The position numbers and the translations under genes were made by a program. A DNA stretch of 64,000 nt from Clostridia bacterium (GTDB lineage: Bacteria; Bacillota; Clostridia; Oscillospirales; Acutalibacteraceae). A model generated the notes under the pieces. That model saw only the letters and a list, made by a program, of their open reading frames with translations. It was not told where the DNA came from and made no database searches. Positions 1 through 64,000 of the stretch are shown here, piece by piece. Location of the stretch: the NCBI GenBank assembly GCA_017416765.1, contig JAFQBE010000005.1:1-64000 (forward strand), written 5' to 3'. The first letter of the stretch is position 1. Each line of letters starts with the position of its first letter.

Positions 1-1344
1 AGCTGTGCCGCAATGCTCACAAATTGCCTTTGCATTTACGGTTGCGTTGCCGCCGCTGTGTTCGGCATAATTAACTATTTCACCGCACTCGGGGTCGGTA
101 CATTCAAGCCAATGCGCAGTTTCGTCAGCACTCCACTTTTCAGCAGGTGTACAGATGTGTTCGGGCTTATTTTCAACCTTAACGGTGCAGGTATCAACAA
201 AGCCGCGTTCAACATGAGTTGCGGTAATAGTTGCTTCACCCTCGGCAAGGGCGGTAATTCTGCCCGAATACGGGTCAACCTTTACAACCTCGGGGTTGCT
301 TGATACATAATCGCACGCAGTCCAGACAGCCTCGGAAGGATAAGTCTTTGCCTCAAGGTCAACAACTTCGCCAACTTCAACGCTTATATTCTCGCTGTCA
401 AAGGCTATGTGGGTTGCAGGTTCAACATAGGTAACATTGATATTATATCCGGGGTAATCTTCAAATACTTTCAGCCATTCGCTATCAGGCGCGCAAGCAA
501 AATTAAGCGTACCTTGCCACTCTCCATACTCGGGATACCAAGAAGAGTCATAGCGACCGAAAAAATGTGATCTTATATTTTCATATGAAAGATTTGAAGG
601 AAGATAAAATAAACAACTGTTAAAATTATATTCAAATATCCATTCAGAAAAAATTGTATCTCTTGATGGTGCCACTATAAAATCCAACATATCTATCCCA
701 TAAAGAAAGTTATAATTATAGTCGATATAATCCGATTCAGGTAAAACAACACTTCTTTTTTCGAAATTGGTATATAAGAAATCAAACGGTCGCCCACGAA
801 TTATTTTTAAGCTTTTCGGAAATTCATAGCAATAAAATCCGGATAAAGACCAATTCTCAATAACTTCATATCCTTCGGGAATTACTATTTTTGAAACATA
901 ATCTAACCCTATATCTGATTCCCAAGGAAAACCTTCTTCAAAATAATATTCCCAATCAATATTTTCGTCATATTCTATAAACCAAAACACATCAAGAGCT
1001 GTATTGCTTCCGATAGTTGTTACAGGATAACCGCCCAAAACAGTCGGAAGGGTAAGAACAATTTTTTCAGGACCCCTATATTGAATATGTACATTGAGAA
1101 GCACAGCTTCACCATTATTAACAGTATAGATATAATCGACATTATCAACTTCCTCGTGATAAAGTTCATCAATTGAATAGCCTGTGACCTGCATTAAATA
1201 GCTTAAGCTGTGATTATATTCTTCTATATCCACTTCATTCCGATCTTTTTCCTCAGGCAAGGCAGCTGATGTTGTTATGGGTACAGAAACGAATAATAAG
1301 ACAACACAAAGAAAAGTAGAAATAAATCGCAATGTCTTTTTCAT
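1..1344 (-). CDS. Secreted LRR-like/Ig-like (Big_2) surface protein, C-terminus cut by window edge
   Basis: An open frame runs from ATG at 1344 to the left edge with no stop (448 codons visible). GAGGAG sits just upstream, and residues 1-27 form a signal peptide (MKKTLRF followed by a hydrophobic core). Residues ~75-160 contain BspA/LRR_5-like phrases such as GGYPVTTIGSN and VIPEGYEVIENW. Residues ~309-394 form a bacterial Ig-like group 2 domain (NISVEVGEVVDLEAK, then SSNPEVVKVD and GEATITATH). From ~395 a Cys/His-rich segment begins, with HWLECTDPECG and CEHCGT, of the kind repeated in many clostridial surface proteins. It is probably cell-surface or secreted; the ligand is unknown. What follows the Cys/His segment lies outside the window, so the total length and the anchor are unknown. 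Confidence 0.85.
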   Translation of the reverse strand, partial: MKKTLRFISTFLCVVLLFVSVPITTSAALPEEKDRNEVDIEEYNHSLSYLMQVTGYSIDELYHEEVDNVDYIYTVNNGEAVLLNVHIQYRGPEKIVLTLPTVLGGYPVTTIGSNTALDVFWFIEYDENIDWEYYFEEGFPWESDIGLDYVSKIVIPEGYEVIENWSLSGFYCYEFPKSLKIIRGRPFDFLYTNFEKRSVVLPESDYIDYNYNFLYGIDMLDFIVAPSRDTIFSEWIFEYNFNSCLFYLPSNLSYENIRSHFFGRYDSSWYPEYGEWQGTLNFACAPDSEWLKVFEDYPGYNINVTYVEPATHIAFDSENISVEVGEVVDLEAKTYPSEAVWTACDYVSSNPEVVKVDPYSGRITALAEGEATITATHVERGFVDTCTVKVENKPEHICTPAEKWSADETAHWLECTDPECGEIVNYAEHSGGNATVNAKAICEHCGTA

Positions 1345-1453
1345 CTATTTATTCTCCTCGCAAATAATATTTTATATTATGTTGTTGTTTCGATGATTTT
1401 AATGTTCAAAACAGCATCTCTGTACCTAATAAAAAGCCTATATTATTAATATA

Positions 1454-3505
1454 TTACGAGTCAGCGTTAGGAAGCTGTGCGTTTTTCATTAAATCATCCA
1501 TAGCTACAATTTTATTATTATTAATTCTAAAACAATTTGATGAATAAGCACCAATAAACGTTCCCGTTTGATTATTGGTAGGTCTATAATGGGTACTGCC
1601 ATCAGGCAAAGATGTTTTTAAATAATAATACCAACTAGTTCTGTTCAAATAACCAAAACTATTATAGATATTGTTTTCAAAATGCAACCATGGAAAGCTT
1701 TTACCTTTTTTATATAGCTCACATCCTCTTGTTACTTGCAGAGGACACTTAGCCACTTCACACTCATCTGTTGCTACAGGAAATGTACACAAAAAAACAA
1801 ATGGCGGTTGAGATGATTCGGAATTTTTGTTGGTCATATAACAGTTTCTTAATGTTAAACCACTCAACAAACTATTAATTTCAGAAAACCTGAAAACTTC
1901 TTGACTTGGATTAAACGAAAGTATGCAATTATCAAAAAACTCTCCCAACTTGACTTTACAATCGTTAAAACCGTTGAAATATTCCTCAAGCTCAGTAAAA
2001 GTAGACCCAAAATTACACCCTGTAAATTTAAACCAAAAGCTGGCTATATCTTTATTTTCACCAATAAAAGCACGTTTTGAACCCGGATATTCCTCGCACA
2101 TCTTTTTATAATAAGATTCATTATTCAGTTCTTTTGTAGTTCTGTGTGATCCGATATAATAAACATCAGAATTCTGCATCCAGAAATGTGATGCGTTTTC
2201 CGCATAAATAAATGTGCTGGCATCATCAAGATTAGCTATATGCCTTGTTTGCGAAAGATTACAATTAGATATTATGCAATTCCACGAAGAAGACAAACCA
2301 AGAAGACGATTTATTTGAGTAGCCAAAATACTATCTGAAATGATATTTTCGCTTATAAGACCAAATTTCATACAATGATCTGCATCATGCATTACAATAT
2401 CCGTATAAAACTGGTTGCGGGAAATATCCGCTAAATAAGGCTCATTATCAAGGGCATAATGTTTGTGAATGGCACCACCGTTTACATGACCCAAAGTGGT
2501 ATTATTAACCCTTATATTTGAGCAGTTTGAGGAAAGATATAGGTTATGGTCACGATCATCAACGGAAAGCTGCGAATAAATCCTGCTGTTTTTTATTATT
2601 ATACCATCAATCTCGCTTATGTTCAAGCCCATACCGGTATTATTCACGGTACAATTATCAATCAGCCAGTTTTTATTAATAATTTCGGGAACAAAGAATT
2701 CTGAATCATCTCCGCTTGAAGCATTATTTTGCGTAAATGAATGAAAAGCATAGCTGAACCAATCGACATTAACATTGCGCAGAACAAAGTTTTTAACGCA
2801 ACAGTGAAAAGCGTTATCTTCATTTCCGTCTACTTCAACCATCGTTTCCTCATTAGTTTCTTCGTCCTTTACCTTTTTTGGTATTTTGACTATGCGACCT
2901 TTTATATTAAGGTTACGGATTAAAATATTATCCCTAGAATTTTGACATTGGAAAATATCCTGCTGACCGCTGTCATATTCTATAACCTTTATCTGCGCGT
3001 TATTGCCTTCTATAACAGTATTAGAATGTAATAATATCACGTATGGCGTTATATAGTAGGTTTTTCCGGCTGAAAATTCAAAGACATATCCGTTTTGGGT
3101 TGTGTAATAAAAGCCTACATTGATTAAGCGACGATTGAATCGGGCAAATCCCTCATCATTGGGCAGAATACCAATCTGTTCTGCAATGACTTTGTCATTT
3201 TGCGGAACAAGCTGAAAAGCATAATCCAAATTATATTGCCACAAATAGCCCTGACCAAAATAAAAAACAATGTCATTTTCAGTTGAATTTTTTTTAGTGA
3301 CTTGATTATAATCTCTGTCATTTACCCAATCTGTTGTAAATTGATTATTAACAACCTTATACACAGCTGCGCCGCCGTCCCCAGAGGTGTAAAAGCCCAT
3401 GGTTTTAATATAAGTCGGGTTTTGCTCGTTTCTGTAGGCAGAATCGGAATATTGGCTGTTGAGCAAAACATCGTTAAAAAATGTTTCGGCATATATTATA
3501 TTCAT
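1454..3505 (-). CDS. Right-handed beta-helix (pectate-lyase/tailspike-like) protein, 683 aa
   Basis: The gene begins at ATG 3505 behind AAGGAAG and lies 32 bases downstream of its paralogue, so the two are probably cotranscribed. Residues 37-50 carry the GFYTSGDGGAAVYK motif found at the N-terminus of many beta-helical polysaccharide-binding or tailspike-like proteins. Residues ~150-600 consist of short strands rich in Asn and Ile (NVDWFSYAF, NCTVNNTGMGLN, NCNLSQTRHIANL) typical of parallel beta-helix coils. No signal peptide, membrane segment or sorting motif is visible, which is odd for a carbohydrate-active fold. The substrate and any catalytic residues cannot be assigned. A prophage tail-fibre origin is possible, but no other phage genes are nearby. 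Confidence 0.75.
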   Translation of the reverse strand: MNIIYAETFFNDVLLNSQYSDSAYRNEQNPTYIKTMGFYTSGDGGAAVYKVVNNQFTTDWVNDRDYNQVTKKNSTENDIVFYFGQGYLWQYNLDYAFQLVPQNDKVIAEQIGILPNDEGFARFNRRLINVGFYYTTQNGYVFEFSAGKTYYITPYVILLHSNTVIEGNNAQIKVIEYDSGQQDIFQCQNSRDNILIRNLNIKGRIVKIPKKVKDEETNEETMVEVDGNEDNAFHCCVKNFVLRNVNVDWFSYAFHSFTQNNASSGDDSEFFVPEIINKNWLIDNCTVNNTGMGLNISEIDGIIIKNSRIYSQLSVDDRDHNLYLSSNCSNIRVNNTTLGHVNGGAIHKHYALDNEPYLADISRNQFYTDIVMHDADHCMKFGLISENIISDSILATQINRLLGLSSSWNCIISNCNLSQTRHIANLDDASTFIYAENASHFWMQNSDVYYIGSHRTTKELNNESYYKKMCEEYPGSKRAFIGENKDIASFWFKFTGCNFGSTFTELEEYFNGFNDCKVKLGEFFDNCILSFNPSQEVFRFSEINSLLSGLTLRNCYMTNKNSESSQPPFVFLCTFPVATDECEVAKCPLQVTRGCELYKKGKSFPWLHFENNIYNSFGYLNRTSWYYYLKTSLPDGSTHYRPTNNQTGTFIGAYSSNCFRINNNKIVAMDDLMKNAQLPNADS

Positions 3506-3537
3506 TTCTTCACTTCCTTATTGTATTTAAATTTCAT

Positions 3538-5352
3538 TTACTGGTATTCCTTCGTTTCGTTTATGGTTGTGCCTTCGCCGCGTATGGGAGTTGACGAACG
3601 CATATTACACCTTGCAAAAACATTGTGGTTTGTTGTGTCGGCAACCGCTATGCCGTTTGTAACCTTGGCAAATAGCGGGAAGGTTTCCACACCGTCTGCC
3701 GTTTCGGAATAGGTATAGTTTTCAAAGAAGCAGTTATATACAACAATATTGTCGTATGTCTTGGCATCGTTCAACATAAAATACGGTGCGTTACAAGGAG
3801 CGTCATTAACAAAGCGGCAGTTTTTGATAATGACTTTTGAACTCTTTTCTACTTCGCTGCTTTCTTCGTTAACAATTGTTTTGGTTGCTAAGGTAATACC
3901 CGGTTTATAATCGGTTATTGTACCGTTTGAATTAAAGGTTGCAAAATTTTTCTGATAGCTTCTGAACTCACAAGCATCAAAGGTTTGCACTGCAGCATTA
4001 TTATAATTACCGGTATATCCGATAGTACCAAAGCCGATTGCATTATCGCCCATATCCGATTTCTGCAATGTACAATCAACGAAAGTAAGCTCTGCCGTTT
4101 CGTCTGACACGGCTCCCTGATAATACTTCTGAAAATTTGCAGGAAATTCAAATTGTGTTTTTGTAAATTTGGCTTTTACATATGTAACTAAATTTAGCAT
4201 CCAACCTGTCGAATCATTAACCACAAAAGATGAATTAACAACATCTACATTTTCTGAATTATTAAGCAGCATGCCTATGCGTGCATTTATAACCATAGCA
4301 TTAGCAAAACGCACAGGTATATTGTTTGTTTGAATGGAAATTGCATTGCCTGATACACCGTCAATCAAAAGGTTTTTGATAAAAATGCTGTTTGTTGCAT
4401 CGCTGTCCCAAACACCGTTTGCAATCGACACCGCACCTCCAGATGAATTAAAAACCGACAAATCTTCAACATTTGCACCAAAGCAATTGCCTTCTAATTT
4501 CAAGCCAAAGCCAGAAACTGCATCCGGGTAGATTTCCGTATTTGCATGGTCAATGCGAAGATTACGGATTTTAACATTTGTTGCATCTTTGAAATAAAGA
4601 CCGTTACAAACATCTTCGGCAATACAGTCAATTACACTTATATTTTCGCATAAATCAATTCCTGCTGATGTTGTGTTAAGAGCATAACCTGCACACATAA
4701 AATGGATATTATTTAAAACAAAATTATGCGTTTCGGTAACAGATATAGCTGTTCGCTCGTTAAACGGATATTCACTATACATCGTTCCAGCTATGAACAT
4801 ATCCCAAAACTCAGTTTTTGAAAAGCCATCATTATTATTGCAATCAACAATAAACATTGATGCTGTTTCGTTTTCAGTATTTAACAAAAGCCGTGCATTA
4901 TTACCTAACAGTTTAACAGGTGTATCAATGATAATATTTTCAGACACAAAATAATCTTTAGTTCTGAACGCAACAACCGGTGCAGCTTTAACTGCCTGTT
5001 CAATTGCATTTTTGTTTAAACTTGCAATGTTCAAATAGTGTGCAAGAATTTCATCGGCTGTATATTCACGATCCGATAATTCCACATTGCCCTTTGCACC
5101 AAATTGCTCAACATAAACCGAATTATTTTCAGGAATAAGTTCGAGGGTTAGTTCTTTGCAAACAAATGTTCGTCCGTCGATTTCAAGAGTATTACTTGTT
5201 GTTTCGTTGGAAACAGAAATAACTTTAAATACAGCTGCGCCGCCGTCACCTGCCGCGTCGAAACCAAGGGTCTGAACATAGTCGCCCTCAATCTCACTAA
5301 AATTATCCTGTGCAAAAAATGCTGATAAAGATTCGTATGTTTTAATATTCAT
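3538..5352 (-). CDS. Right-handed beta-helix (pectate-lyase/tailspike-like) protein, paralogue, 604 aa
   Basis: Start chosen at ATG 5352 (MNIKTYESL), which has AGGAAG about ten bases upstream. The frame stays open to 5439, but that extra Lys-rich N-terminus has no good ribosome site. Residues 29-43 carry LGFDAAGDGGAAVFK, matching the motif in the downstream paralogue. The rest is a series of beta-helix coils with phrases like NISVIDCIAEDVCNGLYF, NVKIRNLRID and SIFIKNLLIDGVSG. It ends 32 bases before the next gene, which shares the architecture but has diverged extensively, so this is an old tandem duplication. No secretion signal is visible. Function beyond a probable glycan-binding or glycan-cleaving beta-helix is unknown. 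Confidence 0.75.
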   Translation of the reverse strand: MNIKTYESLSAFFAQDNFSEIEGDYVQTLGFDAAGDGGAAVFKVISVSNETTSNTLEIDGRTFVCKELTLELIPENNSVYVEQFGAKGNVELSDREYTADEILAHYLNIASLNKNAIEQAVKAAPVVAFRTKDYFVSENIIIDTPVKLLGNNARLLLNTENETASMFIVDCNNNDGFSKTEFWDMFIAGTMYSEYPFNERTAISVTETHNFVLNNIHFMCAGYALNTTSAGIDLCENISVIDCIAEDVCNGLYFKDATNVKIRNLRIDHANTEIYPDAVSGFGLKLEGNCFGANVEDLSVFNSSGGAVSIANGVWDSDATNSIFIKNLLIDGVSGNAISIQTNNIPVRFANAMVINARIGMLLNNSENVDVVNSSFVVNDSTGWMLNLVTYVKAKFTKTQFEFPANFQKYYQGAVSDETAELTFVDCTLQKSDMGDNAIGFGTIGYTGNYNNAAVQTFDACEFRSYQKNFATFNSNGTITDYKPGITLATKTIVNEESSEVEKSSKVIIKNCRFVNDAPCNAPYFMLNDAKTYDNIVVYNCFFENYTYSETADGVETFPLFAKVTNGIAVADTTNHNVFARCNMRSSTPIRGEGTTINETKEYQ

Positions 5353-5511
5353 AAATATTAATCTTCCTTTCATAATAAAAAATTGTTTCTTTTTCAAAAT
5401 AATGGTTTTCTTTTTGTTTCTTCTTTTTGATTTGTTCATCTTATTGGCTTAATTGTTGCTATGTCATTTCAATTCACCTCCTTGGGATTTATTCCCTCCC
5501 TTGCTTTATAT

Positions 5512-5539
5512 TCTATACTGAATTTTCAACATTTGGCAA
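5512..5539 (-). promoter_or_regulatory. Candidate sigma-A promoter for the beta-helix operon
   Basis: On the minus strand, TTGCCA (5539-5534), a 16-base spacer and TATAGA (5517-5512) precede the operon. Downstream, a strong AAGGAGG (5484-5478) serves only the three-codon frame ATG-ACA-TAG (5467-5459) before the real gene start at 5352, leaving a leader of roughly 150 bases. Confidence 0.4.
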
Positions 5540-5591
5540 TACTTCCGAACAAATGTTCGCAATTTGTTTACAATTTAACGAAAAAACAAAA

Positions 5592-5615
5592 GAGCCGTAC
5601 CGATTAGGTACAGCT
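5592..5615 (-). terminator. Rho-independent terminator after the DUF4474 gene
   Basis: Inverted repeat GAGCcGTACC / GGTACaGCTC with a five-base loop. In the minus direction it is followed by a T-rich tract (TTTTGTTTTTTC). It lies 8 bases beyond the stop of the gene at 5623-6489. Confidence 0.75.
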
Positions 5616-5622
5616 CATAGTT

Positions 5623-6489
5623 TTACCATTTAAGAGAAACAGTTGTGCCGTCTGTAGTGCATTTAATATCGGGGTAAAGCTTTGTGCCCTTGATAAATGC
5701 TTTACACATTTCTTCATTCGGAAATTCAATTTCGCTTTCAAGGGTGAGTGAACCGGGTTCTTTTTTGCCGTCGGAAAGCTTAAAGCCCGTCATCCACCAT
5801 GTGTTGATTTCTGTGCGGTTGATATAAACCTCTGTGCTGTCATAAAGCTTCATTGTCATGGGCATCATGTCGCTGTCTTCTGCACAGTTGAAAAACAGAC
5901 CGTTTACTGTGCCTTCGGGGCGGTTGTATATACCTATTTCAGCACCGACAAGCAGATTCCATGCGTAGTTGCCTTTCCATATCTGAATCATCCAGTCCTG
6001 ACCGTCATACTTGAAGAAAATGCGGCGGGTTATGTAATCAAAGCCTATTGTTTTTGCGGCAATGTCATACATTGGTGTGAAACCGAACTGACGCTGCCAG
6101 CAGCCGTTCATAGCATAAAAGGTTTGGCTGTGTGCGTTGTAGCCAAAGCCTGAATCAAATACACCCTGGTCATAGTGTCCGCCGAAAACCTCACCCGATT
6201 TAGAATCGTAGTATGTGTGTATTGAGCAGTCTATAACCTCGCCGTCATTCTGCGTATATTTGATGTGGAATTCGTTTACAGTTGAATTTTCAATCGGTAC
6301 AAGGTGTACTGTCATGTCGTTAAGACCGGACTTGAGAAATTCGAAAACAGTTGAGAAGTTGTTAAGAATGGGTATAGAAACACCCGCGGATTCCTCCTGG
6401 TTTTCTTCAGGCTGAGTTGCACCGACAGATAAGCTGACTGTTGAAAAGCACAGCACAAGCACCATAAGCAATGATATTATTTTTTTCAT
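5623..6489 (-). CDS. Secreted DUF4474-type protein, 288 aa
   Basis: Residues 1-24 form a clear signal peptide (MKKIISLLMVLVLCFSTV, cleavage near VGA). The remainder looks like the DUF4474 family of clostridial secreted proteins, from memory of its pattern FFKYDGQDWMIQIWKGNYAW followed by GAEIGIYNRP and, later, an NRTEINTWWMTGF-type tail. The family is of unknown function. The protein is rich in aromatic residues, as in a compact beta fold. The gene is a single unit: its own promoter lies at 6519-6546, a terminator at 5592-5615 follows it, and the permease terminator lies upstream. No partner is evident. Confidence 0.75.
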   Translation of the reverse strand: MKKIISLLMVLVLCFSTVSLSVGATQPEENQEESAGVSIPILNNFSTVFEFLKSGLNDMTVHLVPIENSTVNEFHIKYTQNDGEVIDCSIHTYYDSKSGEVFGGHYDQGVFDSGFGYNAHSQTFYAMNGCWQRQFGFTPMYDIAAKTIGFDYITRRIFFKYDGQDWMIQIWKGNYAWNLLVGAEIGIYNRPEGTVNGLFFNCAEDSDMMPMTMKLYDSTEVYINRTEINTWWMTGFKLSDGKKEPGSLTLESEIEFPNEEMCKAFIKGTKLYPDIKCTTDGTTVSLKW

Positions 6490-6518
6490 TGTATTCTTTC
6501 CTTTCTTTCAAATTGTGT

Positions 6519-6546
6519 ATAATAGTTTATACGCAAACCTTTACAA
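6519..6546 (-). promoter_or_regulatory. Candidate promoter of the DUF4474 gene
   Basis: Minus-strand TTGTAA (6546-6541), 16-base spacer and TATTAT (6524-6519), about 30 bases before the start codon and downstream of the previous operon's terminator. Confidence 0.4.
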
Positions 6547-6590
6547 TAGTACCATATCTGTCAAGTATTTACAAGAAATAAAAATAAACT

Positions 6591-6617
6591 GCAGGTAAAC
6601 TCCATGAGCTTACCTGC
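6591..6617 (-). terminator. Terminator of the GH38/permease operon
   Basis: Perfect 8-base arms GCAGGTAA / TTACCTGC with a short loop, 20 bases after the permease stop. In the minus direction it is followed by a T-rich run (AGTTTATTTTTATTTC). Confidence 0.75.
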
Positions 6618-6637
6618 AAAATTGTGTATAAAAGTTG

Positions 6638-8005
6638 TCAGCTTTTCTTCTTTTCTTTTGCAAAGAACATACCTGCAACGGTAATTACCGCAAAGATTAT
6701 AAGGTAGCCTATAACATATGTGCGGTGTGAAAATACTGTTGCAACCATCATGAATGAACTGCCGCATATTGCAAGCGCGGGTGCAAAAAATCGCTTGAAA
6801 ACGCCGACATCTTTAAGCTTTAACATCATCATAAAGAAAATGGGAATGTAGAGTGAGTAGATTGTAACAATCGGAAGCTCTGTCGGGTCGAATGCGAAAA
6901 TACCCCAGCTTGCGCCAAAGCTTGAAAACTGCGAGCAGTAGAAGAACAACAGCCATGCCATTGTTGCAAAAAGTCCGATTATACCGGAGTTGGGTGTCAT
7001 ATTTGTTTCGTTGTCAACCTGTACGAACATTTTGGGCTTGGGACCTTCCTTACGGGCTGCAAGTGAATACATGCCGCGGGAGGTAGCAACCATAAGTCCG
7101 TTAAGCGTACCGAAACAGGAAATAATAACGAAAACAAAAATACCGGTGCCGCCGATATTTCCGAAGACTGCGGTGAATGCACTCTTTGCAGCTGTCTGAC
7201 CGTTAGCCATCATTTCAGCGTTGGGGATAGGACCTGCAAGGCCTACATAGTAAAGAATATAAATAACAATAACTGCAAGTGAACCGAAAACAAGTGCTCT
7301 GGGCAGGTTCTTTTTAGCGTCTTTAAGCTCTGCGTTTATGGTTGTTGCAACAATCCAGCCGTCATACGCAAAGGCTGTTGCACAAACCGCCATGAACAGC
7401 GCTGTGCTTGTTTTTACAGGTTCAACTACCGTTGTAAAGTTTTCAAGGGTATGGCCCTTGGAAAGTCCGTAAACAGTGCCGAAAATTGCCATAAGGAACA
7501 GGGGGATAAGCTTTATAACTGTTGTTGAAACCTGAATTTTGCCCGCTATAATGGGGGAAAGCAGATTAATGGCAAAGCTTAAAATAAGGTAGAAGGCTGC
7601 AAGCGTCATACAAAGACCGCCCGTGATATCGGCAGCATCGTGGAAGAACAGCACAAGGGTATAGCGTGCCGTCAGCCAGGCAAGTGCCATTGTAAGGCAG
7701 GGATAGTAGATTATTGATGTGAACCAACCGATAAAGTAGGCATATTTTTTGCCGACCATTGATTCGGCGTAGTCAACAAGACCGTTAACCTTTTCTATTC
7801 TGTTTGCAAGAATTGAAAATGCGTATGCGCAGGCGAGCATAATCAGACCGCCTATAAGCCAGGAAACAATACCGATTTTAAGGTTGCCGCCTGTTGCGCT
7901 GAGAATTTTTTCTGCTTTGAAGAATACACCGCTACCTACAACAACGCCCGTAACCATGGCTATTGCAGTTGGCAGACCGTATCTTTTGTTCAATGTGTTT
8001 GCCAT
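6638..8005 (-). CDS. APC-family amino acid permease (SteT/LAT-like), 455 aa
   Basis: The protein has about twelve hydrophobic segments and the first-helix signature of the amino acid-polyamine-organocation superfamily (VTGVVVGSGVFFKAEKIL, residues ~18-35), the unwound GSG of TM1. The length is normal for the family. The CAYAFSILANRIEKVNG stretch and the GLMVATSRGMYSLAARKEGP loop resemble serine/threonine exchangers of the SteT type, but the substrate is not determinable. It sits in the inner membrane and would import or exchange an amino acid. It starts at ATG 8005 behind CGGAGTG, 76 bases after the glycosidase-like gene, with no terminator between, so the two are probably one operon. Confidence 0.88.
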   Translation of the reverse strand: MANTLNKRYGLPTAIAMVTGVVVGSGVFFKAEKILSATGGNLKIGIVSWLIGGLIMLACAYAFSILANRIEKVNGLVDYAESMVGKKYAYFIGWFTSIIYYPCLTMALAWLTARYTLVLFFHDAADITGGLCMTLAAFYLILSFAINLLSPIIAGKIQVSTTVIKLIPLFLMAIFGTVYGLSKGHTLENFTTVVEPVKTSTALFMAVCATAFAYDGWIVATTINAELKDAKKNLPRALVFGSLAVIVIYILYYVGLAGPIPNAEMMANGQTAAKSAFTAVFGNIGGTGIFVFVIISCFGTLNGLMVATSRGMYSLAARKEGPKPKMFVQVDNETNMTPNSGIIGLFATMAWLLFFYCSQFSSFGASWGIFAFDPTELPIVTIYSLYIPIFFMMMLKLKDVGVFKRFFAPALAICGSSFMMVATVFSHRTYVIGYLIIFAVITVAGMFFAKEKKKS

Positions 8006-8081
8006 ATTATCACTCCGAATATATTTATTTTCCTGAACATATAGAGTTTATGCTATTTTAAAAGAATAGGCAAGAGTTTTT

Positions 8082-10511
8082 TTATTTTTGTTCAATTTTT
8101 ACGGTTTTTATTTCCCATTTTCCGAAATTCAGCTTGCCGTTTTCTATTTGTTTCATTTCGTTGCCGAGTAAATCCACCTGTTTGGTAACCTTTCCGTATT
8201 CCGTTGAAATAACGGCGCCGGATTCTTTATCGGAGAAATTACACAAACGCGCAAGTATTGCACCGTTTTCAGGGTAAAGCGCGGTAAGTATTGCTTCGCC
8301 GTCTGCTTTAATATCGGCAATTTTGTATTCTGCCATATCGCCGTTGCCTTTTTTTGCTTTTATGGCAGAGGGCATCATGTTATAGGACATTGCAACGCGG
8401 TGAATGTCCGTATCTTTTACTGAGGAATCAAATGTAAACAGCGCAAACTCGCTTTCAAATGTACCGTCCAGCATTTTTGTGCCGCACATATAATCATTTG
8501 CGTAAATGAGCGGAATAAGCAGTCTGTTGCCCTGAATTGCACAGCCCATACAGCCGCGGTTCATTACGGCAAGTCCCTGCTTGCTGTCACGCATACCTAC
8601 CCAGTATGTGCCGAAGGTGTAGCTTGTGGAATTGAAAGCCTCTTCACGGTCAACTTCCGTATCGATAAGAATAAGGTCATCGGGGTACCAATAAGGTTCG
8701 GTTTTACGGAGCATTTCATTCCATTCGGAGATTGCATACGGCAGGTCACGTACAACCTTGCGTTCTTTTTCAAGGCAGAGGTTCATTGCAAAACAGAGCT
8801 TGTCCTCATGGTGGTGTCCGTTAAGAGTCAGCGGAACGGGTCTGCCCTGCGTTACATCGGTTCTGCCGATGTGCTCGCCGTGAATTTCAAAATTTGCCCT
8901 GCAGTCAATGCGCTGTGCTTCGCCGTTGAACTGCATTTCAAAGCGGTAGGGTACGGTGCCAATAAAGCCGTTCTGTACAGCTTTTGCGGAATGGTTGAGT
9001 ATTTCAACCTCCCAATTGCCGTTTGATACGCGGTCATCGCCGTCAATCCATGCGGTGAAAAGCTCTCCGCTGCCGTTATCATATACACGGCTTGCAAGCA
9101 TTTTATCGTCGATATATGCTATGCCGCTTTCGGTAAGCTTTACGCTGTAGCGCGGTGTTGTGAGTACGCCTGCTTCTTCGCACCATTCAAAGCCGCTGTT
9201 TTTATCTGCAACTGCTTCTTTAAGTGCAAAGCGTTTTATGCTCATTGCGGGCAGCTTAACATGAACGCGAAGCACACCGTTTGAAAAATCGCTTTCAAGC
9301 ATAGCTTCACCATCTGATACAGTAAATGCCTTATCTGTTTCAATTTCAATCCATTCGTCAATATCAAAGGAATGTGCATTTATTACAACAAGGCTTTCGC
9401 CGTCCTTACTTGCAAAACGCGCGGCAATAATGTTAAGTGAATCGGTTTTAACCTTGCCCGAATATTCAAGCGAGGTCGGAATAAATCTGCGCGATAAATC
9501 AAGCAGACCGCAGATTGTAACATCATGGTGCTGTGCGGCAAGGGCAAATTTCCATGCTTCTTCAAGTTCCTTCTGCTGTGCTTCACCGCCGAGCATTACG
9601 CTTATTGCGTTGAGCTTTTCTGCCTGTACACATTCTGTTTCGCTCTTGCGAACACCGTTGAATATTTCGTTGCCGCAGTAGCCCCAAGGCATCTGAACAT
9701 GGAAATCGTTGTCCGATGTGTTGAGCTCATCCTTTGCTTCGCCGTAAATTTTCGGAATATCTTCAAGCAGAACATATTCATAGTTGTCTTTGGTTTCTAC
9801 ATATTCTGTCAGCCTTTCAATGGGCTGACAAACATCATCATATCGCGATGCCAGAAGCGGCTGATACTTTTTGAATTTTTCTTCAAAGTCTTCAAGGTCA
9901 TAGCCTGCTTCACCCTCTGACCAGCGGGAAAGAATCCAGTTGTCAAGTGTGGTGCAGTTGTAGCCGCGGCCCTGCTCAGGGTAGGTGGGTACGGCGGGCA
10001 CCTGTGTGCCGTCCTTGCCCTTCCATAAGCCCCATGCGCTGTCAAAATTTTTCGGATATCCGTAGCCCATAACATGTGAGCGGAGAATTGCCGCATCGTA
10101 GCCGCACTGCTTAATAAGCTGCGGGGTCTGGTTATGAAGGGCAAATTCGGAAATGCTGTAAACATTGGGCGTTATGCCGAAGTAATCGAGGTTGGTGCGT
10201 ACCGCATAAAGCAGCTGGCGTGCATTTGATTCTTCCGATATTGTAAGCGCAAGCGGCTGACCGTAGGTTGTTGCACCAAGACCAACTCTGTCGGGATATT
10301 TTTTAAGCAGGTTGGCTACCAGTTCTACTATTTCGGGGTCACACCTTGAAAACTCGTCAAAGGTAAACGATTCGTAATCAAGTCCTATTTTAAGCTTGGG
10401 ATATTTTTTAAGCCATACGGCAATATTTTTGAGCCTTGGCTTTAAATGGTCGCCCCATAGTACATAGCCGCCGTGTTCATAGGTAAGTATATACATAGGT
10501 TGTTTGTTCAT
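8082..10511 (-). CDS. Glycoside hydrolase family 38-like protein (alpha-mannosidase fold), 809 aa
   Basis: Start chosen at ATG 10511 (MNKQPMYIL) because GGGAGCGG lies at the right distance; an ATG 15 bases earlier lacks a ribosome site. Residues ~1-270 form a glycosidase/deacetylase-type barrel (LTYEHGGYVLWGDH, KIGLDYESFTFDEF). Near residue 340 is AAQHHDVTICG, matching the AQHHD motif of the GH38 middle domain, and the C-terminal half is beta-rich as in GH38 alpha-mannosidases. There is no signal peptide, so it probably acts on imported oligosaccharides in the cytoplasm. The usual N-terminal HNDxGW motif is replaced by EHGGYV, so it is a divergent member and the substrate is uncertain. Confidence 0.72.
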   Translation of the reverse strand: MNKQPMYILTYEHGGYVLWGDHLKPRLKNIAVWLKKYPKLKIGLDYESFTFDEFSRCDPEIVELVANLLKKYPDRVGLGATTYGQPLALTISEESNARQLLYAVRTNLDYFGITPNVYSISEFALHNQTPQLIKQCGYDAAILRSHVMGYGYPKNFDSAWGLWKGKDGTQVPAVPTYPEQGRGYNCTTLDNWILSRWSEGEAGYDLEDFEEKFKKYQPLLASRYDDVCQPIERLTEYVETKDNYEYVLLEDIPKIYGEAKDELNTSDNDFHVQMPWGYCGNEIFNGVRKSETECVQAEKLNAISVMLGGEAQQKELEEAWKFALAAQHHDVTICGLLDLSRRFIPTSLEYSGKVKTDSLNIIAARFASKDGESLVVINAHSFDIDEWIEIETDKAFTVSDGEAMLESDFSNGVLRVHVKLPAMSIKRFALKEAVADKNSGFEWCEEAGVLTTPRYSVKLTESGIAYIDDKMLASRVYDNGSGELFTAWIDGDDRVSNGNWEVEILNHSAKAVQNGFIGTVPYRFEMQFNGEAQRIDCRANFEIHGEHIGRTDVTQGRPVPLTLNGHHHEDKLCFAMNLCLEKERKVVRDLPYAISEWNEMLRKTEPYWYPDDLILIDTEVDREEAFNSTSYTFGTYWVGMRDSKQGLAVMNRGCMGCAIQGNRLLIPLIYANDYMCGTKMLDGTFESEFALFTFDSSVKDTDIHRVAMSYNMMPSAIKAKKGNGDMAEYKIADIKADGEAILTALYPENGAILARLCNFSDKESGAVISTEYGKVTKQVDLLGNEMKQIENGKLNFGKWEIKTVKIEQK

Positions 10512-10548
10512 AATAACCGCTCCCATTATATTGATAATACCAAATTAT

Positions 10549-10577
10549 ATATAACACCAATTTTTTGAATATGTCAA
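10549..10577 (-). promoter_or_regulatory. Promoter of the GH38/permease operon
   Basis: Minus-strand TTGACA (10577-10572), 17-base spacer and TTATAT (10554-10549), 38 bases from the start codon. It is back to back with the lipase promoter. Confidence 0.6.
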
Positions 10578-10618
10578 TGTGTTTATTTAATCGTTTACAT
10601 AATATTTATTGTCAACGG

Positions 10619-10647
10619 TTGACATATATTTTCTGCTTTGGCATAAT
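10619..10647 (+). promoter_or_regulatory. Strong sigma-A promoter of the lipase gene
   Basis: Consensus TTGACA (10619-10624), exactly 17 bases, then CATAAT (10642-10647). The start codon is about 90 bases downstream, leaving an untranslated leader of ~80 bases. Confidence 0.75.
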
Positions 10648-10735
10648 AGAAATAATAATGATAAAAAAGAAAAATAAAATGTTGCTTTTTATCGTTATAC
10701 AATTATATCGGATATAATTCAGGAGGTTTAACCGT

Positions 10736-11809
10736 GTGGCAAAGATTATTTCAATTCCGTTGGCACTGATAATGTTGGTTGTTTCTTTGTTTTTCCCTTC
10801 AGCAGCTCCCGAAATAGATAAGGATAGCTGGAATACCAACTACAAATACATATGGGTACACGGTCTGATGGGCTGGGGCAGCTACGATTTCTATTATCCC
10901 TTGTTTCCGTATTGGGGTATGCTCAATGGCGATTTGATGAAGTCACTCAATAAAGCAGGGTACGAATGTTATGCTGCTTCTGTTGCACCTACAAGCAGTG
11001 CATGGGACAGAGCGTGCGAGCTTTATGCGCAGCTTACCGGAACGGTTGTTGATTACGGTGAGGCTCACAGTGAGCGTTGCGGTCATGACAGATACGGTGA
11101 AGATTTTTCGGGCAGAGCCTTGATAAGACAATGGGACAGCACAAACAAAATAAATCTTCTCGGTCATTCCTTCGGCGGCGCAACGGTGCGCGTTTTTGCC
11201 TCTCTTATGGCTGTGGGAAGTGAAGAAGAGATGAAGGCAAGTCCCGATGATGTTTCGCCGTTTTTTAAAGGCGGTAAGGCGGATTGGATTTATTCCGTAA
11301 CGGCACTTGCAGCACCCCATAACGGCACAAGCGCATACGGCGCAATGCCGCAGGACATTGACAGCGCGGCATACGATATGTATATTGATAATGCACTTGA
11401 ACTGAATAAAAATATTTATACGCACGAAAACACCTATTATTTCTCAATTGCCTGCTCTGCTACTAATAAAAATGCAGACGGAACATATTCAGCTGATACT
11501 TCTCTGATGGAAGGTATGTTCCAATCAAGTGCAAATGAAATGGGAAGCTATACCGGCAAAACACAGGGCGGCTATGAAATTGACGAAACATGGCTTGAAA
11601 ACGACGGACTTGTAAATACCGTTTCTGCTCTTGCTCCGAGCAGCGCTCCCACAAAGGTGTTTGATGCATCGGATATACAGGCAGGTGTATGGAACATTAT
11701 GCCGGTTTATCGCGGCGACCATATGTCACTTCAGGGCGGTATGACAAAGGTAAATAAAGATATTTTTGATTATTATGTATTGCATCTGGATATGATTAAC
11801 AGATTATAA
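10736..11809 (+). CDS. Secreted triacylglycerol lipase, family I.5-like alpha/beta hydrolase, 357 aa
   Basis: GTG start at 10736 with AGGAGG nine bases upstream. A signal peptide covers residues ~1-25 (IPLALIMLVVSLFF, then PSAA). The nucleophile elbow is GHSFGG with Ser145, preceded by the oxyanion region VHGLMGW (41-47). The stretch VVDYGEAHSERCGHDRYG (104-121) matches the zinc-site region of Staphylococcus/Geobacillus I.5 lipases. The likely remaining triad residues are Asp290 (ENDGLVN) and His329 (RGDHMSLQGG). The length matches mature I.5 lipases without a propeptide. It would hydrolyse acylglycerols outside the cell. It is a single-gene unit with its own promoter and terminator, divergent from the GH38 operon. 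Confidence 0.88.
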   Translation: MAKIISIPLALIMLVVSLFFPSAAPEIDKDSWNTNYKYIWVHGLMGWGSYDFYYPLFPYWGMLNGDLMKSLNKAGYECYAASVAPTSSAWDRACELYAQLTGTVVDYGEAHSERCGHDRYGEDFSGRALIRQWDSTNKINLLGHSFGGATVRVFASLMAVGSEEEMKASPDDVSPFFKGGKADWIYSVTALAAPHNGTSAYGAMPQDIDSAAYDMYIDNALELNKNIYTHENTYYFSIACSATNKNADGTYSADTSLMEGMFQSSANEMGSYTGKTQGGYEIDETWLENDGLVNTVSALAPSSAPTKVFDASDIQAGVWNIMPVYRGDHMSLQGGMTKVNKDIFDYYVLHLDMINRL

Positions 11810-11816
11810 TGCAGTT

Positions 11817-11867
11817 AAAGAACAGATTGACGCTTTGAACACAAGCCGATATCTGTTCTTTTTTTGC
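11817..11867 (+). terminator. Terminator of the lipase gene
   Basis: Arms AAGAACAGAT (11818-11827) and ATCTGTTCTT (11851-11860) followed by seven Ts. Confidence 0.85.
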
Positions 11868-11885
11868 TTTTTTGCAGCCAAGCCC

Positions 11886-11915
11886 TTGGCAAAACAAAAA
11901 CAAATATGTTATAAT
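11886..11915 (+). promoter_or_regulatory. Candidate promoter of the HD/ECF-S/flavoprotein cluster
   Basis: TTGGCA (11886-11891), 18-base spacer and a perfect TATAAT (11910-11915), 36 bases before the HD gene start. Confidence 0.6.
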
Positions 11916-11951
11916 AAAAATCTATTGCATATCCGAAAAGGAGATTTTTTC

Positions 11952-12512
11952 ATGCTTACACTTGATACAGCAAAGCAGCTGCTTTCACAGACTACAACCG
12001 AACCGCATCTTTTTTTGCACGCTAAAAATGTAAGTGTTGCTATGGGCGGTCTTGCAGAACATTTCGGCGAAGATGCCGAGCATTGGATGGCTGTCGGCTA
12101 TCTGCACGATTATGATTATGAGCAGCATCCCGACGAACATCTTCAGCATACTGCAGAGCCTTTGAAGTCCGCAGGAGTTACTGACGAGGAAATACGCGTT
12201 ATCCTTGCGCACGGTTACGATTTTAACGGTGTCGAGCCGCTTACAAATTTCGAAAAATCGCTGTATACCGTTGACGAGCTTACAGGCATTATTCAGGCTG
12301 CAGCGCGTATGCGTCCTGCGGGCATAACCGATATGGAGTTATCCAGCTTCATGAAAAAATTCAAGGATAAAAAGTTTGCCGCAAAGTGCAACCGCGACCT
12401 TATAAAGCGCGGCTGTGATATGCTCGGTATGGAAGTAAAGGAAGTGGCTTCAATCTGTATAGAAGCTATGAAAAAATATGCCGATGAACTTGAAATAGGT
12501 GTAAAGGCATAA
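11952..12512 (+). CDS. HD-domain metal-dependent hydrolase, 186 aa
   Basis: ATG at 11952 follows AAGGAGA; the frame is open further upstream but passes through the promoter and terminator, so the shorter form is right. His23, the His52-Asp53 pair (VGYLHDYDYE), the His in VILAHGYDF and Asp in VDELTG form the pattern of HD-superfamily phosphohydrolases. These proteins are small, cytosolic and hydrolyse phosphate esters or nucleotides; the substrate is unknown. Seventeen bases separate it from the transporter gene, suggesting cotranscription. Confidence 0.8.
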   Translation: MLTLDTAKQLLSQTTTEPHLFLHAKNVSVAMGGLAEHFGEDAEHWMAVGYLHDYDYEQHPDEHLQHTAEPLKSAGVTDEEIRVILAHGYDFNGVEPLTNFEKSLYTVDELTGIIQAAARMRPAGITDMELSSFMKKFKDKKFAAKCNRDLIKRGCDMLGMEVKEVASICIEAMKKYADELEIGVKA

Positions 12513-12528
12513 CACGGAGGAGAACGCT

Positions 12529-13104
12529 ATGAAAAAAGTGAATACTAAAATTCAGAAATTAACGCTCGGAGCAATACTTACTGCGCTTGTGGTTGTGCTT
12601 CAGTGCATGGGTCAGTTTATACGCTTCGGTCCGTTTTCAATTTCGCTTGTGCTGCTGCCTATTGTTATCGGTGCGGCAATGTGCGGTACGGCAGTGAGTA
12701 CATGGCTTGGTCTGGTTTTCGGCGTAGTTGTGCTGATGACGGATGCTGCGGCTTTCCTTGCAATCAGCGTACCGGGTACGGTTATAACCGTGCTTTTAAA
12801 GGGTGTGCTTTGCGGTCTTGCTGCGGGGCTGATTTATAACCTTGTTGCAAAGAAAAGCAAATATGCCGCCGTTGTATCGGCAGCGGTAGTTTGTCCAATA
12901 GTAAATACGGGTATATTTCTGCTTGGCTGTGTGCTGTTCTTTTTTGAAACAATTGAAAGCTGGGCTTTGGCAGGCGGTTACGCTACGGCGGCAGAGTATA
13001 TGTTCCTCGGGCTTGCAGGCGGCAATTTCCTTTTTGAGCTTGCAACAAATATTATTTTAAGCCCTACTGTTGTTAGACTGCTCAATATAAAAAAGAAAGT
13101 ATAA
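12529..13104 (+). CDS. ECF transporter S component (vitamin/cofactor binding), 191 aa
   Basis: About six hydrophobic helices, with the ECF S-component features of an N-terminal LTLGAILTALVVVLQ helix, a loop FGPFSISLVLLPIVIG and a C-terminal LFELATNIILSPTVVRLL helix. The S component captures a vitamin or other small molecule and works with shared EcfA/A'/T energising subunits, which are not in this window. The substrate cannot be inferred from the neighbours. The ribosome site is ACGGAGGAG before ATG 12529. The length of ~190 residues is standard. Confidence 0.85.
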   Translation: MKKVNTKIQKLTLGAILTALVVVLQCMGQFIRFGPFSISLVLLPIVIGAAMCGTAVSTWLGLVFGVVVLMTDAAAFLAISVPGTVITVLLKGVLCGLAAGLIYNLVAKKSKYAAVVSAAVVCPIVNTGIFLLGCVLFFFETIESWALAGGYATAAEYMFLGLAGGNFLFELATNIILSPTVVRLLNIKKKV

Positions 13105-13129
13105 TTTAATAGATAAAAGAGGAGAAAAA

Positions 13130-14281
13130 ATGAAAATCACAGCAGATGTAAAATATATAGGTGTTAACGACCGTAAAATTGACCTTTTTGAAGGTCAGTA
13201 CATTGTGCCGGAAGGTATGGCATACAACTCCTACGCAATTATTGATGAAAAAATTGCGATTATGGACAGTGTAGATGCAGGCTTTACCGATGAATGGCTT
13301 GCCAATATCGAAGCTGCACTTGAAGGCAGAAAGCCCGATTATCTTATTGTTCAGCACATGGAGCCGGACCATTCGGCAAGTGTGAAGCACTTTGCCGATG
13401 CTTATCCGCAGGCAACCATTGTTTCGTCCGCCAAGGCATTTGTTATGATGAAAAACTTTTTCGGCACAGATTTTGCTGAAAGACAGCTTGTGGTAGGCGA
13501 GGGCGATAAGCTCACCCTCGGCAAGCATGAGCTTACCTTTGTTACTGCGCCCATGGTGCATTGGCCCGAGGTTATAGTAACTTATGACAGTACGGATAAA
13601 ATCCTTTTCTCGGCTGACGGCTTCGGCAAATTCGGTGCGCTTGATGCTGATGAAGACTGGGCGTGCGAGGCAAGAAGATACTATATAGGTATAGTCGGTA
13701 AATATGGCGCACAGGTGCAGGCTCTGCTCAAAAAAGCTGCTGCACTCGATATTGAAATAATCTGTCCGCTTCACGGTCCGATACTGACAGAAAACCTTGG
13801 CTACTATATAAACCTTTACGATATCTGGTCAAGCTACCGCCCCGAAGAAGAAGGCGTAATGATAGCCTACACTTCTGTTTATTCCAACACTAAAAAGGCT
13901 GTAATGCTGCTTGAAGAAAAGCTGAAAGCACTTGGCTGCCCTAAGGTTGTTGTCAATGACCTTGCGCGCTGCGATATGGCAGAAGCTGTGGAAGATGCGT
14001 TCCGCTATTCAAAGCTTGTACTTGCAACAACCACCTACAATGCGGATATCTTCCCCTTTATGCGCGAATTCATCAACCACCTGACCGAACGCGGATACCA
14101 GAACAGAACAGTCGGTATGATTGAAAACGGCACATGGGCACCAATGGCGGTAAAGGTGATGAAGGGTATGCTTGAAAAAAGCAAGAACCTTACCTATACC
14201 GATACAACCGTAAAAATCATGTCCGCACTAAATTCCGAAAGCGAAGCACAGCTTGACGCACTCGCAAAAGAACTTGTGTGA
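13130..14281 (+). CDS. fprA: Flavo-diiron protein (FprA-type A flavoprotein), 383 aa
   Basis: The N-terminal metallo-beta-lactamase-like domain holds the diiron ligands His76, Glu78, Asp80 and His81 (QHMEPDH), His144 (MVHWPE), Asp163 (SADGFG) and His215 (CPLHGP). The C-terminal flavodoxin domain begins at ~residue 243 with IAYTSVYSNTKKA (FMN phosphate loop). All ligands are present, so an active enzyme is expected. The family reduces O2 to water or NO to N2O in the cytosol of anaerobes, using electrons from rubredoxin or a flavin reductase. It has GAGGAG upstream and lies 25 bases after the S component. Its relation to those neighbours is only positional. Confidence 0.92.
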   Translation: MKITADVKYIGVNDRKIDLFEGQYIVPEGMAYNSYAIIDEKIAIMDSVDAGFTDEWLANIEAALEGRKPDYLIVQHMEPDHSASVKHFADAYPQATIVSSAKAFVMMKNFFGTDFAERQLVVGEGDKLTLGKHELTFVTAPMVHWPEVIVTYDSTDKILFSADGFGKFGALDADEDWACEARRYYIGIVGKYGAQVQALLKKAAALDIEIICPLHGPILTENLGYYINLYDIWSSYRPEEEGVMIAYTSVYSNTKKAVMLLEEKLKALGCPKVVVNDLARCDMAEAVEDAFRYSKLVLATTTYNADIFPFMREFINHLTERGYQNRTVGMIENGTWAPMAVKVMKGMLEKSKNLTYTDTTVKIMSALNSESEAQLDALAKELV

Positions 14282-14300
14282 TTTTAAATATTGCAAACAA

Positions 14301-14339
14301 AAACCTGTAAACATGCGTAAAAACGTGTTTACAGGTTTT
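14301..14339 (+). terminator. Terminator after the flavo-diiron gene
   Basis: Long perfect arms AAACCTGTAAACA / TGTTTACAGGTTT with a 13-base loop, ending in TTTT. Confidence 0.8.
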
Positions 14340-14441
14340 ATCAGTTGATGAAGAAATTACAATTTGTCGAGATGAATTGAAAATGGATAGTTGAAAATTA
14401 AGGGTCGCTTCGCTCCGATTTTAAAATGAAACCTTACAGAG

Positions 14442-14508
14442 TGTCATCCTGAACGAAGTGAAGGATCTTTTAAACCTTTAAGATTCTTCGCTTACGCTCA
14501 GAATGACA
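14442..14508. repeat. Short palindromic interspersed repeat
   Basis: Imperfect inverted repeat whose arms are TGTCATCCTGAACGAAGTGA... (14442-14469) and ...GCTCAGAATGACA (14480-14508). From memory this sequence type recurs in intergenic spaces of many gut clostridia. The gene-free stretch 14282-14735 holds this repeat, the preceding terminator and AT-rich or GCACTCTGCACTC-like low-complexity sequence; no gene is seen there. Confidence 0.7.
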
Positions 14509-14735
14509 GCGAATTCTACGTTCGGATTAGGGTATCCCGCCGGCAATCGCCGACAATTATTATCTATTAATTTTTATTTCTTATCTATTATCTAAACGAT
14601 ATTAAAATTCAGCGAGAGATAAGAGATAAAAGATAATAAATAATAGGTAATAGTTTTTTAAATAGGGTGAGGGCGAAGCCCTCCCACCGTTCTGCGTTCT
14701 GAACTCTGCACTCTGCACTCAAATAAACTGGCAAT

Positions 14736-15974
14736 TTATATATACATCGCAAGGTCGGAGCGTTTATCAACTCCGGTCTTTTCTTTTGCGGATTTCAGCA
14801 TGTTTTTTACCTGGGATTCGGGCATATCAAGCTGGTTTGCTATCTGCTTGTCGGTAAGTCCGAATACTGCAAGGCGGGCTATTTCGCGCTCGCGCAGGGT
14901 GAGTGCGACGGAAACTGTTCGTTCAAGCATTGCGTTGTGAATAACCGTCCAGCCCGTTTGCAAGCGTTTATGCAAATCCTTAACACGCTTTGCGGCATAC
15001 GGATCTACCAGCAAAAGCCTTTCGTCAAGAATTTTGCCGAGCTGTCTGCGGTGTTCTGCAAGCGGACCAAACAAATCGTCTTCAAGACAATCTTTTATAG
15101 CTTTGTCGAGGTGATATGTTGCTCTTTCGGTGTCACCGCATTGCTGATAAGCAATGGCGCACATCAATCGCAAATATATTTCTGCAAGCAGTACGCCGTC
15201 GTTCTGTGCTGTGGTTATCAACGGTTCTGCAATGTAGGGTATACATCTCATCAGACCAAGTCCGCGTATGTTCTGCAGCTTCAGTTCGCCGGTTGCAAGC
15301 TCCTGCGCATAAACGATAAGGTATTTAAGATAATATACCATTGCAGCAGGGTGCGCATCGGCGGGAAGAGTTTCAAAGCAGCCTATTTTGAACCATTCAG
15401 GGAAATCCTCCGAAGCCCTTATTGCGCTGTCGGTTGCGGCAAGCGAAAGGGCAAGTATGTCGCGGTCAGTGCTGTTCTTTACAGGTGCTTCGCATATGTG
15501 CTTTCTTGCGCGTCGCCACATGTTTATATCGCCGGTCCACATTGCACACAATGCAAGCAGCATGCCGCTGCCTATAATTGCATAAAAGCCCGAATGCTTA
15601 TCAAAAAAATACTGAACATAGCGGTACACGCTGTCTATTTCACCGCGGCTGTATGCTATTTCAGCAGAAAACAGCGCCTGTGCTTCGGGATTGTCGGATA
15701 GGGAGAGTATGCATTTGTTTGCGGTTCCGGGTTCGGAATAAAGGTCAGTCATATCCAGAAAAGGGCTTTTGCGAGGCATAGGAATATCGCGCTGCGCTTC
15801 GTCTTTTGCGGCTTTACTTCTGCCGTCAACAGGGCGGATAGCGTCTGCAGGTATCAGCCAGTTTGTTCCCAGCCGTTCTGCGCCCGGTATTTTGCCCAGC
15901 CTGCAGTAATCCTGCACGCGCCTTACGGATATGCTCCATTTTTCTGCGGTTTGCTGAACGGTTAATTTGTTCAT
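14736..15974 (-). CDS. Transcriptional regulator: excisionase-like N-terminus, helical middle, LuxR-type HTH C-terminus, 412 aa
   Basis: Residues 1-50 (LTVQQTAEKWSISVRRVQDY, then GAERLGTNWLIPADA) form a MerR/excisionase-type helix-turn-helix. Residues ~90-340 are alpha-helical and TPR-like (ATYHLDKAIKDCL). Residues ~352-410 form a LuxR/GerE DNA-binding domain (LTLREREIARLAVFGLTDKQ, MPESQVKNMLKSA). Having a DNA-binding motif at both ends is unusual. The gene starts at ATG 15974 behind AAGGTGG and is divergent from the Tad pilus operon across a ~490-base spacer, so it is a reasonable candidate regulator of that operon; this is inferred from position only. Confidence 0.8.
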   Translation of the reverse strand: MNKLTVQQTAEKWSISVRRVQDYCRLGKIPGAERLGTNWLIPADAIRPVDGRSKAAKDEAQRDIPMPRKSPFLDMTDLYSEPGTANKCILSLSDNPEAQALFSAEIAYSRGEIDSVYRYVQYFFDKHSGFYAIIGSGMLLALCAMWTGDINMWRRARKHICEAPVKNSTDRDILALSLAATDSAIRASEDFPEWFKIGCFETLPADAHPAAMVYYLKYLIVYAQELATGELKLQNIRGLGLMRCIPYIAEPLITTAQNDGVLLAEIYLRLMCAIAYQQCGDTERATYHLDKAIKDCLEDDLFGPLAEHRRQLGKILDERLLLVDPYAAKRVKDLHKRLQTGWTVIHNAMLERTVSVALTLREREIARLAVFGLTDKQIANQLDMPESQVKNMLKSAKEKTGVDKRSDLAMYI

Positions 15975-16380
15975 GTTTTACCACCTTACGCCGTGTATTC
16001 TTCGTTCTGACGCTGAATGCGCTTTTATTATACAGCGTTTGCGCGACAAATACAAGTTGAATTTATAAAATGTTTATAAATTAATTCTAAACAAATTCTA
16101 AAATTTATGCACCGAATGGGCAAAATATGCTGTATATACAGCTAAATATACAAAAAAATATGCGAAAACTGCATATTTAGTCGTAAATTGCCGTTTTATA
16201 ATTCGTTTGTGCAAAATAGAGAAGAAAAATGCAGCTTTTCCTGCATTTTGTGCCCTTTATTTTAAAAATATTTGTAATAAGAAGGATTGCGTTCAAAACA
16301 GCATTTTTACGCTAAAAACCCCATTATTTAGGCTTTGTGCAATTTAACTAAAAGTTATCCACAATGTGAAAAACTATTGT

Positions 16381-16409
16381 TTGACTTCAATAGTTGGCGG
16401 GTGTACCAT
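16381..16409 (+). promoter_or_regulatory. Candidate promoter of the Tad pilus operon
   Basis: TTGACT (16381-16386), 17-base spacer and TACCAT (16404-16409). The expected leader of ~50 bases contains a tight hairpin GGAAGC-gccaa-GCTTCC (16423-16439) followed by GGGAGG before the start. The rest of the 15975-16464 spacer is AT-rich, with a single perfect DnaA-box-like TTATCCACA at 16355-16363 and no gene. Confidence 0.55.
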
Positions 16410-16464
16410 GAAGTTGCAAAGAGGAAGCGCCAAGCTTCCGAACGAAACCGGGAGGTGAAAGCTG

Positions 16465-17148
16465 ATGGTTGAAACAATTTACGGTGGGGCGCTCGGTACA
16501 CTCGCAGCGCTGGCCTTTAACCGGATAGCGATTTTTCAGATTAAGCAGCGGACACAGGAAAGCTCAAAAATCGAAGCGGTTAAAAACATGGCGGTGATAG
16601 TCGCCTGGGTGCTGCTCTCGGGAGTTCTGTTTGCGGTAACCTTTTTAAGGTACAGCGAAACGGCTGCAAGGCTTGAAGCTGTTGCATACATATCGGTAGC
16701 ACTTGCAATAGCCATTGTAGACCTGGATATCAAAAAGATACCGAATTCTTCGGTACTTGCGCTTCTGATAATCCGAACCGTCGCAATCGTTTACGCTATC
16801 GCAACAGGAGTCCCGATAAAGGAAACGCTGATTCCTTCGCTCATAGGTCTTGCGGCAGGCTTCATTCTCTATCAGCTGCCCATGCTCATAGGCATACCGA
16901 TAGGAACAGGCGATGTAAAGTACAGCGCAGCAATCGGCTACTGTCTGGGTGCTTTCGGATATCTTCAGGCATCGCTGATAATGGCAGTCGGCTTGCTTAT
17001 CTACCTTGTATACCTGGTAGCAACAAAAAAGGGTTCGGTTAAAACCGCCGTTCCGATGGGTCCCTACCTTTCACTCGGAGCAGTGATTACGGTTCTTTTC
17101 CCTGCGTTTGGTGAACTCTCACAACAAGTTTTTTCAGCACTGTTTTAA
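16465..17148 (+). CDS. tadV: Tad prepilin peptidase TadV/CpaA (A24 aspartic protease), 227 aa
   Basis: A polytopic membrane protein with the two catalytic aspartates of A24 prepilin peptidases: one in VDLDIKKIPN (Asp86/Asp88) and one in the GTGD motif (residues 147-150, Asp150). It would cleave the leader of Flp pilins and TadE/G pseudopilins after the conserved Gly. There is no N-methyltransferase zinc domain, as is normal for the short Tad form. It is the first gene of the Tad operon, behind a GGGAGG site, and the first pilin gene follows 64 bases later. Confidence 0.9.
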   Translation: MVETIYGGALGTLAALAFNRIAIFQIKQRTQESSKIEAVKNMAVIVAWVLLSGVLFAVTFLRYSETAARLEAVAYISVALAIAIVDLDIKKIPNSSVLALLIIRTVAIVYAIATGVPIKETLIPSLIGLAAGFILYQLPMLIGIPIGTGDVKYSAAIGYCLGAFGYLQASLIMAVGLLIYLVYLVATKKGSVKTAVPMGPYLSLGAVITVLFPAFGELSQQVFSALF

Positions 17149-17212
17149 ATTTGCAGCTAACCCGTGTAAGGGTAAAATAAAAACAAAAAATAAAAAAATG
17201 GAGGTAAGCACT

Positions 17213-17407
17213 ATGTTAAGAAAATGGTTCAAGGACGAAGAAGGCCAAGGTATGGTTGAGTACGGTCTCATCATCGGTCTTATCGCAATCGTTGTCATCG
17301 TTGCTCTTGTAGCACTCGGTCCGAAGATTCGCAATCTGTTCGATCAGGTCAACGACAGCATTGATAATATCGGCAAGGAAGCTACAACAGCAGGTTCAGG
17401 TACCTGA
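17213..17407 (+). CDS. flp1: Flp/Fap-type pilin 1, 64 aa
   Basis: ATG at 17213 follows GGAGG. The pilin has a short charged leader (MLRKWFKDEEG) and the Flp processing motif Gly|QGMVEY, with Glu16 at +5 and Tyr17 at +6, followed by a hydrophobic helix (GLIIGLIAIVVIVALVALG). Cleavage after Gly11 by the upstream peptidase would give a ~53-residue mature pilin. The second pilin gene 130 bases downstream encodes the same protein apart from residues 41-42 (NL here, DM there). Confidence 0.95.
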   Translation: MLRKWFKDEEGQGMVEYGLIIGLIAIVVIVALVALGPKIRNLFDQVNDSIDNIGKEATTAGSGT

Positions 17408-17537
17408 CAGTAAAAGCCATACAAATAAAACCTTGTAAAAAACTAAAATATAAACTCAAACTTTAAAATCAAAAAGTAAACAGTAACATACAAACATATC
17501 AAAAAAATAAAAATTATAAAATAAGGAGGAAAAAGTT

Positions 17538-17732
17538 ATGTTAAGAAAATGGTTTAAAGACGAAGAAGGTCAAGGCATGGTAGAATACGGTCTCATAATC
17601 GGTCTTATCGCAATTGTTGTTATAGTTGCTCTCGTAGCGCTCGGTCCGAAGATTCGCGATATGTTCGATCAGGTCAATGACAGCATTGATAATATCGGCA
17701 AGGAAGCAACAACGGCAGGTTCAGGTACATAA
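17538..17732 (+). CDS. flp2: Flp/Fap-type pilin 2, 64 aa
   Basis: The protein is identical to pilin 1 except for two adjacent residues (Asp41, Met42). The DNA differs at several synonymous positions (for example GGTCAAGGC against GGCCAAGGT), so the copies have been separate for some time with the protein conserved. It carries the same Gly|QGMVEY processing site and a strong AAGGAGG before the ATG. It has its own AT-rich leader and is followed by a stable stem-loop at 17801-17839. Confidence 0.95.
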   Translation: MLRKWFKDEEGQGMVEYGLIIGLIAIVVIVALVALGPKIRDMFDQVNDSIDNIGKEATTAGSGT

Positions 17733-17800
17733 TAATAAACATAATTTTTGGTAATTAATTCCTTACTAAATAAATCGGTTAAAAAAGCATAGGTAACTCG

Positions 17801-17839
17801 TCAAGGGTAAGTTCGCTCGCGGAGCGAGCTTACCCTTGA
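17801..17839 (+). other. Stable stem-loop between the pilin and TadE genes
   Basis: Outer arms TCAAGGGTAAG / CTTACCCTTGA enclose an inner CGCTC-GCG-GAGCG hairpin with a two-base internal bulge. No T-run follows, so it looks more like an mRNA processing, stability or attenuation element that would keep pilin transcripts abundant relative to the downstream assembly genes. Confidence 0.6.
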
Positions 17840-17873
17840 ACACTAAAAATGCAAGTTCGGAGGTGACGGCGAA

Positions 17874-18296
17874 ATGAAAAAAGCAATCGGAAAGAAGCAA
17901 AAACGCGAAGACGGTCAGGCGATGGTTGAATTTGCGCTGATACTTCCGATTTTTCTGCTGATTCTGTGCGGCATTATTGATTTTGGCTGGTTGTTCTATA
18001 ATCAGCTTTCGCTCAACAATGCATGTCGCGAAGGCGCAAGGTACGCCGTAGTTCACACCGATGAAAACGCTGATACACAAAGCATAATAAATCACATTGA
18101 AAATATTTCATCAACCGTTTTTGCTAATGACGGTGTGGATATCACAGTAACATATTCATCTCCGTCAGACCCGACTGCAGGGGATGTAACAGTCAGCATG
18201 CAGGCTGATATTTCATTCTTTACACCGGTGCTAAGCACTATACTCGGAAAAGAGAAAACAATAACCTCAACAGTAATAATGAAAGTAGAATCATAA
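17874..18296 (+). CDS. tadE: TadE-like minor pseudopilin, 140 aa
   Basis: The N-terminal REDG|QAMVEF matches the prepilin peptidase site (Gly14, Glu19 at +5), followed by a hydrophobic stretch FALILPIFLLILCGIIDFG and the TadE signature LNNACREGARYAVV. The C-terminal half is a small exported domain ending in ILGKEKTITSTVIMKVES. TadE proteins are processed by TadV and assist pilus assembly. GGAGGTGA precedes the ATG. Confidence 0.9.
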   Translation: MKKAIGKKQKREDGQAMVEFALILPIFLLILCGIIDFGWLFYNQLSLNNACREGARYAVVHTDENADTQSIINHIENISSTVFANDGVDITVTYSSPSDPTAGDVTVSMQADISFFTPVLSTILGKEKTITSTVIMKVES

Positions 18297-18313
18297 GGAG
18301 GCAACTGTCAGTT

Positions 18314-19075
18314 ATGAAAAAAATTTATCTTATAGCGGTGGTAATCGCTCTGGCGGCAGGCCTTGCAACATACTTTTTTGCAAATGAGCTGAAAACAAGC
18401 AAAATCGTAACAGGTGTAGATGATGCAACTGTTCTGATTGCGCTTAGGGATATAGATGAAAACACAATTCTTACAGCGGATATGTTCCAGGAAGTTAAAA
18501 TGCCGGTTACCGCGGTTTCCTACGGTACGGTAAGCAAGACTAACGATATCATCGGTTATATGTCCGGTGTTAAAATTCTCAGAGGCGAACAGCTTATGGC
18601 AGGTAAGCTGATACCTGTCGGCGAGGAAAACGCAAAGGGCAGGCTTTCGTATCAGCTTGAAAACGGAAAGTATGCCTACACAATCGAAATTGATGCACGC
18701 AACAGTATGGCATATTTCCTTAAAGAAGGCGACCGAATCAACATATACGACAGTGTTTCGCCCTCTGCCAAGCCTGCGCTTGAAAACATACTGGTGCTTA
18801 AAATTGGCGATTATGCCGCAAACAAGCAGCAGGATGCAGGCGTTGAAATAACATCATACGGTGTAATGACGCTTGAGCTTGATGAAAAGCAGATTGCAAA
18901 ATTCCTTGATTTGGAAAAAGCCTACAGAATATCTCTTGTTTCGTATGTTGAAGCGTACAGCCTTGCAGACGATATAGCGGCTGCAGGCATACCCGAAGAC
19001 CAACCTGCAGAACCGCAGACAAACTACGGTATGGGCGAAATTACAACCGCACCGCCGACTACAGAAAGCAACTGA
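18314..19075 (+). CDS. cpaB: Flp pilus assembly protein CpaB/RcpC (SAF domain), 253 aa
   Basis: The N-terminal membrane anchor (IYLIAVVIALAAGLATYFFA) is followed by an SAF/CpaB domain (VLIALRDIDENTILTADMFQ, then ILRGEQLMAGKL) and a beta-rich C-terminal half (MTLELDEKQIAKFLDLEKA). In Gram-negative Tad systems RcpC works at the secretin; with no outer membrane here it presumably organises the assembly machine at the membrane or wall. The tail is Thr/Pro-rich. Confidence 0.87.
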   Translation: MKKIYLIAVVIALAAGLATYFFANELKTSKIVTGVDDATVLIALRDIDENTILTADMFQEVKMPVTAVSYGTVSKTNDIIGYMSGVKILRGEQLMAGKLIPVGEENAKGRLSYQLENGKYAYTIEIDARNSMAYFLKEGDRINIYDSVSPSAKPALENILVLKIGDYAANKQQDAGVEITSYGVMTLELDEKQIAKFLDLEKAYRISLVSYVEAYSLADDIAAAGIPEDQPAEPQTNYGMGEITTAPPTTESN

Positions 19076-19099
19076 TAATTGATTGGAGATGAAACGGCT

Positions 19100-20302
19100 A
19101 TGGAAAAAATGAATTTGCTTATTTTGTCAGATGACCTTGATTTAAGAATTGAGGTAAAAAATCTTGTAGCCGACGAAGCGTTTGCAATCAGCGGTTATTC
19201 GGGCTTTACGGCAGAGGGCAAAACAAAAATAGTAAATAAATACCCCGAAATCGTTCTTTGCGCTGTGCGCGGCGAAGTACCAGATGCGGTTTTCAGCTTC
19301 GTTCAGGATTTGCTTGCAGTTGCAAGAGGGCTGATTGTTATTCTTGTAAATGACAATATAACCGTTGACCTTGTAAACAAAGCTGCTCAATACGGAATTC
19401 GAAAGGTACTTCCGATTGACGGAATCGGCTGTGACGCTTTTTCTGAAAACATCAAAACGGTTTACACACTTGAACAGCAGCGTATTCTTGATACAAACGA
19501 GGGCAAAAAAGTACGCTGTAAAGCGCTCGGATTTTTCGGCGGAAAGGGCGGCACGGGTAAAACAACGCTTGCAATAGGTGTTGCCGCAAGCCTTGCAAAG
19601 GCGGGCAAAAGGGTAATGCTGCTTGACCTTGATTTGCAGTTCGGTGATGTTTCAATGGCACTCGACCTTGATACGAAAAATTCAATCGTTGACCTTGTTC
19701 AGGACAGAGGCGGTATTACAATTGAAAACATAAACGGCTTTGCAGTTGAACATTCAAGCGGTATGAGTGTGCTGTGCGCACCTAAAAGCTCGGAATATGC
19801 CGAGTTTGTAACTCCGCAACACATCGAGCGGATAATTGATATCATGCGTCCGTATTATGAATACATAATTGTTGATTTGCCATCAGCTTTCAACGATGCG
19901 GTAATTACAGCCTGCGAAAACTGCGAAGAAATTTTCCTTGTATACAACAACGAAATACTTTCGCTAAATAACGCAAAGGTGTGCTACACAATTCTTGACC
20001 AGCTTCATCAGCGCGATAAAATAAGGTTTGTTTTGAACAGAGTTGAAAAAAGCCTCATAAAACCCGAGGATTTTACCGAAATGTTCCAGACGGATTTGTT
20101 TGCGCAGATTCCCGCCGATTATTCTGCTGCACTTACAAGTATTAACAAGGGTATGGCGGTAACGGTTGCACAACCAAAGTCGGTGCTTGCAAAAGGCATA
20201 TCGGAGCTTGCGGAAAAAATAATCGAAGTGCATACGGGCATAGTTCCCGTAAAAGTTACTCAACCGAAGAAGAAATTTTCGTTATCGAAAAAGCAGAAAT
20301 AA
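19100..20302 (+). CDS. tadZ: TadZ/CpaE-like localisation ATPase, 400 aa
   Basis: ATG at 19100 is preferred over an upstream TTG because GGAG lies about ten bases before it. Residues ~1-125 form a receiver-like domain without a clear phosphorylation pocket. Residues ~145 onward form a MinD/ParA-type ATPase with the deviant Walker A motif GGKGGTGKTT and LLDLDLQFGDVSMALDLD. Proteins of this type place the Tad machinery at a site in the cell, often a pole. A DivIVA-like coiled-coil gene in the same operon fits that role. Confidence 0.88.
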   Translation: MEKMNLLILSDDLDLRIEVKNLVADEAFAISGYSGFTAEGKTKIVNKYPEIVLCAVRGEVPDAVFSFVQDLLAVARGLIVILVNDNITVDLVNKAAQYGIRKVLPIDGIGCDAFSENIKTVYTLEQQRILDTNEGKKVRCKALGFFGGKGGTGKTTLAIGVAASLAKAGKRVMLLDLDLQFGDVSMALDLDTKNSIVDLVQDRGGITIENINGFAVEHSSGMSVLCAPKSSEYAEFVTPQHIERIIDIMRPYYEYIIVDLPSAFNDAVITACENCEEIFLVYNNEILSLNNAKVCYTILDQLHQRDKIRFVLNRVEKSLIKPEDFTEMFQTDLFAQIPADYSAALTSINKGMAVTVAQPKSVLAKGISELAEKIIEVHTGIVPVKVTQPKKKFSLSKKQK

Positions 20303-20316
20303 TGTGAGGTGTTGAT

Positions 20317-21678
20317 ATGGGACTTCTTGACAGAATAGACGGTCAGAAAAAGCTGCCGTTGCAAAAAGGTGATACAGCTGTACAAGCTGAAGAAATAAAA
20401 GAAAAAGCTGCAACCGAAGAAACGGTTGAAGACCCGTATCTCGAAACCAAGCGAAGAATTCATTCAGCCATTATCGACGAAATGAACAAAAGCGGTCAGA
20501 CCATAACAGACCGCGATGCAATGTACAAAATCGTTGATGATAAGGTCAATGAAGATGAATTTCTTATTCCGCGTATTGACAGGGAAAAGGTTGCAACAGA
20601 GCTTTTTAACGATATCATGGGCTACGGTCCTATTGAAGTGCTTGTTCAGGACCCGTCAATCAGTGAAATTATGGTGAACGGTCCGGATAAAATATATATA
20701 GAAGATAAGGGCAAGCTCAAGCTCACAGACCTTAAATTCAGGGATGAAGACCACCTGATGAATATTATCAACCGTATCGTTTCAAATGTCGGCAGACATG
20801 TTGACGAAGCAAGCCCCATGGTAGATGCCAGACTTGCAGACGGTTCGCGTGTTAACGCAATCATTCCGCCGCTGTCGCTTATAGGTCCTGTGCTGACAAT
20901 CAGAAAGTTCGGCAAGAAGCCCATAACGGCACAGCAGCTTTTAAAATTCGGTTCTCTTACTCCCGATATGCTCCACTTCCTTGAAGCGTGCGTAAAGGGC
21001 AAGCTTAATATAGTTGTTGCGGGCGGTACAGGTTCAGGTAAAACAACGCTTCTTAATGTTCTTTCTTCTTACATACCGGAAGATGAGCGTATAGTCACAA
21101 TAGAAGATGCCGCGGAAGTTCAGCTCAAGCAGGAGCATGTAATCACCCTTGAAGCAAGACCTGCCAACCTTGAAGGCAAGGGTGCAGTTACAATCCGCAA
21201 CCTTGTAAAGAATGCCCTTCGTATGCGACCGGACAGAATAATCGTCGGTGAAGTCCGCTCGGAAGAAACGCTCGATATGCTACAGGCTATGAACACCGGT
21301 CATGACGGTTCGCTCACCACTACTCACGCAAACTCACCGCGCGATACCGTAGCAAGGCTTGAAACAATGGTTCTCATGAGCGGTATGGAGCTGCCGCTTA
21401 AAGCTATAAGAGACCAGATTTCTTCCGCTATTGACCTTATTGTTCAGCAGAGCCGTCTGCGTGACGGTACAAGAAAAATAACTTCCATAACCGAAGTAAT
21501 CGGCATGGAAGGCGATGTAGTAAGTATGCAGGATATCTTTGTTTATGAAACCGACGGCACTGTTGATGCAACGGGCAAATTCGTCGGCAAGTTCCATGCA
21601 ACAGGAGTAAGACCGATTTGCCTTGAAAAAATCAGAGGAAACGGAGTGACGGTCAATAATGAATGGTTTACAAATTAG
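20317..21678 (+). CDS. tadA: TadA/CpaF secretion ATPase (T2S/T4P type), 453 aa
   Basis: An N-terminal helical domain ([20 protein letters not shown]) is followed by the PilT/VirB11-type ATPase core: Walker [10 protein letters not shown] at ~residues 237-245, Asp box [13 protein letters not shown], His box ([12 protein letters not shown]) and Walker B/C region [15 protein letters not shown]. It powers both extension and retraction of Tad pili. The length is typical. It ends overlapping tadB by 20 bases, which points to coupled translation. Confidence 0.94.
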
Positions 21679-22651
21679 TATAATTATTCTTGCCGTTGCA
21701 ATAGCTCTGTTCAATTTCTTCCTATGGGTCAGCATTATGGGTACGGCAACACAAAGCCGCCGCATTGTTGAAAAGCGCGTTGATAAAATCGCAAGCAAAA
21801 AAAGCGGACTTACCCTGCAGCTTCAGGAAAAGAAAAAAGAACGCAAATCCTCAATTTTGAAAAGAGCCATTGACGGCAGCGGCAAACAGTCGGTACAGCG
21901 CAAAAGGCTCATGGATACAATCTTCAACGAGCTTATTCTGGCCGATATAATGATGAAACCCGAAGAATTCTGCCTTATATGGATAGTGCTTACCTTTGTT
22001 CCCGCAGGGCTTGCAGCACTGTTTCAGCTTGGCGTTATGCCTTCTGCAACGCTTGCGGCAATAGGTGCATTTGTTCCGATTGTCTATATAAAAATCAAAA
22101 AGGATAACCGAAGAAAAGCCTTTGAAGCACAGCTTGGCGATACGCTTATAATGATGTGCAACGGCCTGCGTTCAGGCTTTTCATTCAATCAGGTTATGGA
22201 AAATGTAGCCAACGATATGCCGCCGCCCATAGGCATAGAATTCGGCAGGGTCTGTAACGAAATCCGCTACGGCGCAACAATGGAAGAAGCGCTCAATAAT
22301 ATGTGCGACCGTGTTAAAAGTGCCGATTTACTGCTTGTGGTTTCTGCGGTGCTTATTCAGCGTACAACGGGCGGTAATCTTTCCGAAATACTTTCAACAA
22401 TTTCAAATACAATACGCGAAAGAATTAAAATAAAAGGCGAAATAAGTTCAATTACCGCACAAGGGCGAATGTCGGGGCTGATAATCGGTGCCCTGCCCAT
22501 AGGTATAGCGGCAATACTCATGGTAGTCAATCCGGAGTATATGTCAACCTTCTTCACCACAACGGTAGGGAACATAATGCTTGTGGTTTCCGTTGTTATG
22601 GAGGTTATAGGCTTTTTCGCAATAAGAAAGGTAGTTTCTATAGAGTACTGA
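21659..22651 (+). CDS. tadB: Tad pilus inner-membrane platform protein TadB, 330 aa
   Basis: An N-terminal transmembrane segment and linker are followed by a T2SSF/GspF-type domain (EAQLGDTLIMMCNGLRSGFS, then GGNLSEILSTISNTIRER) and two C-terminal membrane segments. It forms the platform on which the TadA ATPase acts. The start lies within the last codons of tadA. Confidence 0.9.
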   Translation: MNGLQISIIILAVAIALFNFFLWVSIMGTATQSRRIVEKRVDKIASKKSGLTLQLQEKKKERKSSILKRAIDGSGKQSVQRKRLMDTIFNELILADIMMKPEEFCLIWIVLTFVPAGLAALFQLGVMPSATLAAIGAFVPIVYIKIKKDNRRKAFEAQLGDTLIMMCNGLRSGFSFNQVMENVANDMPPPIGIEFGRVCNEIRYGATMEEALNNMCDRVKSADLLLVVSAVLIQRTTGGNLSEILSTISNTIRERIKIKGEISSITAQGRMSGLIIGALPIGIAAILMVVNPEYMSTFFTTTVGNIMLVVSVVMEVIGFFAIRKVVSIEY

Positions 22652-22667
22652 TACGGAGGTGAGCTTT

Positions 22668-23591
22668 TTGGAATTTCTCGTTATTGCTTATTCGTTCCTT
22701 GCGTTTATTCTGGTTGTGCTGCTGGCTTCTCCAGCAGGGCAGAAAATGGATAAAAAACAAAGCCGTATTGACAGAATAAATAATTCCGTAGGTCAGCCCG
22801 TGTTTAAAGAGCTGGAGCTTTCGTTCTACGAAAGGTTCCTCGGTAAGGGGCTCAAAAGCGTTTCTGCCAAATTCAATAAGCTCCTTCCGCAAAAGAAAAA
22901 TGCCAACAAAACAAAAACACTTGAAGCTATACGCAAACAGCTGCGCTATGCAGGCATATTTATGGAGCCTTCAGATTTTCAGTTTATAAAATATGCATTT
23001 TTAATAGGTGCGGTTTTTCTGACGCTTGTAATTCTGTTGGCAGTTAATGCAGATGCGCTGATATCCTTGCTTATTCTCATGGTCGGTGTGCTTATAGGTG
23101 TCATGGGTCCTACAATGTACCTTCGCTCACGCGTATCAAGCCACCAGACGGGTATAAAAAAGCAGCTGCCCGATGCTATGGATATGCTTTGCGTATGTAT
23201 TGAGGCGGGATTGGGTTTTGATGCGGCACTTTTAAAGGTTTCGCAAAAGCTCAAGGGTCCGTTTATTGATGAGCTTCTCATAGTTTACCGCGAAATTCAG
23301 ATGGGCAGAACAAGGCGCGAAGCCCTGCAGAATCTGTGCGATTCAACAAACCTTGACGAACTCAAAACCTTTGCTTCCGCACTTGTGCAGGCAGAGCAGC
23401 TCGGTATACCGATTAATAATGTCATGCGTGCGCAGTCAGAACAGCTGCGTGTAGAAAGAAGTCAGCAGGCAAAGGAAAAGGGTATGAAGGCTTCAATTAA
23501 AATGCTGCTTCCGATGCTGCTGTTCATCTTCCCTGTGGTTTTTATAATTCTCATGGGTCCGACAGTTCTTAATATAATGGATACATTTTAA
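22668..23591 (+). CDS. tadC: Tad pilus inner-membrane platform protein TadC, 307 aa
   Basis: TTG at 22668 is the likely start: CGGAGG (22654-22659) is eight bases upstream, whereas a GTG at 22659 overlaps that ribosome site. It is a T2SSF-type protein (QLPDAMDMLCVCIEAGLGFD, QAEQLGIPINNVMRAQSEQL) with flanking membrane helices and partners TadB. Its stop overlaps the next start by one base. Confidence 0.9.
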   Translation: MEFLVIAYSFLAFILVVLLASPAGQKMDKKQSRIDRINNSVGQPVFKELELSFYERFLGKGLKSVSAKFNKLLPQKKNANKTKTLEAIRKQLRYAGIFMEPSDFQFIKYAFLIGAVFLTLVILLAVNADALISLLILMVGVLIGVMGPTMYLRSRVSSHQTGIKKQLPDAMDMLCVCIEAGLGFDAALLKVSQKLKGPFIDELLIVYREIQMGRTRREALQNLCDSTNLDELKTFASALVQAEQLGIPINNVMRAQSEQLRVERSQQAKEKGMKASIKMLLPMLLFIFPVVFIILMGPTVLNIMDTF

Positions 23592-23956
23592 TGCTTATGA
23601 AAAAGATTATAATTATTAATAACAAAAGAATAGTTACCAAAAATGCAGAGCTTGCCGATTCGTTCTTTACCCGTTTCAGGGGTCTGATGTTTCGCGAATC
23701 TATAGCAGAGGATTATGCGCTGCTTATCACTCCCTGCAATCAGATACATATGCTGAACATGAGGTTTGCAATTGATGCGGTTTACCTTGATGAATCGGGT
23801 ACGGTTGTAAAAATTGAACGCAATGTTCAACCGGGTAAAATCTGCAAAACGGTAAAACAGGCAAAAAGTGTAATTGAAGTAAATGCCTTTGCTGCGGCAA
23901 GGCTCGGAATACATGAAGGCGACACCCTAAAAATAACTGTGGGGGATGAAAAATGA
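23591..23956 (+). CDS. DUF192 family protein, 121 aa
   Basis: A small beta-rich protein with the DUF192 pattern FTRFRGLMFRE, then CNQIHMLNMRFAIDAVYLD and a C-terminal RLGIHEGDTLKI. It overlaps tadC by one base and the next gene by four (ATGA), so it is firmly part of the Tad operon. The family has no established role; its repeated presence in Gram-positive Tad loci, recalled from general knowledge, suggests an assembly-associated function. No signal peptide is visible. Confidence 0.85.
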   Translation: MLMKKIIIINNKRIVTKNAELADSFFTRFRGLMFRESIAEDYALLITPCNQIHMLNMRFAIDAVYLDESGTVVKIERNVQPGKICKTVKQAKSVIEVNAFAAARLGIHEGDTLKITVGDEK

Positions 23957-24945
23957 AAAAAGCTAAAAACGAAAGCGTAAAAGATACAGTACTTGAAGAA
24001 AACAAAAATACAGCCAAAAACCAGCCCGTACGCGGTAAGGAAAAAGGGGACAGCGAAATGCTGTTTAAAAAGGTGCTTTACGGCTATGACCCCGATGAAG
24101 TAGCTTCCTATATAAACGAGCTTAACCGGACATATGAATCAGCGGCGCGTATGCACGAAGCAAAGCTTTCTTCAATTAAGGAGGAGCTTGTCCTTTCAAA
24201 CAGGGAGCGCGATTCATACAGCGAAAAGTATAAAGAGTGTCAGATAAAGCTTAATTCGATAGAAAAGCCTGATACGAAAACGGGCAGCGAAGAATATGAA
24301 AGCATAATTGCTCAACTCAAAGCCCGATGCGAACAGCTTGAAAACGAAAATGCCCGTTTGAAGTCGGCAGAAAGCAGTTCTTCTGACAGCGGTTATGCGG
24401 ACAGAGTTTTATTGCTTGAAGCTGAAATTTCAAAGCTTGAAGAAAGCAATGCAAGCTTACAGCGCGAGAATACAGAGCTGTTAAATAAATTGCAGAAAAG
24501 CGAAAACATCAGCGAAGAATACAAGGCTGTTTTTGCACAGCTTGAAGCAGCAAAAGCGCAGCTTGATGTAAAAGAAAAAGAGCTTGCCGAAAAGAATGTA
24601 ATTCTTGAAGAAAAGGCAGCTGAAATAAATGAACTTCTTGCACAAACAGAAAATTTCAAAAAGCAGTCTGCGGAGCTTGAAATCAAAAACAGTTTACTCA
24701 ATCAGCGTGTAAGCGAAAATGAAGATGAACTTATCCGCCTGAAGGATGAAAACAAAATTCAGGCTTTTGAACACGCAGAAAAAATAAATTCGCTTGAAAC
24801 CGAACACGCAAAGGATAAGCTCGCTATGCAGAAGGAGCTGAAGCTTTACGGCTATTATGTTGACCGTGCAGAGCTTACCCTTGGTGAACTCACAAAGCAG
24901 ATGGAGCAGATAAAGCAATCACTAAATTCGGTACAGGAAAAATAA
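23953..24945 (+). CDS. DivIVA-like coiled-coil protein in the Tad operon, 330 aa
   Basis: Residues ~36-65 (MLFKKVLYGYDPDEVASYIN) resemble the N-terminal lipid-binding/dimerisation domain of DivIVA/GpsB proteins. The rest is a long Glu/Lys/Ala-rich coiled coil up to ~residue 325, with many repeats of leucine at heptad spacing. DivIVA-type proteins bind curved membrane and recruit partners at poles or septa. Inside a Tad operon with a TadZ-type ATPase, a role in siting the pilus machine is a fair inference. No enzymatic domain is present. Its start overlaps the DUF192 stop. Confidence 0.72.
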   Translation: MKKAKNESVKDTVLEENKNTAKNQPVRGKEKGDSEMLFKKVLYGYDPDEVASYINELNRTYESAARMHEAKLSSIKEELVLSNRERDSYSEKYKECQIKLNSIEKPDTKTGSEEYESIIAQLKARCEQLENENARLKSAESSSSDSGYADRVLLLEAEISKLEESNASLQRENTELLNKLQKSENISEEYKAVFAQLEAAKAQLDVKEKELAEKNVILEEKAAEINELLAQTENFKKQSAELEIKNSLLNQRVSENEDELIRLKDENKIQAFEHAEKINSLETEHAKDKLAMQKELKLYGYYVDRAELTLGELTKQMEQIKQSLNSVQEK

Positions 24946-24991
24946 AACGGGTTCGGATTATACTCGTCACTCTACGAAAGGAGTGCTTAAA

Positions 24992-26740
24992 ATGCTGCAA
25001 AAAAGAATAAAAGCTTTTGCCAAAAAAGAAGACGGTGCAGTAATGGTTATTGCGGCATTGAGCCTGGTAGCGTTTTTGTCAGTGGTTTCGCTTGTTACGG
25101 ATATGGGGCTGAAATACCACCAGAAAAGCAAGCTGCAAAGCGCAATGGATTCTGCGGCACTTGCCGCTGTGCGCTATATGCCCGATGAGCAGACTGCAAA
25201 AGCTGTTGCGCTTGAATATGTAGAAAAAAACGGCTTTACAACTGACAGCGTTGTTGTTGAATTTCCAAGCAGCGAAATAGTCCGCGTTTCCGATTCAAGA
25301 AAAGGCAAAACTGTATTTGCAAGCCTTTTCAATATCAATTCCGTACAGATTAATGCAAAGGCGGCAGCGCGCTATGTAAATAAAAATATGGCGATTGATT
25401 TTGAATATTTAATGTTCCATGGAGATAATTCACAGTTCAATCTCAACGGTCATTACAATGTCGGCGGCAGTGTTTTCGGCAACGGCAATGTTTATGCAAA
25501 CGGCAGCGGCAGTACAATTTCGGGTACGGTTTTTTCAGCTGAAAAGGCAGATTATAATCAGTACAGCGTAACTGTAAGCCGACTTGAAAGCAATGTGAAA
25601 ACACAGGAAATGCCGGATTTTGATGAAACCATAATGTCCGTTGTACCCGAAGTAACACAGGGTATGTTTGAAAAAGTATATAATCCTATAAATAAATCGA
25701 ATTTCTATCTCAACCGTTATCCGGCGGGCGCAACCATAAACTCGTCAATTTCAATCAACGGTAACACCTATTGTCCGGGCAGCCTTTCAACAGGATATTT
25801 TTCCGATGTGCTGATTATTTACGGCGATTTATATGTTGAGGGAGATTTTAGCCCCCAGTGTCCGGTATATGTCAAAGGCAATGTGTACTGTGGCGGCAAC
25901 CTTACAACAACATGGGATAAGTCTTTCACCGTCGGTGGCGATTTATATGTAGGCGGCAATTCAACCTTCCAGGGCAATACACAGATTTACGGCAATTATT
26001 TTTATACCGGCGGAAATCTTGTCCGCGGTTCAACCTACAGCCTGCTGTGCGATTGTGAAACCTATGCAGGCGGTAATGTAACGCTCAACGGTTCTACAAC
26101 CTTCAACGGTCCGGTTTATTGCAGGGGTGTTTTTGATAAGCAGGGCAGCGTTGCTATGAGCGTAAAAGGCAATATGTACATTTACGATACCCTTAAACTA
26201 CAAAGCGGCGGCACTACCGTAAACGGCAGTATTTATGTCTGGGGCAAAAACGCAACCGATGAAGCACCCGCAGCTGATATATCCGGTCCGTTTACATTGA
26301 AAGGTGACCTTTATAACAGAAAAAAAGAGCTTTTGCTTTCGGGGCAGGGCAATTACGATATAAATGGTATAGTGTACAGCGGCGGCAGTCTTTCAACCAA
26401 CCAGGGCTCAAGCGGTATTACCTTGAACGGCTGCATGATAGCCGAAGACGATATAAAAATAGGCGGCAGTACGCATACCTATAACGAAGCAGGTGCAACG
26501 CTTTCCATCTATTCACGAAAAGGGGATATAACGCTCTATTCACAGCAGGGCGGCTTTGATTTGTGGGGTATAGTATATGCGCCAAAGGGCGATGTTGCAC
26601 TCGCATCAGGCGATTTCGATATCCACGGCAGTATTATCGGCAACACTATTACCTGCAGCCCCGGCGGATTGAATATGACTTATAACGACCGCGAGCTGCC
26701 CTATTCCAAAGCTGTAAAAGCAGCGGTATTGATTGAATGA
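24992..26740 (+). CDS. tadG: TadG-like pilus protein with polymer-forming (bactofilin-like) repeat domain, 582 aa
   Basis: ATG 24992 sits nine bases after AAGGAG; a GTG nine bases earlier overlaps poorly. The N-terminus KKEDG|AVMVIAALSLVAFLS resembles a TadE/G leader, with Ile in place of Glu at +5, followed by LQSAMDSAALAAVRYM, typical of TadG. From ~residue 140 there are about twenty short Gly/Asn-rich repeats such as GNVYANGSGSTISGTVF, GDLYVGGNSTFQGNTQIYG and GSIYVWGK, expected to form a beta-solenoid. It is the last gene of the operon and would be exported. It may be a tip or adhesive component. Confidence 0.8.
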   Translation: MLQKRIKAFAKKEDGAVMVIAALSLVAFLSVVSLVTDMGLKYHQKSKLQSAMDSAALAAVRYMPDEQTAKAVALEYVEKNGFTTDSVVVEFPSSEIVRVSDSRKGKTVFASLFNINSVQINAKAAARYVNKNMAIDFEYLMFHGDNSQFNLNGHYNVGGSVFGNGNVYANGSGSTISGTVFSAEKADYNQYSVTVSRLESNVKTQEMPDFDETIMSVVPEVTQGMFEKVYNPINKSNFYLNRYPAGATINSSISINGNTYCPGSLSTGYFSDVLIIYGDLYVEGDFSPQCPVYVKGNVYCGGNLTTTWDKSFTVGGDLYVGGNSTFQGNTQIYGNYFYTGGNLVRGSTYSLLCDCETYAGGNVTLNGSTTFNGPVYCRGVFDKQGSVAMSVKGNMYIYDTLKLQSGGTTVNGSIYVWGKNATDEAPAADISGPFTLKGDLYNRKKELLLSGQGNYDINGIVYSGGSLSTNQGSSGITLNGCMIAEDDIKIGGSTHTYNEAGATLSIYSRKGDITLYSQQGGFDLWGIVYAPKGDVALASGDFDIHGSIIGNTITCSPGGLNMTYNDRELPYSKAVKAAVLIE

Positions 26741-26762
26741 AAAACAAGAGCTTGATGTTGGA

Positions 26763-26822
26763 GAAAATACATCCCAAATGTTAAACATTACATCACAATG
26801 TCTAACATTTGGGGTGTATTTC
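26763..26822 (+). terminator. Large inverted repeat ending the Tad operon
   Basis: Arms of ~26 bases (26763-26789 and 26797-26822; core CCCAAATGTTA / TAACATTTGGGG) lie 23 bases after the tadG stop. The T-run is weak, but position and length suit a terminator. Confidence 0.65.
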
Positions 26823-26954
26823 ATTTGTGTCAGCGGGCTGTCGCCGTTTTATTCAGTTATCCGTGTTATAAATATCAAGTATTAATCTTTCAGTATCTCA
26901 GAAGTCATCTACAGCGCATAAATTGAGTGTGCGTTAAGCAAAAGACATATTTGT

Positions 26955-26983
26955 TTGACAATATTTTACTAATATGTTATATG
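26955..26983 (+). promoter_or_regulatory. Candidate sigma-A promoter upstream of the sigma-factor gene
   Basis: TTGACA (26955-26960), 17-base spacer and TATATG (26978-26983). It lies just upstream of the ECF-type promoter, so the sigma gene may have a basal and an autoregulated start. Confidence 0.45.
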
Positions 26984-27010
26984 TTGCATAGAAATATTTT
27001 TTGATAAAAC

Positions 27011-27042
27011 CTCAACCAAAAGCGCTTCCTGTTTGTCTTATA
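27011..27042 (+). promoter_or_regulatory. ECF-sigma-type promoter 1, in front of the sigma-factor gene
   Basis: CTCAACCAAA (27011-27020), 11 bases, TTTGTCTTATA (27032-27042). The same two blocks with the same spacing precede the giant LRR gene and the 133-residue gene. The CAACC...GTCT arrangement with 17 intervening bases is that of ECF promoters (AAC-type -35, GTC-type -10). An A-rich run lies upstream of all three. Confidence 0.8.
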
Positions 27043-27061
27043 GTTGAAAGGAGGTGCTGTG

Positions 27062-27228
27062 ATGGGGATATAATCAGAATAGTAATTAGCGAATCGGCAA
27101 ACGAAGTACAGTTAAGCACAGATAAAGCACGGATGCTCCTTGAAAGAATCCTTTCAGAGCAGTGCCGTAAAACTTTGAACGGAAGTGACATTGATGGAGA
27201 AAACACAGATAGCTCAGTTGGTGGATAA
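27062..27228 (+). pseudogene. Small frame-disrupted ORF overlapping the sigma-factor start
   Basis: AAAGGAGG (27048-27054) is correctly spaced before ATG 27062, but that frame reads Met-Gly-Ile-stop. A shift by one base at the GGGG run (27064-27067) joins the ATG to an open frame giving DIIRIVISESANEVQLSTDK, then ARMLLERILSEQCRKTL, ending at 27228, 35 bases inside the sigma gene. The reading looks protein-like (a strand followed by an amphipathic helix). It could be a real ~55-residue protein translationally coupled to the sigma factor and broken by an indel or assembly error at the G-run, or a frameshift site. Function unknown. Confidence 0.4.
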
Positions 27229-29128
27229 GGTGCGTGAGGGTGACAACGCAGCCTTTGAAAAGTTGTATAACGAAACAAATAAAGGTGCATATTTCGTTGC
27301 GCTGAAAATAACAGGCAATGAAGACGATGCATTAGATATTCTGCAGGACAGCTATGTCAAAGCGCTCGACAAGCTCGGCCAGCTTAAAGATTCCGCAACC
27401 TTTGTTTCGTGGTTTAATCAGATTGTAGCAAATACAGCAAAGAATTATATCTGCAAATTAAAGCCTGTGCTTTTTAATACAGAGGAAGAGGAGCAGGCTT
27501 CACAGGATTGGCAGACGGAAGAAGATTCGGATTTTATACCCGAAGAATCAATGGATAATGCCGAATCACGCAAAGCGATAATGGATATAATTGACAGTCT
27601 GCCCGAGGACAGAAGACTTTGTGTGTTGATGCATTATTATGACGATATGGGTACAGCGCAGATTGCAAAAGCACTTGAAATTTCTGAAAATACCGTTAAA
27701 AGCCACCTGCACCTTGCAAGAAAATCCATTAAGAAAACCATTGAAGAGCTTCGCCGCAAGGGCGCGACAATTCTCAGCGCAGCGGCTATACCGTTCTTTA
27801 TCTGGATGCTCAGAAGGTCTGCCTCTGCTTGCGTTATGTCGCAGGCGAAGTCGGCGGCTTTGCTTGGCCTTATCAAAGGCGCTTCTGCATTGCTCGGCGG
27901 AGCTGCCGCGGCAGTTGCAGGCGGCGCAGCAATTGCAGCAGGCACGGCAGTAAAGGCAGGCATTGCGGCTAAGGTAATTGCGTGGATTACAGTGCCTAAA
28001 ATTATTGCAACGGTGGTTGGTGCTGTTGTGATTTTCGGCGGCGTTACGGCAGGCGTAAAAATTGCAAAAGACCGCAACCCCGAAACTACCACAACTGAGC
28101 CTACCGGTACATATTACGACAGTTCTTCCGACGATACCACTTTGGTAACATATGTAACGGGTATTGTATATGACGGATATACATTGCCGGAATACTCAAT
28201 TATTGATGATTATTCGCAAAACCCAACAAATGATGGTGAAGATATTCCTGTAGTTGCAACTACAGGCGATTCGGATAAAGTAACCTTCGGTACAGCGCCG
28301 CAGGGTACAACAGCGGTAAATAACAAACCGGCTGCAGCAACAACTGCAAATGGCAACACAACAACCAAAAAAGCACAGCATACGGATACTACAACTGAAA
28401 AAAACACAGCCGCAAGCACCACAAAGCGTAACACAACAACGGCGGTGCAGACTACGGATGAACCGATAAAAACGGTTCCCGCTACTACTGTTCCTGCCAC
28501 AATAAAACCGGTGCCAACAACAAAGCCTGTTACAACTACCGAAAAACAAACCACTACAACCAGACCTACAACAACATCTCAGTCGACTACTACAGCGCCG
28601 GTTACAACAACCGAACCTACAACAGCGGCGAGCGAGTTTGAATATACCGTTTCGGGTTCATCGGCAACAGTTACCGGCTACAAGGGCAGCGGCGGCAGCA
28701 TTTCCGTTCCCACAAAACTCGGCGGAGCAACGGTAACGGCGATTGCAGACTATGCTTTTGAAAACAACACCTCAATCACAAGCGTTTCAGTTCCGTCAAC
28801 CGTTACAAGTATCGGCAAAGGCGCTTTTGCAAACTGCACTTCGCTTACAAGTGTCACTCTGCCGTCGGGACTTCGTTCGTTGGGAAATACAGCGTTCAAA
28901 AATTGCACAAGGCTTTCAAGCGTCAATATTCCGTCAAGCCTGTCTGCAATACCTGCCGGTGCTTTTCAAGGCTGTGCAGCGCTGACTGCTGTTACAATAC
29001 CGGGAACGGTTACATCAATCGGCACGAATGCATTCCAGGGCTGCCCGAACCTGACAATTTCCTGCCCGGAAGGCTCAGCAGCACAGGAATATGCGCAAGC
29101 AAATGGAATAAATTGTAAAAGTTTATAA
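27194..29128 (+). CDS. ECF sigma factor fused to a transmembrane stalk and extracellular LRR domain, 644 aa
   Basis: Start chosen at ATG 27194, with GGAAG eight bases before it. Residues ~15-90 form the sigma-70 region 2 (AFEKLYNETNKGAYFVALKI, DALDILQDSYVKALDKL). Residues ~125-185 form region 4 with helix-turn-helix MGTAQIAKALEISENTVKSH. Residues 191-260 are Ala/Gly-rich and hydrophobic, and ~262-288 make a transmembrane helix (WITVPKIIATVVGAVVIFGG). Residues ~297-478 are a Thr/Pro stalk (TTTEKQTTTTRPTTTSQSTT). Residues ~500-625 carry five BspA-type LRRs (VSVPSTVTSIGKGAF). The predicted topology puts sigma in the cytosol and LRR outside. An upstream copy of its presumed own promoter suggests autoregulation. 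How the sigma domain is freed or inhibited cannot be read. There is no separate anti-sigma gene. Confidence 0.88.
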   Translation: MEKTQIAQLVDKVREGDNAAFEKLYNETNKGAYFVALKITGNEDDALDILQDSYVKALDKLGQLKDSATFVSWFNQIVANTAKNYICKLKPVLFNTEEEEQASQDWQTEEDSDFIPEESMDNAESRKAIMDIIDSLPEDRRLCVLMHYYDDMGTAQIAKALEISENTVKSHLHLARKSIKKTIEELRRKGATILSAAAIPFFIWMLRRSASACVMSQAKSAALLGLIKGASALLGGAAAAVAGGAAIAAGTAVKAGIAAKVIAWITVPKIIATVVGAVVIFGGVTAGVKIAKDRNPETTTTEPTGTYYDSSSDDTTLVTYVTGIVYDGYTLPEYSIIDDYSQNPTNDGEDIPVVATTGDSDKVTFGTAPQGTTAVNNKPAAATTANGNTTTKKAQHTDTTTEKNTAASTTKRNTTTAVQTTDEPIKTVPATTVPATIKPVPTTKPVTTTEKQTTTTRPTTTSQSTTTAPVTTTEPTTAASEFEYTVSGSSATVTGYKGSGGSISVPTKLGGATVTAIADYAFENNTSITSVSVPSTVTSIGKGAFANCTSLTSVTLPSGLRSLGNTAFKNCTRLSSVNIPSSLSAIPAGAFQGCAALTAVTIPGTVTSIGTNAFQGCPNLTISCPEGSAAQEYAQANGINCKSL

Positions 29129-29199
29129 TTAGTTAATTGTTTTTATAATTTATATATTGTATATTGAAATTGTAGTTTAGATGACTGTTGCTGATATTG

Positions 29200-29900
29200 A
29201 CAAATGGCTCCCTCAATGAGGGAGCTGTCGAAATCGCTTGCGATTTTGACTGAGGGAGTTATTGCGTAAAGAGGATTGTCAACTGGCTCCCTTGTGTAAA
29301 GGGAGCTGGATTTTGCCAAGCAAAAGACTGGGGGATTGTAAAACAATTTAAAACAACCCCTCCGAGTCGGCGTTGCCGACCCACCTCCCCTTACACAGGG
29401 GAGGCTGTTTGACGACATCTGTAATTACAACGCAAACAGTAGGGGCGATTCACGAATCGCCCGAAATTCACCAGCATATCTCTTTTACGGCGGACAATTC
29501 GTGAATTGTCCCTACGAAAACCTCCTTTTCAAAGGGAGCTGGATTTTGCCAAGCAAAAGACTGGGGGATTGTAAAACAATTTAAAACAACCCCTCCGAGT
29601 CGGCGTTGCCGACCCACCTCCCCTTACACAAGGGAGGCTGTTTGACGGCATCTGTAATTACACCGCTAAACAGTAGGGGCGATTCACGAATCGCCCGAAA
29701 TCCACCAGCATATCTCTTTTACGGTGGACAATTCGTGAATTGTCCCTACGAAAACCTCCTTTTCAAAGAAGGTGGATTTTGCGAAGCAAAAGACGGAGGA
29801 TTGCAAAATTATATATTGATTAATTCTTAACAAGCAACCCTCAGTCAAAATCGCAAAGCGGTTTCGACAGCTCCCTTGAAAGGGAGCTATTGACAATCAC
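29200..29900. repeat. Intergenic repeat array, including a 233-base tandem duplication
   Basis: The gap 29129-30101 contains palindromic blocks of the GGCTCCCT...AGGGAGC and CCCTCCGAGTCGGCG type and GTAGGGGCGATTCACGAATC-like hairpins, known to me as common clostridial intergenic repeats. A unit starting at 29301 repeats almost unchanged from 29534 (period 233), and a third, decayed partial copy starts near 29768. No convincing gene is seen. The downstream end of the gap carries the ECF-type promoter. Confidence 0.8.
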
Positions 29901-29975
29901 TTCTCCGTTTTCACTCATCCCGACAAACCGGAATTTCCCAATCAAAAAATATTTTTAAAAAATTTTTCAAAAAAC

Positions 29976-30007
29976 CTCAACCAAATTCATATCCCGTTTG
30001 TCTTATA
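29976..30007 (+). promoter_or_regulatory. ECF-sigma-type promoter 2, in front of the giant LRR gene
   Basis: CTCAACCAAA (29976-29985), 11 bases, TTTGTCTTATA (29997-30007), 95 bases before the start codon. Identical blocks and spacing to the motif before the sigma gene. Confidence 0.8.
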
Positions 30008-30101
30008 GGTGTAACGGGATGAAAAATCATGTAATTCGGGGTTTGAAAATCCTTTTACATATATTCAACAAAAAATACTCAAAACAAAGGGGCAAACAAA
30101 A

Positions 30102-33100
30102 ATGAAAACAGCATTTAAGCGCGTTCTCTCTTTCCTCCTTGCGGCAACATTGGTGTTCGGCACGGTAGGTGCGGAAATATCCGGCGTTGATTTTGCCGAT
30201 ATCTTCTCTTTCCAAGCCGAAGCGGCAACCTATTCCGGCACCTTCGGCGATAATCTGACATGGTCGCTTAATACTTCTACCGGTGTGCTTGATATTACCG
30301 GTACGGGTGCGATGTGGAAAACTTATACATTTTCCTCTGTACCGTGGAGTTCTTATCTTTCGTCAATAAAAATAGTTAATATCGCTGACGGTGTAACAAC
30401 AATTGGAAGATCTGCGTTCTCCGGTTGTGACAGCCTCACCAGTGTTACAATCCCTGACACAGTGACTATTATTGGTGAATCTGCATTTTGGGTTTGCCGT
30501 AGTCTCGAAAGCGTAACAATCCCCAACGGTGTAATAACCATAGAACAACAGGCATTTGAAAATTGCGACAGCCTTAAAAGCATAACAATCCCCGCAAGTG
30601 TAACAACGATCGGGATGAGAGCGGTTGCCTATAATGACAGCCTTGAAAGTATAACCGTAGACGAAAATAATGAGTATTTTTCAAGCGATAAATGCGGAGT
30701 TTTATTTAATAAGAATAAAACTGAGCTTATTCAGTATCCTATCGGTAATGCAAGAACAAACTATGAAATTCCATACGGTGTGAATAAAATCGGCGAGTAT
30801 TCGTTTGATGGGTGTGCCGGGCTTACAACTGTAACAATCCCTGACAGCGTAACGATTATTGACGATAGCGCGTTCTCTGATTGTAATAATCTCACCGGTG
30901 TAACAATCCCTGACAGCGTAATAACAATAAATGATTATGCTTTCATTTATTGTGATGCTCTCACAAGCGTAACGATAGGCGAACAAGTATCACAGATCGG
31001 AACGTGGGTTTTTATGGGATGCCAGAAGCTTCCGTATATAACCGTTGACAAAGACAATGCGAGCTTTTCAAACGACGAATCAGGAACATTGTTTAACAAA
31101 GATAAAACAGAGCTTATTCAATATCCTGCCGGCAATTCAAGAACAATCTATACAATCCCCGACAGCGTAACTACAATTGCCAAATATGCGTTTTACAATT
31201 GCGATAATATTATCAGCGTAGTAATTCCGGATAGTGTTACAACAATAAATTCGCGTGTTTTTGAAGGTTGTGATAGCCTGAAAAATGTAATAATCCCGGA
31301 CAGCGTAACAAGTATAGGCAATTCTGCGTTCTATTCTTGCGACAGCCTTGAATATGTACACATTCCTGCAAGTGTCACAAGTATAGGTTCAGGTATTTTG
31401 AACTACACCTCTGCCTACATCTGTTCCGATACGGAAGACTGCTACGCAAAGACTTATGCGGATAATAACAGCATTGAGTTTAAGCTTTGCGACGGTCACG
31501 GCGTTGAAAAGTTACTGACCAAGATTGAAGTTAAAACAATGCCCACAAAGACGGAATACTTCGTCGGTGATACGCTTGACACAACCGGTCTTACACTCAC
31601 AGCAACATTCAGCGACGGTTCAACCGAAACAATCGATTCCGGCTTTACTTGCTCACCCACAAAGCTCAACACAGCAGGCAAGCAGACAATCACTGTTACA
31701 TACGGCGGCAAAACCTGCACATTTGATGTAACGGTTGAACCGGCTGACGAAATAGTCAGCGGTCAGTGCGGCGATAACCTCACCTGGACACTCAATATTA
31801 CAAAGGGTATTCTCGATATTACCGGTACGGGTGCGATGACGGATTATACATCTTCATCTGATGTTCCTTGGTATTCATACCGCAGAAGTATCAAAACTGT
31901 CAACATCGCAAGCGGCGTAACAACCATCGGTGATGATGCGTTCTATTTTTGCGACAGCCTCACAAGCGTAACAATCCCCGACAGCGTAACAACCATCGGT
32001 GATGATGCGTTCCGATATTGCGACAGCCTCACAAGCGTAACAATCCCCGACAGCGTAACAACCATCGGTGATGATGCGTTCCGATATTGCGACAGCCTCA
32101 CAAGCATAACTGTAGATGAAAATAACAAATATTATTCAAGTGACAGCTACGGTGTGTTGTTTAACAAGGATAAAACAACGCTTATTCAGTATCCTATAGG
32201 CAACGCAAGAACAAGCTATACAATCCCGGACAGCGTAACAACCATCGGTGATAATGCATTTCGATCTTGCACCAGCCTTACAAGCATCACAATCCCCGAC
32301 AGCGTAACAACCATCGGTTATGAGGCATTTCGATGTTGCTACAAGCTCACAAGCGTAACAATCCCCGACAGCGTAACAACCATCGGTTATGAGGCGTTCT
32401 ATGATTGCGACAGCCTTACAAGCGTAACAATCCCCGACAGCGTAACAACCATTGGTAATTCTGCGTTCTATATTTGCAACAGCCTTGAATATGTACATAT
32501 TCCTGCAAGTGTTATAAGTATAGGTTTAATTATTTTATCCGGTACTACAGCCTACATCTGCTCCGATACAGAAGACTGCTATGCAAAGACCTATGCAGAT
32601 GAAAATGGTATTGAGTTTAAGTTGTGTGACGGTCACGGCGTTGAAACGGCAGAAAAAATAACCGACTATAAACAAGGCGATATTGTTGAGTTCGGATGGT
32701 ATCCGCAGAGCGAGGTTACGAATACGGCTCTTATTTCCGCACTCAATTCTGCCGGCGGCGAATGGATATCGTATAATTACTACAGCGGCACAGGCTCAAA
32801 TAATGACGGCAAAATGACAGCCGGAGACTATATGCGGTATAAGGATGTAGTTTACGGCTCGGAAAAATACCGCGGCGTTGTTTTCGATTCTTACAGACCA
32901 GTTAATACCGGTAATCTTTGTTCGGCAGGTAATTCCGTCCAGAGCCAATACGGCTACACAATCGGTACGGTGTATTGGTTTAAATATGAACCGATTAAAT
33001 GGCGTGTGCTCGACCCGGCGGTGGGCTTGGTTATGGCGGAAACGGTTATTGATGCCCAGCCGTATAACAACTATGTTCTTAGTAGCGGTACCGATGAATA

Positions 33101-36100
33101 CGGTAAGGACGCATATTGGGGCAGCTCGGCAAAAACGCACTACGCCAACGACTATGCCGAAAGCAGTATACGCGAATGGCTGAATGATGATTTTTATAAC
33201 ACAGCCTTTTCCTCTGAACAGCAGAGTATAATTGAGTATACTACGCTCGATAATTCTGCATATTCAAGCTCATATTCTGCCTACGATTCTGCAACAACTA
33301 CAGATAAGCTTTACCTCCTTTCCTGGAGCGATGCAAAAAACACAAGCTATGGTTTCAGCAGTGGCATAGACTCATTTTCAAAAAGGTATGCTTACCCAAC
33401 AGCTTATGCCAAGGCTCAGGGTGTTTCTGGCAATTCATCCTATGAAACCTCATATTGGTGGTTGCGTTCGCCCGGCAGTGATAGCAAGGGTGCGAGCAGC
33501 GTTTATAGCGATGGCGATCTCCGCAACAACTATTATGTCAGTAATACCCTTGGTATTCGTCCCGCTTTTAAATTTAATCTGAACTCTGAAATCCTTCAAT
33601 CTGAAAAGCCTGAAAATATTACACTTACAAAAATTGAAATAAAAACACTTCCGACCAAGACGGAATACTTCGTCGGTGATACGCTTGACACAACCGGTCT
33701 TACACTTACAGCAACCTACAGCGATGGTTCAACCGAAACAGTTGATTCCGGCTTTACCTGCAGCCCGACAACGCTCAGCTTTGCGGGTAACCAGTCTGTT
33801 ACCGTTACATACGCAGGCAAAACCTGCACATTCCAGGTAACCGTAAAGGCTGTAGAACTTACAAAGATTGAAGTTAAGACACCTCCTACCAAAACAGAAT
33901 ATTTCGTCGGCGATACGCTCGACACAACCGGTCTTACCCTCACGGCAACCTACAACGACGGCTCAACGGAAACAGTTGATTCCGGCTTTACCTGCAGCCC
34001 GACAACGCTCAGCATAGCAGGCAAACCGGGCATAACCGTAAGCTACGGCGGCAAAACCTGCGTATTCCTTGTAACTGTAAAGGAAAAGTATACCTGCTCC
34101 GAAATTAAAGACCAGGTATATACCGGAAACAGACTTTACCCCACATTCAGGGTATACGATGCGGACGGAGCAAGACTCAACGCAGAAGACTATGATATGG
34201 TTTACCGCGATAACATCAATGTCGGTACAGCGTACATAGATGTAAAGGGCATCGGCGAATATTCTGACCTTGATATTATAACCTCGTTTAAAATTGTTCC
34301 CGCAGATGCTTCGGGTTTTGTAATACTGTATTCCGAAAATCACGATTATACGGGCGAGGAAATCACCCCGGCCGTTACGGTAATGTTTGACGACAGAATT
34401 CTTGTTGAAGGCAGAGATTACACACTTTCCTACGCAAATAACATTGAAGTCGGTACAGGTGAAATAACTGTTACCGGCAAGGGCAACTTTGAAGGTTCAA
34501 AAACAGTATATTTCAACATCAATGCGGTTTACACAGAAATAGTTTCCATTGATTCTGTTGACCTTGGTGAAGTTGTTCAGAATACAACATTTTCAGCGCT
34601 CGGTCTGCCTGAAACAGTTACCGGCAGAACAGTATTCAACGAAGCTGTTACGCTAAATGTTTCATGGAACAAGGCCGATTATTCACCCGCAACCGTAGGC
34701 ACGCAGATTATCGGCGGCGTTGTAACCGTACCCGAAGGATATATCCTTGCAGACGGCGCAAAGGCTGTTGCCACAGTAACGGTTGTACCCGACAAAACAG
34801 AAACTGCTGTAAACATTATATCTGTTGAAAGCGAACTTGAAGATATCGAAGTTCTCTACGGTACAGAGTTTTCAGCACTTCCCCTTCCGTCAACAGTAAA
34901 GGCTTATACAGATGTAGGCGAAGCCAGCCTTCCCGTAGTATGGAGCAGCACAGGCTACGATCCGTACTATTATACAGTTGCAGACGGTGTATGTTCCCAG
35001 ACTGTAACAGGCAGAATCAAAACCCCTTACGGTTATATTTTACCTGAAGGCTTTGATACAAGTATCAGCGTAAGGCTTATTATTGTCAAATCAAAAATAG
35101 TCGGTATAGACACCGTTGATATGGGCCTTATGCCGCTCGATTCAACATTTGAAGCAATAGGTTTCCCGAAAACAGTTGCGGTAACAACTCAGACAGGTAA
35201 AAAGCATTTCCTTTCCGTAACATGGGATAAAACAGGCTTTGATTCAAGCACAACAGGCGTTAAAACAGTAAAGGGTACACTGGATATCCCCGAAGGCTAT
35301 GCGCTTGACAGCAGCCTTACCAATGAAGTAACTGCAACAGTTACAATTTCCGATAAAATTATCGGTGCGGCTGATATTGTTTTCCTCATTGATACAACAG
35401 GTTCAATGGGCGACGAAATTTCAAATGTCAGAAGAAATATCAAGATGTTCTCTCAGGCACTCAACAGCTACGGCATTGTTCTGCGCTGGGCTCTTGTAGA
35501 GTACAGAGATATTACCTGCGACGGCAAAACATCCACAAAAATTCATCTCAACGGAACAGAAAACTGGTATCTTGATGTTGCTTCATATGAAAGAGCAATC
35601 GATTCACTTACCGTTACCGGTGGCGGTGACTATGAAGAAACTGTAATTGATGCACTTGAAGCAGCACAGCTGCTCGACAGGAGAGAAAACGCAAGTCAGT
35701 TCTTCATTGTTGTTACTGATGCGGACTGGAAGGTTGAAAACCAGTACGGCGTTACATCAATGGACAGCGAAATATCAAGGCTTCTTTCAAAGGGTATCAA
35801 CACTTCCGTTGTTACCAAAACTTCCTGCTATTCCGATTACAGAAATCTTACAACCCGTACCGGCGGTATACTTGCAAACATCGACGGTAATTTCAAAGAT
35901 GAACTGCTTAAAATAGTTGACCTTATATATTGCGAAATTATCGACCTGCAGATTGAAAGCATAAGCATTACCAAAAAACCGGATAAACTTACCTATGTTC
36001 AGGGTGACCGCTTTGACGGCAGCGGAATGATTGTTACCGCGTACTACAAAAACGGTTCAAGCCGCGAAATAACAGCCTATTCCGTAATGCCTTATGGTGC

Positions 36101-39100
36101 GCTCAGCAAATCTGATACAAAGGTAACTGTAGATTACAGAGGACATACCGATGATGTGGAAATTACTGTAACGGAACCGGAATATCCCGTAAAGAGCGTA
36201 TCACTTAACAAATCAACACTTAATCTTGTTCTCGGTTATTCGGAAACACTTATTGCAACGGTTTATCCTTCAAATGCAACAAACAAAAATGTTTCATGGA
36301 GTTCCTCCAACCCCAACATCGCTTTTGTTAATGAAAACGGTGTAGTTACTGCAAACGGTATCGGCACAGCCACAGTTACCGTAACAACAGATGACGGCGG
36401 ATTTACTGCTGAATGTACGGTAACAGTTACAGCTCCTGAAGTTAAAGCTGAAGAAATTGAACTTGATAAAACAGGTATAGTGTTGTATGTCGGTGACAGC
36501 CAGACCGTTACGGCAACTGTTTATCCCGAAAATACAACAAACAAAACTGTTGTATGGACTTCAAGTGACAGCAGCATAGCAAAAGTATCTGCTGACGGCG
36601 TTGTTACCGGTATCAAGAAAGGTACTGCAACAATTACAGCAACATCTGCAGACGGCAGAATTAAAGCTTACTGTCTTGTAACAGTAAAGGCTGTTGAAGT
36701 AACAAACCTTGAAATCAAGACCATGCCGACTAAGACAGAATACTTTGTCGGCGATACGCTTGACACAACCGGTCTTACCCTCACAGCAACATACAACAAC
36801 GGCACAACTGAAACAATCACAAGCGGCTTTACCTGTTCACCGACAAAGCTCACAACAGCAGGCAAGCAGACAATCACAGTTAGTTACGGTGGCAAGAGCT
36901 GCACATTCGATGTAACAGTAAAGGCTGTAGAGCTTGTCAAGATTGAAATTAAGACGCTCCCAACCAAGACAGAATACTTTGTCGGCGATACGCTTGACAC
37001 AACCGGTCTTACCCTCACAGCAACATACAACAACGGCACAACTGAAACAATTGCAACCGGCTTTACCTGCACGCCTACAAAGCTCAATACAGCAGGCAAG
37101 CAGACGGTTACAGTAAGCTACGGCGGCAAGACCTGCATATTCGATGTAACAGTCAAGGCTGTAGAGCTTGTCAAGATTGAAGTTAAGACGCTCCCGACCA
37201 AGACAGAATACTTTGTCGGCGATACACTCAACACAACCGGTCTTACTCTCACAGCAACCTACAACAACGGCACAACTGAAACAATCACAAGCGGCTTTAC
37301 CTGTTCACCGACAAAGTTCACAACAGCGGGCAAGCAGACAATTACAGTTACATACGGCGGCAAGACCTGCACATTCGATGTAACCGTAAAGGCTGTAGAG
37401 CTTGTGAAGATTGAAATCAAGACTCTCCCGACCAAGACAGAATACTTTGTTGGTGATGCACTCAACACAACCGGTCTTACTCTCACAGCTACATACAACA
37501 ATGGCACAACTGAAACAATCACAAGCGGCTTTACCTGTTCACCGATGGTCCTCAACACAGCAGGCAAGCAGACAATTACAGTAACCTACGGCGGCAAAAC
37601 CTGCACATTCGATGTAACCGTAAGGGCTGTAGAGCTTGTCAAGATTGAAGTTAAGACGCTCCCGACCAAGACAGAATACTTTGTTGGCGATACGCTTGAC
37701 ACAACCGGTCTTACTCTCACAGCTATATATAACAACGGCACAACTGAAACAATCACAAGCAGCTTTACCTGTTCACCGATGGTACTCAACACAGCCGGCA
37801 AGCAGACAATTACAGTAAGCTACGGCGGCAAGACTTGCACATTTGATGTAGAGGTTGAACAGAAAGATTACTCTGTAACCTATATGGTAAACGGCAAGCG
37901 TTATGCAAAGTATATTGTTACAGTCGGTGACCCCGTACCTGCTCCCGCAGTAAATCCGATTGTTGACGGTATGATTTTTGAAGGCTGGAGCCCTGAAATT
38001 GTTCAGCTTATGCCCGCCAACGACCTTGTTTATACAGCTGTTTTCCACAAGCATGTATATACCGGCTCAATTGCAATACATCCCACCTGCACACAGCACG
38101 GCGTTATGCTGTATACCTGCTCCTGCGGCGACAGCTATAACGAAATTATCCCCGCACTCGGTCACGATTGGGGCAGATGGATAACAGTTGTCGAAGCTAC
38201 TCCGTCCTCAAACGGTCAGCAGGTTCGATACTGCTCAAGATGCGGTGCAGCAGAATATGACGTTATTCCTGCCCCCTCTGCAAACTTCCGCGTTGAGCCT
38301 ATCGCTGACCAGGAATACACAGGCTTCGGTCTGTATCCCGCAGTTAAGGTTTATTCGCTTTCAGGCAAGCGTCTTGACGAATACGATCACTACGAAGTAA
38401 GTTACGAAAACAACATAAACTATGGCGTTGCAACTGCAACAGTTAAGGGTGTCGGCGAATATTCAGGTGTTATCAAGGTTAATTTCAACATCGTTAAGAA
38501 GGACATTGCAAATCTCAGCTTTGCTGAAATTCCGGATGTAACCTATTCAGGCGATGCTTACACACCCGACCCCGTCATTTACTACGGCGATATACTCCTT
38601 GTAAAGGATGTTGACTACACGGTCAGCTACTCTGCTAATGTAAATATCGGCAAGGCTACAATTACAATTACCGGTATCGGCAACTACACCGGCACAAAGG
38701 TAATTTACTTCAATATCAGCAAAAACTCAACTTCGTTCAGCGTTCCCGTTGTCGGCAGCCAGGTTTACACAGGTAAGGCCGTAACACCCGATTTCAACCT
38801 CTTCTCGGGCGATAAGCTGCTCATAAAGGGTGTTGATTACACCGTGACTTATGAAAACAATATTAATGTCGGCTACGGCAGAATTATCATTAAGGGTATC
38901 GGTAACTACAGCGGAACAATCGTTGTAATATTCCGTATAGTTTCAACTCAGATTTCTCTTGCAACTGTACCCTCTTTCAGCGATATTGCTTATAGCGGCA
39001 ATGAATTTACACCCGATTTCAATGCTAACCCCATAACCTACGGCGGCAAAAAGCTTGTTGAAGGCGTAGATTTCAAGGTTGAAATTTACAACAACAGAAA

Positions 39101-39782
39101 TGCCGGCACAGTGAAGATTGTTATTATCGGTATCGGCAACTTCACAGGCACAATAGTAATCTATGTAAATATCAATGCTGTTGATATCAGCGGTGTGACA
39201 GTAAGCAGAATAGATGATGTTGAATACAACGGCGCTGCACAGACACCGTTATTTAAGGTTACAAAGAACGGCAAAACACTTGTAAAGGGTGTTGATTATA
39301 CCGTTGAATACCGCAACAACATTTTTGTCGGTACTGCAACAGTAGTAATAAAGGGTATAGGCAACTACAAGGGTGAAAAGAGCTTCACATTCAGAATAGT
39401 TGAACCCACATATTACGAGCTTGTAGTAACAACTGAATCCGAAACACTCGGCTACGATTCAATAATGCAGGTATGGGCAGAAATTAATCCGTACCTTGAA
39501 ATGAATTACACATTCATTTATGAATCATCAAACGCAAAAATAGCATCAGTTGATGAAAACGGTGTAGTAAAGGCTCTTGACGAGGGCGAAGTTGTTATCA
39601 GTGTAACTGTAGTCGATGAAAACGGAAACCCTGTTCTCAATCCTGACGGTGAAGAAATCCGTAGCGAAATCAGAATCAGATGCACAATGACCTTCTGGCA
39701 GAAGATAATTAAGTTCTTCAGAAGCATAGCTGCATTCTTCACAAATTTGTTTACTTTCTCAATAGGTCTTCAGATGCAATAA
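30102..39782 (+). CDS. Giant secreted LRR/Ig-like/VWA surface protein, 3226 aa
   Basis: The signal peptide has an extended segment (residues 1-44, ending FQAEAA). Domains in order, approximate residues: BspA-type LRRs 60-460 (repeats like SVTIPDSVTTIGNSAF); Ig-like group 3 469-546 (KTEYFVGDTLDTTGLTLTAT); second LRR block 547-846; a DUF6273-like domain 853-1163 (EPIKWRVL, SYWWLRSPG); two Ig-3 1176-1328; a YTGN..VGTA-type beta domain; three Ig-4-like 1480-1756; a von Willebrand A domain 1758-1946 with MIDAS DTTGSMG; Ig-3; two Ig-2 2027-2196; five near-identical Ig-3 2200-2586; an InlB-like and a Cys/His segment with GHDWG; five more YTG/NVGTA domains; a final Ig-2; and an aromatic C-terminal tail (FWQKIIKFFRSIAAFFTNLF). 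No LPXTG or dockerin is present. Probably a cell-surface adhesin controlled by the neighbouring sigma factor. Confidence 0.88.
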   Translation: MKTAFKRVLSFLLAATLVFGTVGAEISGVDFADIFSFQAEAATYSGTFGDNLTWSLNTSTGVLDITGTGAMWKTYTFSSVPWSSYLSSIKIVNIADGVTTIGRSAFSGCDSLTSVTIPDTVTIIGESAFWVCRSLESVTIPNGVITIEQQAFENCDSLKSITIPASVTTIGMRAVAYNDSLESITVDENNEYFSSDKCGVLFNKNKTELIQYPIGNARTNYEIPYGVNKIGEYSFDGCAGLTTVTIPDSVTIIDDSAFSDCNNLTGVTIPDSVITINDYAFIYCDALTSVTIGEQVSQIGTWVFMGCQKLPYITVDKDNASFSNDESGTLFNKDKTELIQYPAGNSRTIYTIPDSVTTIAKYAFYNCDNIISVVIPDSVTTINSRVFEGCDSLKNVIIPDSVTSIGNSAFYSCDSLEYVHIPASVTSIGSGILNYTSAYICSDTEDCYAKTYADNNSIEFKLCDGHGVEKLLTKIEVKTMPTKTEYFVGDTLDTTGLTLTATFSDGSTETIDSGFTCSPTKLNTAGKQTITVTYGGKTCTFDVTVEPADEIVSGQCGDNLTWTLNITKGILDITGTGAMTDYTSSSDVPWYSYRRSIKTVNIASGVTTIGDDAFYFCDSLTSVTIPDSVTTIGDDAFRYCDSLTSVTIPDSVTTIGDDAFRYCDSLTSITVDENNKYYSSDSYGVLFNKDKTTLIQYPIGNARTSYTIPDSVTTIGDNAFRSCTSLTSITIPDSVTTIGYEAFRCCYKLTSVTIPDSVTTIGYEAFYDCDSLTSVTIPDSVTTIGNSAFYICNSLEYVHIPASVISIGLIILSGTTAYICSDTEDCYAKTYADENGIEFKLCDGHGVETAEKITDYKQGDIVEFGWYPQSEVTNTALISALNSAGGEWISYNYYSGTGSNNDGKMTAGDYMRYKDVVYGSEKYRGVVFDSYRPVNTGNLCSAGNSVQSQYGYTIGTVYWFKYEPIKWRVLDPAVGLVMAETVIDAQPYNNYVLSSGTDEYGKDAYWGSSAKTHYANDYAESSIREWLNDDFYNTAFSSEQQSIIEYTTLDNSAYSSSYSAYDSATTTDKLYLLSWSDAKNTSYGFSSGIDSFSKRYAYPTAYAKAQGVSGNSSYETSYWWLRSPGSDSKGASSVYSDGDLRNNYYVSNTLGIRPAFKFNLNSEILQSEKPENITLTKIEIKTLPTKTEYFVGDTLDTTGLTLTATYSDGSTETVDSGFTCSPTTLSFAGNQSVTVTYAGKTCTFQVTVKAVELTKIEVKTPPTKTEYFVGDTLDTTGLTLTATYNDGSTETVDSGFTCSPTTLSIAGKPGITVSYGGKTCVFLVTVKEKYTCSEIKDQVYTGNRLYPTFRVYDADGARLNAEDYDMVYRDNINVGTAYIDVKGIGEYSDLDIITSFKIVPADASGFVILYSENHDYTGEEITPAVTVMFDDRILVEGRDYTLSYANNIEVGTGEITVTGKGNFEGSKTVYFNINAVYTEIVSIDSVDLGEVVQNTTFSALGLPETVTGRTVFNEAVTLNVSWNKADYSPATVGTQIIGGVVTVPEGYILADGAKAVATVTVVPDKTETAVNIISVESELEDIEVLYGTEFSALPLPSTVKAYTDVGEASLPVVWSSTGYDPYYYTVADGVCSQTVTGRIKTPYGYILPEGFDTSISVRLIIVKSKIVGIDTVDMGLMPLDSTFEAIGFPKTVAVTTQTGKKHFLSVTWDKTGFDSSTTGVKTVKGTLDIPEGYALDSSLTNEVTATVTISDKIIGAADIVFLIDTTGSMGDEISNVRRNIKMFSQALNSYGIVLRWALVEYRDITCDGKTSTKIHLNGTENWYLDVASYERAIDSLTVTGGGDYEETVIDALEAAQLLDRRENASQFFIVVTDADWKVENQYGVTSMDSEISRLLSKGINTSVVTKTSCYSDYRNLTTRTGGILANIDGNFKDELLKIVDLIYCEIIDLQIESISITKKPDKLTYVQGDRFDGSGMIVTAYYKNGSSREITAYSVMPYGALSKSDTKVTVDYRGHTDDVEITVTEPEYPVKSVSLNKSTLNLVLGYSETLIATVYPSNATNKNVSWSSSNPNIAFVNENGVVTANGIGTATVTVTTDDGGFTAECTVTVTAPEVKAEEIELDKTGIVLYVGDSQTVTATVYPENTTNKTVVWTSSDSSIAKVSADGVVTGIKKGTATITATSADGRIKAYCLVTVKAVEVTNLEIKTMPTKTEYFVGDTLDTTGLTLTATYNNGTTETITSGFTCSPTKLTTAGKQTITVSYGGKSCTFDVTVKAVELVKIEIKTLPTKTEYFVGDTLDTTGLTLTATYNNGTTETIATGFTCTPTKLNTAGKQTVTVSYGGKTCIFDVTVKAVELVKIEVKTLPTKTEYFVGDTLNTTGLTLTATYNNGTTETITSGFTCSPTKFTTAGKQTITVTYGGKTCTFDVTVKAVELVKIEIKTLPTKTEYFVGDALNTTGLTLTATYNNGTTETITSGFTCSPMVLNTAGKQTITVTYGGKTCTFDVTVRAVELVKIEVKTLPTKTEYFVGDTLDTTGLTLTAIYNNGTTETITSSFTCSPMVLNTAGKQTITVSYGGKTCTFDVEVEQKDYSVTYMVNGKRYAKYIVTVGDPVPAPAVNPIVDGMIFEGWSPEIVQLMPANDLVYTAVFHKHVYTGSIAIHPTCTQHGVMLYTCSCGDSYNEIIPALGHDWGRWITVVEATPSSNGQQVRYCSRCGAAEYDVIPAPSANFRVEPIADQEYTGFGLYPAVKVYSLSGKRLDEYDHYEVSYENNINYGVATATVKGVGEYSGVIKVNFNIVKKDIANLSFAEIPDVTYSGDAYTPDPVIYYGDILLVKDVDYTVSYSANVNIGKATITITGIGNYTGTKVIYFNISKNSTSFSVPVVGSQVYTGKAVTPDFNLFSGDKLLIKGVDYTVTYENNINVGYGRIIIKGIGNYSGTIVVIFRIVSTQISLATVPSFSDIAYSGNEFTPDFNANPITYGGKKLVEGVDFKVEIYNNRNAGTVKIVIIGIGNFTGTIVIYVNINAVDISGVTVSRIDDVEYNGAAQTPLFKVTKNGKTLVKGVDYTVEYRNNIFVGTATVVIKGIGNYKGEKSFTFRIVEPTYYELVVTTESETLGYDSIMQVWAEINPYLEMNYTFIYESSNAKIASVDENGVVKALDEGEVVISVTVVDENGNPVLNPDGEEIRSEIRIRCTMTFWQKIIKFFRSIAAFFTNLFTFSIGLQMQ
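36711..37860 (+). repeat. Five tandem 234-base repeats inside the giant gene
   Basis: Units begin near 36711, 36945, 37179, 37413 and 37647 (78 codons each, encoding Ig-like group 3 domains). They differ by only a few bases, and the variants are shuffled between units, which points to recent duplication or gene conversion. Further diverged copies lie at ~31510, 33630 and 33860. Confidence 0.9.
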
Positions 39783-39801
39783 TCAACTTAACCCCTTTGT
39801 T

Positions 39802-39852
39802 CCCTTGCGGTTTCGCTTAATTGCGTGCCGCAGGGGATTTTTATTATTTTTT
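39802..39852 (+). terminator. Terminator after the giant LRR gene
   Basis: Arms CCCTTGCGG / CCGCAGGGG followed by ATTTTTATTATTTTTT. The next ECF-type promoter starts nine bases beyond, so the two units are separate. Confidence 0.85.
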
Positions 39853-39860
39853 CAGAAAAG

Positions 39861-39892
39861 CTCAACCAAATTGAATTTTCATTTGTCTTATA
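39861..39892 (+). promoter_or_regulatory. ECF-sigma-type promoter 3, in front of the small exported protein
   Basis: CTCAACCAAA (39861-39870), 11 bases, TTTGTCTTATA (39882-39892), 48 bases before the start codon. Third copy of the motif. Confidence 0.8.
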
Positions 39893-39939
39893 AGTGAACG
39901 GATATAAAACAATCCGAAAAAATTTATGAGGTGTAAAAA

Positions 39940-40341
39940 ATGAAATTCTTATTTAAACTTTTGATGGTTGTTGTTCTTATGGTAGCTGCAGTTGTAGGAT
40001 TTGAAACTTTGCGTCTGGGCTCTGTCGATGATGCGATAGACTGCGTTGTTCAGGTACTCAATGTCGAAGAACTCAGCGAAGGGCTTGAAGACGCTGTTAG
40101 TGATATTGATATTCCGTCTTTATCGGGTCCGAGAGGAACATACTACTGCGGTTCAAATTCTCTTGAATTCAGAAGCGACGGAACGGTTATTTCAACTTTC
40201 CTTGGATTGCAGGAAAAGGGCAAATTCAGTATGGACGGTAACGAAATAACCTACAGTGGCGGCGGAATAGATACAATAGGTGTTTATGACAGCGAAAATG
40301 AAACCGTAACATTCGCCGGTCAGCTTTATTCAAAAAATTAA
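39940..40341 (+). CDS. Small exported/membrane-anchored beta-domain protein, 133 aa
   Basis: GAGGTG precedes ATG 39940. Residues 4-20 form a hydrophobic signal or anchor (LFKLLMVVVLMVAAVVG) without a lipobox. Residues ~22-60 are acidic and helical. Residues ~66-131 form a small beta domain of the GTYYCGSNSLEFRSDGTV...GKFSMDGNEITYSGG kind seen in many Gram-positive secreted proteins of unknown function. It has its own ECF-type promoter and terminator, so it is a third member of the putative sigma regulon. It could be a modulator of the sigma factor or envelope component; nothing in the sequence decides. Confidence 0.75.
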   Translation: MKFLFKLLMVVVLMVAAVVGFETLRLGSVDDAIDCVVQVLNVEELSEGLEDAVSDIDIPSLSGPRGTYYCGSNSLEFRSDGTVISTFLGLQEKGKFSMDGNEITYSGGGIDTIGVYDSENETVTFAGQLYSKN

Positions 40342-40355
40342 AATACTTATTACAG

Positions 40356-40391
40356 AACCCCCGAAGTGAAATCGCAGTCACTTTGGGGGTT
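40356..40391 (+). terminator. Terminator of the small exported protein gene
   Basis: Arms AACCCCCGAAGTGA / TCACTTTGGGGGTT, followed by AATTTAT. It also marks the left edge of the repeated leader unit; an equivalent hairpin begins the second copy at 61801. Confidence 0.8.
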
Positions 40392-41122
40392 AATTTATAC
40401 CCTAAAACGGATAAAAACACGAATATTAGCAAGAAAAGCGTAAATGAATTTTGTGATGTCCGTCATTCTTACATACTATAGTCGATTAATAAAAGATGTC
40501 AGGAGTAAGAATCACAGCGCAAGTGATTCTCAAAAATCCCGTTTTAGTTCAACTGTCAGGGATAGAAATTGCGAAGGCGGTTGGATGAGTTTAAATTGAG
40601 GAGGAAAATAAGCGCAAGGGTACGGCGGTAGTTTGATCTTCATAATCCGAAAAATCTCGGTAGCGGCATTATCCCCTGAGATATTCGCCCCCGTAGTGTG
40701 GGTGTGCCGGATCAAAATAAGATAAAAAAACGCCGCGTATCCTGCACAATCCGTATGGTTTTAAACCGTACGGATTGAGAGTGATGAAACAGTAAAAACA
40801 AAGATTTTCAAAAGCGTTGTTGCTCTGTTCTCATCACAGACACGGCAACTTTTCGAAAGAAAAGAGCCGGTCTTACTAACGGTTATTCAGGTTATTAACC
40901 GGAATAACCAGTTAGTAGGACGAATGAACGATTTTCGTATACGGAAAATCGTTTTGGCGTTATGGTTTGCATCGACCTTAACGGATGGCTTGTTCTCAAC
41001 AAGTCATCGCTTCAAGATGAAGCCCCCCGAACAGTTTAACACTATTTTTTAGTGGGCGTTTTGCTAAAGTGACGTTGCTATACAGAACACTTTCCGAATA
41101 CTAAAGAAAGGAGAAAAAGGCC
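40356..41122 (+). repeat. Hairpin-rich leader unit, copy A, upstream of the recombinase remnant
   Basis: No convincing gene is present. The flanks (~40400-40620 and ~40835-41122) match copy B at 61801-62590, but the middle (~40621-40830) does not. Hairpins: an AATCAC..GTGATT stem near 40510; AATCCGTA / TACGGATT arms (40748-40776); a cruciform-like stem TACTAACGGTTATTC / GAATAACCaGTTAGTA (40874-40917); an AACGATTTTC / GAAAATCGTT stem (40927-40953); and small GCTTCA / TGAAGC and CACTA / TAGTG stems near 41010-41055. It reads like a structured RNA leader or folded DNA recombination site ahead of the recombinase. Confidence 0.7.
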
Positions 41123-41689
41123 TTGAGTAAGAAAAAGAAACATTACAAGCAGAGCATTTCAGGCAAGCTCAGAAACGATGCTGAGAAACATTTTAAGCAG
41201 TACGAAAACAACGTAACAAGGGCGGCGTTTATTAAGAACTACGATAAGTTTATTCTGTTCTGCCGTGAACAGTACGACTGCAAAACAAAGGAAGAATGTG
41301 CCGAACATATTGAAGATTACATTGAATACCTGAAAGAAAAAGAACATACGGCAAGCACAATTCATACATATCTGGCTCCGGTCGGACTCTACCACGGGAT
41401 TCCGCTTAACGTGATGAATCTGCCCAAGAGGTATGCGGCAGAAAACACCCGTTCCAGAAAAGAACGCAAACATTACCGTTCGGATGGTGATGAAAACAAT
41501 ATCAAATATTCAAGAACGGTTGAGCTGCAGAGATGTGTCGGAATTTGCAGAAACGAACTTAGAAACATTCGTGTCAGTGACCTGAAGGATGAATGCGGAT
41601 ATATTTGTGTTGCTTGTAATCAAATATTTCAAAGTATTTTGCTCGTTGATAATAAAAAACTAAATTCAGCTTTTGCACTTGAAAAATAA
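41123..41689 (+). pseudogene. Truncated tyrosine recombinase (N-terminal and start of catalytic domain only)
   Basis: TTG start behind AAAGGAG. The first ~160 residues are almost the same as the intact recombinase at 62591-63553 (core-binding domain with HTASTIHTY and KRYAAENTRSRKERKHYRSD). After GYICV at ~41610 the sequence switches to unrelated AT-rich DNA and stops 25 codons later. The catalytic Lys, HxxR, His and Tyr are lost, and the first catalytic arginine motif GIRRNEL is changed to GICRNEL. It cannot be an active recombinase. Confidence 0.85.
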
Positions 41690-41837
41690 AATAAAATGTT
41701 AATGCGGAATTCCGAATGATATAAAAGTATAAATCTCCAAGTTTCACATATCATAACAACACAATTTGAAAATTTGTGTAGGGGCGGAAAATATCCGCCC
41801 GAATTAACGCAATTTAAAACAAGGAGAAAGATATTTT

Positions 41838-42050
41838 ATGAAAGCAACAGGAATTGTCAGAAGAATTGACGACCTTGGCAGGGTTGTCATCCCTAAAGAA
41901 ATTCGCCGCACAATGCGCATTCGTGAAGGCGACCCGTTACATACATCATTGACAGTGTCCGAAAAGTTCTGTTTTGGAATGAAGAAACTTCAAAACAGAG
42001 TTTATAATCTTTTGGAAAATAGCCATTACAGTGAAAAAATCTCATATTAA
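41838..42050 (+). pseudogene. SpoVT/AbrB-type regulator truncated after the DNA-binding domain
   Basis: Residues 1-34 are a textbook SpoVT-AbrB N-terminal swapped-hairpin domain (MKATGIVRRIDDLGRVVIPK, then EIRRTMRIREGDPL) with AAGGAG upstream. After GDPL the expected EIFTD-type continuation and the GAF-like effector domain of SpoVT are missing. The frame continues into unrelated sequence (HTSLTVSEKFCFG...) and stops at residue 70. The break at ~41940 probably marks a recombination junction. A truncated DNA-binding protein could still be made. Confidence 0.75.
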
Positions 42051-42324
42051 CAATGATTGTTGTTATTTCAAATGCGATGTGTTAATATAATATTATCATT
42101 CGGTTAAGAATTAAATGATCTTAATGTTTTTTCAGAATAATTTTCCGATAATCCTATAGCAATCACTTGTTTAGGTAGCAAAAGTACAAAACTATAGGAA
42201 ATGGTTTCGACTTTGAGTAAAACAAATACTGTAACTAAAAGTTTAGTTTAAAATATTATGTAATAAACTAATTATTTTACTAATAATTTTGATGCAAGTC
42301 AAGACTTTTATTAAATTAGTTTTT

Positions 42325-42333
42325 TGTTATAAT
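42325..42333 (+). promoter_or_regulatory. Extended -10 promoter candidate for the HD phosphohydrolase pair
   Basis: TG-T-TATAAT (42325-42333) lies 41 bases before the first gene, without a good -35. The surrounding gene-free stretch 42051-42374 is very AT-rich and shows nothing else I can name. Confidence 0.45.
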
Positions 42334-42374
42334 AATGATGCATAATATTTTTAATTTGATTAGAGGGTGCTTTT

Positions 42375-42740
42375 ATGTGTTTTTATATTGGTATTGAAGA
42401 TTTGGCAGCAAATGCACTAATTGAAATTTTGACAAAATCTAATAAGAACTTTGTGACCTACAGAGAATTAGAAGGATATGGAAACGAAGTTGTTAGCATT
42501 CTAAATTCTAAGGATGAAAAAGCAATATTGATACTTTCTAGAGAAAGTACCAATGATATGTTTAGAAATTATTCGCATATTTTTGAGGAACAAATTTTTG
42601 GAGATGATTTGGGAATCAAACTCAAAGAAGGAAAAACTGTCGATGATTTAATAGAAGAGTTTAGAGGATATTTGGCATGGGATGTATTATTAGCATTTGT
42701 TGATGAAAAGTCATTGGCAAAATTAGGAGTTGCGGCTTAA
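42375..42740 (+). CDS. Unrecognised 121-aa protein, partner of the HD phosphohydrolase
   Basis: A soluble, acidic, mostly helical protein (MCFYIGIEDLAANALIEILT; a central DEKAILILSRESTNDMF; TVDDLIEEFRGYLAWDVLLA near the C-terminus). I recognise no domain. AGAGGG precedes the ATG. The stop codon is directly followed by the start of the HD gene, so the two are one translationally linked operon. AT-rich codon use differs from the flanking chromosomal genes and suggests acquisition. It may be an accessory or regulator of the HD enzyme. Confidence 0.75.
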   Translation: MCFYIGIEDLAANALIEILTKSNKNFVTYRELEGYGNEVVSILNSKDEKAILILSRESTNDMFRNYSHIFEEQIFGDDLGIKLKEGKTVDDLIEEFRGYLAWDVLLAFVDEKSLAKLGVAA

Positions 42741-44396
42741 ATGGAAGACTTCAAACAGTTCAAAGATCCGATATATGGATATATACAAGTACCTGTATTT
42801 GTTGTCAAAGATATAATTGACACAAATGTGTTCCAGAGACTTCGTAGAATTATTCAGACCAGTTATTCACCTCTATATCCGTCTGCTATACATAATCGCT
42901 TTGTACATTCGATTGGTGTTTTTCATCTTGGTCGAATTGCGAGCGATCGTTTAATAATGTCAATTAGAGCCAATGAAGAAATTGATCAAAATGTTGATTG
43001 GAAGCATTTACAAGAGATTTTTTTATTGGCTTGTCTTTTACATGATGTTGGACATGCTCCTTTCTCTCATACAGGTGAAAATTTTTACTTGGATAACACA
43101 AAGGAAACAAAGCGATACGAAAAGATACATAAAGAATTGATTGCAAGTGTCGGAAGTGAGACCTTTAAGAACGATATTCCTGCAGAGGACAGTAAGTCTG
43201 CTGCACCTCACGAAATAATGAGTGCAATTATTGGTATTGAAAATTTCAAAAGTCATTTTAAAAACGATTTTGATAAAGAGCTTTTTGCGAGATGCATAAC
43301 TGGTTACAAGTTTTCTCAAGACTTTGAAATAAATAGCATTTATAATTGCTTTGTTTCGCTATTGAATTCAAAAGTTATAGATGTTGACCGATTAGATTAT
43401 TTAATACGAGATGCATATTTTACTGGATTTGAAACAATAAACATTGATTATAATAGGCTTTTGACATCTATAACTATTGTGAAAAAAGAAATCCAAGTTG
43501 ATGGTGAAGAAAAAGAAAGATATGAAGTAGCATATAACAAAAGTGCTGTTAGCATAATAGAAAATGTTGTTTATGCACACGATTCTGAACGTAAATGGAT
43601 ACAAACACATCCTACTGTATTATACGACATGTATATAATACAGCATATTCTCTTTGGTTTAGAGAAATCAATGTCTTGTGAGGGGGTATCTCTGCTTTCT
43701 CGTCAAGCATTGAGTCCACAAGGTGTTGATTTGCCTAATGGGTATCATGTATCATTGTTATGCGATGATGATATAGTACATCTGCTTAAGTCAAGAATAG
43801 ATGATGCTTTGTATTCTGAGTTTTTTGCCAGAAATAAACGTAGGCATCCTTTGTGGAAATCCGAAGCAGAATATAAAGCATATTTGTCATTACCATATGG
43901 TGGAACATCTCTAGAAAATCTTGAGACGGCACTTGATTTAACCGAAAAATATGTACGCAAATATACAGATGGTTGGATAATTAACAATGATGTTATAAAA
44001 AAAGTTGAAGATGAGATTAGAAAAATACAAGAGTCCAAAGAAAATGCCATAGACAAAAAAACAAAAGAGAAACAAATAGCATCAAAAAACTCTATACTTA
44101 AACTTATGAAATGTATGAGCCAGTATTCTGAAGATTGCAATTGTACTTGTGATTTTGTAATATTGAAGGCCAGTCAGTTTTATAGTGGTTTTAATAAAAA
44201 TGAATTTGGAAAAATAGCTATCGTTTTCCCCAAAAAAGAAAGCAATAAATTTTTTGAATTTGATAAAGTGGTCTCAACACTAAATAGCATGGAGGATAGC
44301 GCAAAGGAGTTCTTCTATCTTTATTTTAATCCTAATGAAGGTAATGGCTTTAGCAAGGAGGAGTTTTGTAAAAGATTATATGCGGCTTTTATGTGA
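42741..44396 (+). CDS. SAMHD1-like HD-domain phosphohydrolase (putative dNTPase), 551 aa
   Basis: The N-terminus matches SAMHD1-type enzymes: IYGYIQVPVFVVKDIIDTNV, FQRLRRI and HNRFVHSIGVFHL. The metal ligands are His56, His101-Asp102 (LLHDVGHAPFSHT) and Asp216 in VIDVDRLDYLIRDAYFTG, the counterpart of the IDVDKWDYFARD segment of SAMHD1. The HD core covers ~1-300, with a further helical region rich in Lys/Glu at ~425-460. Such enzymes hydrolyse dNTPs to nucleosides and triphosphate, and some act in antiphage defence. The very AT-rich sequence, a small upstream partner and recombinase remnants nearby support an acquired island. The substrate is not determinable here. Confidence 0.85.
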   Translation: MEDFKQFKDPIYGYIQVPVFVVKDIIDTNVFQRLRRIIQTSYSPLYPSAIHNRFVHSIGVFHLGRIASDRLIMSIRANEEIDQNVDWKHLQEIFLLACLLHDVGHAPFSHTGENFYLDNTKETKRYEKIHKELIASVGSETFKNDIPAEDSKSAAPHEIMSAIIGIENFKSHFKNDFDKELFARCITGYKFSQDFEINSIYNCFVSLLNSKVIDVDRLDYLIRDAYFTGFETINIDYNRLLTSITIVKKEIQVDGEEKERYEVAYNKSAVSIIENVVYAHDSERKWIQTHPTVLYDMYIIQHILFGLEKSMSCEGVSLLSRQALSPQGVDLPNGYHVSLLCDDDIVHLLKSRIDDALYSEFFARNKRRHPLWKSEAEYKAYLSLPYGGTSLENLETALDLTEKYVRKYTDGWIINNDVIKKVEDEIRKIQESKENAIDKKTKEKQIASKNSILKLMKCMSQYSEDCNCTCDFVILKASQFYSGFNKNEFGKIAIVFPKKESNKFFEFDKVVSTLNSMEDSAKEFFYLYFNPNEGNGFSKEEFCKRLYAAFM

Positions 44397-44418
44397 AGCG
44401 TTATTTATTATATGTTGT

Positions 44419-44475
44419 CACTAAAACGGTAAAAAGGGTTCCATAAAAGTAGCACCTTTTTATAATGCTTTAGTG
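44419..44475 (+). terminator. Nested inverted repeat after the HD phosphohydrolase
   Basis: Outer arms CACTAAA / TTTAGTG and inner arms AAAAAGG / CCTTTTT, 22 bases after the stop codon. It could act as terminator or stability element. Confidence 0.5.
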
Positions 44476-44530
44476 AAAATAGCGTAAATGAAAGCGAAAT
44501 TTATCATTTTAGAACATAATTGATAACAAC

Positions 44531-44558
44531 AGCCCGCAGGTATCAAAACCTGCGGGCT
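44531..44558. terminator. Convergent-gene hairpin
   Basis: Perfect arms AGCCCGCAGG / CCTGCGGGCT with an eight-base loop between the HD gene (plus) and the minus-strand gene ending at 44572. T-runs on either side are weak. Confidence 0.6.
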
Positions 44559-44571
44559 ATCGCTGTTTTAT

Positions 44572-44841
44572 TCAGTTATCTGTGTAAAACGCATCTAAAG
44601 CAAAACTTGCTCCGTGTCTGAATCCTGTTTTGTAGCTGTCGAAATCAAGGTCTCCTACGATGATTTCCCATAGATCAACGTACTCTAAAAACAGCTTTTT
44701 CTCACCGCCTGAGAGTTTTGTCCTGAGTTCGGCTTCTATCTCGCAAAGTCTGCTGAAATCCTTTTGAAAGTCCGAATTTTGCTTAATATTGCGTGTTTGC
44801 GGTTCAATGTTGCCGTAATAGAAATCTTCGATGAAATTCAC
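44572..44841 (-). CDS. Small clostridial conserved protein (DUF6809-like), 89 aa
   Basis: GTG at 44841 is preferred: AAAGG lies nine bases upstream and the start follows the previous gene's stop by five bases, giving the N-terminus MNFIEDFYYGNIEPQ. A longer frame to 44901 would overlap the upstream gene. The FYYGNI.P motif followed by a helical Glu/Lys-rich body and EYVDLWEIIVGD resembles the small DUF6809-type proteins found near mobile elements in Ruminococcaceae; this family match is from memory. Function unknown. Probably cotranscribed with the S24-like gene. Confidence 0.65.
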   Translation of the reverse strand: MNFIEDFYYGNIEPQTRNIKQNSDFQKDFSRLCEIEAELRTKLSGGEKKLFLEYVDLWEIIVGDLDFDSYKTGFRHGASFALDAFYTDN

Positions 44842-44846
44842 TATAC

Positions 44847-45380
44847 TCAACCTTTCTTCTGCACAAAATCCTTGTATGTTTTCTCTCCGGATTTTCTCCA
44901 ACCGATGATTTTTCCGAGCACTTTTACCTTGTGCTTGAATATGATGAAATCCCTGTTGTAATGCAAATCAGGCACAATATAATACTTGTCCGGTTCATGC
45001 TTAAAGTCCTCAACAACAGCGGCAAACCTGAAACCGTCTATTTCGAGTGCCATATATCCGTCAAGTACGGTGTCTGTAGGATCAAAAAGGAGAATATCTC
45101 CGGGCTCAATACCGTCGAATTGGATTGAGTTGTCTGTCAGCAGAACTTCATTTTTCTTTGTCTTTATTTTTCTTGCCTCATCTTCAAGAAGGTACATAAA
45201 CAGCCGTTGTTCATAGATAAGCGGCGCTATCGAATCAAGCCTCAGCCAGTTTCGCACAATCACATGCTCGGCACTTGAAAACGATTTTTTCGGTTCGTTA
45301 AACATTTTAATCAGTATGCCGGGCTCCATTCCGTATTCACGGCATACGCCCAACACGATAAGCTCTGCAGCTGCGTACAT
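44847..45380 (-). CDS. S24/LexA-fold-like protein, 177 aa
   Basis: ATG 45380 follows AAAGGAAG. Residues ~90-168 (GIEPGDILLFDPTDTVLDGY, then IVPDLHYNRDFIIF and KVLGKIIGW) resemble the beta-rich C-terminal domain of phage repressors and LexA-type S24 peptidases. The catalytic serine and lysine positions do not look conserved, so autoproteolysis is doubtful. The N-terminal ~75 residues (CREYGMEPGILIKMFNEPKK) look helical and may bind DNA or protein. It is the first gene of a two-gene unit with the DUF6809-like protein. Confidence 0.6.
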   Translation of the reverse strand: MYAAAELIVLGVCREYGMEPGILIKMFNEPKKSFSSAEHVIVRNWLRLDSIAPLIYEQRLFMYLLEDEARKIKTKKNEVLLTDNSIQFDGIEPGDILLFDPTDTVLDGYMALEIDGFRFAAVVEDFKHEPDKYYIVPDLHYNRDFIIFKHKVKVLGKIIGWRKSGEKTYKDFVQKKG

Positions 45381-45581
45381 TAATCATTCTTCCTTTCGGT
45401 ATTTATTCGGAATTGTGTGAATTCCTCTCGTAAATATTTTACCGAAAACGAAATATAACGTCACGTTCAAAAGCGCACGATCTTTAACGCGAATAACGAA
45501 TTATGGCCAGCTATAGCGCACAAATAACGTGTAAACGACTAAGAAAATGTTAATAAACATATAAACGATATGCTATATATA

Positions 45582-45614
45582 GAAACCACACGGTGTTTAA
45601 ATCCGTGTGGTTTC
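45582..45614 (-). terminator. Terminator of the two-component operon
   Basis: Perfect 12-base arms GAAACCACACGG / CCGTGTGGTTTC with a nine-base loop. It lies beyond the kinase stop in the minus direction. The gap 45381-45739 otherwise shows only AT-rich sequence and the upstream region of the S24-like gene. Confidence 0.7.
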
Positions 45615-45739
45615 TTGAGAAGTTATATCATAGCAAAAAACGCCGAGAAAATACAATGCGAATTATTGCAAATGTAGTTTTTTGACAATGTTTTTATAGA
45701 GTTATCTATGCATCTACTTCCTTGTTATTTTTTCTGAAA

Positions 45740-47041
45740 TTAATACTTCAAAGAAACACTGATACAGAACATATTATCTTTAACTTTGCTTTCGAAAATA
45801 CCGTTATATTTTTCGGAAATTGATTTAATGATTTCAAGACCGTAATGTGAATCTTTTTTTCTTTGTTCATCTGTGTTTTCTGCGGTGCTATTTTCTTCTC
45901 TCAGGTAAATGTAACCATCCTTGCAATCGATATTTAAAAGCACGGATTTGTCTGCTGCTTCTGATGAAGTTAAGGCGTTATAAGCGTTATCAAAAATATT
46001 AGTAAGAAGTCTGCAGATATCAAGCTCAGAAATATTTGTTGTTTCCGGAAAGACAACATTGAAATCACAGGAAATATTCTTGTTGTTAAATCTTTTTTCG
46101 TTATTTGCAAGTATGCAATTTACCAGGTTGTTGTTAGTGTACTTTTTAAGTCCGACTTCATTAATTTCTTTTTCAAGCTGATTAGTAATTCTTAATATTT
46201 CTTCTTTGCTTTCTTCGGAAGGCATATCCATCATGTAACGTATTGTCTGAATGATATTGTTTACATCATGCCTGTATTTGCGCATTTCGGCAGCATCTTC
46301 CTGCAATTCCGCATAATACTCGTAGTTCAGTTCACTTTCTTTTTCGAGCAGTTCAAGGCGCTGCTTTTCCTGAATACCGTTGACGGATTTTATTGCTATA
46401 TGCATAAATACATAATCTGCAGCTAAAGTAGCAAGCGAAAGAATAATAAAGAATATCGGGAATTTACTGTCGCCCGTGTATTCGTTCGCAACACCGTCAA
46501 ATGTAATAATACCGACATCAAACTGAAGGTAGAAGAAATAAATATATGTTACAATTTGTATAATGGGAATAAATAAGAATGCAATAAATAGCTTTTTGTC
46601 CGGCAAACCTTTGAATGATTTTATGTACTGATGCGCAACAGCAAGTGAAAAAGCATACATAACAGAGAAAACGCAATTCATTACCAAGTCGCTTGCAAAC
46701 GGATCTGATATGTTGAGCCAGTGTACCAAATAATAGCTGACCGGGTCGGTAACACAGGAGAAAAACATCCATATAATATATGCTATAATTTTGTTTTTGA
46801 TTGAATCGCCAAATAAAGTAAATACCATTATTAGCGGCAATCCAAAAGTAACAAGTCCGCGATACGGCTGAACAACCCTTTCAAACATAATAAGTACAGC
46901 GGCAACTATAACTATCGTGTAAATTATACAGCTTTTTGGAAGTGAAAGTTTGCGTTTGAGCGTAGTACCGAAGAAAATAGCAGCAATTATCGCCTGTATT
47001 CCGGATAAAAGTATAACCATTAAATATGCAGGTAAACCCAT
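45740..47041 (-). CDS. AgrC-type sensor histidine kinase (GHKL), 433 aa
   Basis: Residues 1-~215 contain six or seven hydrophobic helices, as in peptide-sensing kinases of the AgrC/ComD group. A coiled linker follows, then the phospho-acceptor motif RKYRHDVNN with His258. The GHKL ATPase domain has the N box LLTNIFDNAYNAL (~346-358) and a C-terminal DSHYGLEIIKSISEKYNG. It lies five bases after the response-regulator gene. No AgrB-like peptidase or AgrD-like peptide gene is seen within the window, so the signal is unknown. Confidence 0.88.
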   Translation of the reverse strand: MGLPAYLMVILLSGIQAIIAAIFFGTTLKRKLSLPKSCIIYTIVIVAAVLIMFERVVQPYRGLVTFGLPLIMVFTLFGDSIKNKIIAYIIWMFFSCVTDPVSYYLVHWLNISDPFASDLVMNCVFSVMYAFSLAVAHQYIKSFKGLPDKKLFIAFLFIPIIQIVTYIYFFYLQFDVGIITFDGVANEYTGDSKFPIFFIILSLATLAADYVFMHIAIKSVNGIQEKQRLELLEKESELNYEYYAELQEDAAEMRKYRHDVNNIIQTIRYMMDMPSEESKEEILRITNQLEKEINEVGLKKYTNNNLVNCILANNEKRFNNKNISCDFNVVFPETTNISELDICRLLTNIFDNAYNALTSSEAADKSVLLNIDCKDGYIYLREENSTAENTDEQRKKDSHYGLEIIKSISEKYNGIFESKVKDNMFCISVSLKY

Positions 47042-47046
47042 TGATT

Positions 47047-47766
47047 TTACACCCCTGTTTTATTAAGCAGATTAAAATTAAATTCCATATATTTCGTTTT
47101 TACATCGGTTCTTTTTGAAGGGCTGATGCTTATTTTTTTATTATCTGTCATAACGAAGTTGTTTGACTCAAGTGACGAAATATGACAAAGGTTGACAATA
47201 AAGCTTTTCTGACACCGTATAAAGCTTTCATCCAGTCTATGATGAATATCGTCAAGCTTTTCATAAATCGTAAACACATCTTCTGGGGTATGTATGTGTG
47301 CTTTTCTTTTGTCGGATTCAATATAAATAATCTTATCAAAAGCTAAAGAAAGCTCTGAACGGTTTATTTTAATTATTAGTTTTTGCTGTTTTATATCTTG
47401 CGAAGCTTTTATTTCATTTATGTGCTTTAAAAGGTAATCATTTTTAATTGGCTTCTGAAGGATTGCGAAAGGTCGTACTTTCAGGAATATTTCTTCAAAA
47501 TACTCTTTGCCGAAGCCGGTAATAAATATCAGTTTAATATCGGGGAAATTATTTGAAAGCTGTCGTGCAAGGTCAATGCCGTTTGAATCAGAAAGGCGGA
47601 TATCAATAAATGCAGCGTCAATATTGCTGTGCTCTGTTTTTAAATATTCAACCATCTGCTTGCCGTTATCAAAACAAATAACATCAAGCGAGCTGTCAGT
47701 TTTAAGCAGTTCGTTTTTAAAACCGCTGAGAAATGTTTTGTCATCATCGCATACAACAAACTTCAT
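47047..47766 (-). CDS. AgrA-type response regulator (REC + LytTR), 239 aa
   Basis: The N-terminal receiver domain has the acidic cluster CDDDK (6-10) and phospho-acceptor Asp55 (AAFIDIRLSD). The C-terminal LytTR domain (~130-235) shows IIYIESDKRKAHIHT, KSFIVNLCHIS and NNFVMTDNKKISISPS. LytTR proteins bind pairs of direct repeats upstream of -35 elements, and such a pair lies at 47857-47886. It forms an operon with the kinase. Confidence 0.92.
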   Translation of the reverse strand: MKFVVCDDDKTFLSGFKNELLKTDSSLDVICFDNGKQMVEYLKTEHSNIDAAFIDIRLSDSNGIDLARQLSNNFPDIKLIFITGFGKEYFEEIFLKVRPFAILQKPIKNDYLLKHINEIKASQDIKQQKLIIKINRSELSLAFDKIIYIESDKRKAHIHTPEDVFTIYEKLDDIHHRLDESFIRCQKSFIVNLCHISSLESNNFVMTDNKKISISPSKRTDVKTKYMEFNFNLLNKTGV

Positions 47767-47856
47767 TTTATTTCACCACCCTGATTTATTAAATTATATC
47801 TGTAAAAGTATTTTAAGTCAACAAATCAATCGGTAAGTTTTGTAATTTGCCAAAAA

Positions 47857-47931
47857 GTTTTTACATCAATTTGCAAGTTGTTACATTCAAGCCCGAATCG
47901 GTATTGACCAATGTTTTTTACTATATAAAAT
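47857..47931 (+). promoter_or_regulatory. LytTR-type direct repeats and a plus-strand promoter
   Basis: GTTTTTACAT (47857-47866) and GTTGTTACAT (47877-47886), period 20, followed on the plus strand by TTGACC (47904-47909), 16 bases and TAAAAT (47926-47931). The layout is that of a LytTR-activated promoter. It fires away from the regulator genes, into a short stretch without a sizeable ORF that ends at the hairpin 47979-48021. Confidence 0.5.
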
Positions 47932-47978
47932 AGAGGTGAAAAGAGTCCTTACTTAGTATATAAAATATTAAAAATTAA

Positions 47979-48021
47979 AAAAGTGCAAAAGAAGAAGCAG
48001 CAACTTCTCTTTTACACTTTT
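47979..48021 (-). terminator. Terminator of the XRE regulator gene (possibly bidirectional)
   Basis: Long arms AAAAGTGcAAAAGAAGAAG and CTTCTcTTTTACACTTTT. In the minus direction it is followed by TTTTTTAATTTTT. On the plus strand it would also end the short transcript from the promoter near 47931. Confidence 0.75.
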
Positions 48022-48056
48022 ATCATCAGATAAATTATATAAAACCAAACTGTTTT

Positions 48057-48386
48057 TTATTGCGCCGAAAACCTGTCAACCAATTTGTCAATGATTCCCA
48101 ACACAAGCTCCTTATCTTCATTGGATAATTTCTGCAATTTCTTTTCAAGCTCCGAAACGGTTTCGTGCAGAACAATGTTTGACTCAATCCCCAAAAGCAC
48201 ATCAACCGGAATATTCAGCGCATTTGAAAGTGCAACGAGAAATTTTCTGCCCGGTTTTCTGCGCCCTGTTTCAATAGCGCTGATGTAGTATTCATCGGAA
48301 TTTATCAGTTCTGCCAATTGGGACTGTGTAAGATTCAGTTCCTTGCGTTTAGCTTTAATAATATGCCCGACAGTTTCATTAACCAT
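48057..48386 (-). CDS. XRE-family helix-turn-helix regulator, 109 aa
   Basis: Residues ~8-65 form a Cro/C1-type HTH (GHIIKAKRKELNLTQSQLAE, EYYISAIETGRRKPGRKFLV). The C-terminal ~40 residues form a coiled helix probably used for dimerisation. AGGAGGG precedes ATG 48386. The gene is divergent from the cohesin-dockerin operon across 178 bases and is the best positional candidate for its regulator. Confidence 0.88.
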   Translation of the reverse strand: MVNETVGHIIKAKRKELNLTQSQLAELINSDEYYISAIETGRRKPGRKFLVALSNALNIPVDVLLGIESNIVLHETVSELEKKLQKLSNEDKELVLGIIDKLVDRFSAQ

Positions 48387-48484
48387 ATACTACACCCTCC
48401 TGAACAATCTTGTGCTTTTGTACAACATCTTCATAGATATAGTATATGGTTTTAAAAACAAGTTGAATGTGCAAAACATCAAAC

Positions 48485-48514
48485 ATGACAAATTGCACTA
48501 TGCAGATATATTAT
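48485..48514 (+). promoter_or_regulatory. Candidate promoter of the cohesin-dockerin operon
   Basis: ATGACA (48485-48490), 18-base spacer and TATTAT (48509-48514), 50 bases before the first cohesin gene, which has ACAGGAGGGATG before its ATG. Confidence 0.35.
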
Positions 48515-48564
48515 TAATTGTAGGCGATTTATAAAGTGAATAATTAACATACAGGAGGGATGAG

Positions 48565-49260
48565 ATGAAAAGGTTTATCTCGGTAATTTTAGCATTTGTT
48601 ATGCTTTTTACGGTAGCAACAAATGTGTCAGCAGTTTCTGACAGGGTTTATTCAAAATCGGTGGTTTGTGAAAAGGGTGACAGAATAACAATACCCTTAA
48701 AAATAGAAGGCAACAGCGGCTTTATGGGCTTTGCCGTGATTGTCAGCTATGATAAAGACATATTCACGCCGGTTTCTGTATCAAAGGGAGAAATGCTTAA
48801 AGGCATATTTAACGACAGTATAGCCACCTCATCAGACAATACTTTCAAAGTTGTATTTACCGGAACAGAAAATTTTACTGATGATTGCATTTTATTTAAT
48901 ATGGTGTTTGATGTTGCAGATAACATAAGCGGAAAATATGACATATCGCTTTCGTACTCGCAGGCAGATACTTTCAAAGAGGGCTGGGCAGATGTCAACT
49001 TCAACTGTGAACCCATAAGTGTCAGCGTTTCTTATGTTGAACCTGAAACTGAGCCTACAGCATCTCAGCCGGAGGAACCAACAGAAGAGCCTGAGGAAGA
49101 AACAAATGAAGAACCTACACAGCCGCAGGATACCCCCGATGCATCTCAAAAGCTTTCGGAAAGAATACGTACATGGGTAAACGATCTGCCTGTACCACTG
49201 AATATTGTTCTCGGTATTTTTGCTTTGCCGTTTGCCTGGATTGTTTTAATTTTTGAATAA
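48565..49260 (+). CDS. Membrane-anchored single-cohesin protein, 231 aa
   Basis: Signal peptide at residues 1-23 (FISVILAFVMLFTVATNVSA). Residues ~28-155 form a cohesin-type jelly roll: GDRITIPLKIEGNSGFMGFA, VIVSYDKDIFTPVSVSKGEM, NDSIATSSDNTFKVVF and LSYSQADTFKEGWADVNF. A Pro/Glu/Thr linker covers ~158-192, and a C-terminal hydrophobic segment (PLNIVLGIFALPFAWIVLIF) anchors it. Cohesins bind dockerins in cellulosome-type assemblies; this one would display a dockerin partner at the membrane surface. It shares the MGF and YSQ.DTF motifs with the other cohesins of the cluster. Confidence 0.85.
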   Translation: MKRFISVILAFVMLFTVATNVSAVSDRVYSKSVVCEKGDRITIPLKIEGNSGFMGFAVIVSYDKDIFTPVSVSKGEMLKGIFNDSIATSSDNTFKVVFTGTENFTDDCILFNMVFDVADNISGKYDISLSYSQADTFKEGWADVNFNCEPISVSVSYVEPETEPTASQPEEPTEEPEEETNEEPTQPQDTPDASQKLSERIRTWVNDLPVPLNIVLGIFALPFAWIVLIFE

Positions 49261-49272
49261 GGAGCTGATTGT

Positions 49273-50412
49273 TTGAAAATTAAAAGAATTTTGCAGACTG
49301 TGGTGCTTGTGCTTGTAGCAGTATTCTTGTTCGCATCGTTTGCTGTGGCGGCGGATAAAGCACTTGTATATGCGGACAAGATAAGCACCAAGCCAAATTC
49401 AATTTTCTTCGTGCCAATTAATATTAAAGGTAATCCCGGATTGATGGGCTTCAAGCTTACAGTCAGCTACGATAAAGAAGTTCTGTCACTTCCCGTGGTT
49501 ACAAGGGGCACGGTAACGCAGGGCGGAATGTTAAATGACAGCATAGGAGTAAGCAAAGACGGCTCGTTTGATGTTGTGTGGACAAACGATTCCGCTATCA
49601 GTGATGACGGTACGCTGCTTGTGCTCAGCTTTAATGTTGATGATACCGATGTGAAAAACACAACGCTGAAATTATCCTACAGTCAGGATGATACGTTTGA
49701 CGAAAGCTACAATGATGTTGTTTTTGACTGTAAAGATATTGAAATATCGTTTGGCGGCGAAGAAATATCAAACGCATATGTAGGTGAGATAAAAGAGCCT
49801 GATTGCAGCGACATTATTGTTTCGGTTGATGCGGCGCTTAAAGAGCTGAACTTCGGCTTGATAAATGAAATCGATCCCGACCTTGCCGATAAACTGCTTG
49901 GATCGGCAAACAGCACGCTGAATGTGATGACAGGTAAGGAAAACCACTTTGCTGATGTTGATTCGCTTGTCAGCGGATATAAAGATGCAGTTGCACAGGA
50001 TTTTGTAAACACTTCGCTTGATGCGATTGACACCGATGTTATAGATTCCGTTATATCGGATGCACTTGTTCAGGTCGGTGCAGATTCAATCGAAAAAATC
50101 TCTGAAGATAAAAAGCAGAATTTTGTTCAGGCGGTTGAAAACGCATTGAAAAATCAGGCGAGCGATATTGACGGTATATCCGATACGCTCAGTGTAGATG
50201 AAGCAATCGACGCAATTGCAGAGCTTGACGGCGAAAATGCAGAACAGATTGCACAAGGCGAAAAAGTTCCGCTGAAAGAGCCGGAAAACAGTACGGTGAT
50301 AATTATTGCAGCAGTAAGCGTAGGCCTGATTGTAATAATCGCTGTTGCAGTAATAGCCGTTTTACATAAAAAACGCAAACTCAGAAATAACGAGGAGGCA
50401 ATAAACAAATGA
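49273..50412 (+). CDS. Membrane-anchored single-cohesin protein with helical stalk, 379 aa
   Basis: TTG start with AAGGAG eight bases before. Signal peptide at residues 1-26. The cohesin module spans ~30-155 (NSIFFVPINIKGNPGLMGFK, LTVSYDKEVLSLPVV, MLNDSIGVSKDGSFDVVW, LSYSQDDTFDESYNDVVF). Residues ~165-335 form an Asp/Ala-rich helical region that may be a spacer. A transmembrane helix (STVIIIAAVSVGLIVIIAVA) at ~342-365 is followed by a basic cytoplasmic tail. The stop overlaps the start of the 2050-residue dockerin protein (ATGA), so the receptor and its likely client are translationally coupled. Confidence 0.85.
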   Translation: MKIKRILQTVVLVLVAVFLFASFAVAADKALVYADKISTKPNSIFFVPINIKGNPGLMGFKLTVSYDKEVLSLPVVTRGTVTQGGMLNDSIGVSKDGSFDVVWTNDSAISDDGTLLVLSFNVDDTDVKNTTLKLSYSQDDTFDESYNDVVFDCKDIEISFGGEEISNAYVGEIKEPDCSDIIVSVDAALKELNFGLINEIDPDLADKLLGSANSTLNVMTGKENHFADVDSLVSGYKDAVAQDFVNTSLDAIDTDVIDSVISDALVQVGADSIEKISEDKKQNFVQAVENALKNQASDIDGISDTLSVDEAIDAIAELDGENAEQIAQGEKVPLKEPENSTVIIIAAVSVGLIVIIAVAVIAVLHKKRKLRNNEEAINK

Positions 50413-53400
50413 AAAATACATTTAAACGAGTTGTAGCATCCCTTCTTGTTGCGGTAATGCTCTTTGGCTCCGCACCCATCGAAAGCCTTACAGGCATAGA
50501 CTTTTCTTCGCTGTTCGCAATTGAAGCAGAAGCGGCAAAGGAAGATGAAGAGTTAAATGGTACTGTTTTGTTTACATCCGTAGCAGCAGATGGATACGAA
50601 AATGCAATCTTCCCCATGGAATATATGTACATTAATCAAGGTGAATGTACAGGTAATCATACTTGGAAAAAATATAATAGCGAGGGCGCATTTTCTCGTT
50701 ACAGGTATGCTAACGATTTAACTGGAAAAGATGGCGAAATAGATGGCTTTTATGCACCCTTCACTTGTGTTATCACTGACATTGATTGGGATACAGCTTC
50801 AAATTCTATTTTTTTAAAAAGTAAAGATCCTGTACATTATGCAGATGGTCGATTACAGCATATGTACATTACGATTGGACACGATTGGTATATTGATAAT
50901 CTTATTGCTTTGGGGGAAGGTGCAGTTATTCCTCAAGGTACAGTTTTTTATCAAGAAGGTTGTAAAGGTATCGGCACAGGAAATCATATTCATATGGAAA
51001 TTTTCACAAGTATGGATTTGAAAAGCGCAAATTCTCCAGTGCATATTTACGATGCATTTTTTGTTCCTACTGAAGGTGTAAAAATAAAAAAACCGCTATA
51101 TTCAAATTGGAGATATCTTTCTAAAGATGAATATACTGATAATCGAGATCCCTACCTCTCCCAAAAAGAATCCGAGTATGCTCAATATACCGCTAATAAA
51201 TCTGGTTTCTATATGAAAAAAGAGCCGTTTGCTGATGCTGAAAATGCGGTTGAAGCTGCTGTTTCGAAGGGTCAGCAGTTTGTTGTAACCGGCTTCATCG
51301 GCGATAACGGTCACGGCAGTAAGTGGTATTATACCGAGTACAAGGGTGTTCAGGGTTGGATTTATTCCGGACACCTGAGCAAAAACCCACAGCAGACTCT
51401 TAAGCCCGTTGTTTTTGAGGCGAATTATCACGATAATAACAATGTTGCTGCAGCACTTGACGGAAGAACTCATACAAAGGGAAAAACTTTCTCTGTCAGA
51501 GGAACGCTGACATCTTACACAAAAAATATTGTTGATGTAAAAGCAACAATCTACAAAACGAGTTTGTTTGGTATTGTTACTTCAACCGCATGTACCGGTA
51601 ATCTTACTAACAATTCAAAGATATGTACACTGAGTAAAAACGGAATAATCGACAACGCAATGACTTTCAAGTCGCTTGGTGAAGGTAATTATCGCTTGGA
51701 AATTTCTGTTAAGCTTGACGGAAGTAAGGATTACATTGTGGTCGAAAAGGCAAGCTTCTGCGTTGTGGATCCAAATAAAACTTCACAAGCGGAAGAAATA
51801 ATCGATGCTTTAAAAGTTATATTGAAAAAGACCGACGAACTTGTTAAACCTGTTGAGCCTGACAATAAGCCCTCAACAGATAAAACTCCGGTTAATAATA
51901 CTGTTTCTGCTCCAACCTACAATACCGGTGTATATCGTACAACATCAGCGGATAATCTCAATATACGCACCGGACCGGGTTCGGGCTATTCTTTGGCCAC
52001 AAGCGCAATCCCCAGAAGCACAGAGGTTGAAGTTACGGAAATCTCCTCAAACGGCTGGGGCAAGACGGTTTATAACGGAAAAACAGGTTGGATATGCCTG
52101 AAATATGCAACCTGGATAAGGGCACTTGAAACCGTTAAAAAGCCCGATGCGCCCACAGTGAAGCTTACAAGTGAAGCGAATGTTCCCACAGGAGCAATAG
52201 TTGGAGCAAGCTGGAACGCAGTTGCTAATGCAGATACATACACAGCCTATCTTAAGGATAGCAACGGAACGGTAGTTGATACATCCGAAGGTATTACCGG
52301 CAGAAGTGTTTCCTTCACCGTCAGCAATGCAGGTAAATATCATATTACTGTTTGCGCAGTAAACGAAAAATACAGCGTGGAATCCGTTGCTTCTTCAAGC
52401 TTTACTGCTCATGCACCGCTTACAGTCAGTTTTGTTGACTGGGATGGCAGAACAGAAACCAGAAGCGTTGCCTACGGCTCCAATGCTATAGCTCCTGATC
52501 CGCCCACAAGAGAGGGTTATACATTTACCGGCTGGGAAGGCAACTATGAAAAGGTTACAACCAACCTTACAATTCACGCAGGCTATAAAATTAATACATA
52601 CAATGTTAAGTTCATTGATCGTGACGGAAATCAGCTTGGCAGTACTCAGCGTATTAATTATGGTAGCAGTGCCGTTGAGCCCGAGGACAAGAATATTCCC
52701 ACCGGTTGGGTATTTGTCGGTTGGGATACTGATGAATGGACAGAGGTAAAGCGCGATCTAACTGTTACCGCTTCCTATAAGTGGGGTAACGATGAACTGC
52801 CCGTAATGGTTACCAACGTTAAGGCCGACCTTATTTCCGGCGGATATAATGTTACATTCAATGTTTCGTGTACGGAGGCTGTTACAAACGGCAGAGCTGT
52901 TGTTGCAATCAAAACGGCAGAAGGCAAGCTCATTTCCACAACCGAATCGGAGGCATTCAGTCTCGCAAGTGGCACCAGTGATTATCCCAAGAGTATTTAT
53001 ACTCCTGCCGATTCTCCCGCCTCTATTGCAGAGGTTTATGTTGTAAACAGCTTCAAGGATGCAGTTCCGATTTCTTCTTCAAAGAGCTGCACCATCGACC
53101 TGCATGACCAGTGGTCGGATTGGTCAGAAAACAAACCGGCAGACAACCTTTATAATGAAATTGAAACAAAGGTTCAATATAAATACCGCGATAAACAGTT
53201 TACAACCGCAAGCTCAAAAACTCTTTCCGGTTGGACACATTACGACACAACAAGCACATCGTCACGTGGCAGTTCAACCTCTTATGTCGGTGCAATAAAT
53301 ACGGATGCCCATAAAAGAACAGTGAGCACATGGACTGAAACCTTTTATAAAACTCAGTATAAGTATAACCATTACAGACATCCAACTCAGTACACAGTTT

Positions 53401-56400
53401 CTCCTGTTAAGTATGACAAGTATACCCTTCATGAAACAGCATGGATGGATAAGCCCTATGCTATATCAGGTACTTCAAATGCTGGCGGTGCAACAAAATA
53501 CGGAAGTACCAGCAGCACAAAATGCAGTTGCGGTTGTACTCATTGGTACAATCAGCAAACCAGACAAGTAGAGGATTATCACATCACCCACTATGATTAT
53601 ACAGATACTTATTACACCTATTATTTCTGGAAGTGGGGAGGCTGGAGCAACTGGAGCGACACTCCTGTATCTGCAACATCAAATCGTGAGGTGAATACGA
53701 GACCTCTTTACAGATATAAGAACACCGGTTTTGCTGCCGAAGAAAATAAAGACGGCGTATTCAGAACGGTTTCAGGTACTCTTGATGCCTCACTTGCCGG
53801 TGAAGAGGCGACTCTCTTTATTTATAAGATTGATGAGGCTTCCGACTGGACTGGCGAATATGTGGGCCAGACGGTTATCGCTGAGGACGGATCTTACAGT
53901 TTTACTTTTAAGCTCAGAGAAGAGCCTTCGATAAAAACCGGTGATTTCACAATGTCCTTAGGTATTGAGGGAACAACAGAAGCCATCACCATTGGCACTA
54001 TTTCAGCTCCCAAACCTGAATATACAGTAACTTTCTATAATGACGATGGTTCAGTTATTGAAACTCAGACCGTTACTGAGGGTGAGGCCGCAGTAACTCC
54101 TGCAAACCCTGAAAAAGAGGGCTATACCTTTGTAGGCTGGGATTCCGATCTGAGTTGTATAGATTCCGATATTAACCTTACCGCTCGTTATATCAAAAAT
54201 AGCTACACAGTTGTTTTTGTTGACTGGAGCAATAAAACGGTTGTAACAAAAACATTTGAATACGGCGATTACCTTGTTCCGCCCGAAGCAGATGAGGTTG
54301 ACGGATACGACCTTGTTCGGTGGGGTGATGTTGTTCTTGGCGAAACAGTTGTAAAGGACAATATGGTTATTACGGCTGAATTTGCAAAGAAGACCTATGA
54401 AGTTAATTTTTATGATTATGAGAATAACCTTGTCAGTACACAAATTGTTCCCTATGGCGAAACACCTTCGGCGGTTGATATAACCGATAAGGATAACTAT
54501 GTTTTCATTGATTGGACCAGCTATGATAACGGTCTTGAAAACACAAGCGGAGCAGTAAATTTCTATCCGACCTTTGTCTTTGAGGAAACCGTTGCTGACC
54601 CTGTTTCAAGCCTCGAAAATGGCACGTATTATGAGACTCAGACAGTTGAACTCACAACGGAAACCGAAAATGCAATAATCTATTACACGCTTGACGGTTC
54701 GGATCCCAAAGAGGGCGGCGAGGAATATGCAGGACCGATTACCATTGACAGAAGTGTTGAGCTCAGATACTATGCCTGCGCATTTGAGAAGAATGACAGC
54801 GAAGTTATGAACAACTACTACGCAGTCAATGCAGGCGTTATGACAAGTGACTGGATGGAGTATGCAGATATTCCGCAGTATGTTCTTAACGATACTGAAA
54901 CCTACACCATAACCACCGACGAGGGATACAGTTGCAAGGATGTAATTGAAACCTCCGATTATAGCTATATTCTTCAGCTTGAAAACGAAGGCTGGACAAA
55001 CAACGGCTCGGAATTTGGTGAATGGAGTGACTGGAGCCTTACAGAACCCATATTTGACGGACTGGCATATGAGGTCGAAACACGGCAGCCCGATCCGGTA
55101 ACTGAGTCAAGATACAGGTATGTTCGTTTTAAATATCTTGATGAAAACGGAACCGCAGTTTACTCAGCCGAAGAGGTTGAAGGTGTTGAAGGCGAATGGG
55201 AAGAGCATATCAGTGAATCAAAGCTTTCTGTTGGCGGTTTCATCAGCGGAACAACGACACCTTACTATGCTCTCAACGGAGAAAAATGGTTTAGTCAGAC
55301 TCTTGTAAATGTTGATGTCATTCCGGACTATATGATGTACCGTTACAGAATGAAAATATTCAATCTTTTCAAATGGTCTGAATGGACTGTTGGTGAACCC
55401 TCTGCTGAAGAAACCAGAGAAACAAAAACAGCTGCAATTTATCAGTACCATATTCCCGAAATGTTCATAGTAAATATTATTCCCGATTACTCGGTTTTCG
55501 GATCTGGAAGTCAGACCCAGATAATAGTTGCAAACGAAATGCTTGAAATTGATAAGAGAGATTACGATTATGAGGGTTATGATTTTCTCGGCTTCTTTAC
55601 CGACCCTGAATTTGCAACATACTGGGATTATGAAACTCAAGCTGTTACAAGCGATCTTAATCTCTATCCAAAATATTCAGCACATACCTTTGAAGTTATC
55701 TTTGTAGATTATGACGGAACTGTACTCAGCGAAGAAACTGTAGAATACGGCGAAAGTGCTCTTGCCCCCGACGTTGGCGAAAGAGATGGATATGTATTTA
55801 TCGGTTGGGATACTGACAACCTTGACTATGTAACAGAAACAATGATTGTAACTGCCCAGTATGTAACGGAAGATGAATACTGCAAGGTTTCACTAAGCCA
55901 CAGCAAGTATAACCTTATGGTTGGTACATCGTTCACTCTTGTGGCTACAATAACACCTGAAAATGCCGAAAACAAAAACCTCAACTGGTATACAGACGAC
56001 ACCAATGTTGCAGTTGTAAACGATGAAGGTGTTGTAACCGGTGTTAGCGAAGGTGTTGCAATTGTAACCGTTGAAGCTGAAGCTACAGGAGAAATGGTCG
56101 AATGTATTGTTAGTGTTTCAAAAAATCCGTCAGAATCTCTTTGCTTGATTTCGGGATCAAAATTAGGTCTTGATGAAGAAAACGGACTGCTCAGAGGTGT
56201 CAGCAACACTGATTGCACGGTAGAATCAATTAAGGCCGAGTTTATGAACACTGACCTTGTGTTTACCGACAAAAACGGCAATGCTCTTGAAGACACCGCT
56301 CTGGCAGGTACAGGTACTGTTATCAGCTTCTCAAACGGTGGCAAGGTTGTCGATGAGATTACCGTTGTTGTTACAGGCGATATGACAGGTGACGGACTTG

Positions 56401-56561
56401 TTAACAACAGAGATGCTGCGATGATCACAAGATATCTGGTTGAAAAAGAAACTGCAGATTTTGCACAGATGGTTGCAATTGATGTAAACGGTGACGGATA
56501 CATAAACAACCGTGATGCATCGATGGTTTCAAGATATCTTGTCGGTAAAGAAACTATCTGA
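50409..56561 (+). CDS. Secreted M23-like/SH3/InlB-repeat protein ending in a type I dockerin, 2050 aa
   Basis: Extended signal peptide ~1-45. Domains, approximate residues: M23 peptidase-like 51-200 with the HxH motif GTGNHIHMEIF, but Arg/Tyr where the first zinc His is expected (YRYANDLTG); SH3 263-328; SH3_3 508-571 (NLNIRTGPGSGYSLA); Fn3-like 578-668; InlB/Flg_new repeats 673-794, 1204-1394 and 1684-1820 (GYTFTGWEGNYE); aromatic WSDWS...RYRY segments ~900-1110 and 1535-1680; a chitobiase C-terminal-like domain 1396-1478 (YYTLDGSDP); Ig-like group 2 1823-1909; and a dockerin 1988-2050 with two Ca loops (TGDGLVNNRDA and NGDGYINNRDA). SH3 domains suggest wall binding; the dockerin should dock on one of the cluster's cohesins. 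Confidence 0.87.
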   Translation: MKNTFKRVVASLLVAVMLFGSAPIESLTGIDFSSLFAIEAEAAKEDEELNGTVLFTSVAADGYENAIFPMEYMYINQGECTGNHTWKKYNSEGAFSRYRYANDLTGKDGEIDGFYAPFTCVITDIDWDTASNSIFLKSKDPVHYADGRLQHMYITIGHDWYIDNLIALGEGAVIPQGTVFYQEGCKGIGTGNHIHMEIFTSMDLKSANSPVHIYDAFFVPTEGVKIKKPLYSNWRYLSKDEYTDNRDPYLSQKESEYAQYTANKSGFYMKKEPFADAENAVEAAVSKGQQFVVTGFIGDNGHGSKWYYTEYKGVQGWIYSGHLSKNPQQTLKPVVFEANYHDNNNVAAALDGRTHTKGKTFSVRGTLTSYTKNIVDVKATIYKTSLFGIVTSTACTGNLTNNSKICTLSKNGIIDNAMTFKSLGEGNYRLEISVKLDGSKDYIVVEKASFCVVDPNKTSQAEEIIDALKVILKKTDELVKPVEPDNKPSTDKTPVNNTVSAPTYNTGVYRTTSADNLNIRTGPGSGYSLATSAIPRSTEVEVTEISSNGWGKTVYNGKTGWICLKYATWIRALETVKKPDAPTVKLTSEANVPTGAIVGASWNAVANADTYTAYLKDSNGTVVDTSEGITGRSVSFTVSNAGKYHITVCAVNEKYSVESVASSSFTAHAPLTVSFVDWDGRTETRSVAYGSNAIAPDPPTREGYTFTGWEGNYEKVTTNLTIHAGYKINTYNVKFIDRDGNQLGSTQRINYGSSAVEPEDKNIPTGWVFVGWDTDEWTEVKRDLTVTASYKWGNDELPVMVTNVKADLISGGYNVTFNVSCTEAVTNGRAVVAIKTAEGKLISTTESEAFSLASGTSDYPKSIYTPADSPASIAEVYVVNSFKDAVPISSSKSCTIDLHDQWSDWSENKPADNLYNEIETKVQYKYRDKQFTTASSKTLSGWTHYDTTSTSSRGSSTSYVGAINTDAHKRTVSTWTETFYKTQYKYNHYRHPTQYTVSPVKYDKYTLHETAWMDKPYAISGTSNAGGATKYGSTSSTKCSCGCTHWYNQQTRQVEDYHITHYDYTDTYYTYYFWKWGGWSNWSDTPVSATSNREVNTRPLYRYKNTGFAAEENKDGVFRTVSGTLDASLAGEEATLFIYKIDEASDWTGEYVGQTVIAEDGSYSFTFKLREEPSIKTGDFTMSLGIEGTTEAITIGTISAPKPEYTVTFYNDDGSVIETQTVTEGEAAVTPANPEKEGYTFVGWDSDLSCIDSDINLTARYIKNSYTVVFVDWSNKTVVTKTFEYGDYLVPPEADEVDGYDLVRWGDVVLGETVVKDNMVITAEFAKKTYEVNFYDYENNLVSTQIVPYGETPSAVDITDKDNYVFIDWTSYDNGLENTSGAVNFYPTFVFEETVADPVSSLENGTYYETQTVELTTETENAIIYYTLDGSDPKEGGEEYAGPITIDRSVELRYYACAFEKNDSEVMNNYYAVNAGVMTSDWMEYADIPQYVLNDTETYTITTDEGYSCKDVIETSDYSYILQLENEGWTNNGSEFGEWSDWSLTEPIFDGLAYEVETRQPDPVTESRYRYVRFKYLDENGTAVYSAEEVEGVEGEWEEHISESKLSVGGFISGTTTPYYALNGEKWFSQTLVNVDVIPDYMMYRYRMKIFNLFKWSEWTVGEPSAEETRETKTAAIYQYHIPEMFIVNIIPDYSVFGSGSQTQIIVANEMLEIDKRDYDYEGYDFLGFFTDPEFATYWDYETQAVTSDLNLYPKYSAHTFEVIFVDYDGTVLSEETVEYGESALAPDVGERDGYVFIGWDTDNLDYVTETMIVTAQYVTEDEYCKVSLSHSKYNLMVGTSFTLVATITPENAENKNLNWYTDDTNVAVVNDEGVVTGVSEGVAIVTVEAEATGEMVECIVSVSKNPSESLCLISGSKLGLDEENGLLRGVSNTDCTVESIKAEFMNTDLVFTDKNGNALEDTALAGTGTVISFSNGGKVVDEITVVVTGDMTGDGLVNNRDAAMITRYLVEKETADFAQMVAIDVNGDGYINNRDASMVSRYLVGKETI

Positions 56562-56610
56562 ATTTAAATTGTTCCGAAGAGCCCTTTTCGGCTTATCGGA
56601 TATGGTATGT

Positions 56611-56683
56611 GGGACAAAGAGTTTCTTTGTCCCCTGTACCGACATAGTCTGAAAGAGAAACCTTTCAAGCTGTGTCGGTGCAG
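56611..56683 (+). other. Two intergenic RNA hairpins between the dockerin protein and scaffoldin genes
   Basis: GGGACAAAGA / TCTTTGTCCC (56611-56633) is followed immediately by CTGtaCCGACAtAG / CTgTGTCGGtgCAG (56634-56683), with an inner TGAAAG / CTTTCA stem. No T-run follows the second. Probably an mRNA processing or stability element, or a leaky attenuator, within the operon. Confidence 0.55.
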
Positions 56684-56714
56684 TTGCATTTTTAATACCG
56701 GGAGGTAATGTTTA

Positions 56715-59700
56715 ATGAAAAATAAGCTTTTAAAATATTTAACATTTGCGCTTTCGATTGCCGTGATATTTTCGGCTGTTCCGCTGAACTGCAATAATTC
56801 TCTAATGTTTTCGGCTGTTGCAGCTGAAGAAGAGCAGGATTCAACCTCTAACCCGACTTATTCGGGCACCTGCGGTGAAGACCTTACTTGGACGTTATGC
56901 GCCGGTGTACTAACAATTTCCGGTACGGGAGAAATGGACTATTGGTCCTCAATAAGCTCTGTTCCGTGGTATTCGTACCGCTCAGAGATCAATGAAGTTA
57001 ATATTGATGACCGTGTAACCACCTTAGGCAGATATTTTTGCTATGAATGTACCGCTTTAACCCAAGTGGATCTACCTGAAAGCCTTACCCTGATAGATGC
57101 TTGTGCGTTCAGCGGTACAAGCTTAATTGAAATTACAATTCCGGATACAGTAGAAACTATTGGTATGAAAGCCTTTGAAAGCACTAATATTTCCTCTTTT
57201 TTTGTGCCTAAAAGCGTATCATCGTTGGATGAAAGTTCTTTCGATAGTAAAAAACTTGCTGAGATTATTGTTGACCCTGAAAATAGTTTTTATGCTTCAA
57301 AGGATTCTGTTTTATTTGATAAAAATATCACTAAACTTATTCAGTATCCGTTTAAAAATACCCGTACAAGCTATAAAGTTCCTAATAGTGTAACCGTAAT
57401 TTCAAATGGAGCTTTTAAATCTGCACAAAATTTACTTTCGATCACTCTTCCTGAGGGCTTGATTTCAATTAAGGATTATGCGTTTGAATATTGCACATCC
57501 CTTACTGAGATAACTTTGCCCGGTACTTTGGCCAAGTTGAATAATTCAATGGCTATTTTTTCCAATTGTTTTTCGCTTGAAAAAGTTGTAATAGAAGAAG
57601 GCGTTACTTATCTTGGCGGTTATACGTTTATTTCGTGTGATTCACTTGAAGTTGTAGTTCTTCCACAAACATATTCTATAATTGGCGAATATATGTTTTA
57701 TGGTTGTAAAGCATTGAAAACTGTTGCTTTTTCAAACAATGTTATACGTATCGGTTCAAATGCTTTCGGAAGCTGTGATTCTTTAAACTCTGTTTATTAT
57801 TCAGGCTCAAAGGATGATTGGGGTTCGATTACAATTGACAGTGGTAATTCAGCGTTAAATTCTACAGCAAAAACATTTGATGCAAAAACTTACCAACTGT
57901 CATATTATTCTGATGCATCAGAACAGATGCTATGTTCTCAAACAAAATATAGCGGAGTTACTTATCCGTTGACTGGCACGATTCCTCAAAAACAGATTGA
58001 AATTGTCCTTGATGCAAATGGCGGCAAAGTTGCTGAAAGCACATTTGCTTATGATGCCGAATTTGTAAAATGGAATTCTTCACCGGATATGAGCGGAACA
58101 GCCTTTTGTTCTTATTCGAACTTTGCAAACGACGAGAATACGGAATTATATGCTCAATGGAACTACCAAACGGCAGAAAGACTCCCTGTTCCTTACAGAG
58201 AAAATTATGTTTTTTGCGGTTGGTATACTGCTGGAAGCGACGGTAAAAAAATGGGAGAGTTAGATGATCTTTCTCAGGACATGACGCTTTTAGCTCAGTG
58301 GGAGCGTCCGAAGTTTACTGTCAGCTTTGATTCAAACGGATCGGATGAGGTTTTTGACGACATAACAGTAATTTATTCTGGTCTTTATGGCTCCTTGCCA
58401 ATACCGGCAAGAAATGGTTATACCTTTGAGGGATGGCATACATCCGTTAATAATGGAACGCTCATTACCGAGCAAACCACTGTTGAAATCACTGATGATC
58501 AAGTGCTTTATGCGGTTTGGTCTCCGAATGTATATACTGTAAGCTTTGATCCCGGTGAAGGCGAGTGCAATATATCAGATAAAAATATAGAATTTGATGA
58601 TTGCTACGGACAGTTGCCTGTTCCGACACGTATCGGCTATACATTTCTTGGTTGGTATAAAACACAGTCTTACAATGAACTTATAACGGAGGAATCAATA
58701 GTTTCCGTTTCCGGTGATCATTATCTCTATGCATTATGGTCAGCTAATGAATATACGGTTATGTTTGATCCCGGCGAAGGTGAGTGCGACATAACTGAAA
58801 AAACAGTTATTTTTGATACTTATTATGGTGAGCTCCCTGTTGCTGAAAGAACCGGATATAATTTTCTTGGCTGGTTTGATTCTCAAGGTAATCATATAAC
58901 ACATGACTCGCTTGTTAAAATAACTCAATCGCAGACATTCTATGCATCATGGGATGTGTTAGTTGTTACAGTGAATTTCGACTCTGATGACGGAGAGTGT
59001 TCTTTTTCTAAAAAAGATATTGAGTATGGTCAGACTTACAGCGAACTGCCACAAGCATACAAAGATAAAATGCTGTTTGTAGGTTGGTATACAGGTCAGA
59101 ACGATGGAGAAAAGATAAACGAATCAACGATAATGACTCAAACTCAAAGCCATACCTTGTATGCGAAGTTTAAGAGCTTTACTTTATCTGTAAATGAATT
59201 GCCGATTAAAACAAATTATTATTTATTTGAAAAACTTGATTTATTCGGATTATCGTTGTTGGTTTACACAGAAGATGGAGAAAGCATACTGATTGATGAC
59301 GGATTTACAGTTTCGCAGCCTGATATGAATACAACCGGAATTAAAGAAGTTACGGTTTCGTTTAACGGAATCAGTTGTTCCTTTGAAATTGAAGTTTTAG
59401 ATTTTGCAGTTACCAGACTCGAAATTAGCAATCCCATTACCAAAAATGAATATTTTGTTGGAGAATATTTGGATACAGAGGGTTTGGAAATTATGGCGGA
59501 GAATGAAAATGGGATAAAGGTTAAAATTCCCACATCATTTGTTGATTTTTCTGTTGAGCAATTTTCAAGTCCCGGCAAAAAACTTATCAAGGTTTATTAT
59601 GGTGGTAAATATACAACATTTTTTGTTACTGTAAAAGAAAAAGATATTACAGCAATTGAAATTACAACCCTTCCAAACAAAACGACATATACAGTCGGTG

Positions 59701-61742
59701 ATGATTTTGACGCGACGGGAATGGAATTGACGGCAAGTTATAATGATTCAAGCACAAAAATTATTACAAGCGGCTACACAATAAACTGTAATATGGAAGC
59801 TGCCGGAACAGAGATTGTCACTGTATCGTATACAGAAAACGGGATTACGGTCACCACAGATTTCACGATTACGGTAAATGAAAAGCAGGCCGACGGTAAA
59901 ACGACAATAGCGGCCTCTTATGCTACTGTTCAAGCAGGAGAAACCGTGGCGATTCCTTTTATTGTGGAGCAAAATACAGGCTTTATGGGTTTTGCCATTG
60001 AAATAAGCTATGATGATGCTGTTTTGGCTCCGGTAAGTGTTTCAGCAGGAGAGATACTCTCATCAGGTAATCTCAACGACAGCATTGGCGGTGTTGTTGA
60101 AAGCGGAACACTCAAAGTGGTGTTCTATGCTTCCAAAAACATAACTGCTGACGGAACGCTTTTCACAGTTGAGTTTGAGGCTATTAAGGATGTGTCCAGT
60201 CAGCTGAGTAAAGTGGAAATCAAGGCGATTGAAGCAGACTGTTTTGATGAAGATTGGAACACGGTTTACTTTAATACTTCTCCGTTTGAAATTCAGATTA
60301 TTTCAAGCGTTGGAACTGTGCCGTATATTGCTTTTGCGGATGCTTTTGCAGATGAATCAAATAGAATAATTCTTCCGCTCAAGCTTAAAAATATGCTTGG
60401 GGTGACAGAGTTTAAATTTGAACTTGTGTGTGATAGAGATGTTATGTTGCCCAATACGGTTATTTGCAGCGGTTTGCCTGATGGAAATGTTGAACTAACT
60501 CATTCCGGTAAAAAGTATTATCTGAAGTGGTCAGGTACAAAAATTGTTCAGGATGAAGTAGTGTTAAACATATATTTTGAGGCTTCAGAGTTTGCTTCGG
60601 GCGAAACAGATGTAACAGTTGCTTGCATTATTCCCGAGAATATCGATGATATCGGTACAGTGGTTTCTATCAATAAGCTGCTGCCCAAAACAACAAGACT
60701 TGAAACTGACCTTGCAATAACAAGTGCAGGTGGTACTGTTAGAATTCCGGTTTATATAAAGTATAATAACGGAATTATGGGATTTGGACTTACTGTTGAA
60801 TATGACGATAGCATACTTACTCCCATTTCAGTCAGTAGAGGCGAAATACTAACAGATGGATTAATGGATAACAATATTTCCAGGGCATCCGGAAGCTTTA
60901 AAATTGTGTGGAACAATACTGCTAACCTTACAAAGGATGGAGAGCTTTTGGTTCTTGAATTTGCCGTTGCATCAAATATAGATATTTGTGTGTCAGATAT
61001 TTCATTTGCTTATTCCCAACAGGATACATACAACGAGGCTTGGCAAGATGTTGAACTTAAAATTGAGAACACCGCTGTACTTATTGATCCGATTTATGTT
61101 GTGCCACAATCGGGTGCAGTTGAAAACAACGGCTATGTCTACGGGCTTAAAGCCGGTCTCGAAAGTCTTGATGGTTATTTTGAAACAGTCAGCGAAGACA
61201 TAGAATTTTATGCTATTGCTTCGGCTTCGAGGTTTGGCAGCGGTTCAGTTGTCGGAGTTCAGTACAATGGAAATACTGTGGATGTTTATAAAACTATTCT
61301 ATTCGGCGATGTCAACGGTGACGGATGGTATGACGGTGAGGATGCATTCCTTGTAAATCTCATCGTTGCAGGTCTGCTTACAGAAGAAAATCTTCCCGAT
61401 TATATGTGGAAAGCGGCCGACTGTAACCATGACGGTTTAATCAACGAGGTTGATATGGATTTGCTTATGGGCGCAGGCTTGAGAAAGAATGACATCGATC
61501 AGAATGTGGCTCAGGAAGAACTAATAACACAAACTGCATATATTGAATATGCTTCCCTCATTGACCAATCCGCAGGGCTCAATGTTCAGCTCGATACAGA
61601 CGATGCAGAGATGGGGACAACAGATACCGAAAACAGAACCAAACAGCCTGCTGACGAAATCAATATTGAAACAATAATTGCTACAATATTTGATTTTATC
61701 AAAAAGCTATTCACACTTGTGTTTTTATTCATAATTAAATAA
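56715..61742 (+). CDS. LRR scaffoldin: LRR, InlB and Ig-like repeats, three cohesin-type modules and a dockerin, 1675 aa
   Basis: GGGAGG before ATG 56715 and a signal peptide 1-36. Domains, approximate residues: a TYSGTCGEDLTWTL cap and BspA-type LRRs 49-389; four or five InlB/Flg_new repeats 430-820 (GYTFEGWHTSV); three Ig-3-like 821-1055 (KNEYFVGEYLDTEGL); cohesin 1 1059-1194 (NTGFMGFAIEISYDD); a diverged cohesin-like module 1199-1324; cohesin 3 1326-1455 (NNGIMGFGLTVEYDD, YSQQDTYNEAWQDVEL); a small beta module 1475-1525; a dockerin 1526-1596 (FGDVNGDGWYDGEDA, ADCNHDGLINEVD); and a hydrophobic C-terminal tail (TIFDFIKKLFTLVFLFII). It can both receive dockerins and dock itself, the defining property of an adaptor scaffoldin. 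No carbohydrate-binding or hydrolase module is seen. Confidence 0.87.
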   Translation: MKNKLLKYLTFALSIAVIFSAVPLNCNNSLMFSAVAAEEEQDSTSNPTYSGTCGEDLTWTLCAGVLTISGTGEMDYWSSISSVPWYSYRSEINEVNIDDRVTTLGRYFCYECTALTQVDLPESLTLIDACAFSGTSLIEITIPDTVETIGMKAFESTNISSFFVPKSVSSLDESSFDSKKLAEIIVDPENSFYASKDSVLFDKNITKLIQYPFKNTRTSYKVPNSVTVISNGAFKSAQNLLSITLPEGLISIKDYAFEYCTSLTEITLPGTLAKLNNSMAIFSNCFSLEKVVIEEGVTYLGGYTFISCDSLEVVVLPQTYSIIGEYMFYGCKALKTVAFSNNVIRIGSNAFGSCDSLNSVYYSGSKDDWGSITIDSGNSALNSTAKTFDAKTYQLSYYSDASEQMLCSQTKYSGVTYPLTGTIPQKQIEIVLDANGGKVAESTFAYDAEFVKWNSSPDMSGTAFCSYSNFANDENTELYAQWNYQTAERLPVPYRENYVFCGWYTAGSDGKKMGELDDLSQDMTLLAQWERPKFTVSFDSNGSDEVFDDITVIYSGLYGSLPIPARNGYTFEGWHTSVNNGTLITEQTTVEITDDQVLYAVWSPNVYTVSFDPGEGECNISDKNIEFDDCYGQLPVPTRIGYTFLGWYKTQSYNELITEESIVSVSGDHYLYALWSANEYTVMFDPGEGECDITEKTVIFDTYYGELPVAERTGYNFLGWFDSQGNHITHDSLVKITQSQTFYASWDVLVVTVNFDSDDGECSFSKKDIEYGQTYSELPQAYKDKMLFVGWYTGQNDGEKINESTIMTQTQSHTLYAKFKSFTLSVNELPIKTNYYLFEKLDLFGLSLLVYTEDGESILIDDGFTVSQPDMNTTGIKEVTVSFNGISCSFEIEVLDFAVTRLEISNPITKNEYFVGEYLDTEGLEIMAENENGIKVKIPTSFVDFSVEQFSSPGKKLIKVYYGGKYTTFFVTVKEKDITAIEITTLPNKTTYTVGDDFDATGMELTASYNDSSTKIITSGYTINCNMEAAGTEIVTVSYTENGITVTTDFTITVNEKQADGKTTIAASYATVQAGETVAIPFIVEQNTGFMGFAIEISYDDAVLAPVSVSAGEILSSGNLNDSIGGVVESGTLKVVFYASKNITADGTLFTVEFEAIKDVSSQLSKVEIKAIEADCFDEDWNTVYFNTSPFEIQIISSVGTVPYIAFADAFADESNRIILPLKLKNMLGVTEFKFELVCDRDVMLPNTVICSGLPDGNVELTHSGKKYYLKWSGTKIVQDEVVLNIYFEASEFASGETDVTVACIIPENIDDIGTVVSINKLLPKTTRLETDLAITSAGGTVRIPVYIKYNNGIMGFGLTVEYDDSILTPISVSRGEILTDGLMDNNISRASGSFKIVWNNTANLTKDGELLVLEFAVASNIDICVSDISFAYSQQDTYNEAWQDVELKIENTAVLIDPIYVVPQSGAVENNGYVYGLKAGLESLDGYFETVSEDIEFYAIASASRFGSGSVVGVQYNGNTVDVYKTILFGDVNGDGWYDGEDAFLVNLIVAGLLTEENLPDYMWKAADCNHDGLINEVDMDLLMGAGLRKNDIDQNVAQEELITQTAYIEYASLIDQSAGLNVQLDTDDAEMGTTDTENRTKQPADEINIETIIATIFDFIKKLFTLVFLFIIK

Positions 61743-61760
61743 CTTATATAAACTCATTAA

Positions 61761-61792
61761 CACCCGATTGAGCGTAAAAACTCAGTCGGGTG
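61761..61792 (+). terminator. Hairpin just after the scaffoldin gene
   Basis: Arms CACCCGATTGAG / CTCAGTCGGGTG with an eight-base loop, 18 bases past the stop. It lacks a T-run; a second, stronger-looking hairpin follows at 61801. Confidence 0.6.
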
Positions 61793-61800
61793 GTGATCTT

Positions 61801-61838
61801 TAACCCCTGAACGAAATGGCACCCGTTTCAGGGGGTTA
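61801..61838 (+). terminator. Terminator at the left edge of leader unit copy B
   Basis: Arms TAACCCCTGAaCG / CGTTTCAGGGGGTTA followed by ATTTAT. Same position relative to the leader unit as the hairpin at 40356-40391. Confidence 0.65.
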
Positions 61839-62590
61839 ATTTATGCCTAAAATCAGATAAAAACACAGTTTTTGCTAAAAATCAGCCCGTCTTTAGCAAG
61901 AAAAGTGCAATTGAATTTTGTAGTGTCAGGTATTCTTACATTATTTGTATGATTAATGAATCACGATAGGAGTAAAAATCACTGCGCAAGTGATTGAAAA
62001 ATCCCGTTTTAGTTCAACCGTCAGGGATAGAAATTGCGAAGGTGGTTGAATGAAATAAATCAAGAAGGGAGTAAAGCGGTATGCACTTTCGGTCCGAACA
62101 TAGCAGACGAAACCAAATAGCCTCATAAAGGACACGGTGTCATTGAGGTGTGCAGCAAAAGTGTGCTGCGTTCGTTTGCGGAAAAGTGCGTACCCGATGT
62201 AATCCGAACAGCTTGTGTATATGCAAGGGTGTTCGGAGCAGCAGTGAGAATGTCAGCGAAAACATTGCCTGTGCTGGTGCTTTGTTTGAGCTGGCACTTC
62301 TCACAGACACGGCAGCTTTTCGAAAGAAAAGAGCCGGTCTTACTAACGGTTATTCAGGTTATTAACCGGAATAACCAGTTAGTAGGGCGAATAAACGGTT
62401 TCCGTATATACGGAATTCGTTTTGGCGTTATGGTTTGCATCGACCTTAACGGATGGCTTGTTCAGAACAAGTTATCGCTTCCGGATGAAGCCCCCGAACA
62501 GTTTAACACTAATTTTTTAGTGGGCGTTTTGATAAAGTGACGTTGCTATGCAGAACACTTTCTGAATATTGAGGAAAGGAGAAAAAGGCC
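61801..62590 (+). repeat. Hairpin-rich leader unit, copy B, upstream of the intact recombinase
   Basis: Direct repeat of 40356-41122. Outer parts (to ~62060 and from ~62280) match copy A; the middle differs. The cruciform stem is identical (62341-62384). The neighbouring hairpin (62394-62421, TTCCGTA / TACGGAA core) differs in sequence from copy A but still folds, and the GCTTC..GAAGC and CACTAA..TTAGTG stems are kept. No convincing gene is present. Long noncoding leader of the recombinase. Confidence 0.7.
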
Positions 62591-63553
62591 TTGAGTAAAA
62601 AGAAAAATAAGCATTACAAGCAGAGTATTTCAGGCAAGCTCAGAAACGATGCTGCGAAACATTTTAAGAAGTATGAAAACAACGTAACAAGGGCGGCATA
62701 CATAAAGAACTATGACAAATTCATCAAGTTCTGCCGTGAGCAGTACGACTGCAAAACAAAGAAAGAATGTGCCGAGCATATTGAGGATTACATTGAGTAC
62801 CTGAAAGAAAAGGAGCATACGGCAAGCACTATTCATACATATATGGCTCCGGTCGGACTCTACCACGGGATTCCGCTTAATGTGATGAATCTGCCTAAGA
62901 GGTATGCGGCAGAAAACACCCGTTCCAGAAAAGAACGTAAACATTATCGTTCGGACAGTGATGAAAACAACAGCAAGTATTCAAGAACGGTTGAGCTGCA
63001 GAGATGCATTGGAATCCGCAGAAATGAGTTGAAGAACCTTCGCGGCAATGACCTGAAGGAAGATGAGTCAGGTTATCTTTGTGTCGTCGTTCGCAGAGGT
63101 AAGGGCGGTAAGGAAACCTATCAGCGTATCTTACCAGAAGATATCGGCACAGTAAAACAGTTTTTTGACGGTTCAGAAAACAAAGTGTTTTCAGCACAGG
63201 AAATGAACAACAGTATCGATTACCACCATATGAGAGCTGAACAGGCAGTCAGAGCATACAACTACTATCTTGACAGAATCAATAATGAGCCGGGATACAG
63301 AAAGCAGCTTGAGGATGAGATTATACAGCGTTGGAATGAAAAGTGCATTGATAAAAAGACGAAGAAGCCCAAACATCTGGATAAGAAAGAAATCCGTGGC
63401 AATTATTTCGTGCGCGAAAAGAATAAACAGCTTGCACTCGAAAAAGGACTGCCGATTGTCTATGACAGACTGTCGCTGATGGCAGTTTCGATCTATCACT
63501 TGTCTCACTGGAGACTCGACGTAACCGTCTCAAACTATATGCTCGCGGTGTGA
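62591..63553 (+). CDS. Tyrosine recombinase/integrase, intact copy, 320 aa
   Basis: TTG start behind AAAGGAG. Residues ~20-105 form a SAM-like core-binding domain. The catalytic domain shows Arg143/144 (GIRRNEL), Lys in RGKGGKE (~171-174), His212-Arg215 (HHMR), His306 (LSHWR) and Tyr316 (TVSNYML), so the R-K-H-R-H-Y set appears complete. About 90 residues separate HHMR from LSHWR, against roughly 25 in classic integrases; from memory this longer form is common in gut clostridia. It would cut and rejoin DNA at a specific site. The long structured leader and the truncated sister copy at 41123 suggest mobility or local rearrangement. Confidence 0.85.
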   Translation: MSKKKNKHYKQSISGKLRNDAAKHFKKYENNVTRAAYIKNYDKFIKFCREQYDCKTKKECAEHIEDYIEYLKEKEHTASTIHTYMAPVGLYHGIPLNVMNLPKRYAAENTRSRKERKHYRSDSDENNSKYSRTVELQRCIGIRRNELKNLRGNDLKEDESGYLCVVVRRGKGGKETYQRILPEDIGTVKQFFDGSENKVFSAQEMNNSIDYHHMRAEQAVRAYNYYLDRINNEPGYRKQLEDEIIQRWNEKCIDKKTKKPKHLDKKEIRGNYFVREKNKQLALEKGLPIVYDRLSLMAVSIYHLSHWRLDVTVSNYMLAV

Positions 63554-63651
63554 GTTCAGGATGAAAATAAAATATGGGATAAAATATCCTGTTGTTTGTA
63601 TCATATAGGGAAAATTCTACAAAACTATATTTAAGGAGGTGATAATACCTT

Positions 63652-63924
63652 ATGATGTTGGAAGTCTGCGAGAATAATCGCATAGCATATTTCTGGCTTA
63701 CTTGTGAAGAAAAAGCTAATGAAGAATTGCAGAATATTCTGCAAGACATATATAAAGAATGGAAACAAAAGGGATACAAGGTTTGCACTTTCGTTTCCGG
63801 AGGCGGAGATCTTGTGGACTTGACAAAAGAGCTTTTAATTCATAATAAGCAGGTGCTTGCAAAGAAGGCTGTTAAAGAGGCTGAGCAGGTGATTCATAGT
63901 GACTATACAATGGCAGAAAGATAA
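63652..63924 (+). CDS. Small mobile-element-associated protein of unknown function, 90 aa
   Basis: AAGGAGGTGAT before ATG 63652 is a very strong ribosome site. It is a soluble alpha/beta protein with the pattern NNRIAYFWLTCEEKANEELQ, then YKVCTFVSGGGDLVDLTKEL and a Lys/Glu-rich C-terminal helix. Similar short proteins sit next to recombinases and conjugative elements in clostridia, as far as I recall, but I cannot name a family. It follows the intact recombinase by 98 bases. Nothing further is visible up to the right edge. Confidence 0.7.
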   Translation: MMLEVCENNRIAYFWLTCEEKANEELQNILQDIYKEWKQKGYKVCTFVSGGGDLVDLTKELLIHNKQVLAKKAVKEAEQVIHSDYTMAER

Positions 63925-64000
63925 TTCTGCTGTACATACAAATATTTACTTTTGTAAAACAGTTGAAAAAAAGAATAATACGTGTTACAATGTTGTTCAG

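Follow-up and report, generated by a model that had tools for sequence, protein, structure and literature searches.

A membrane-spanning ECF sigma factor with a BspA-type LRR domain in a Clostridia bacterium: relatives, candidate regulon and proposed mode of action

What kind of regulator is encoded when an ECF sigma factor continues, in a single frame, into a membrane helix and an LRR domain, and how could its sigma part be switched on? The question is raised by a gene in the window, by which we mean the whole stretch of DNA that was analysed, namely the first 64,000 nucleotides of contig JAFQBE010000005.1 of a Clostridia bacterium of the Acutalibacteraceae. An earlier note had read the gene product as one polypeptide carrying sigma regions 2 and 4, a transmembrane helix, a Thr/Pro stalk and a BspA-type LRR domain. 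The open frame and Pfam bear this layout out, and Pfam, the helix and the topology evidence given below agree that sigma factor, anchor and LRR domain, the last most likely outside, are joined in one polypeptide.

Anatomy and membrane orientation of the sigma protein

The anatomy, as established by computation, is as follows, with residue numbers starting from the ATG at 27194.

27194..29128, + strand: membrane-spanning ECF sigma factor, 644 aa (open frame, Pfam, relatives)
27281..27454, + strand: sigma region 2, residues 30-87 (Pfam Sigma70_r2, 2.2e-6)
27572..27727, + strand: sigma region 4, residues 127-178 (Pfam Sigma70_r4_2, 1.8e-17)
27752..28000, + strand: conserved hydrophobic segment and Ala/Gly-rich linker, residues ~187-269 (alignment of 30 members)
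28001..28057, + strand: transmembrane helix core with GG, residues 270-288 (alignment, hydrophobicity scan)
28085..28627, + strand: Thr/Pro/Ser-rich stalk, residues ~298-478 (sequence, composition, structure prediction)
28628..29125, + strand: BspA-type LRR ectodomain, residues ~479-644 (Pfam, structure prediction)

The frame opens at the ATG and ends at 29128 without an internal stop, and a GTG at 27185, nine bases 5' of the ATG, is an alternative start. The domain check proposed earlier, once run, found both sigma regions and LRR_5 (residues 515-621, 1.1e-33) by Pfam, the sigma part containing only regions 2 and 4, which is the feature of ECF (group IV) sigma factors. In NCBIfam, TIGR02937 (sigma70-ECF) matched the protein with 91.9 bits against a cut-off of 42.9, and among the best 25 of 99 matches no other model exceeded its own cut-off. 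The clear LRR_5 match relates the ectodomain to the BspA-type LRR surface proteins, which are known for adhesion. The helix, previously placed at residues ~262-288, agrees with the core at 270-288, which is moderately hydrophobic (0.35 on an additive scale; several relatives score 2-4, and the one at locus L053 scores 4.66). In the stalk, T, S and P make up 44% of the sampled part. Single-sequence AlphaFold, with a mean pLDDT of 51, gave the LRR part (residues 478-644) as a block with pLDDT mostly above 90 and drew a helix at residues 262-293 at low confidence, nothing outside the LRR part being reliable.

The side of the membrane on which the C-terminal part lies is established indirectly. 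Locus L066 (4506-8848) has three copies in tandem, of which only the first includes the sigma part; the two downstream paralogues begin at the position that corresponds to residue 246 of the L066 sigma protein, nine residues before the helix core, and their helix ends in a lipobox-like AAGC. From these features, the L066 helix seems to be an export signal in the paralogues. At L082, 58 ectodomain residues are 95% identical to part of the product of the next gene, a protein with a signal-peptide-like start and, by reading, dockerin-like repeats. Across 41 members (L079 and L081, whose helix lies elsewhere, included) the 20 residues before the helix hold 77 K/R and 5 D/E, and those after it 82 K/R and 117 D/E; since K/R are as many after as before, the topology is favoured by net charge alone and not by the positive count. 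Taken together, the L066 paralogues, the domain shared at L082 and the net charge make it most likely that the C-terminus lies outside.

That the C-terminal part is instead cytosolic, the helix region passing twice or not at all and the protein being an intracellular regulator, would fit the K/R count, which is no lower after the helix than before it, and the hydrophobic segment that follows region 4. Against this stand the L066 lipobox paralogues, the shared domain of L082, the strong net-charge bias and the scores of the stretches within residues 191-257, which, sampled every six residues, range from 3.2 to 12.5 versus 0.35 for the helix, so that we regard a cytosolic C-terminal part as highly improbable. 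A cytosolic LRR had been named by the earlier note as the result that would speak against its reading, and the indirect evidence favours the outer side. The L066 locus is also a natural split of the outer part from sigma.

Relatives with a conserved core and exchanged ectodomains

A paralogue with the same plan (588 aa, LRR) is encoded on contig 13 of the same genome, and in the genus 9 of the 11 genomes, the own one among them, together contain 13 fused genes, one of which is truncated by the end of its contig. Within the family, 34 of 200 genomes have relatives (E up to 1e-15) and, among the matches listed, 42 of 43 places lie in open frames of 333-1303 aa. The relative in G202, a genome of another genus, is 55% identical over sigma part and helix, in an open frame of 644 aa. 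In the order, an alignment-based search, with the listed matches judged by reading, gave sigma-into-helix matches in at least 30 of 394 genomes from nine families; in a phylum sample of 398 genomes, such matches were confined, among those listed, to the own genome and one genome of the same class, at most five candidates per genome being scored in both searches. The fused form thus looks confined to one class. When the whole protein was used for searching, two loci matched the LRR part only.

A helix-like stretch follows the sigma part in 51 of the 53 sigma-positive frames that were gathered; the exceptions are a plain 167-aa ECF (L099) and L053, which falls just below the threshold. An artefact of assembly or a frameshift joining two genes, a concern raised at the outset and one to which the 47-contig state of the source assembly lends some ground, is for practical purposes negligible: the frame contains no internal stop, the helix-like stretch is present in 50 of the 52 frames from other loci, and the same architecture recurs in other genomes, G202 among them. 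An assembly chimera was rejected on account of these fused relatives and of the low dN/dS (0.06-0.13) of the sigma part in four other pairs of relatives.

Conservation of the core was computed from an alignment of 30 members, in which the sigma part gives way to a hydrophobic stretch that is conserved (LYSxAPxPLLLxL-like) and then to an Ala/Gly/Thr-rich linker; K269, just before the helix, is invariant in 30/30, and a Gly occupies the position of G283 within the helix in at least 90%. A Pfam scan for ectodomains and anti-sigma domains covered 26 members, the window protein included. It found LRR_5 in the window protein and in L060, L061, L064, L065, L070, L075, L077 and L083 (the match of L075, at 23.9 bits, lies under the Pfam cut-off of 27.7), CAP in L062 and WG repeats in L092, and matched no ectodomain family in the remaining 15 of the 26; L068 and L069 have an N-terminal zinc ribbon ahead of the sigma part. 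No anti-sigma family was matched in any of the 26 members, and no anti-sigma gene was found beside the sigma gene among the scanned neighbours (a Tad-type gene, the LRR gene and the 133-aa gene). Varied ectodomains (LRR, CAP, WG, unassigned) sit on a kept sigma-helix core.

The exchange of these ectodomains can be followed in a tree of 65 sigma parts, comprising 52 members and 13 separate ECFs, with the LRR label taken from Pfam for the scanned members and otherwise from BLAST or reading. The label changes nine times, at least four of the changes being forced by strong branches, and in G025 three close paralogues (100/99) bear LRR, CAP and an unrelated ectodomain. Since support is weak at the deep branches and several terminal branches are long, a single origin of the fused family and several origins are both possible. 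In four pairs of relatives, which include the contig-13 paralogue and leave out the window protein, dN/dS lies at 0.06-0.13 over the sigma part, at 0.08-0.41 over the linker plus helix and at 0.22-0.40 over the stalk plus ectodomain. The sigma part is under purifying selection in these pairs, and the ectodomains likewise, but they change faster.

The diversity and faster change of the ectodomains (0.22-0.40 against 0.06-0.13), and their difference between close sigma paralogues, would be expected if the protein were mainly a surface or adhesion protein, whose sigma part reports its own export or folding, with an LRR that has no ligand and a sigma output that acts as feedback on envelope capacity. 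We find this distinctly unlikely, since purifying selection on the ectodomains persists and several of them have recognisable folds (LRR_5, CAP).

Two observations concern the margins of the family. Six more distant ECF frames (L092, L093, L079, L081, L089 and L096), in which the linker is long and the helix falls somewhere within residues 270-529, are further fused types; some of them also have WG or LRR-like parts. At L047 (6341-6535) and L048 (6231-6360), in G005 and G002, there is a back-to-back pair of different fused sigma genes, and after each sigma gene comes a gene whose product begins like a signal peptide.

Promoter copies and surroundings of the gene

In promoters read by ECF sigma factors, the -35 element is typically of the AAC type and the -10 element of the GTC type. 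The pattern AAC-N16-19-GTCT[AT] was found within 300 bases 5' of 13 of 41 fused sigma genes and was absent from that interval in the other 28; in 500 Markov shuffles the number averaged 0.85 and never exceeded 5, versus the 13 observed. Before the other ECF-type genes of the genus it occurred in 0 of 14 cases (13 plain genes and one with a C-terminal helix; L036 was covered for ~150 upstream bases only). In the window three near-identical copies of an ECF-type promoter precede the sigma gene, the gene of a 3226-aa LRR protein and the gene of a 133-aa protein.

27014..27042, + strand: ECF-type promoter copy 1, AACC...TGTCTTATA, 180 bases before the sigma ATG (motif searches, alignment)
29979..30007, + strand: ECF-type promoter copy 2, 123 bases before the LRR gene (motif searches)
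30102..39782, + strand: 3226-aa protein with an N-terminal hydrophobic stretch, proposed target (LRR_5, Big_3, Big_2, VWA, DUF6273)
39864..39892, + strand: ECF-type promoter copy 3, 76 bases before the 133-aa gene (motif searches)
39940..40341, + strand: 133-aa protein with an N-terminal hydrophobic stretch by eye, proposed target (position after promoter copy 3)

No Pfam family was found in the 133-aa protein. The pattern AACCAAA-N9-12-TTTGTCTTA, picked after its three copies had been noticed, has exactly three matches in the 2,771,420-base genome, all in the sigma locus and all with an N11 spacer; its reversed control gave 0 matches in the whole genome, and with two mismatches allowed the window still held only the three promoter copies, against 0.01 expected. 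In 40 genomes AACCAAA-N11-14-TGTCTTATA gave seven matches, three in the own genome, three in G202 and one in G025, with 0 in the 37 others, and its reversed control gave one, in G040. G202 is the genome with the closest sigma, and its matches lie at its sigma gene, at its LRR gene and at another exported-looking protein; that of G025 precedes a 229-aa protein of exported look. In an alignment of five sites, CTCAACCAAA and TGTCTTATA are invariant. Each of the three genomes with the pattern holds relatives of the window sigma, and those of G025 are 43-45% identical. The pattern-free genomes include G002, G005, G057 and G175, which hold relatives that are 41-46% identical, so that the promoter type evidently need not persist at this level of identity.

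Comparable arrangements occur elsewhere: in L072, L084 and L088 a motif is found upstream of or near the sigma gene and again before the next gene. A second pattern, that of the L047/L048 sigma, had, within 18 genomes, three matches in G005 (two before the sigma gene and one before two exported-looking proteins 10 kb away) and one in G002, every one of the four lying at a sigma locus or 10 kb from it; it is less specific, with single matches in 8 of the 16 other genomes and three in the reversed control. The candidate regulon is the strongest evidence on the sigma part, and suggests that this part is working and promoter-specific, with autoregulation and a surface-protein target. From the positions of the promoter copies, we infer that the sigma factor serves its own gene, the 3226-aa surface protein and the probably exported 133-aa protein.

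Two further features lie close to the sigma gene.

27061..27228, + strand: small open frame between promoter and sigma gene, overlapping the sigma start (ORF reading)
29298..29768, no strand assigned: ~233-base unit in two copies (97-98%), between the sigma and LRR genes (sequence comparison)

Compared with G202, the small frame has coding-like differences (14:9:18 by codon position over 96 bases); a canonical in-frame start after the promoter was found neither in the window nor in G202. Similar small frames, with normal starts, precede the sigma gene in a minority of the relatives, namely L064, L065, L067, L069, L072 and L074 (by eye), and it is possible that the frame in the window is a small regulator or leader. 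Rfam gave 0 matches in the window.

Two apparent regularities of the neighbourhood were considered and set aside. The window protein, L060, L066, L053, L054 and L055 each match a protein of their own locus; LRR genes are also found beside sigma genes with non-LRR ectodomains (L047, L048; L063 upstream), so that LRR-to-LRR pairing is only a tendency and not a general rule. A same-strand downstream neighbour with a hydrophobic N-terminus was counted in 23 of the 48 members with a visible downstream ORF, three members being left out by the ORF filter and two at contig ends. As separate-protein ECF genes often precede N-terminal hydrophobic segments too, several other ECF genes of the genus adjoining a next gene with such a segment, this neighbourhood is not distinctive and a downstream secreted gene is no hallmark of the family.

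A Tad/Flp pilus-type gene set (16465-26740) ends just 5' of the sigma gene; it includes a T2SSE ATPase and a TadE/G-like protein by Pfam, the rest having been assigned by eye. The ORFs at 41123-41689 and 62591-63553, for which there was no Pfam match, have a near-same N-terminal part, integrase-like by eye, and the first looks shortened.

Proposed mechanism and known systems

The account that we favour, and hold to be rather probable, is that of an autoregulated one-protein transmembrane ECF system, in which the sigma part would be freed by membrane proteolysis to serve a small private regulon that includes a surface protein. Its sigma activity, off state, proteolysis and sensing are what we infer from the architecture, the promoter copies and analogy. 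The cytosolic sigma part (regions 2 and 4) would be anchored by the single helix, and the Thr/Pro stalk would hold the LRR domain outside. In the off state, the membrane and/or the conserved segment after region 4 would keep sigma from RNA polymerase; since an anti-sigma domain or gene is not evident, inhibition would have to come from tethering or from the post-region-4 stretch. A change sensed or suffered by the LRR would lead a first protease to shorten the outer part, whereupon a site-2 protease would cut the Gly-Gly-containing helix, and the freed sigma part would turn on its own gene and the surface proteins. Release by an outer cut and then a helix cut is probable by analogy with IutY (excerpt of PMC5411451) and RsgI (excerpt of PMC12203970). 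Peptidase_M50 genes, for site-2-type proteases, are encoded in the own genome and in 14/14 control genomes; being near universal, their presence is necessary and not telling. Feedback from the LRR product on the LRR ectodomain is possible, to judge from their shared fold.

Alternatively, the sigma part could work while tethered, recruiting RNA polymerase at the membrane, with the LRR acting by conformation or clustering; as a corollary, surface proteins would be transcribed near their export site. The ~80-residue Ala/Gly-rich linker could give the necessary reach, and the genes of the proposed targets, which are exported proteins, lie next to the sigma gene. Site-2 proteases are aided by residues that break a helix, and the conserved Gly within the helix suits intramembrane cleavage. 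The relatives by design, IutY and RsgI, also act via helix cleavage in the available excerpts, and we consider action in the tethered state unlikely, while granting it some weight, and retain proteolytic release as the preferred account. More tentatively, and as a possible but doubtful extension, the fused proteins could form a lineage-wide one-component transmembrane ECF class, with no anti-sigma domain, recombined ectodomains, private promoters, self-matching LRR feedback, a built-in inhibitor and a linker stop. In such a class, copies may own a private promoter type that drives both their own gene and a giant surface protein next to it; through its ectodomain, the LRR-bearing protein may detect whether its own LRR product is there; the conserved post-region-4 segment would inhibit from within the protein in a way that is new; and the freed sigma part could be guarded by the Ala/Gly-rich linker, as a stop for the protease that trims it.

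As a way of working, the comparison with SigI/RsgI made by the earlier note is apt, although SigI is not usually placed among the classical ECF sigma factors. RsgI of Clostridium thermocellum signals via helix cleavage, and the SigI/RsgI system resembles the present one in that diverse outer sensor domains are mounted on a conserved cytosolic/helix core, and in the regulation of exported proteins (excerpt of PMC12203970). SigI and RsgI are two proteins, whereas the window system is a single polypeptide without an RsgI-type Pfam match.

The merger as such is not a novelty, as sigma factor, membrane anchor and outer domain are already found together in ECF52/SCO4117, ECF48/53 and IutY. The available part of a review (PMC8999054) lists ECF48, ECF52, ECF53 and IutY as sigma factors to which membrane anti-sigma parts are fused, and in SCO4117 (ECF52) of Streptomyces coelicolor a Pro-rich outer stretch is accompanied by a domain that binds carbohydrate (excerpt of PMC5826349). 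In these excerpts (PMC5826349, PMC8999054) ECF52/SCO4117 is alike in that one protein unites an ECF sigma domain, a transmembrane region, an outer stretch rich in Pro and a binding domain, and autoregulation and cleavage-release were proposed there, as here. The transmembrane region is common to both; the outer stretch is Pro-rich in ECF52 and Thr/Pro-rich in the window protein. In the same excerpts, ECF52 has a zinc-finger domain after the sigma part, whereas the window protein and 25 relatives have no such Pfam match; it has a carbohydrate-binding module, whereas the window protein has LRR_5 and its relatives LRR or other ectodomains; and it is described as exclusive to Actinobacteria, whereas the present family probably belongs to a Clostridia-type lineage.

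IutY (ECF243) of Pseudomonas putida, which likewise unites sigma and membrane-anchored sensor in one polypeptide, is released by Prc and the site-2 protease RseP (excerpt of PMC5411451). According to the same excerpt it carries a cell-surface-signalling anti-sigma domain and works with an outer-membrane receptor; a FecR-type anti-sigma domain had no Pfam match in the 26 members scanned. By the zinc-finger or the FecR criterion, the family is therefore placed outside ECF52 and IutY, though it would work alike. The pro-sigma-K of Bacillus subtilis, a substrate of SpoIVFB, offers a likeness in that a sigma factor is itself the site-2 protease substrate, as is proposed here; it is stated not to be an integral membrane protein and, unlike the window protein, has no outer domain (excerpt of PMC6242693).

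A literature search, in the partly available sources, found no description of a BspA-type LRR as a sigma-factor ectodomain or of a family with exchangeable ectodomains on a one-piece sigma; nor did it find an LRR-bearing sigma factor, the 2021 ECF reclassification lying outside its scope, so that a numbered group may exist. With the one-piece union of sigma, anchor and outer domain already known, what is new, as far as these sources go, is probably the LRR or exchangeable ectodomains without a recognisable anti-sigma domain. Two further promoter copies, the exchange of ectodomains and the lack of a recognisable anti-sigma domain go beyond what had been noted before. If the proposed account is true, a surface signal would reach transcription through a single protein whose ectodomains are swapped as modules; its targets could be read from the DNA, since the promoter copies are so few; transmembrane signalling by a sigma factor could be tested in a small three-promoter system; and there would be a handle on the control of giant BspA-type LRR proteins.

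At 48565-61742 of the window, cohesin- and dockerin-bearing proteins of 231, 2050 and 1675 aa, also with Listeria-Bacteroides repeats, LRR and Ig-like domains, make up what looks like a cellulosome-like or surface-scaffold set.
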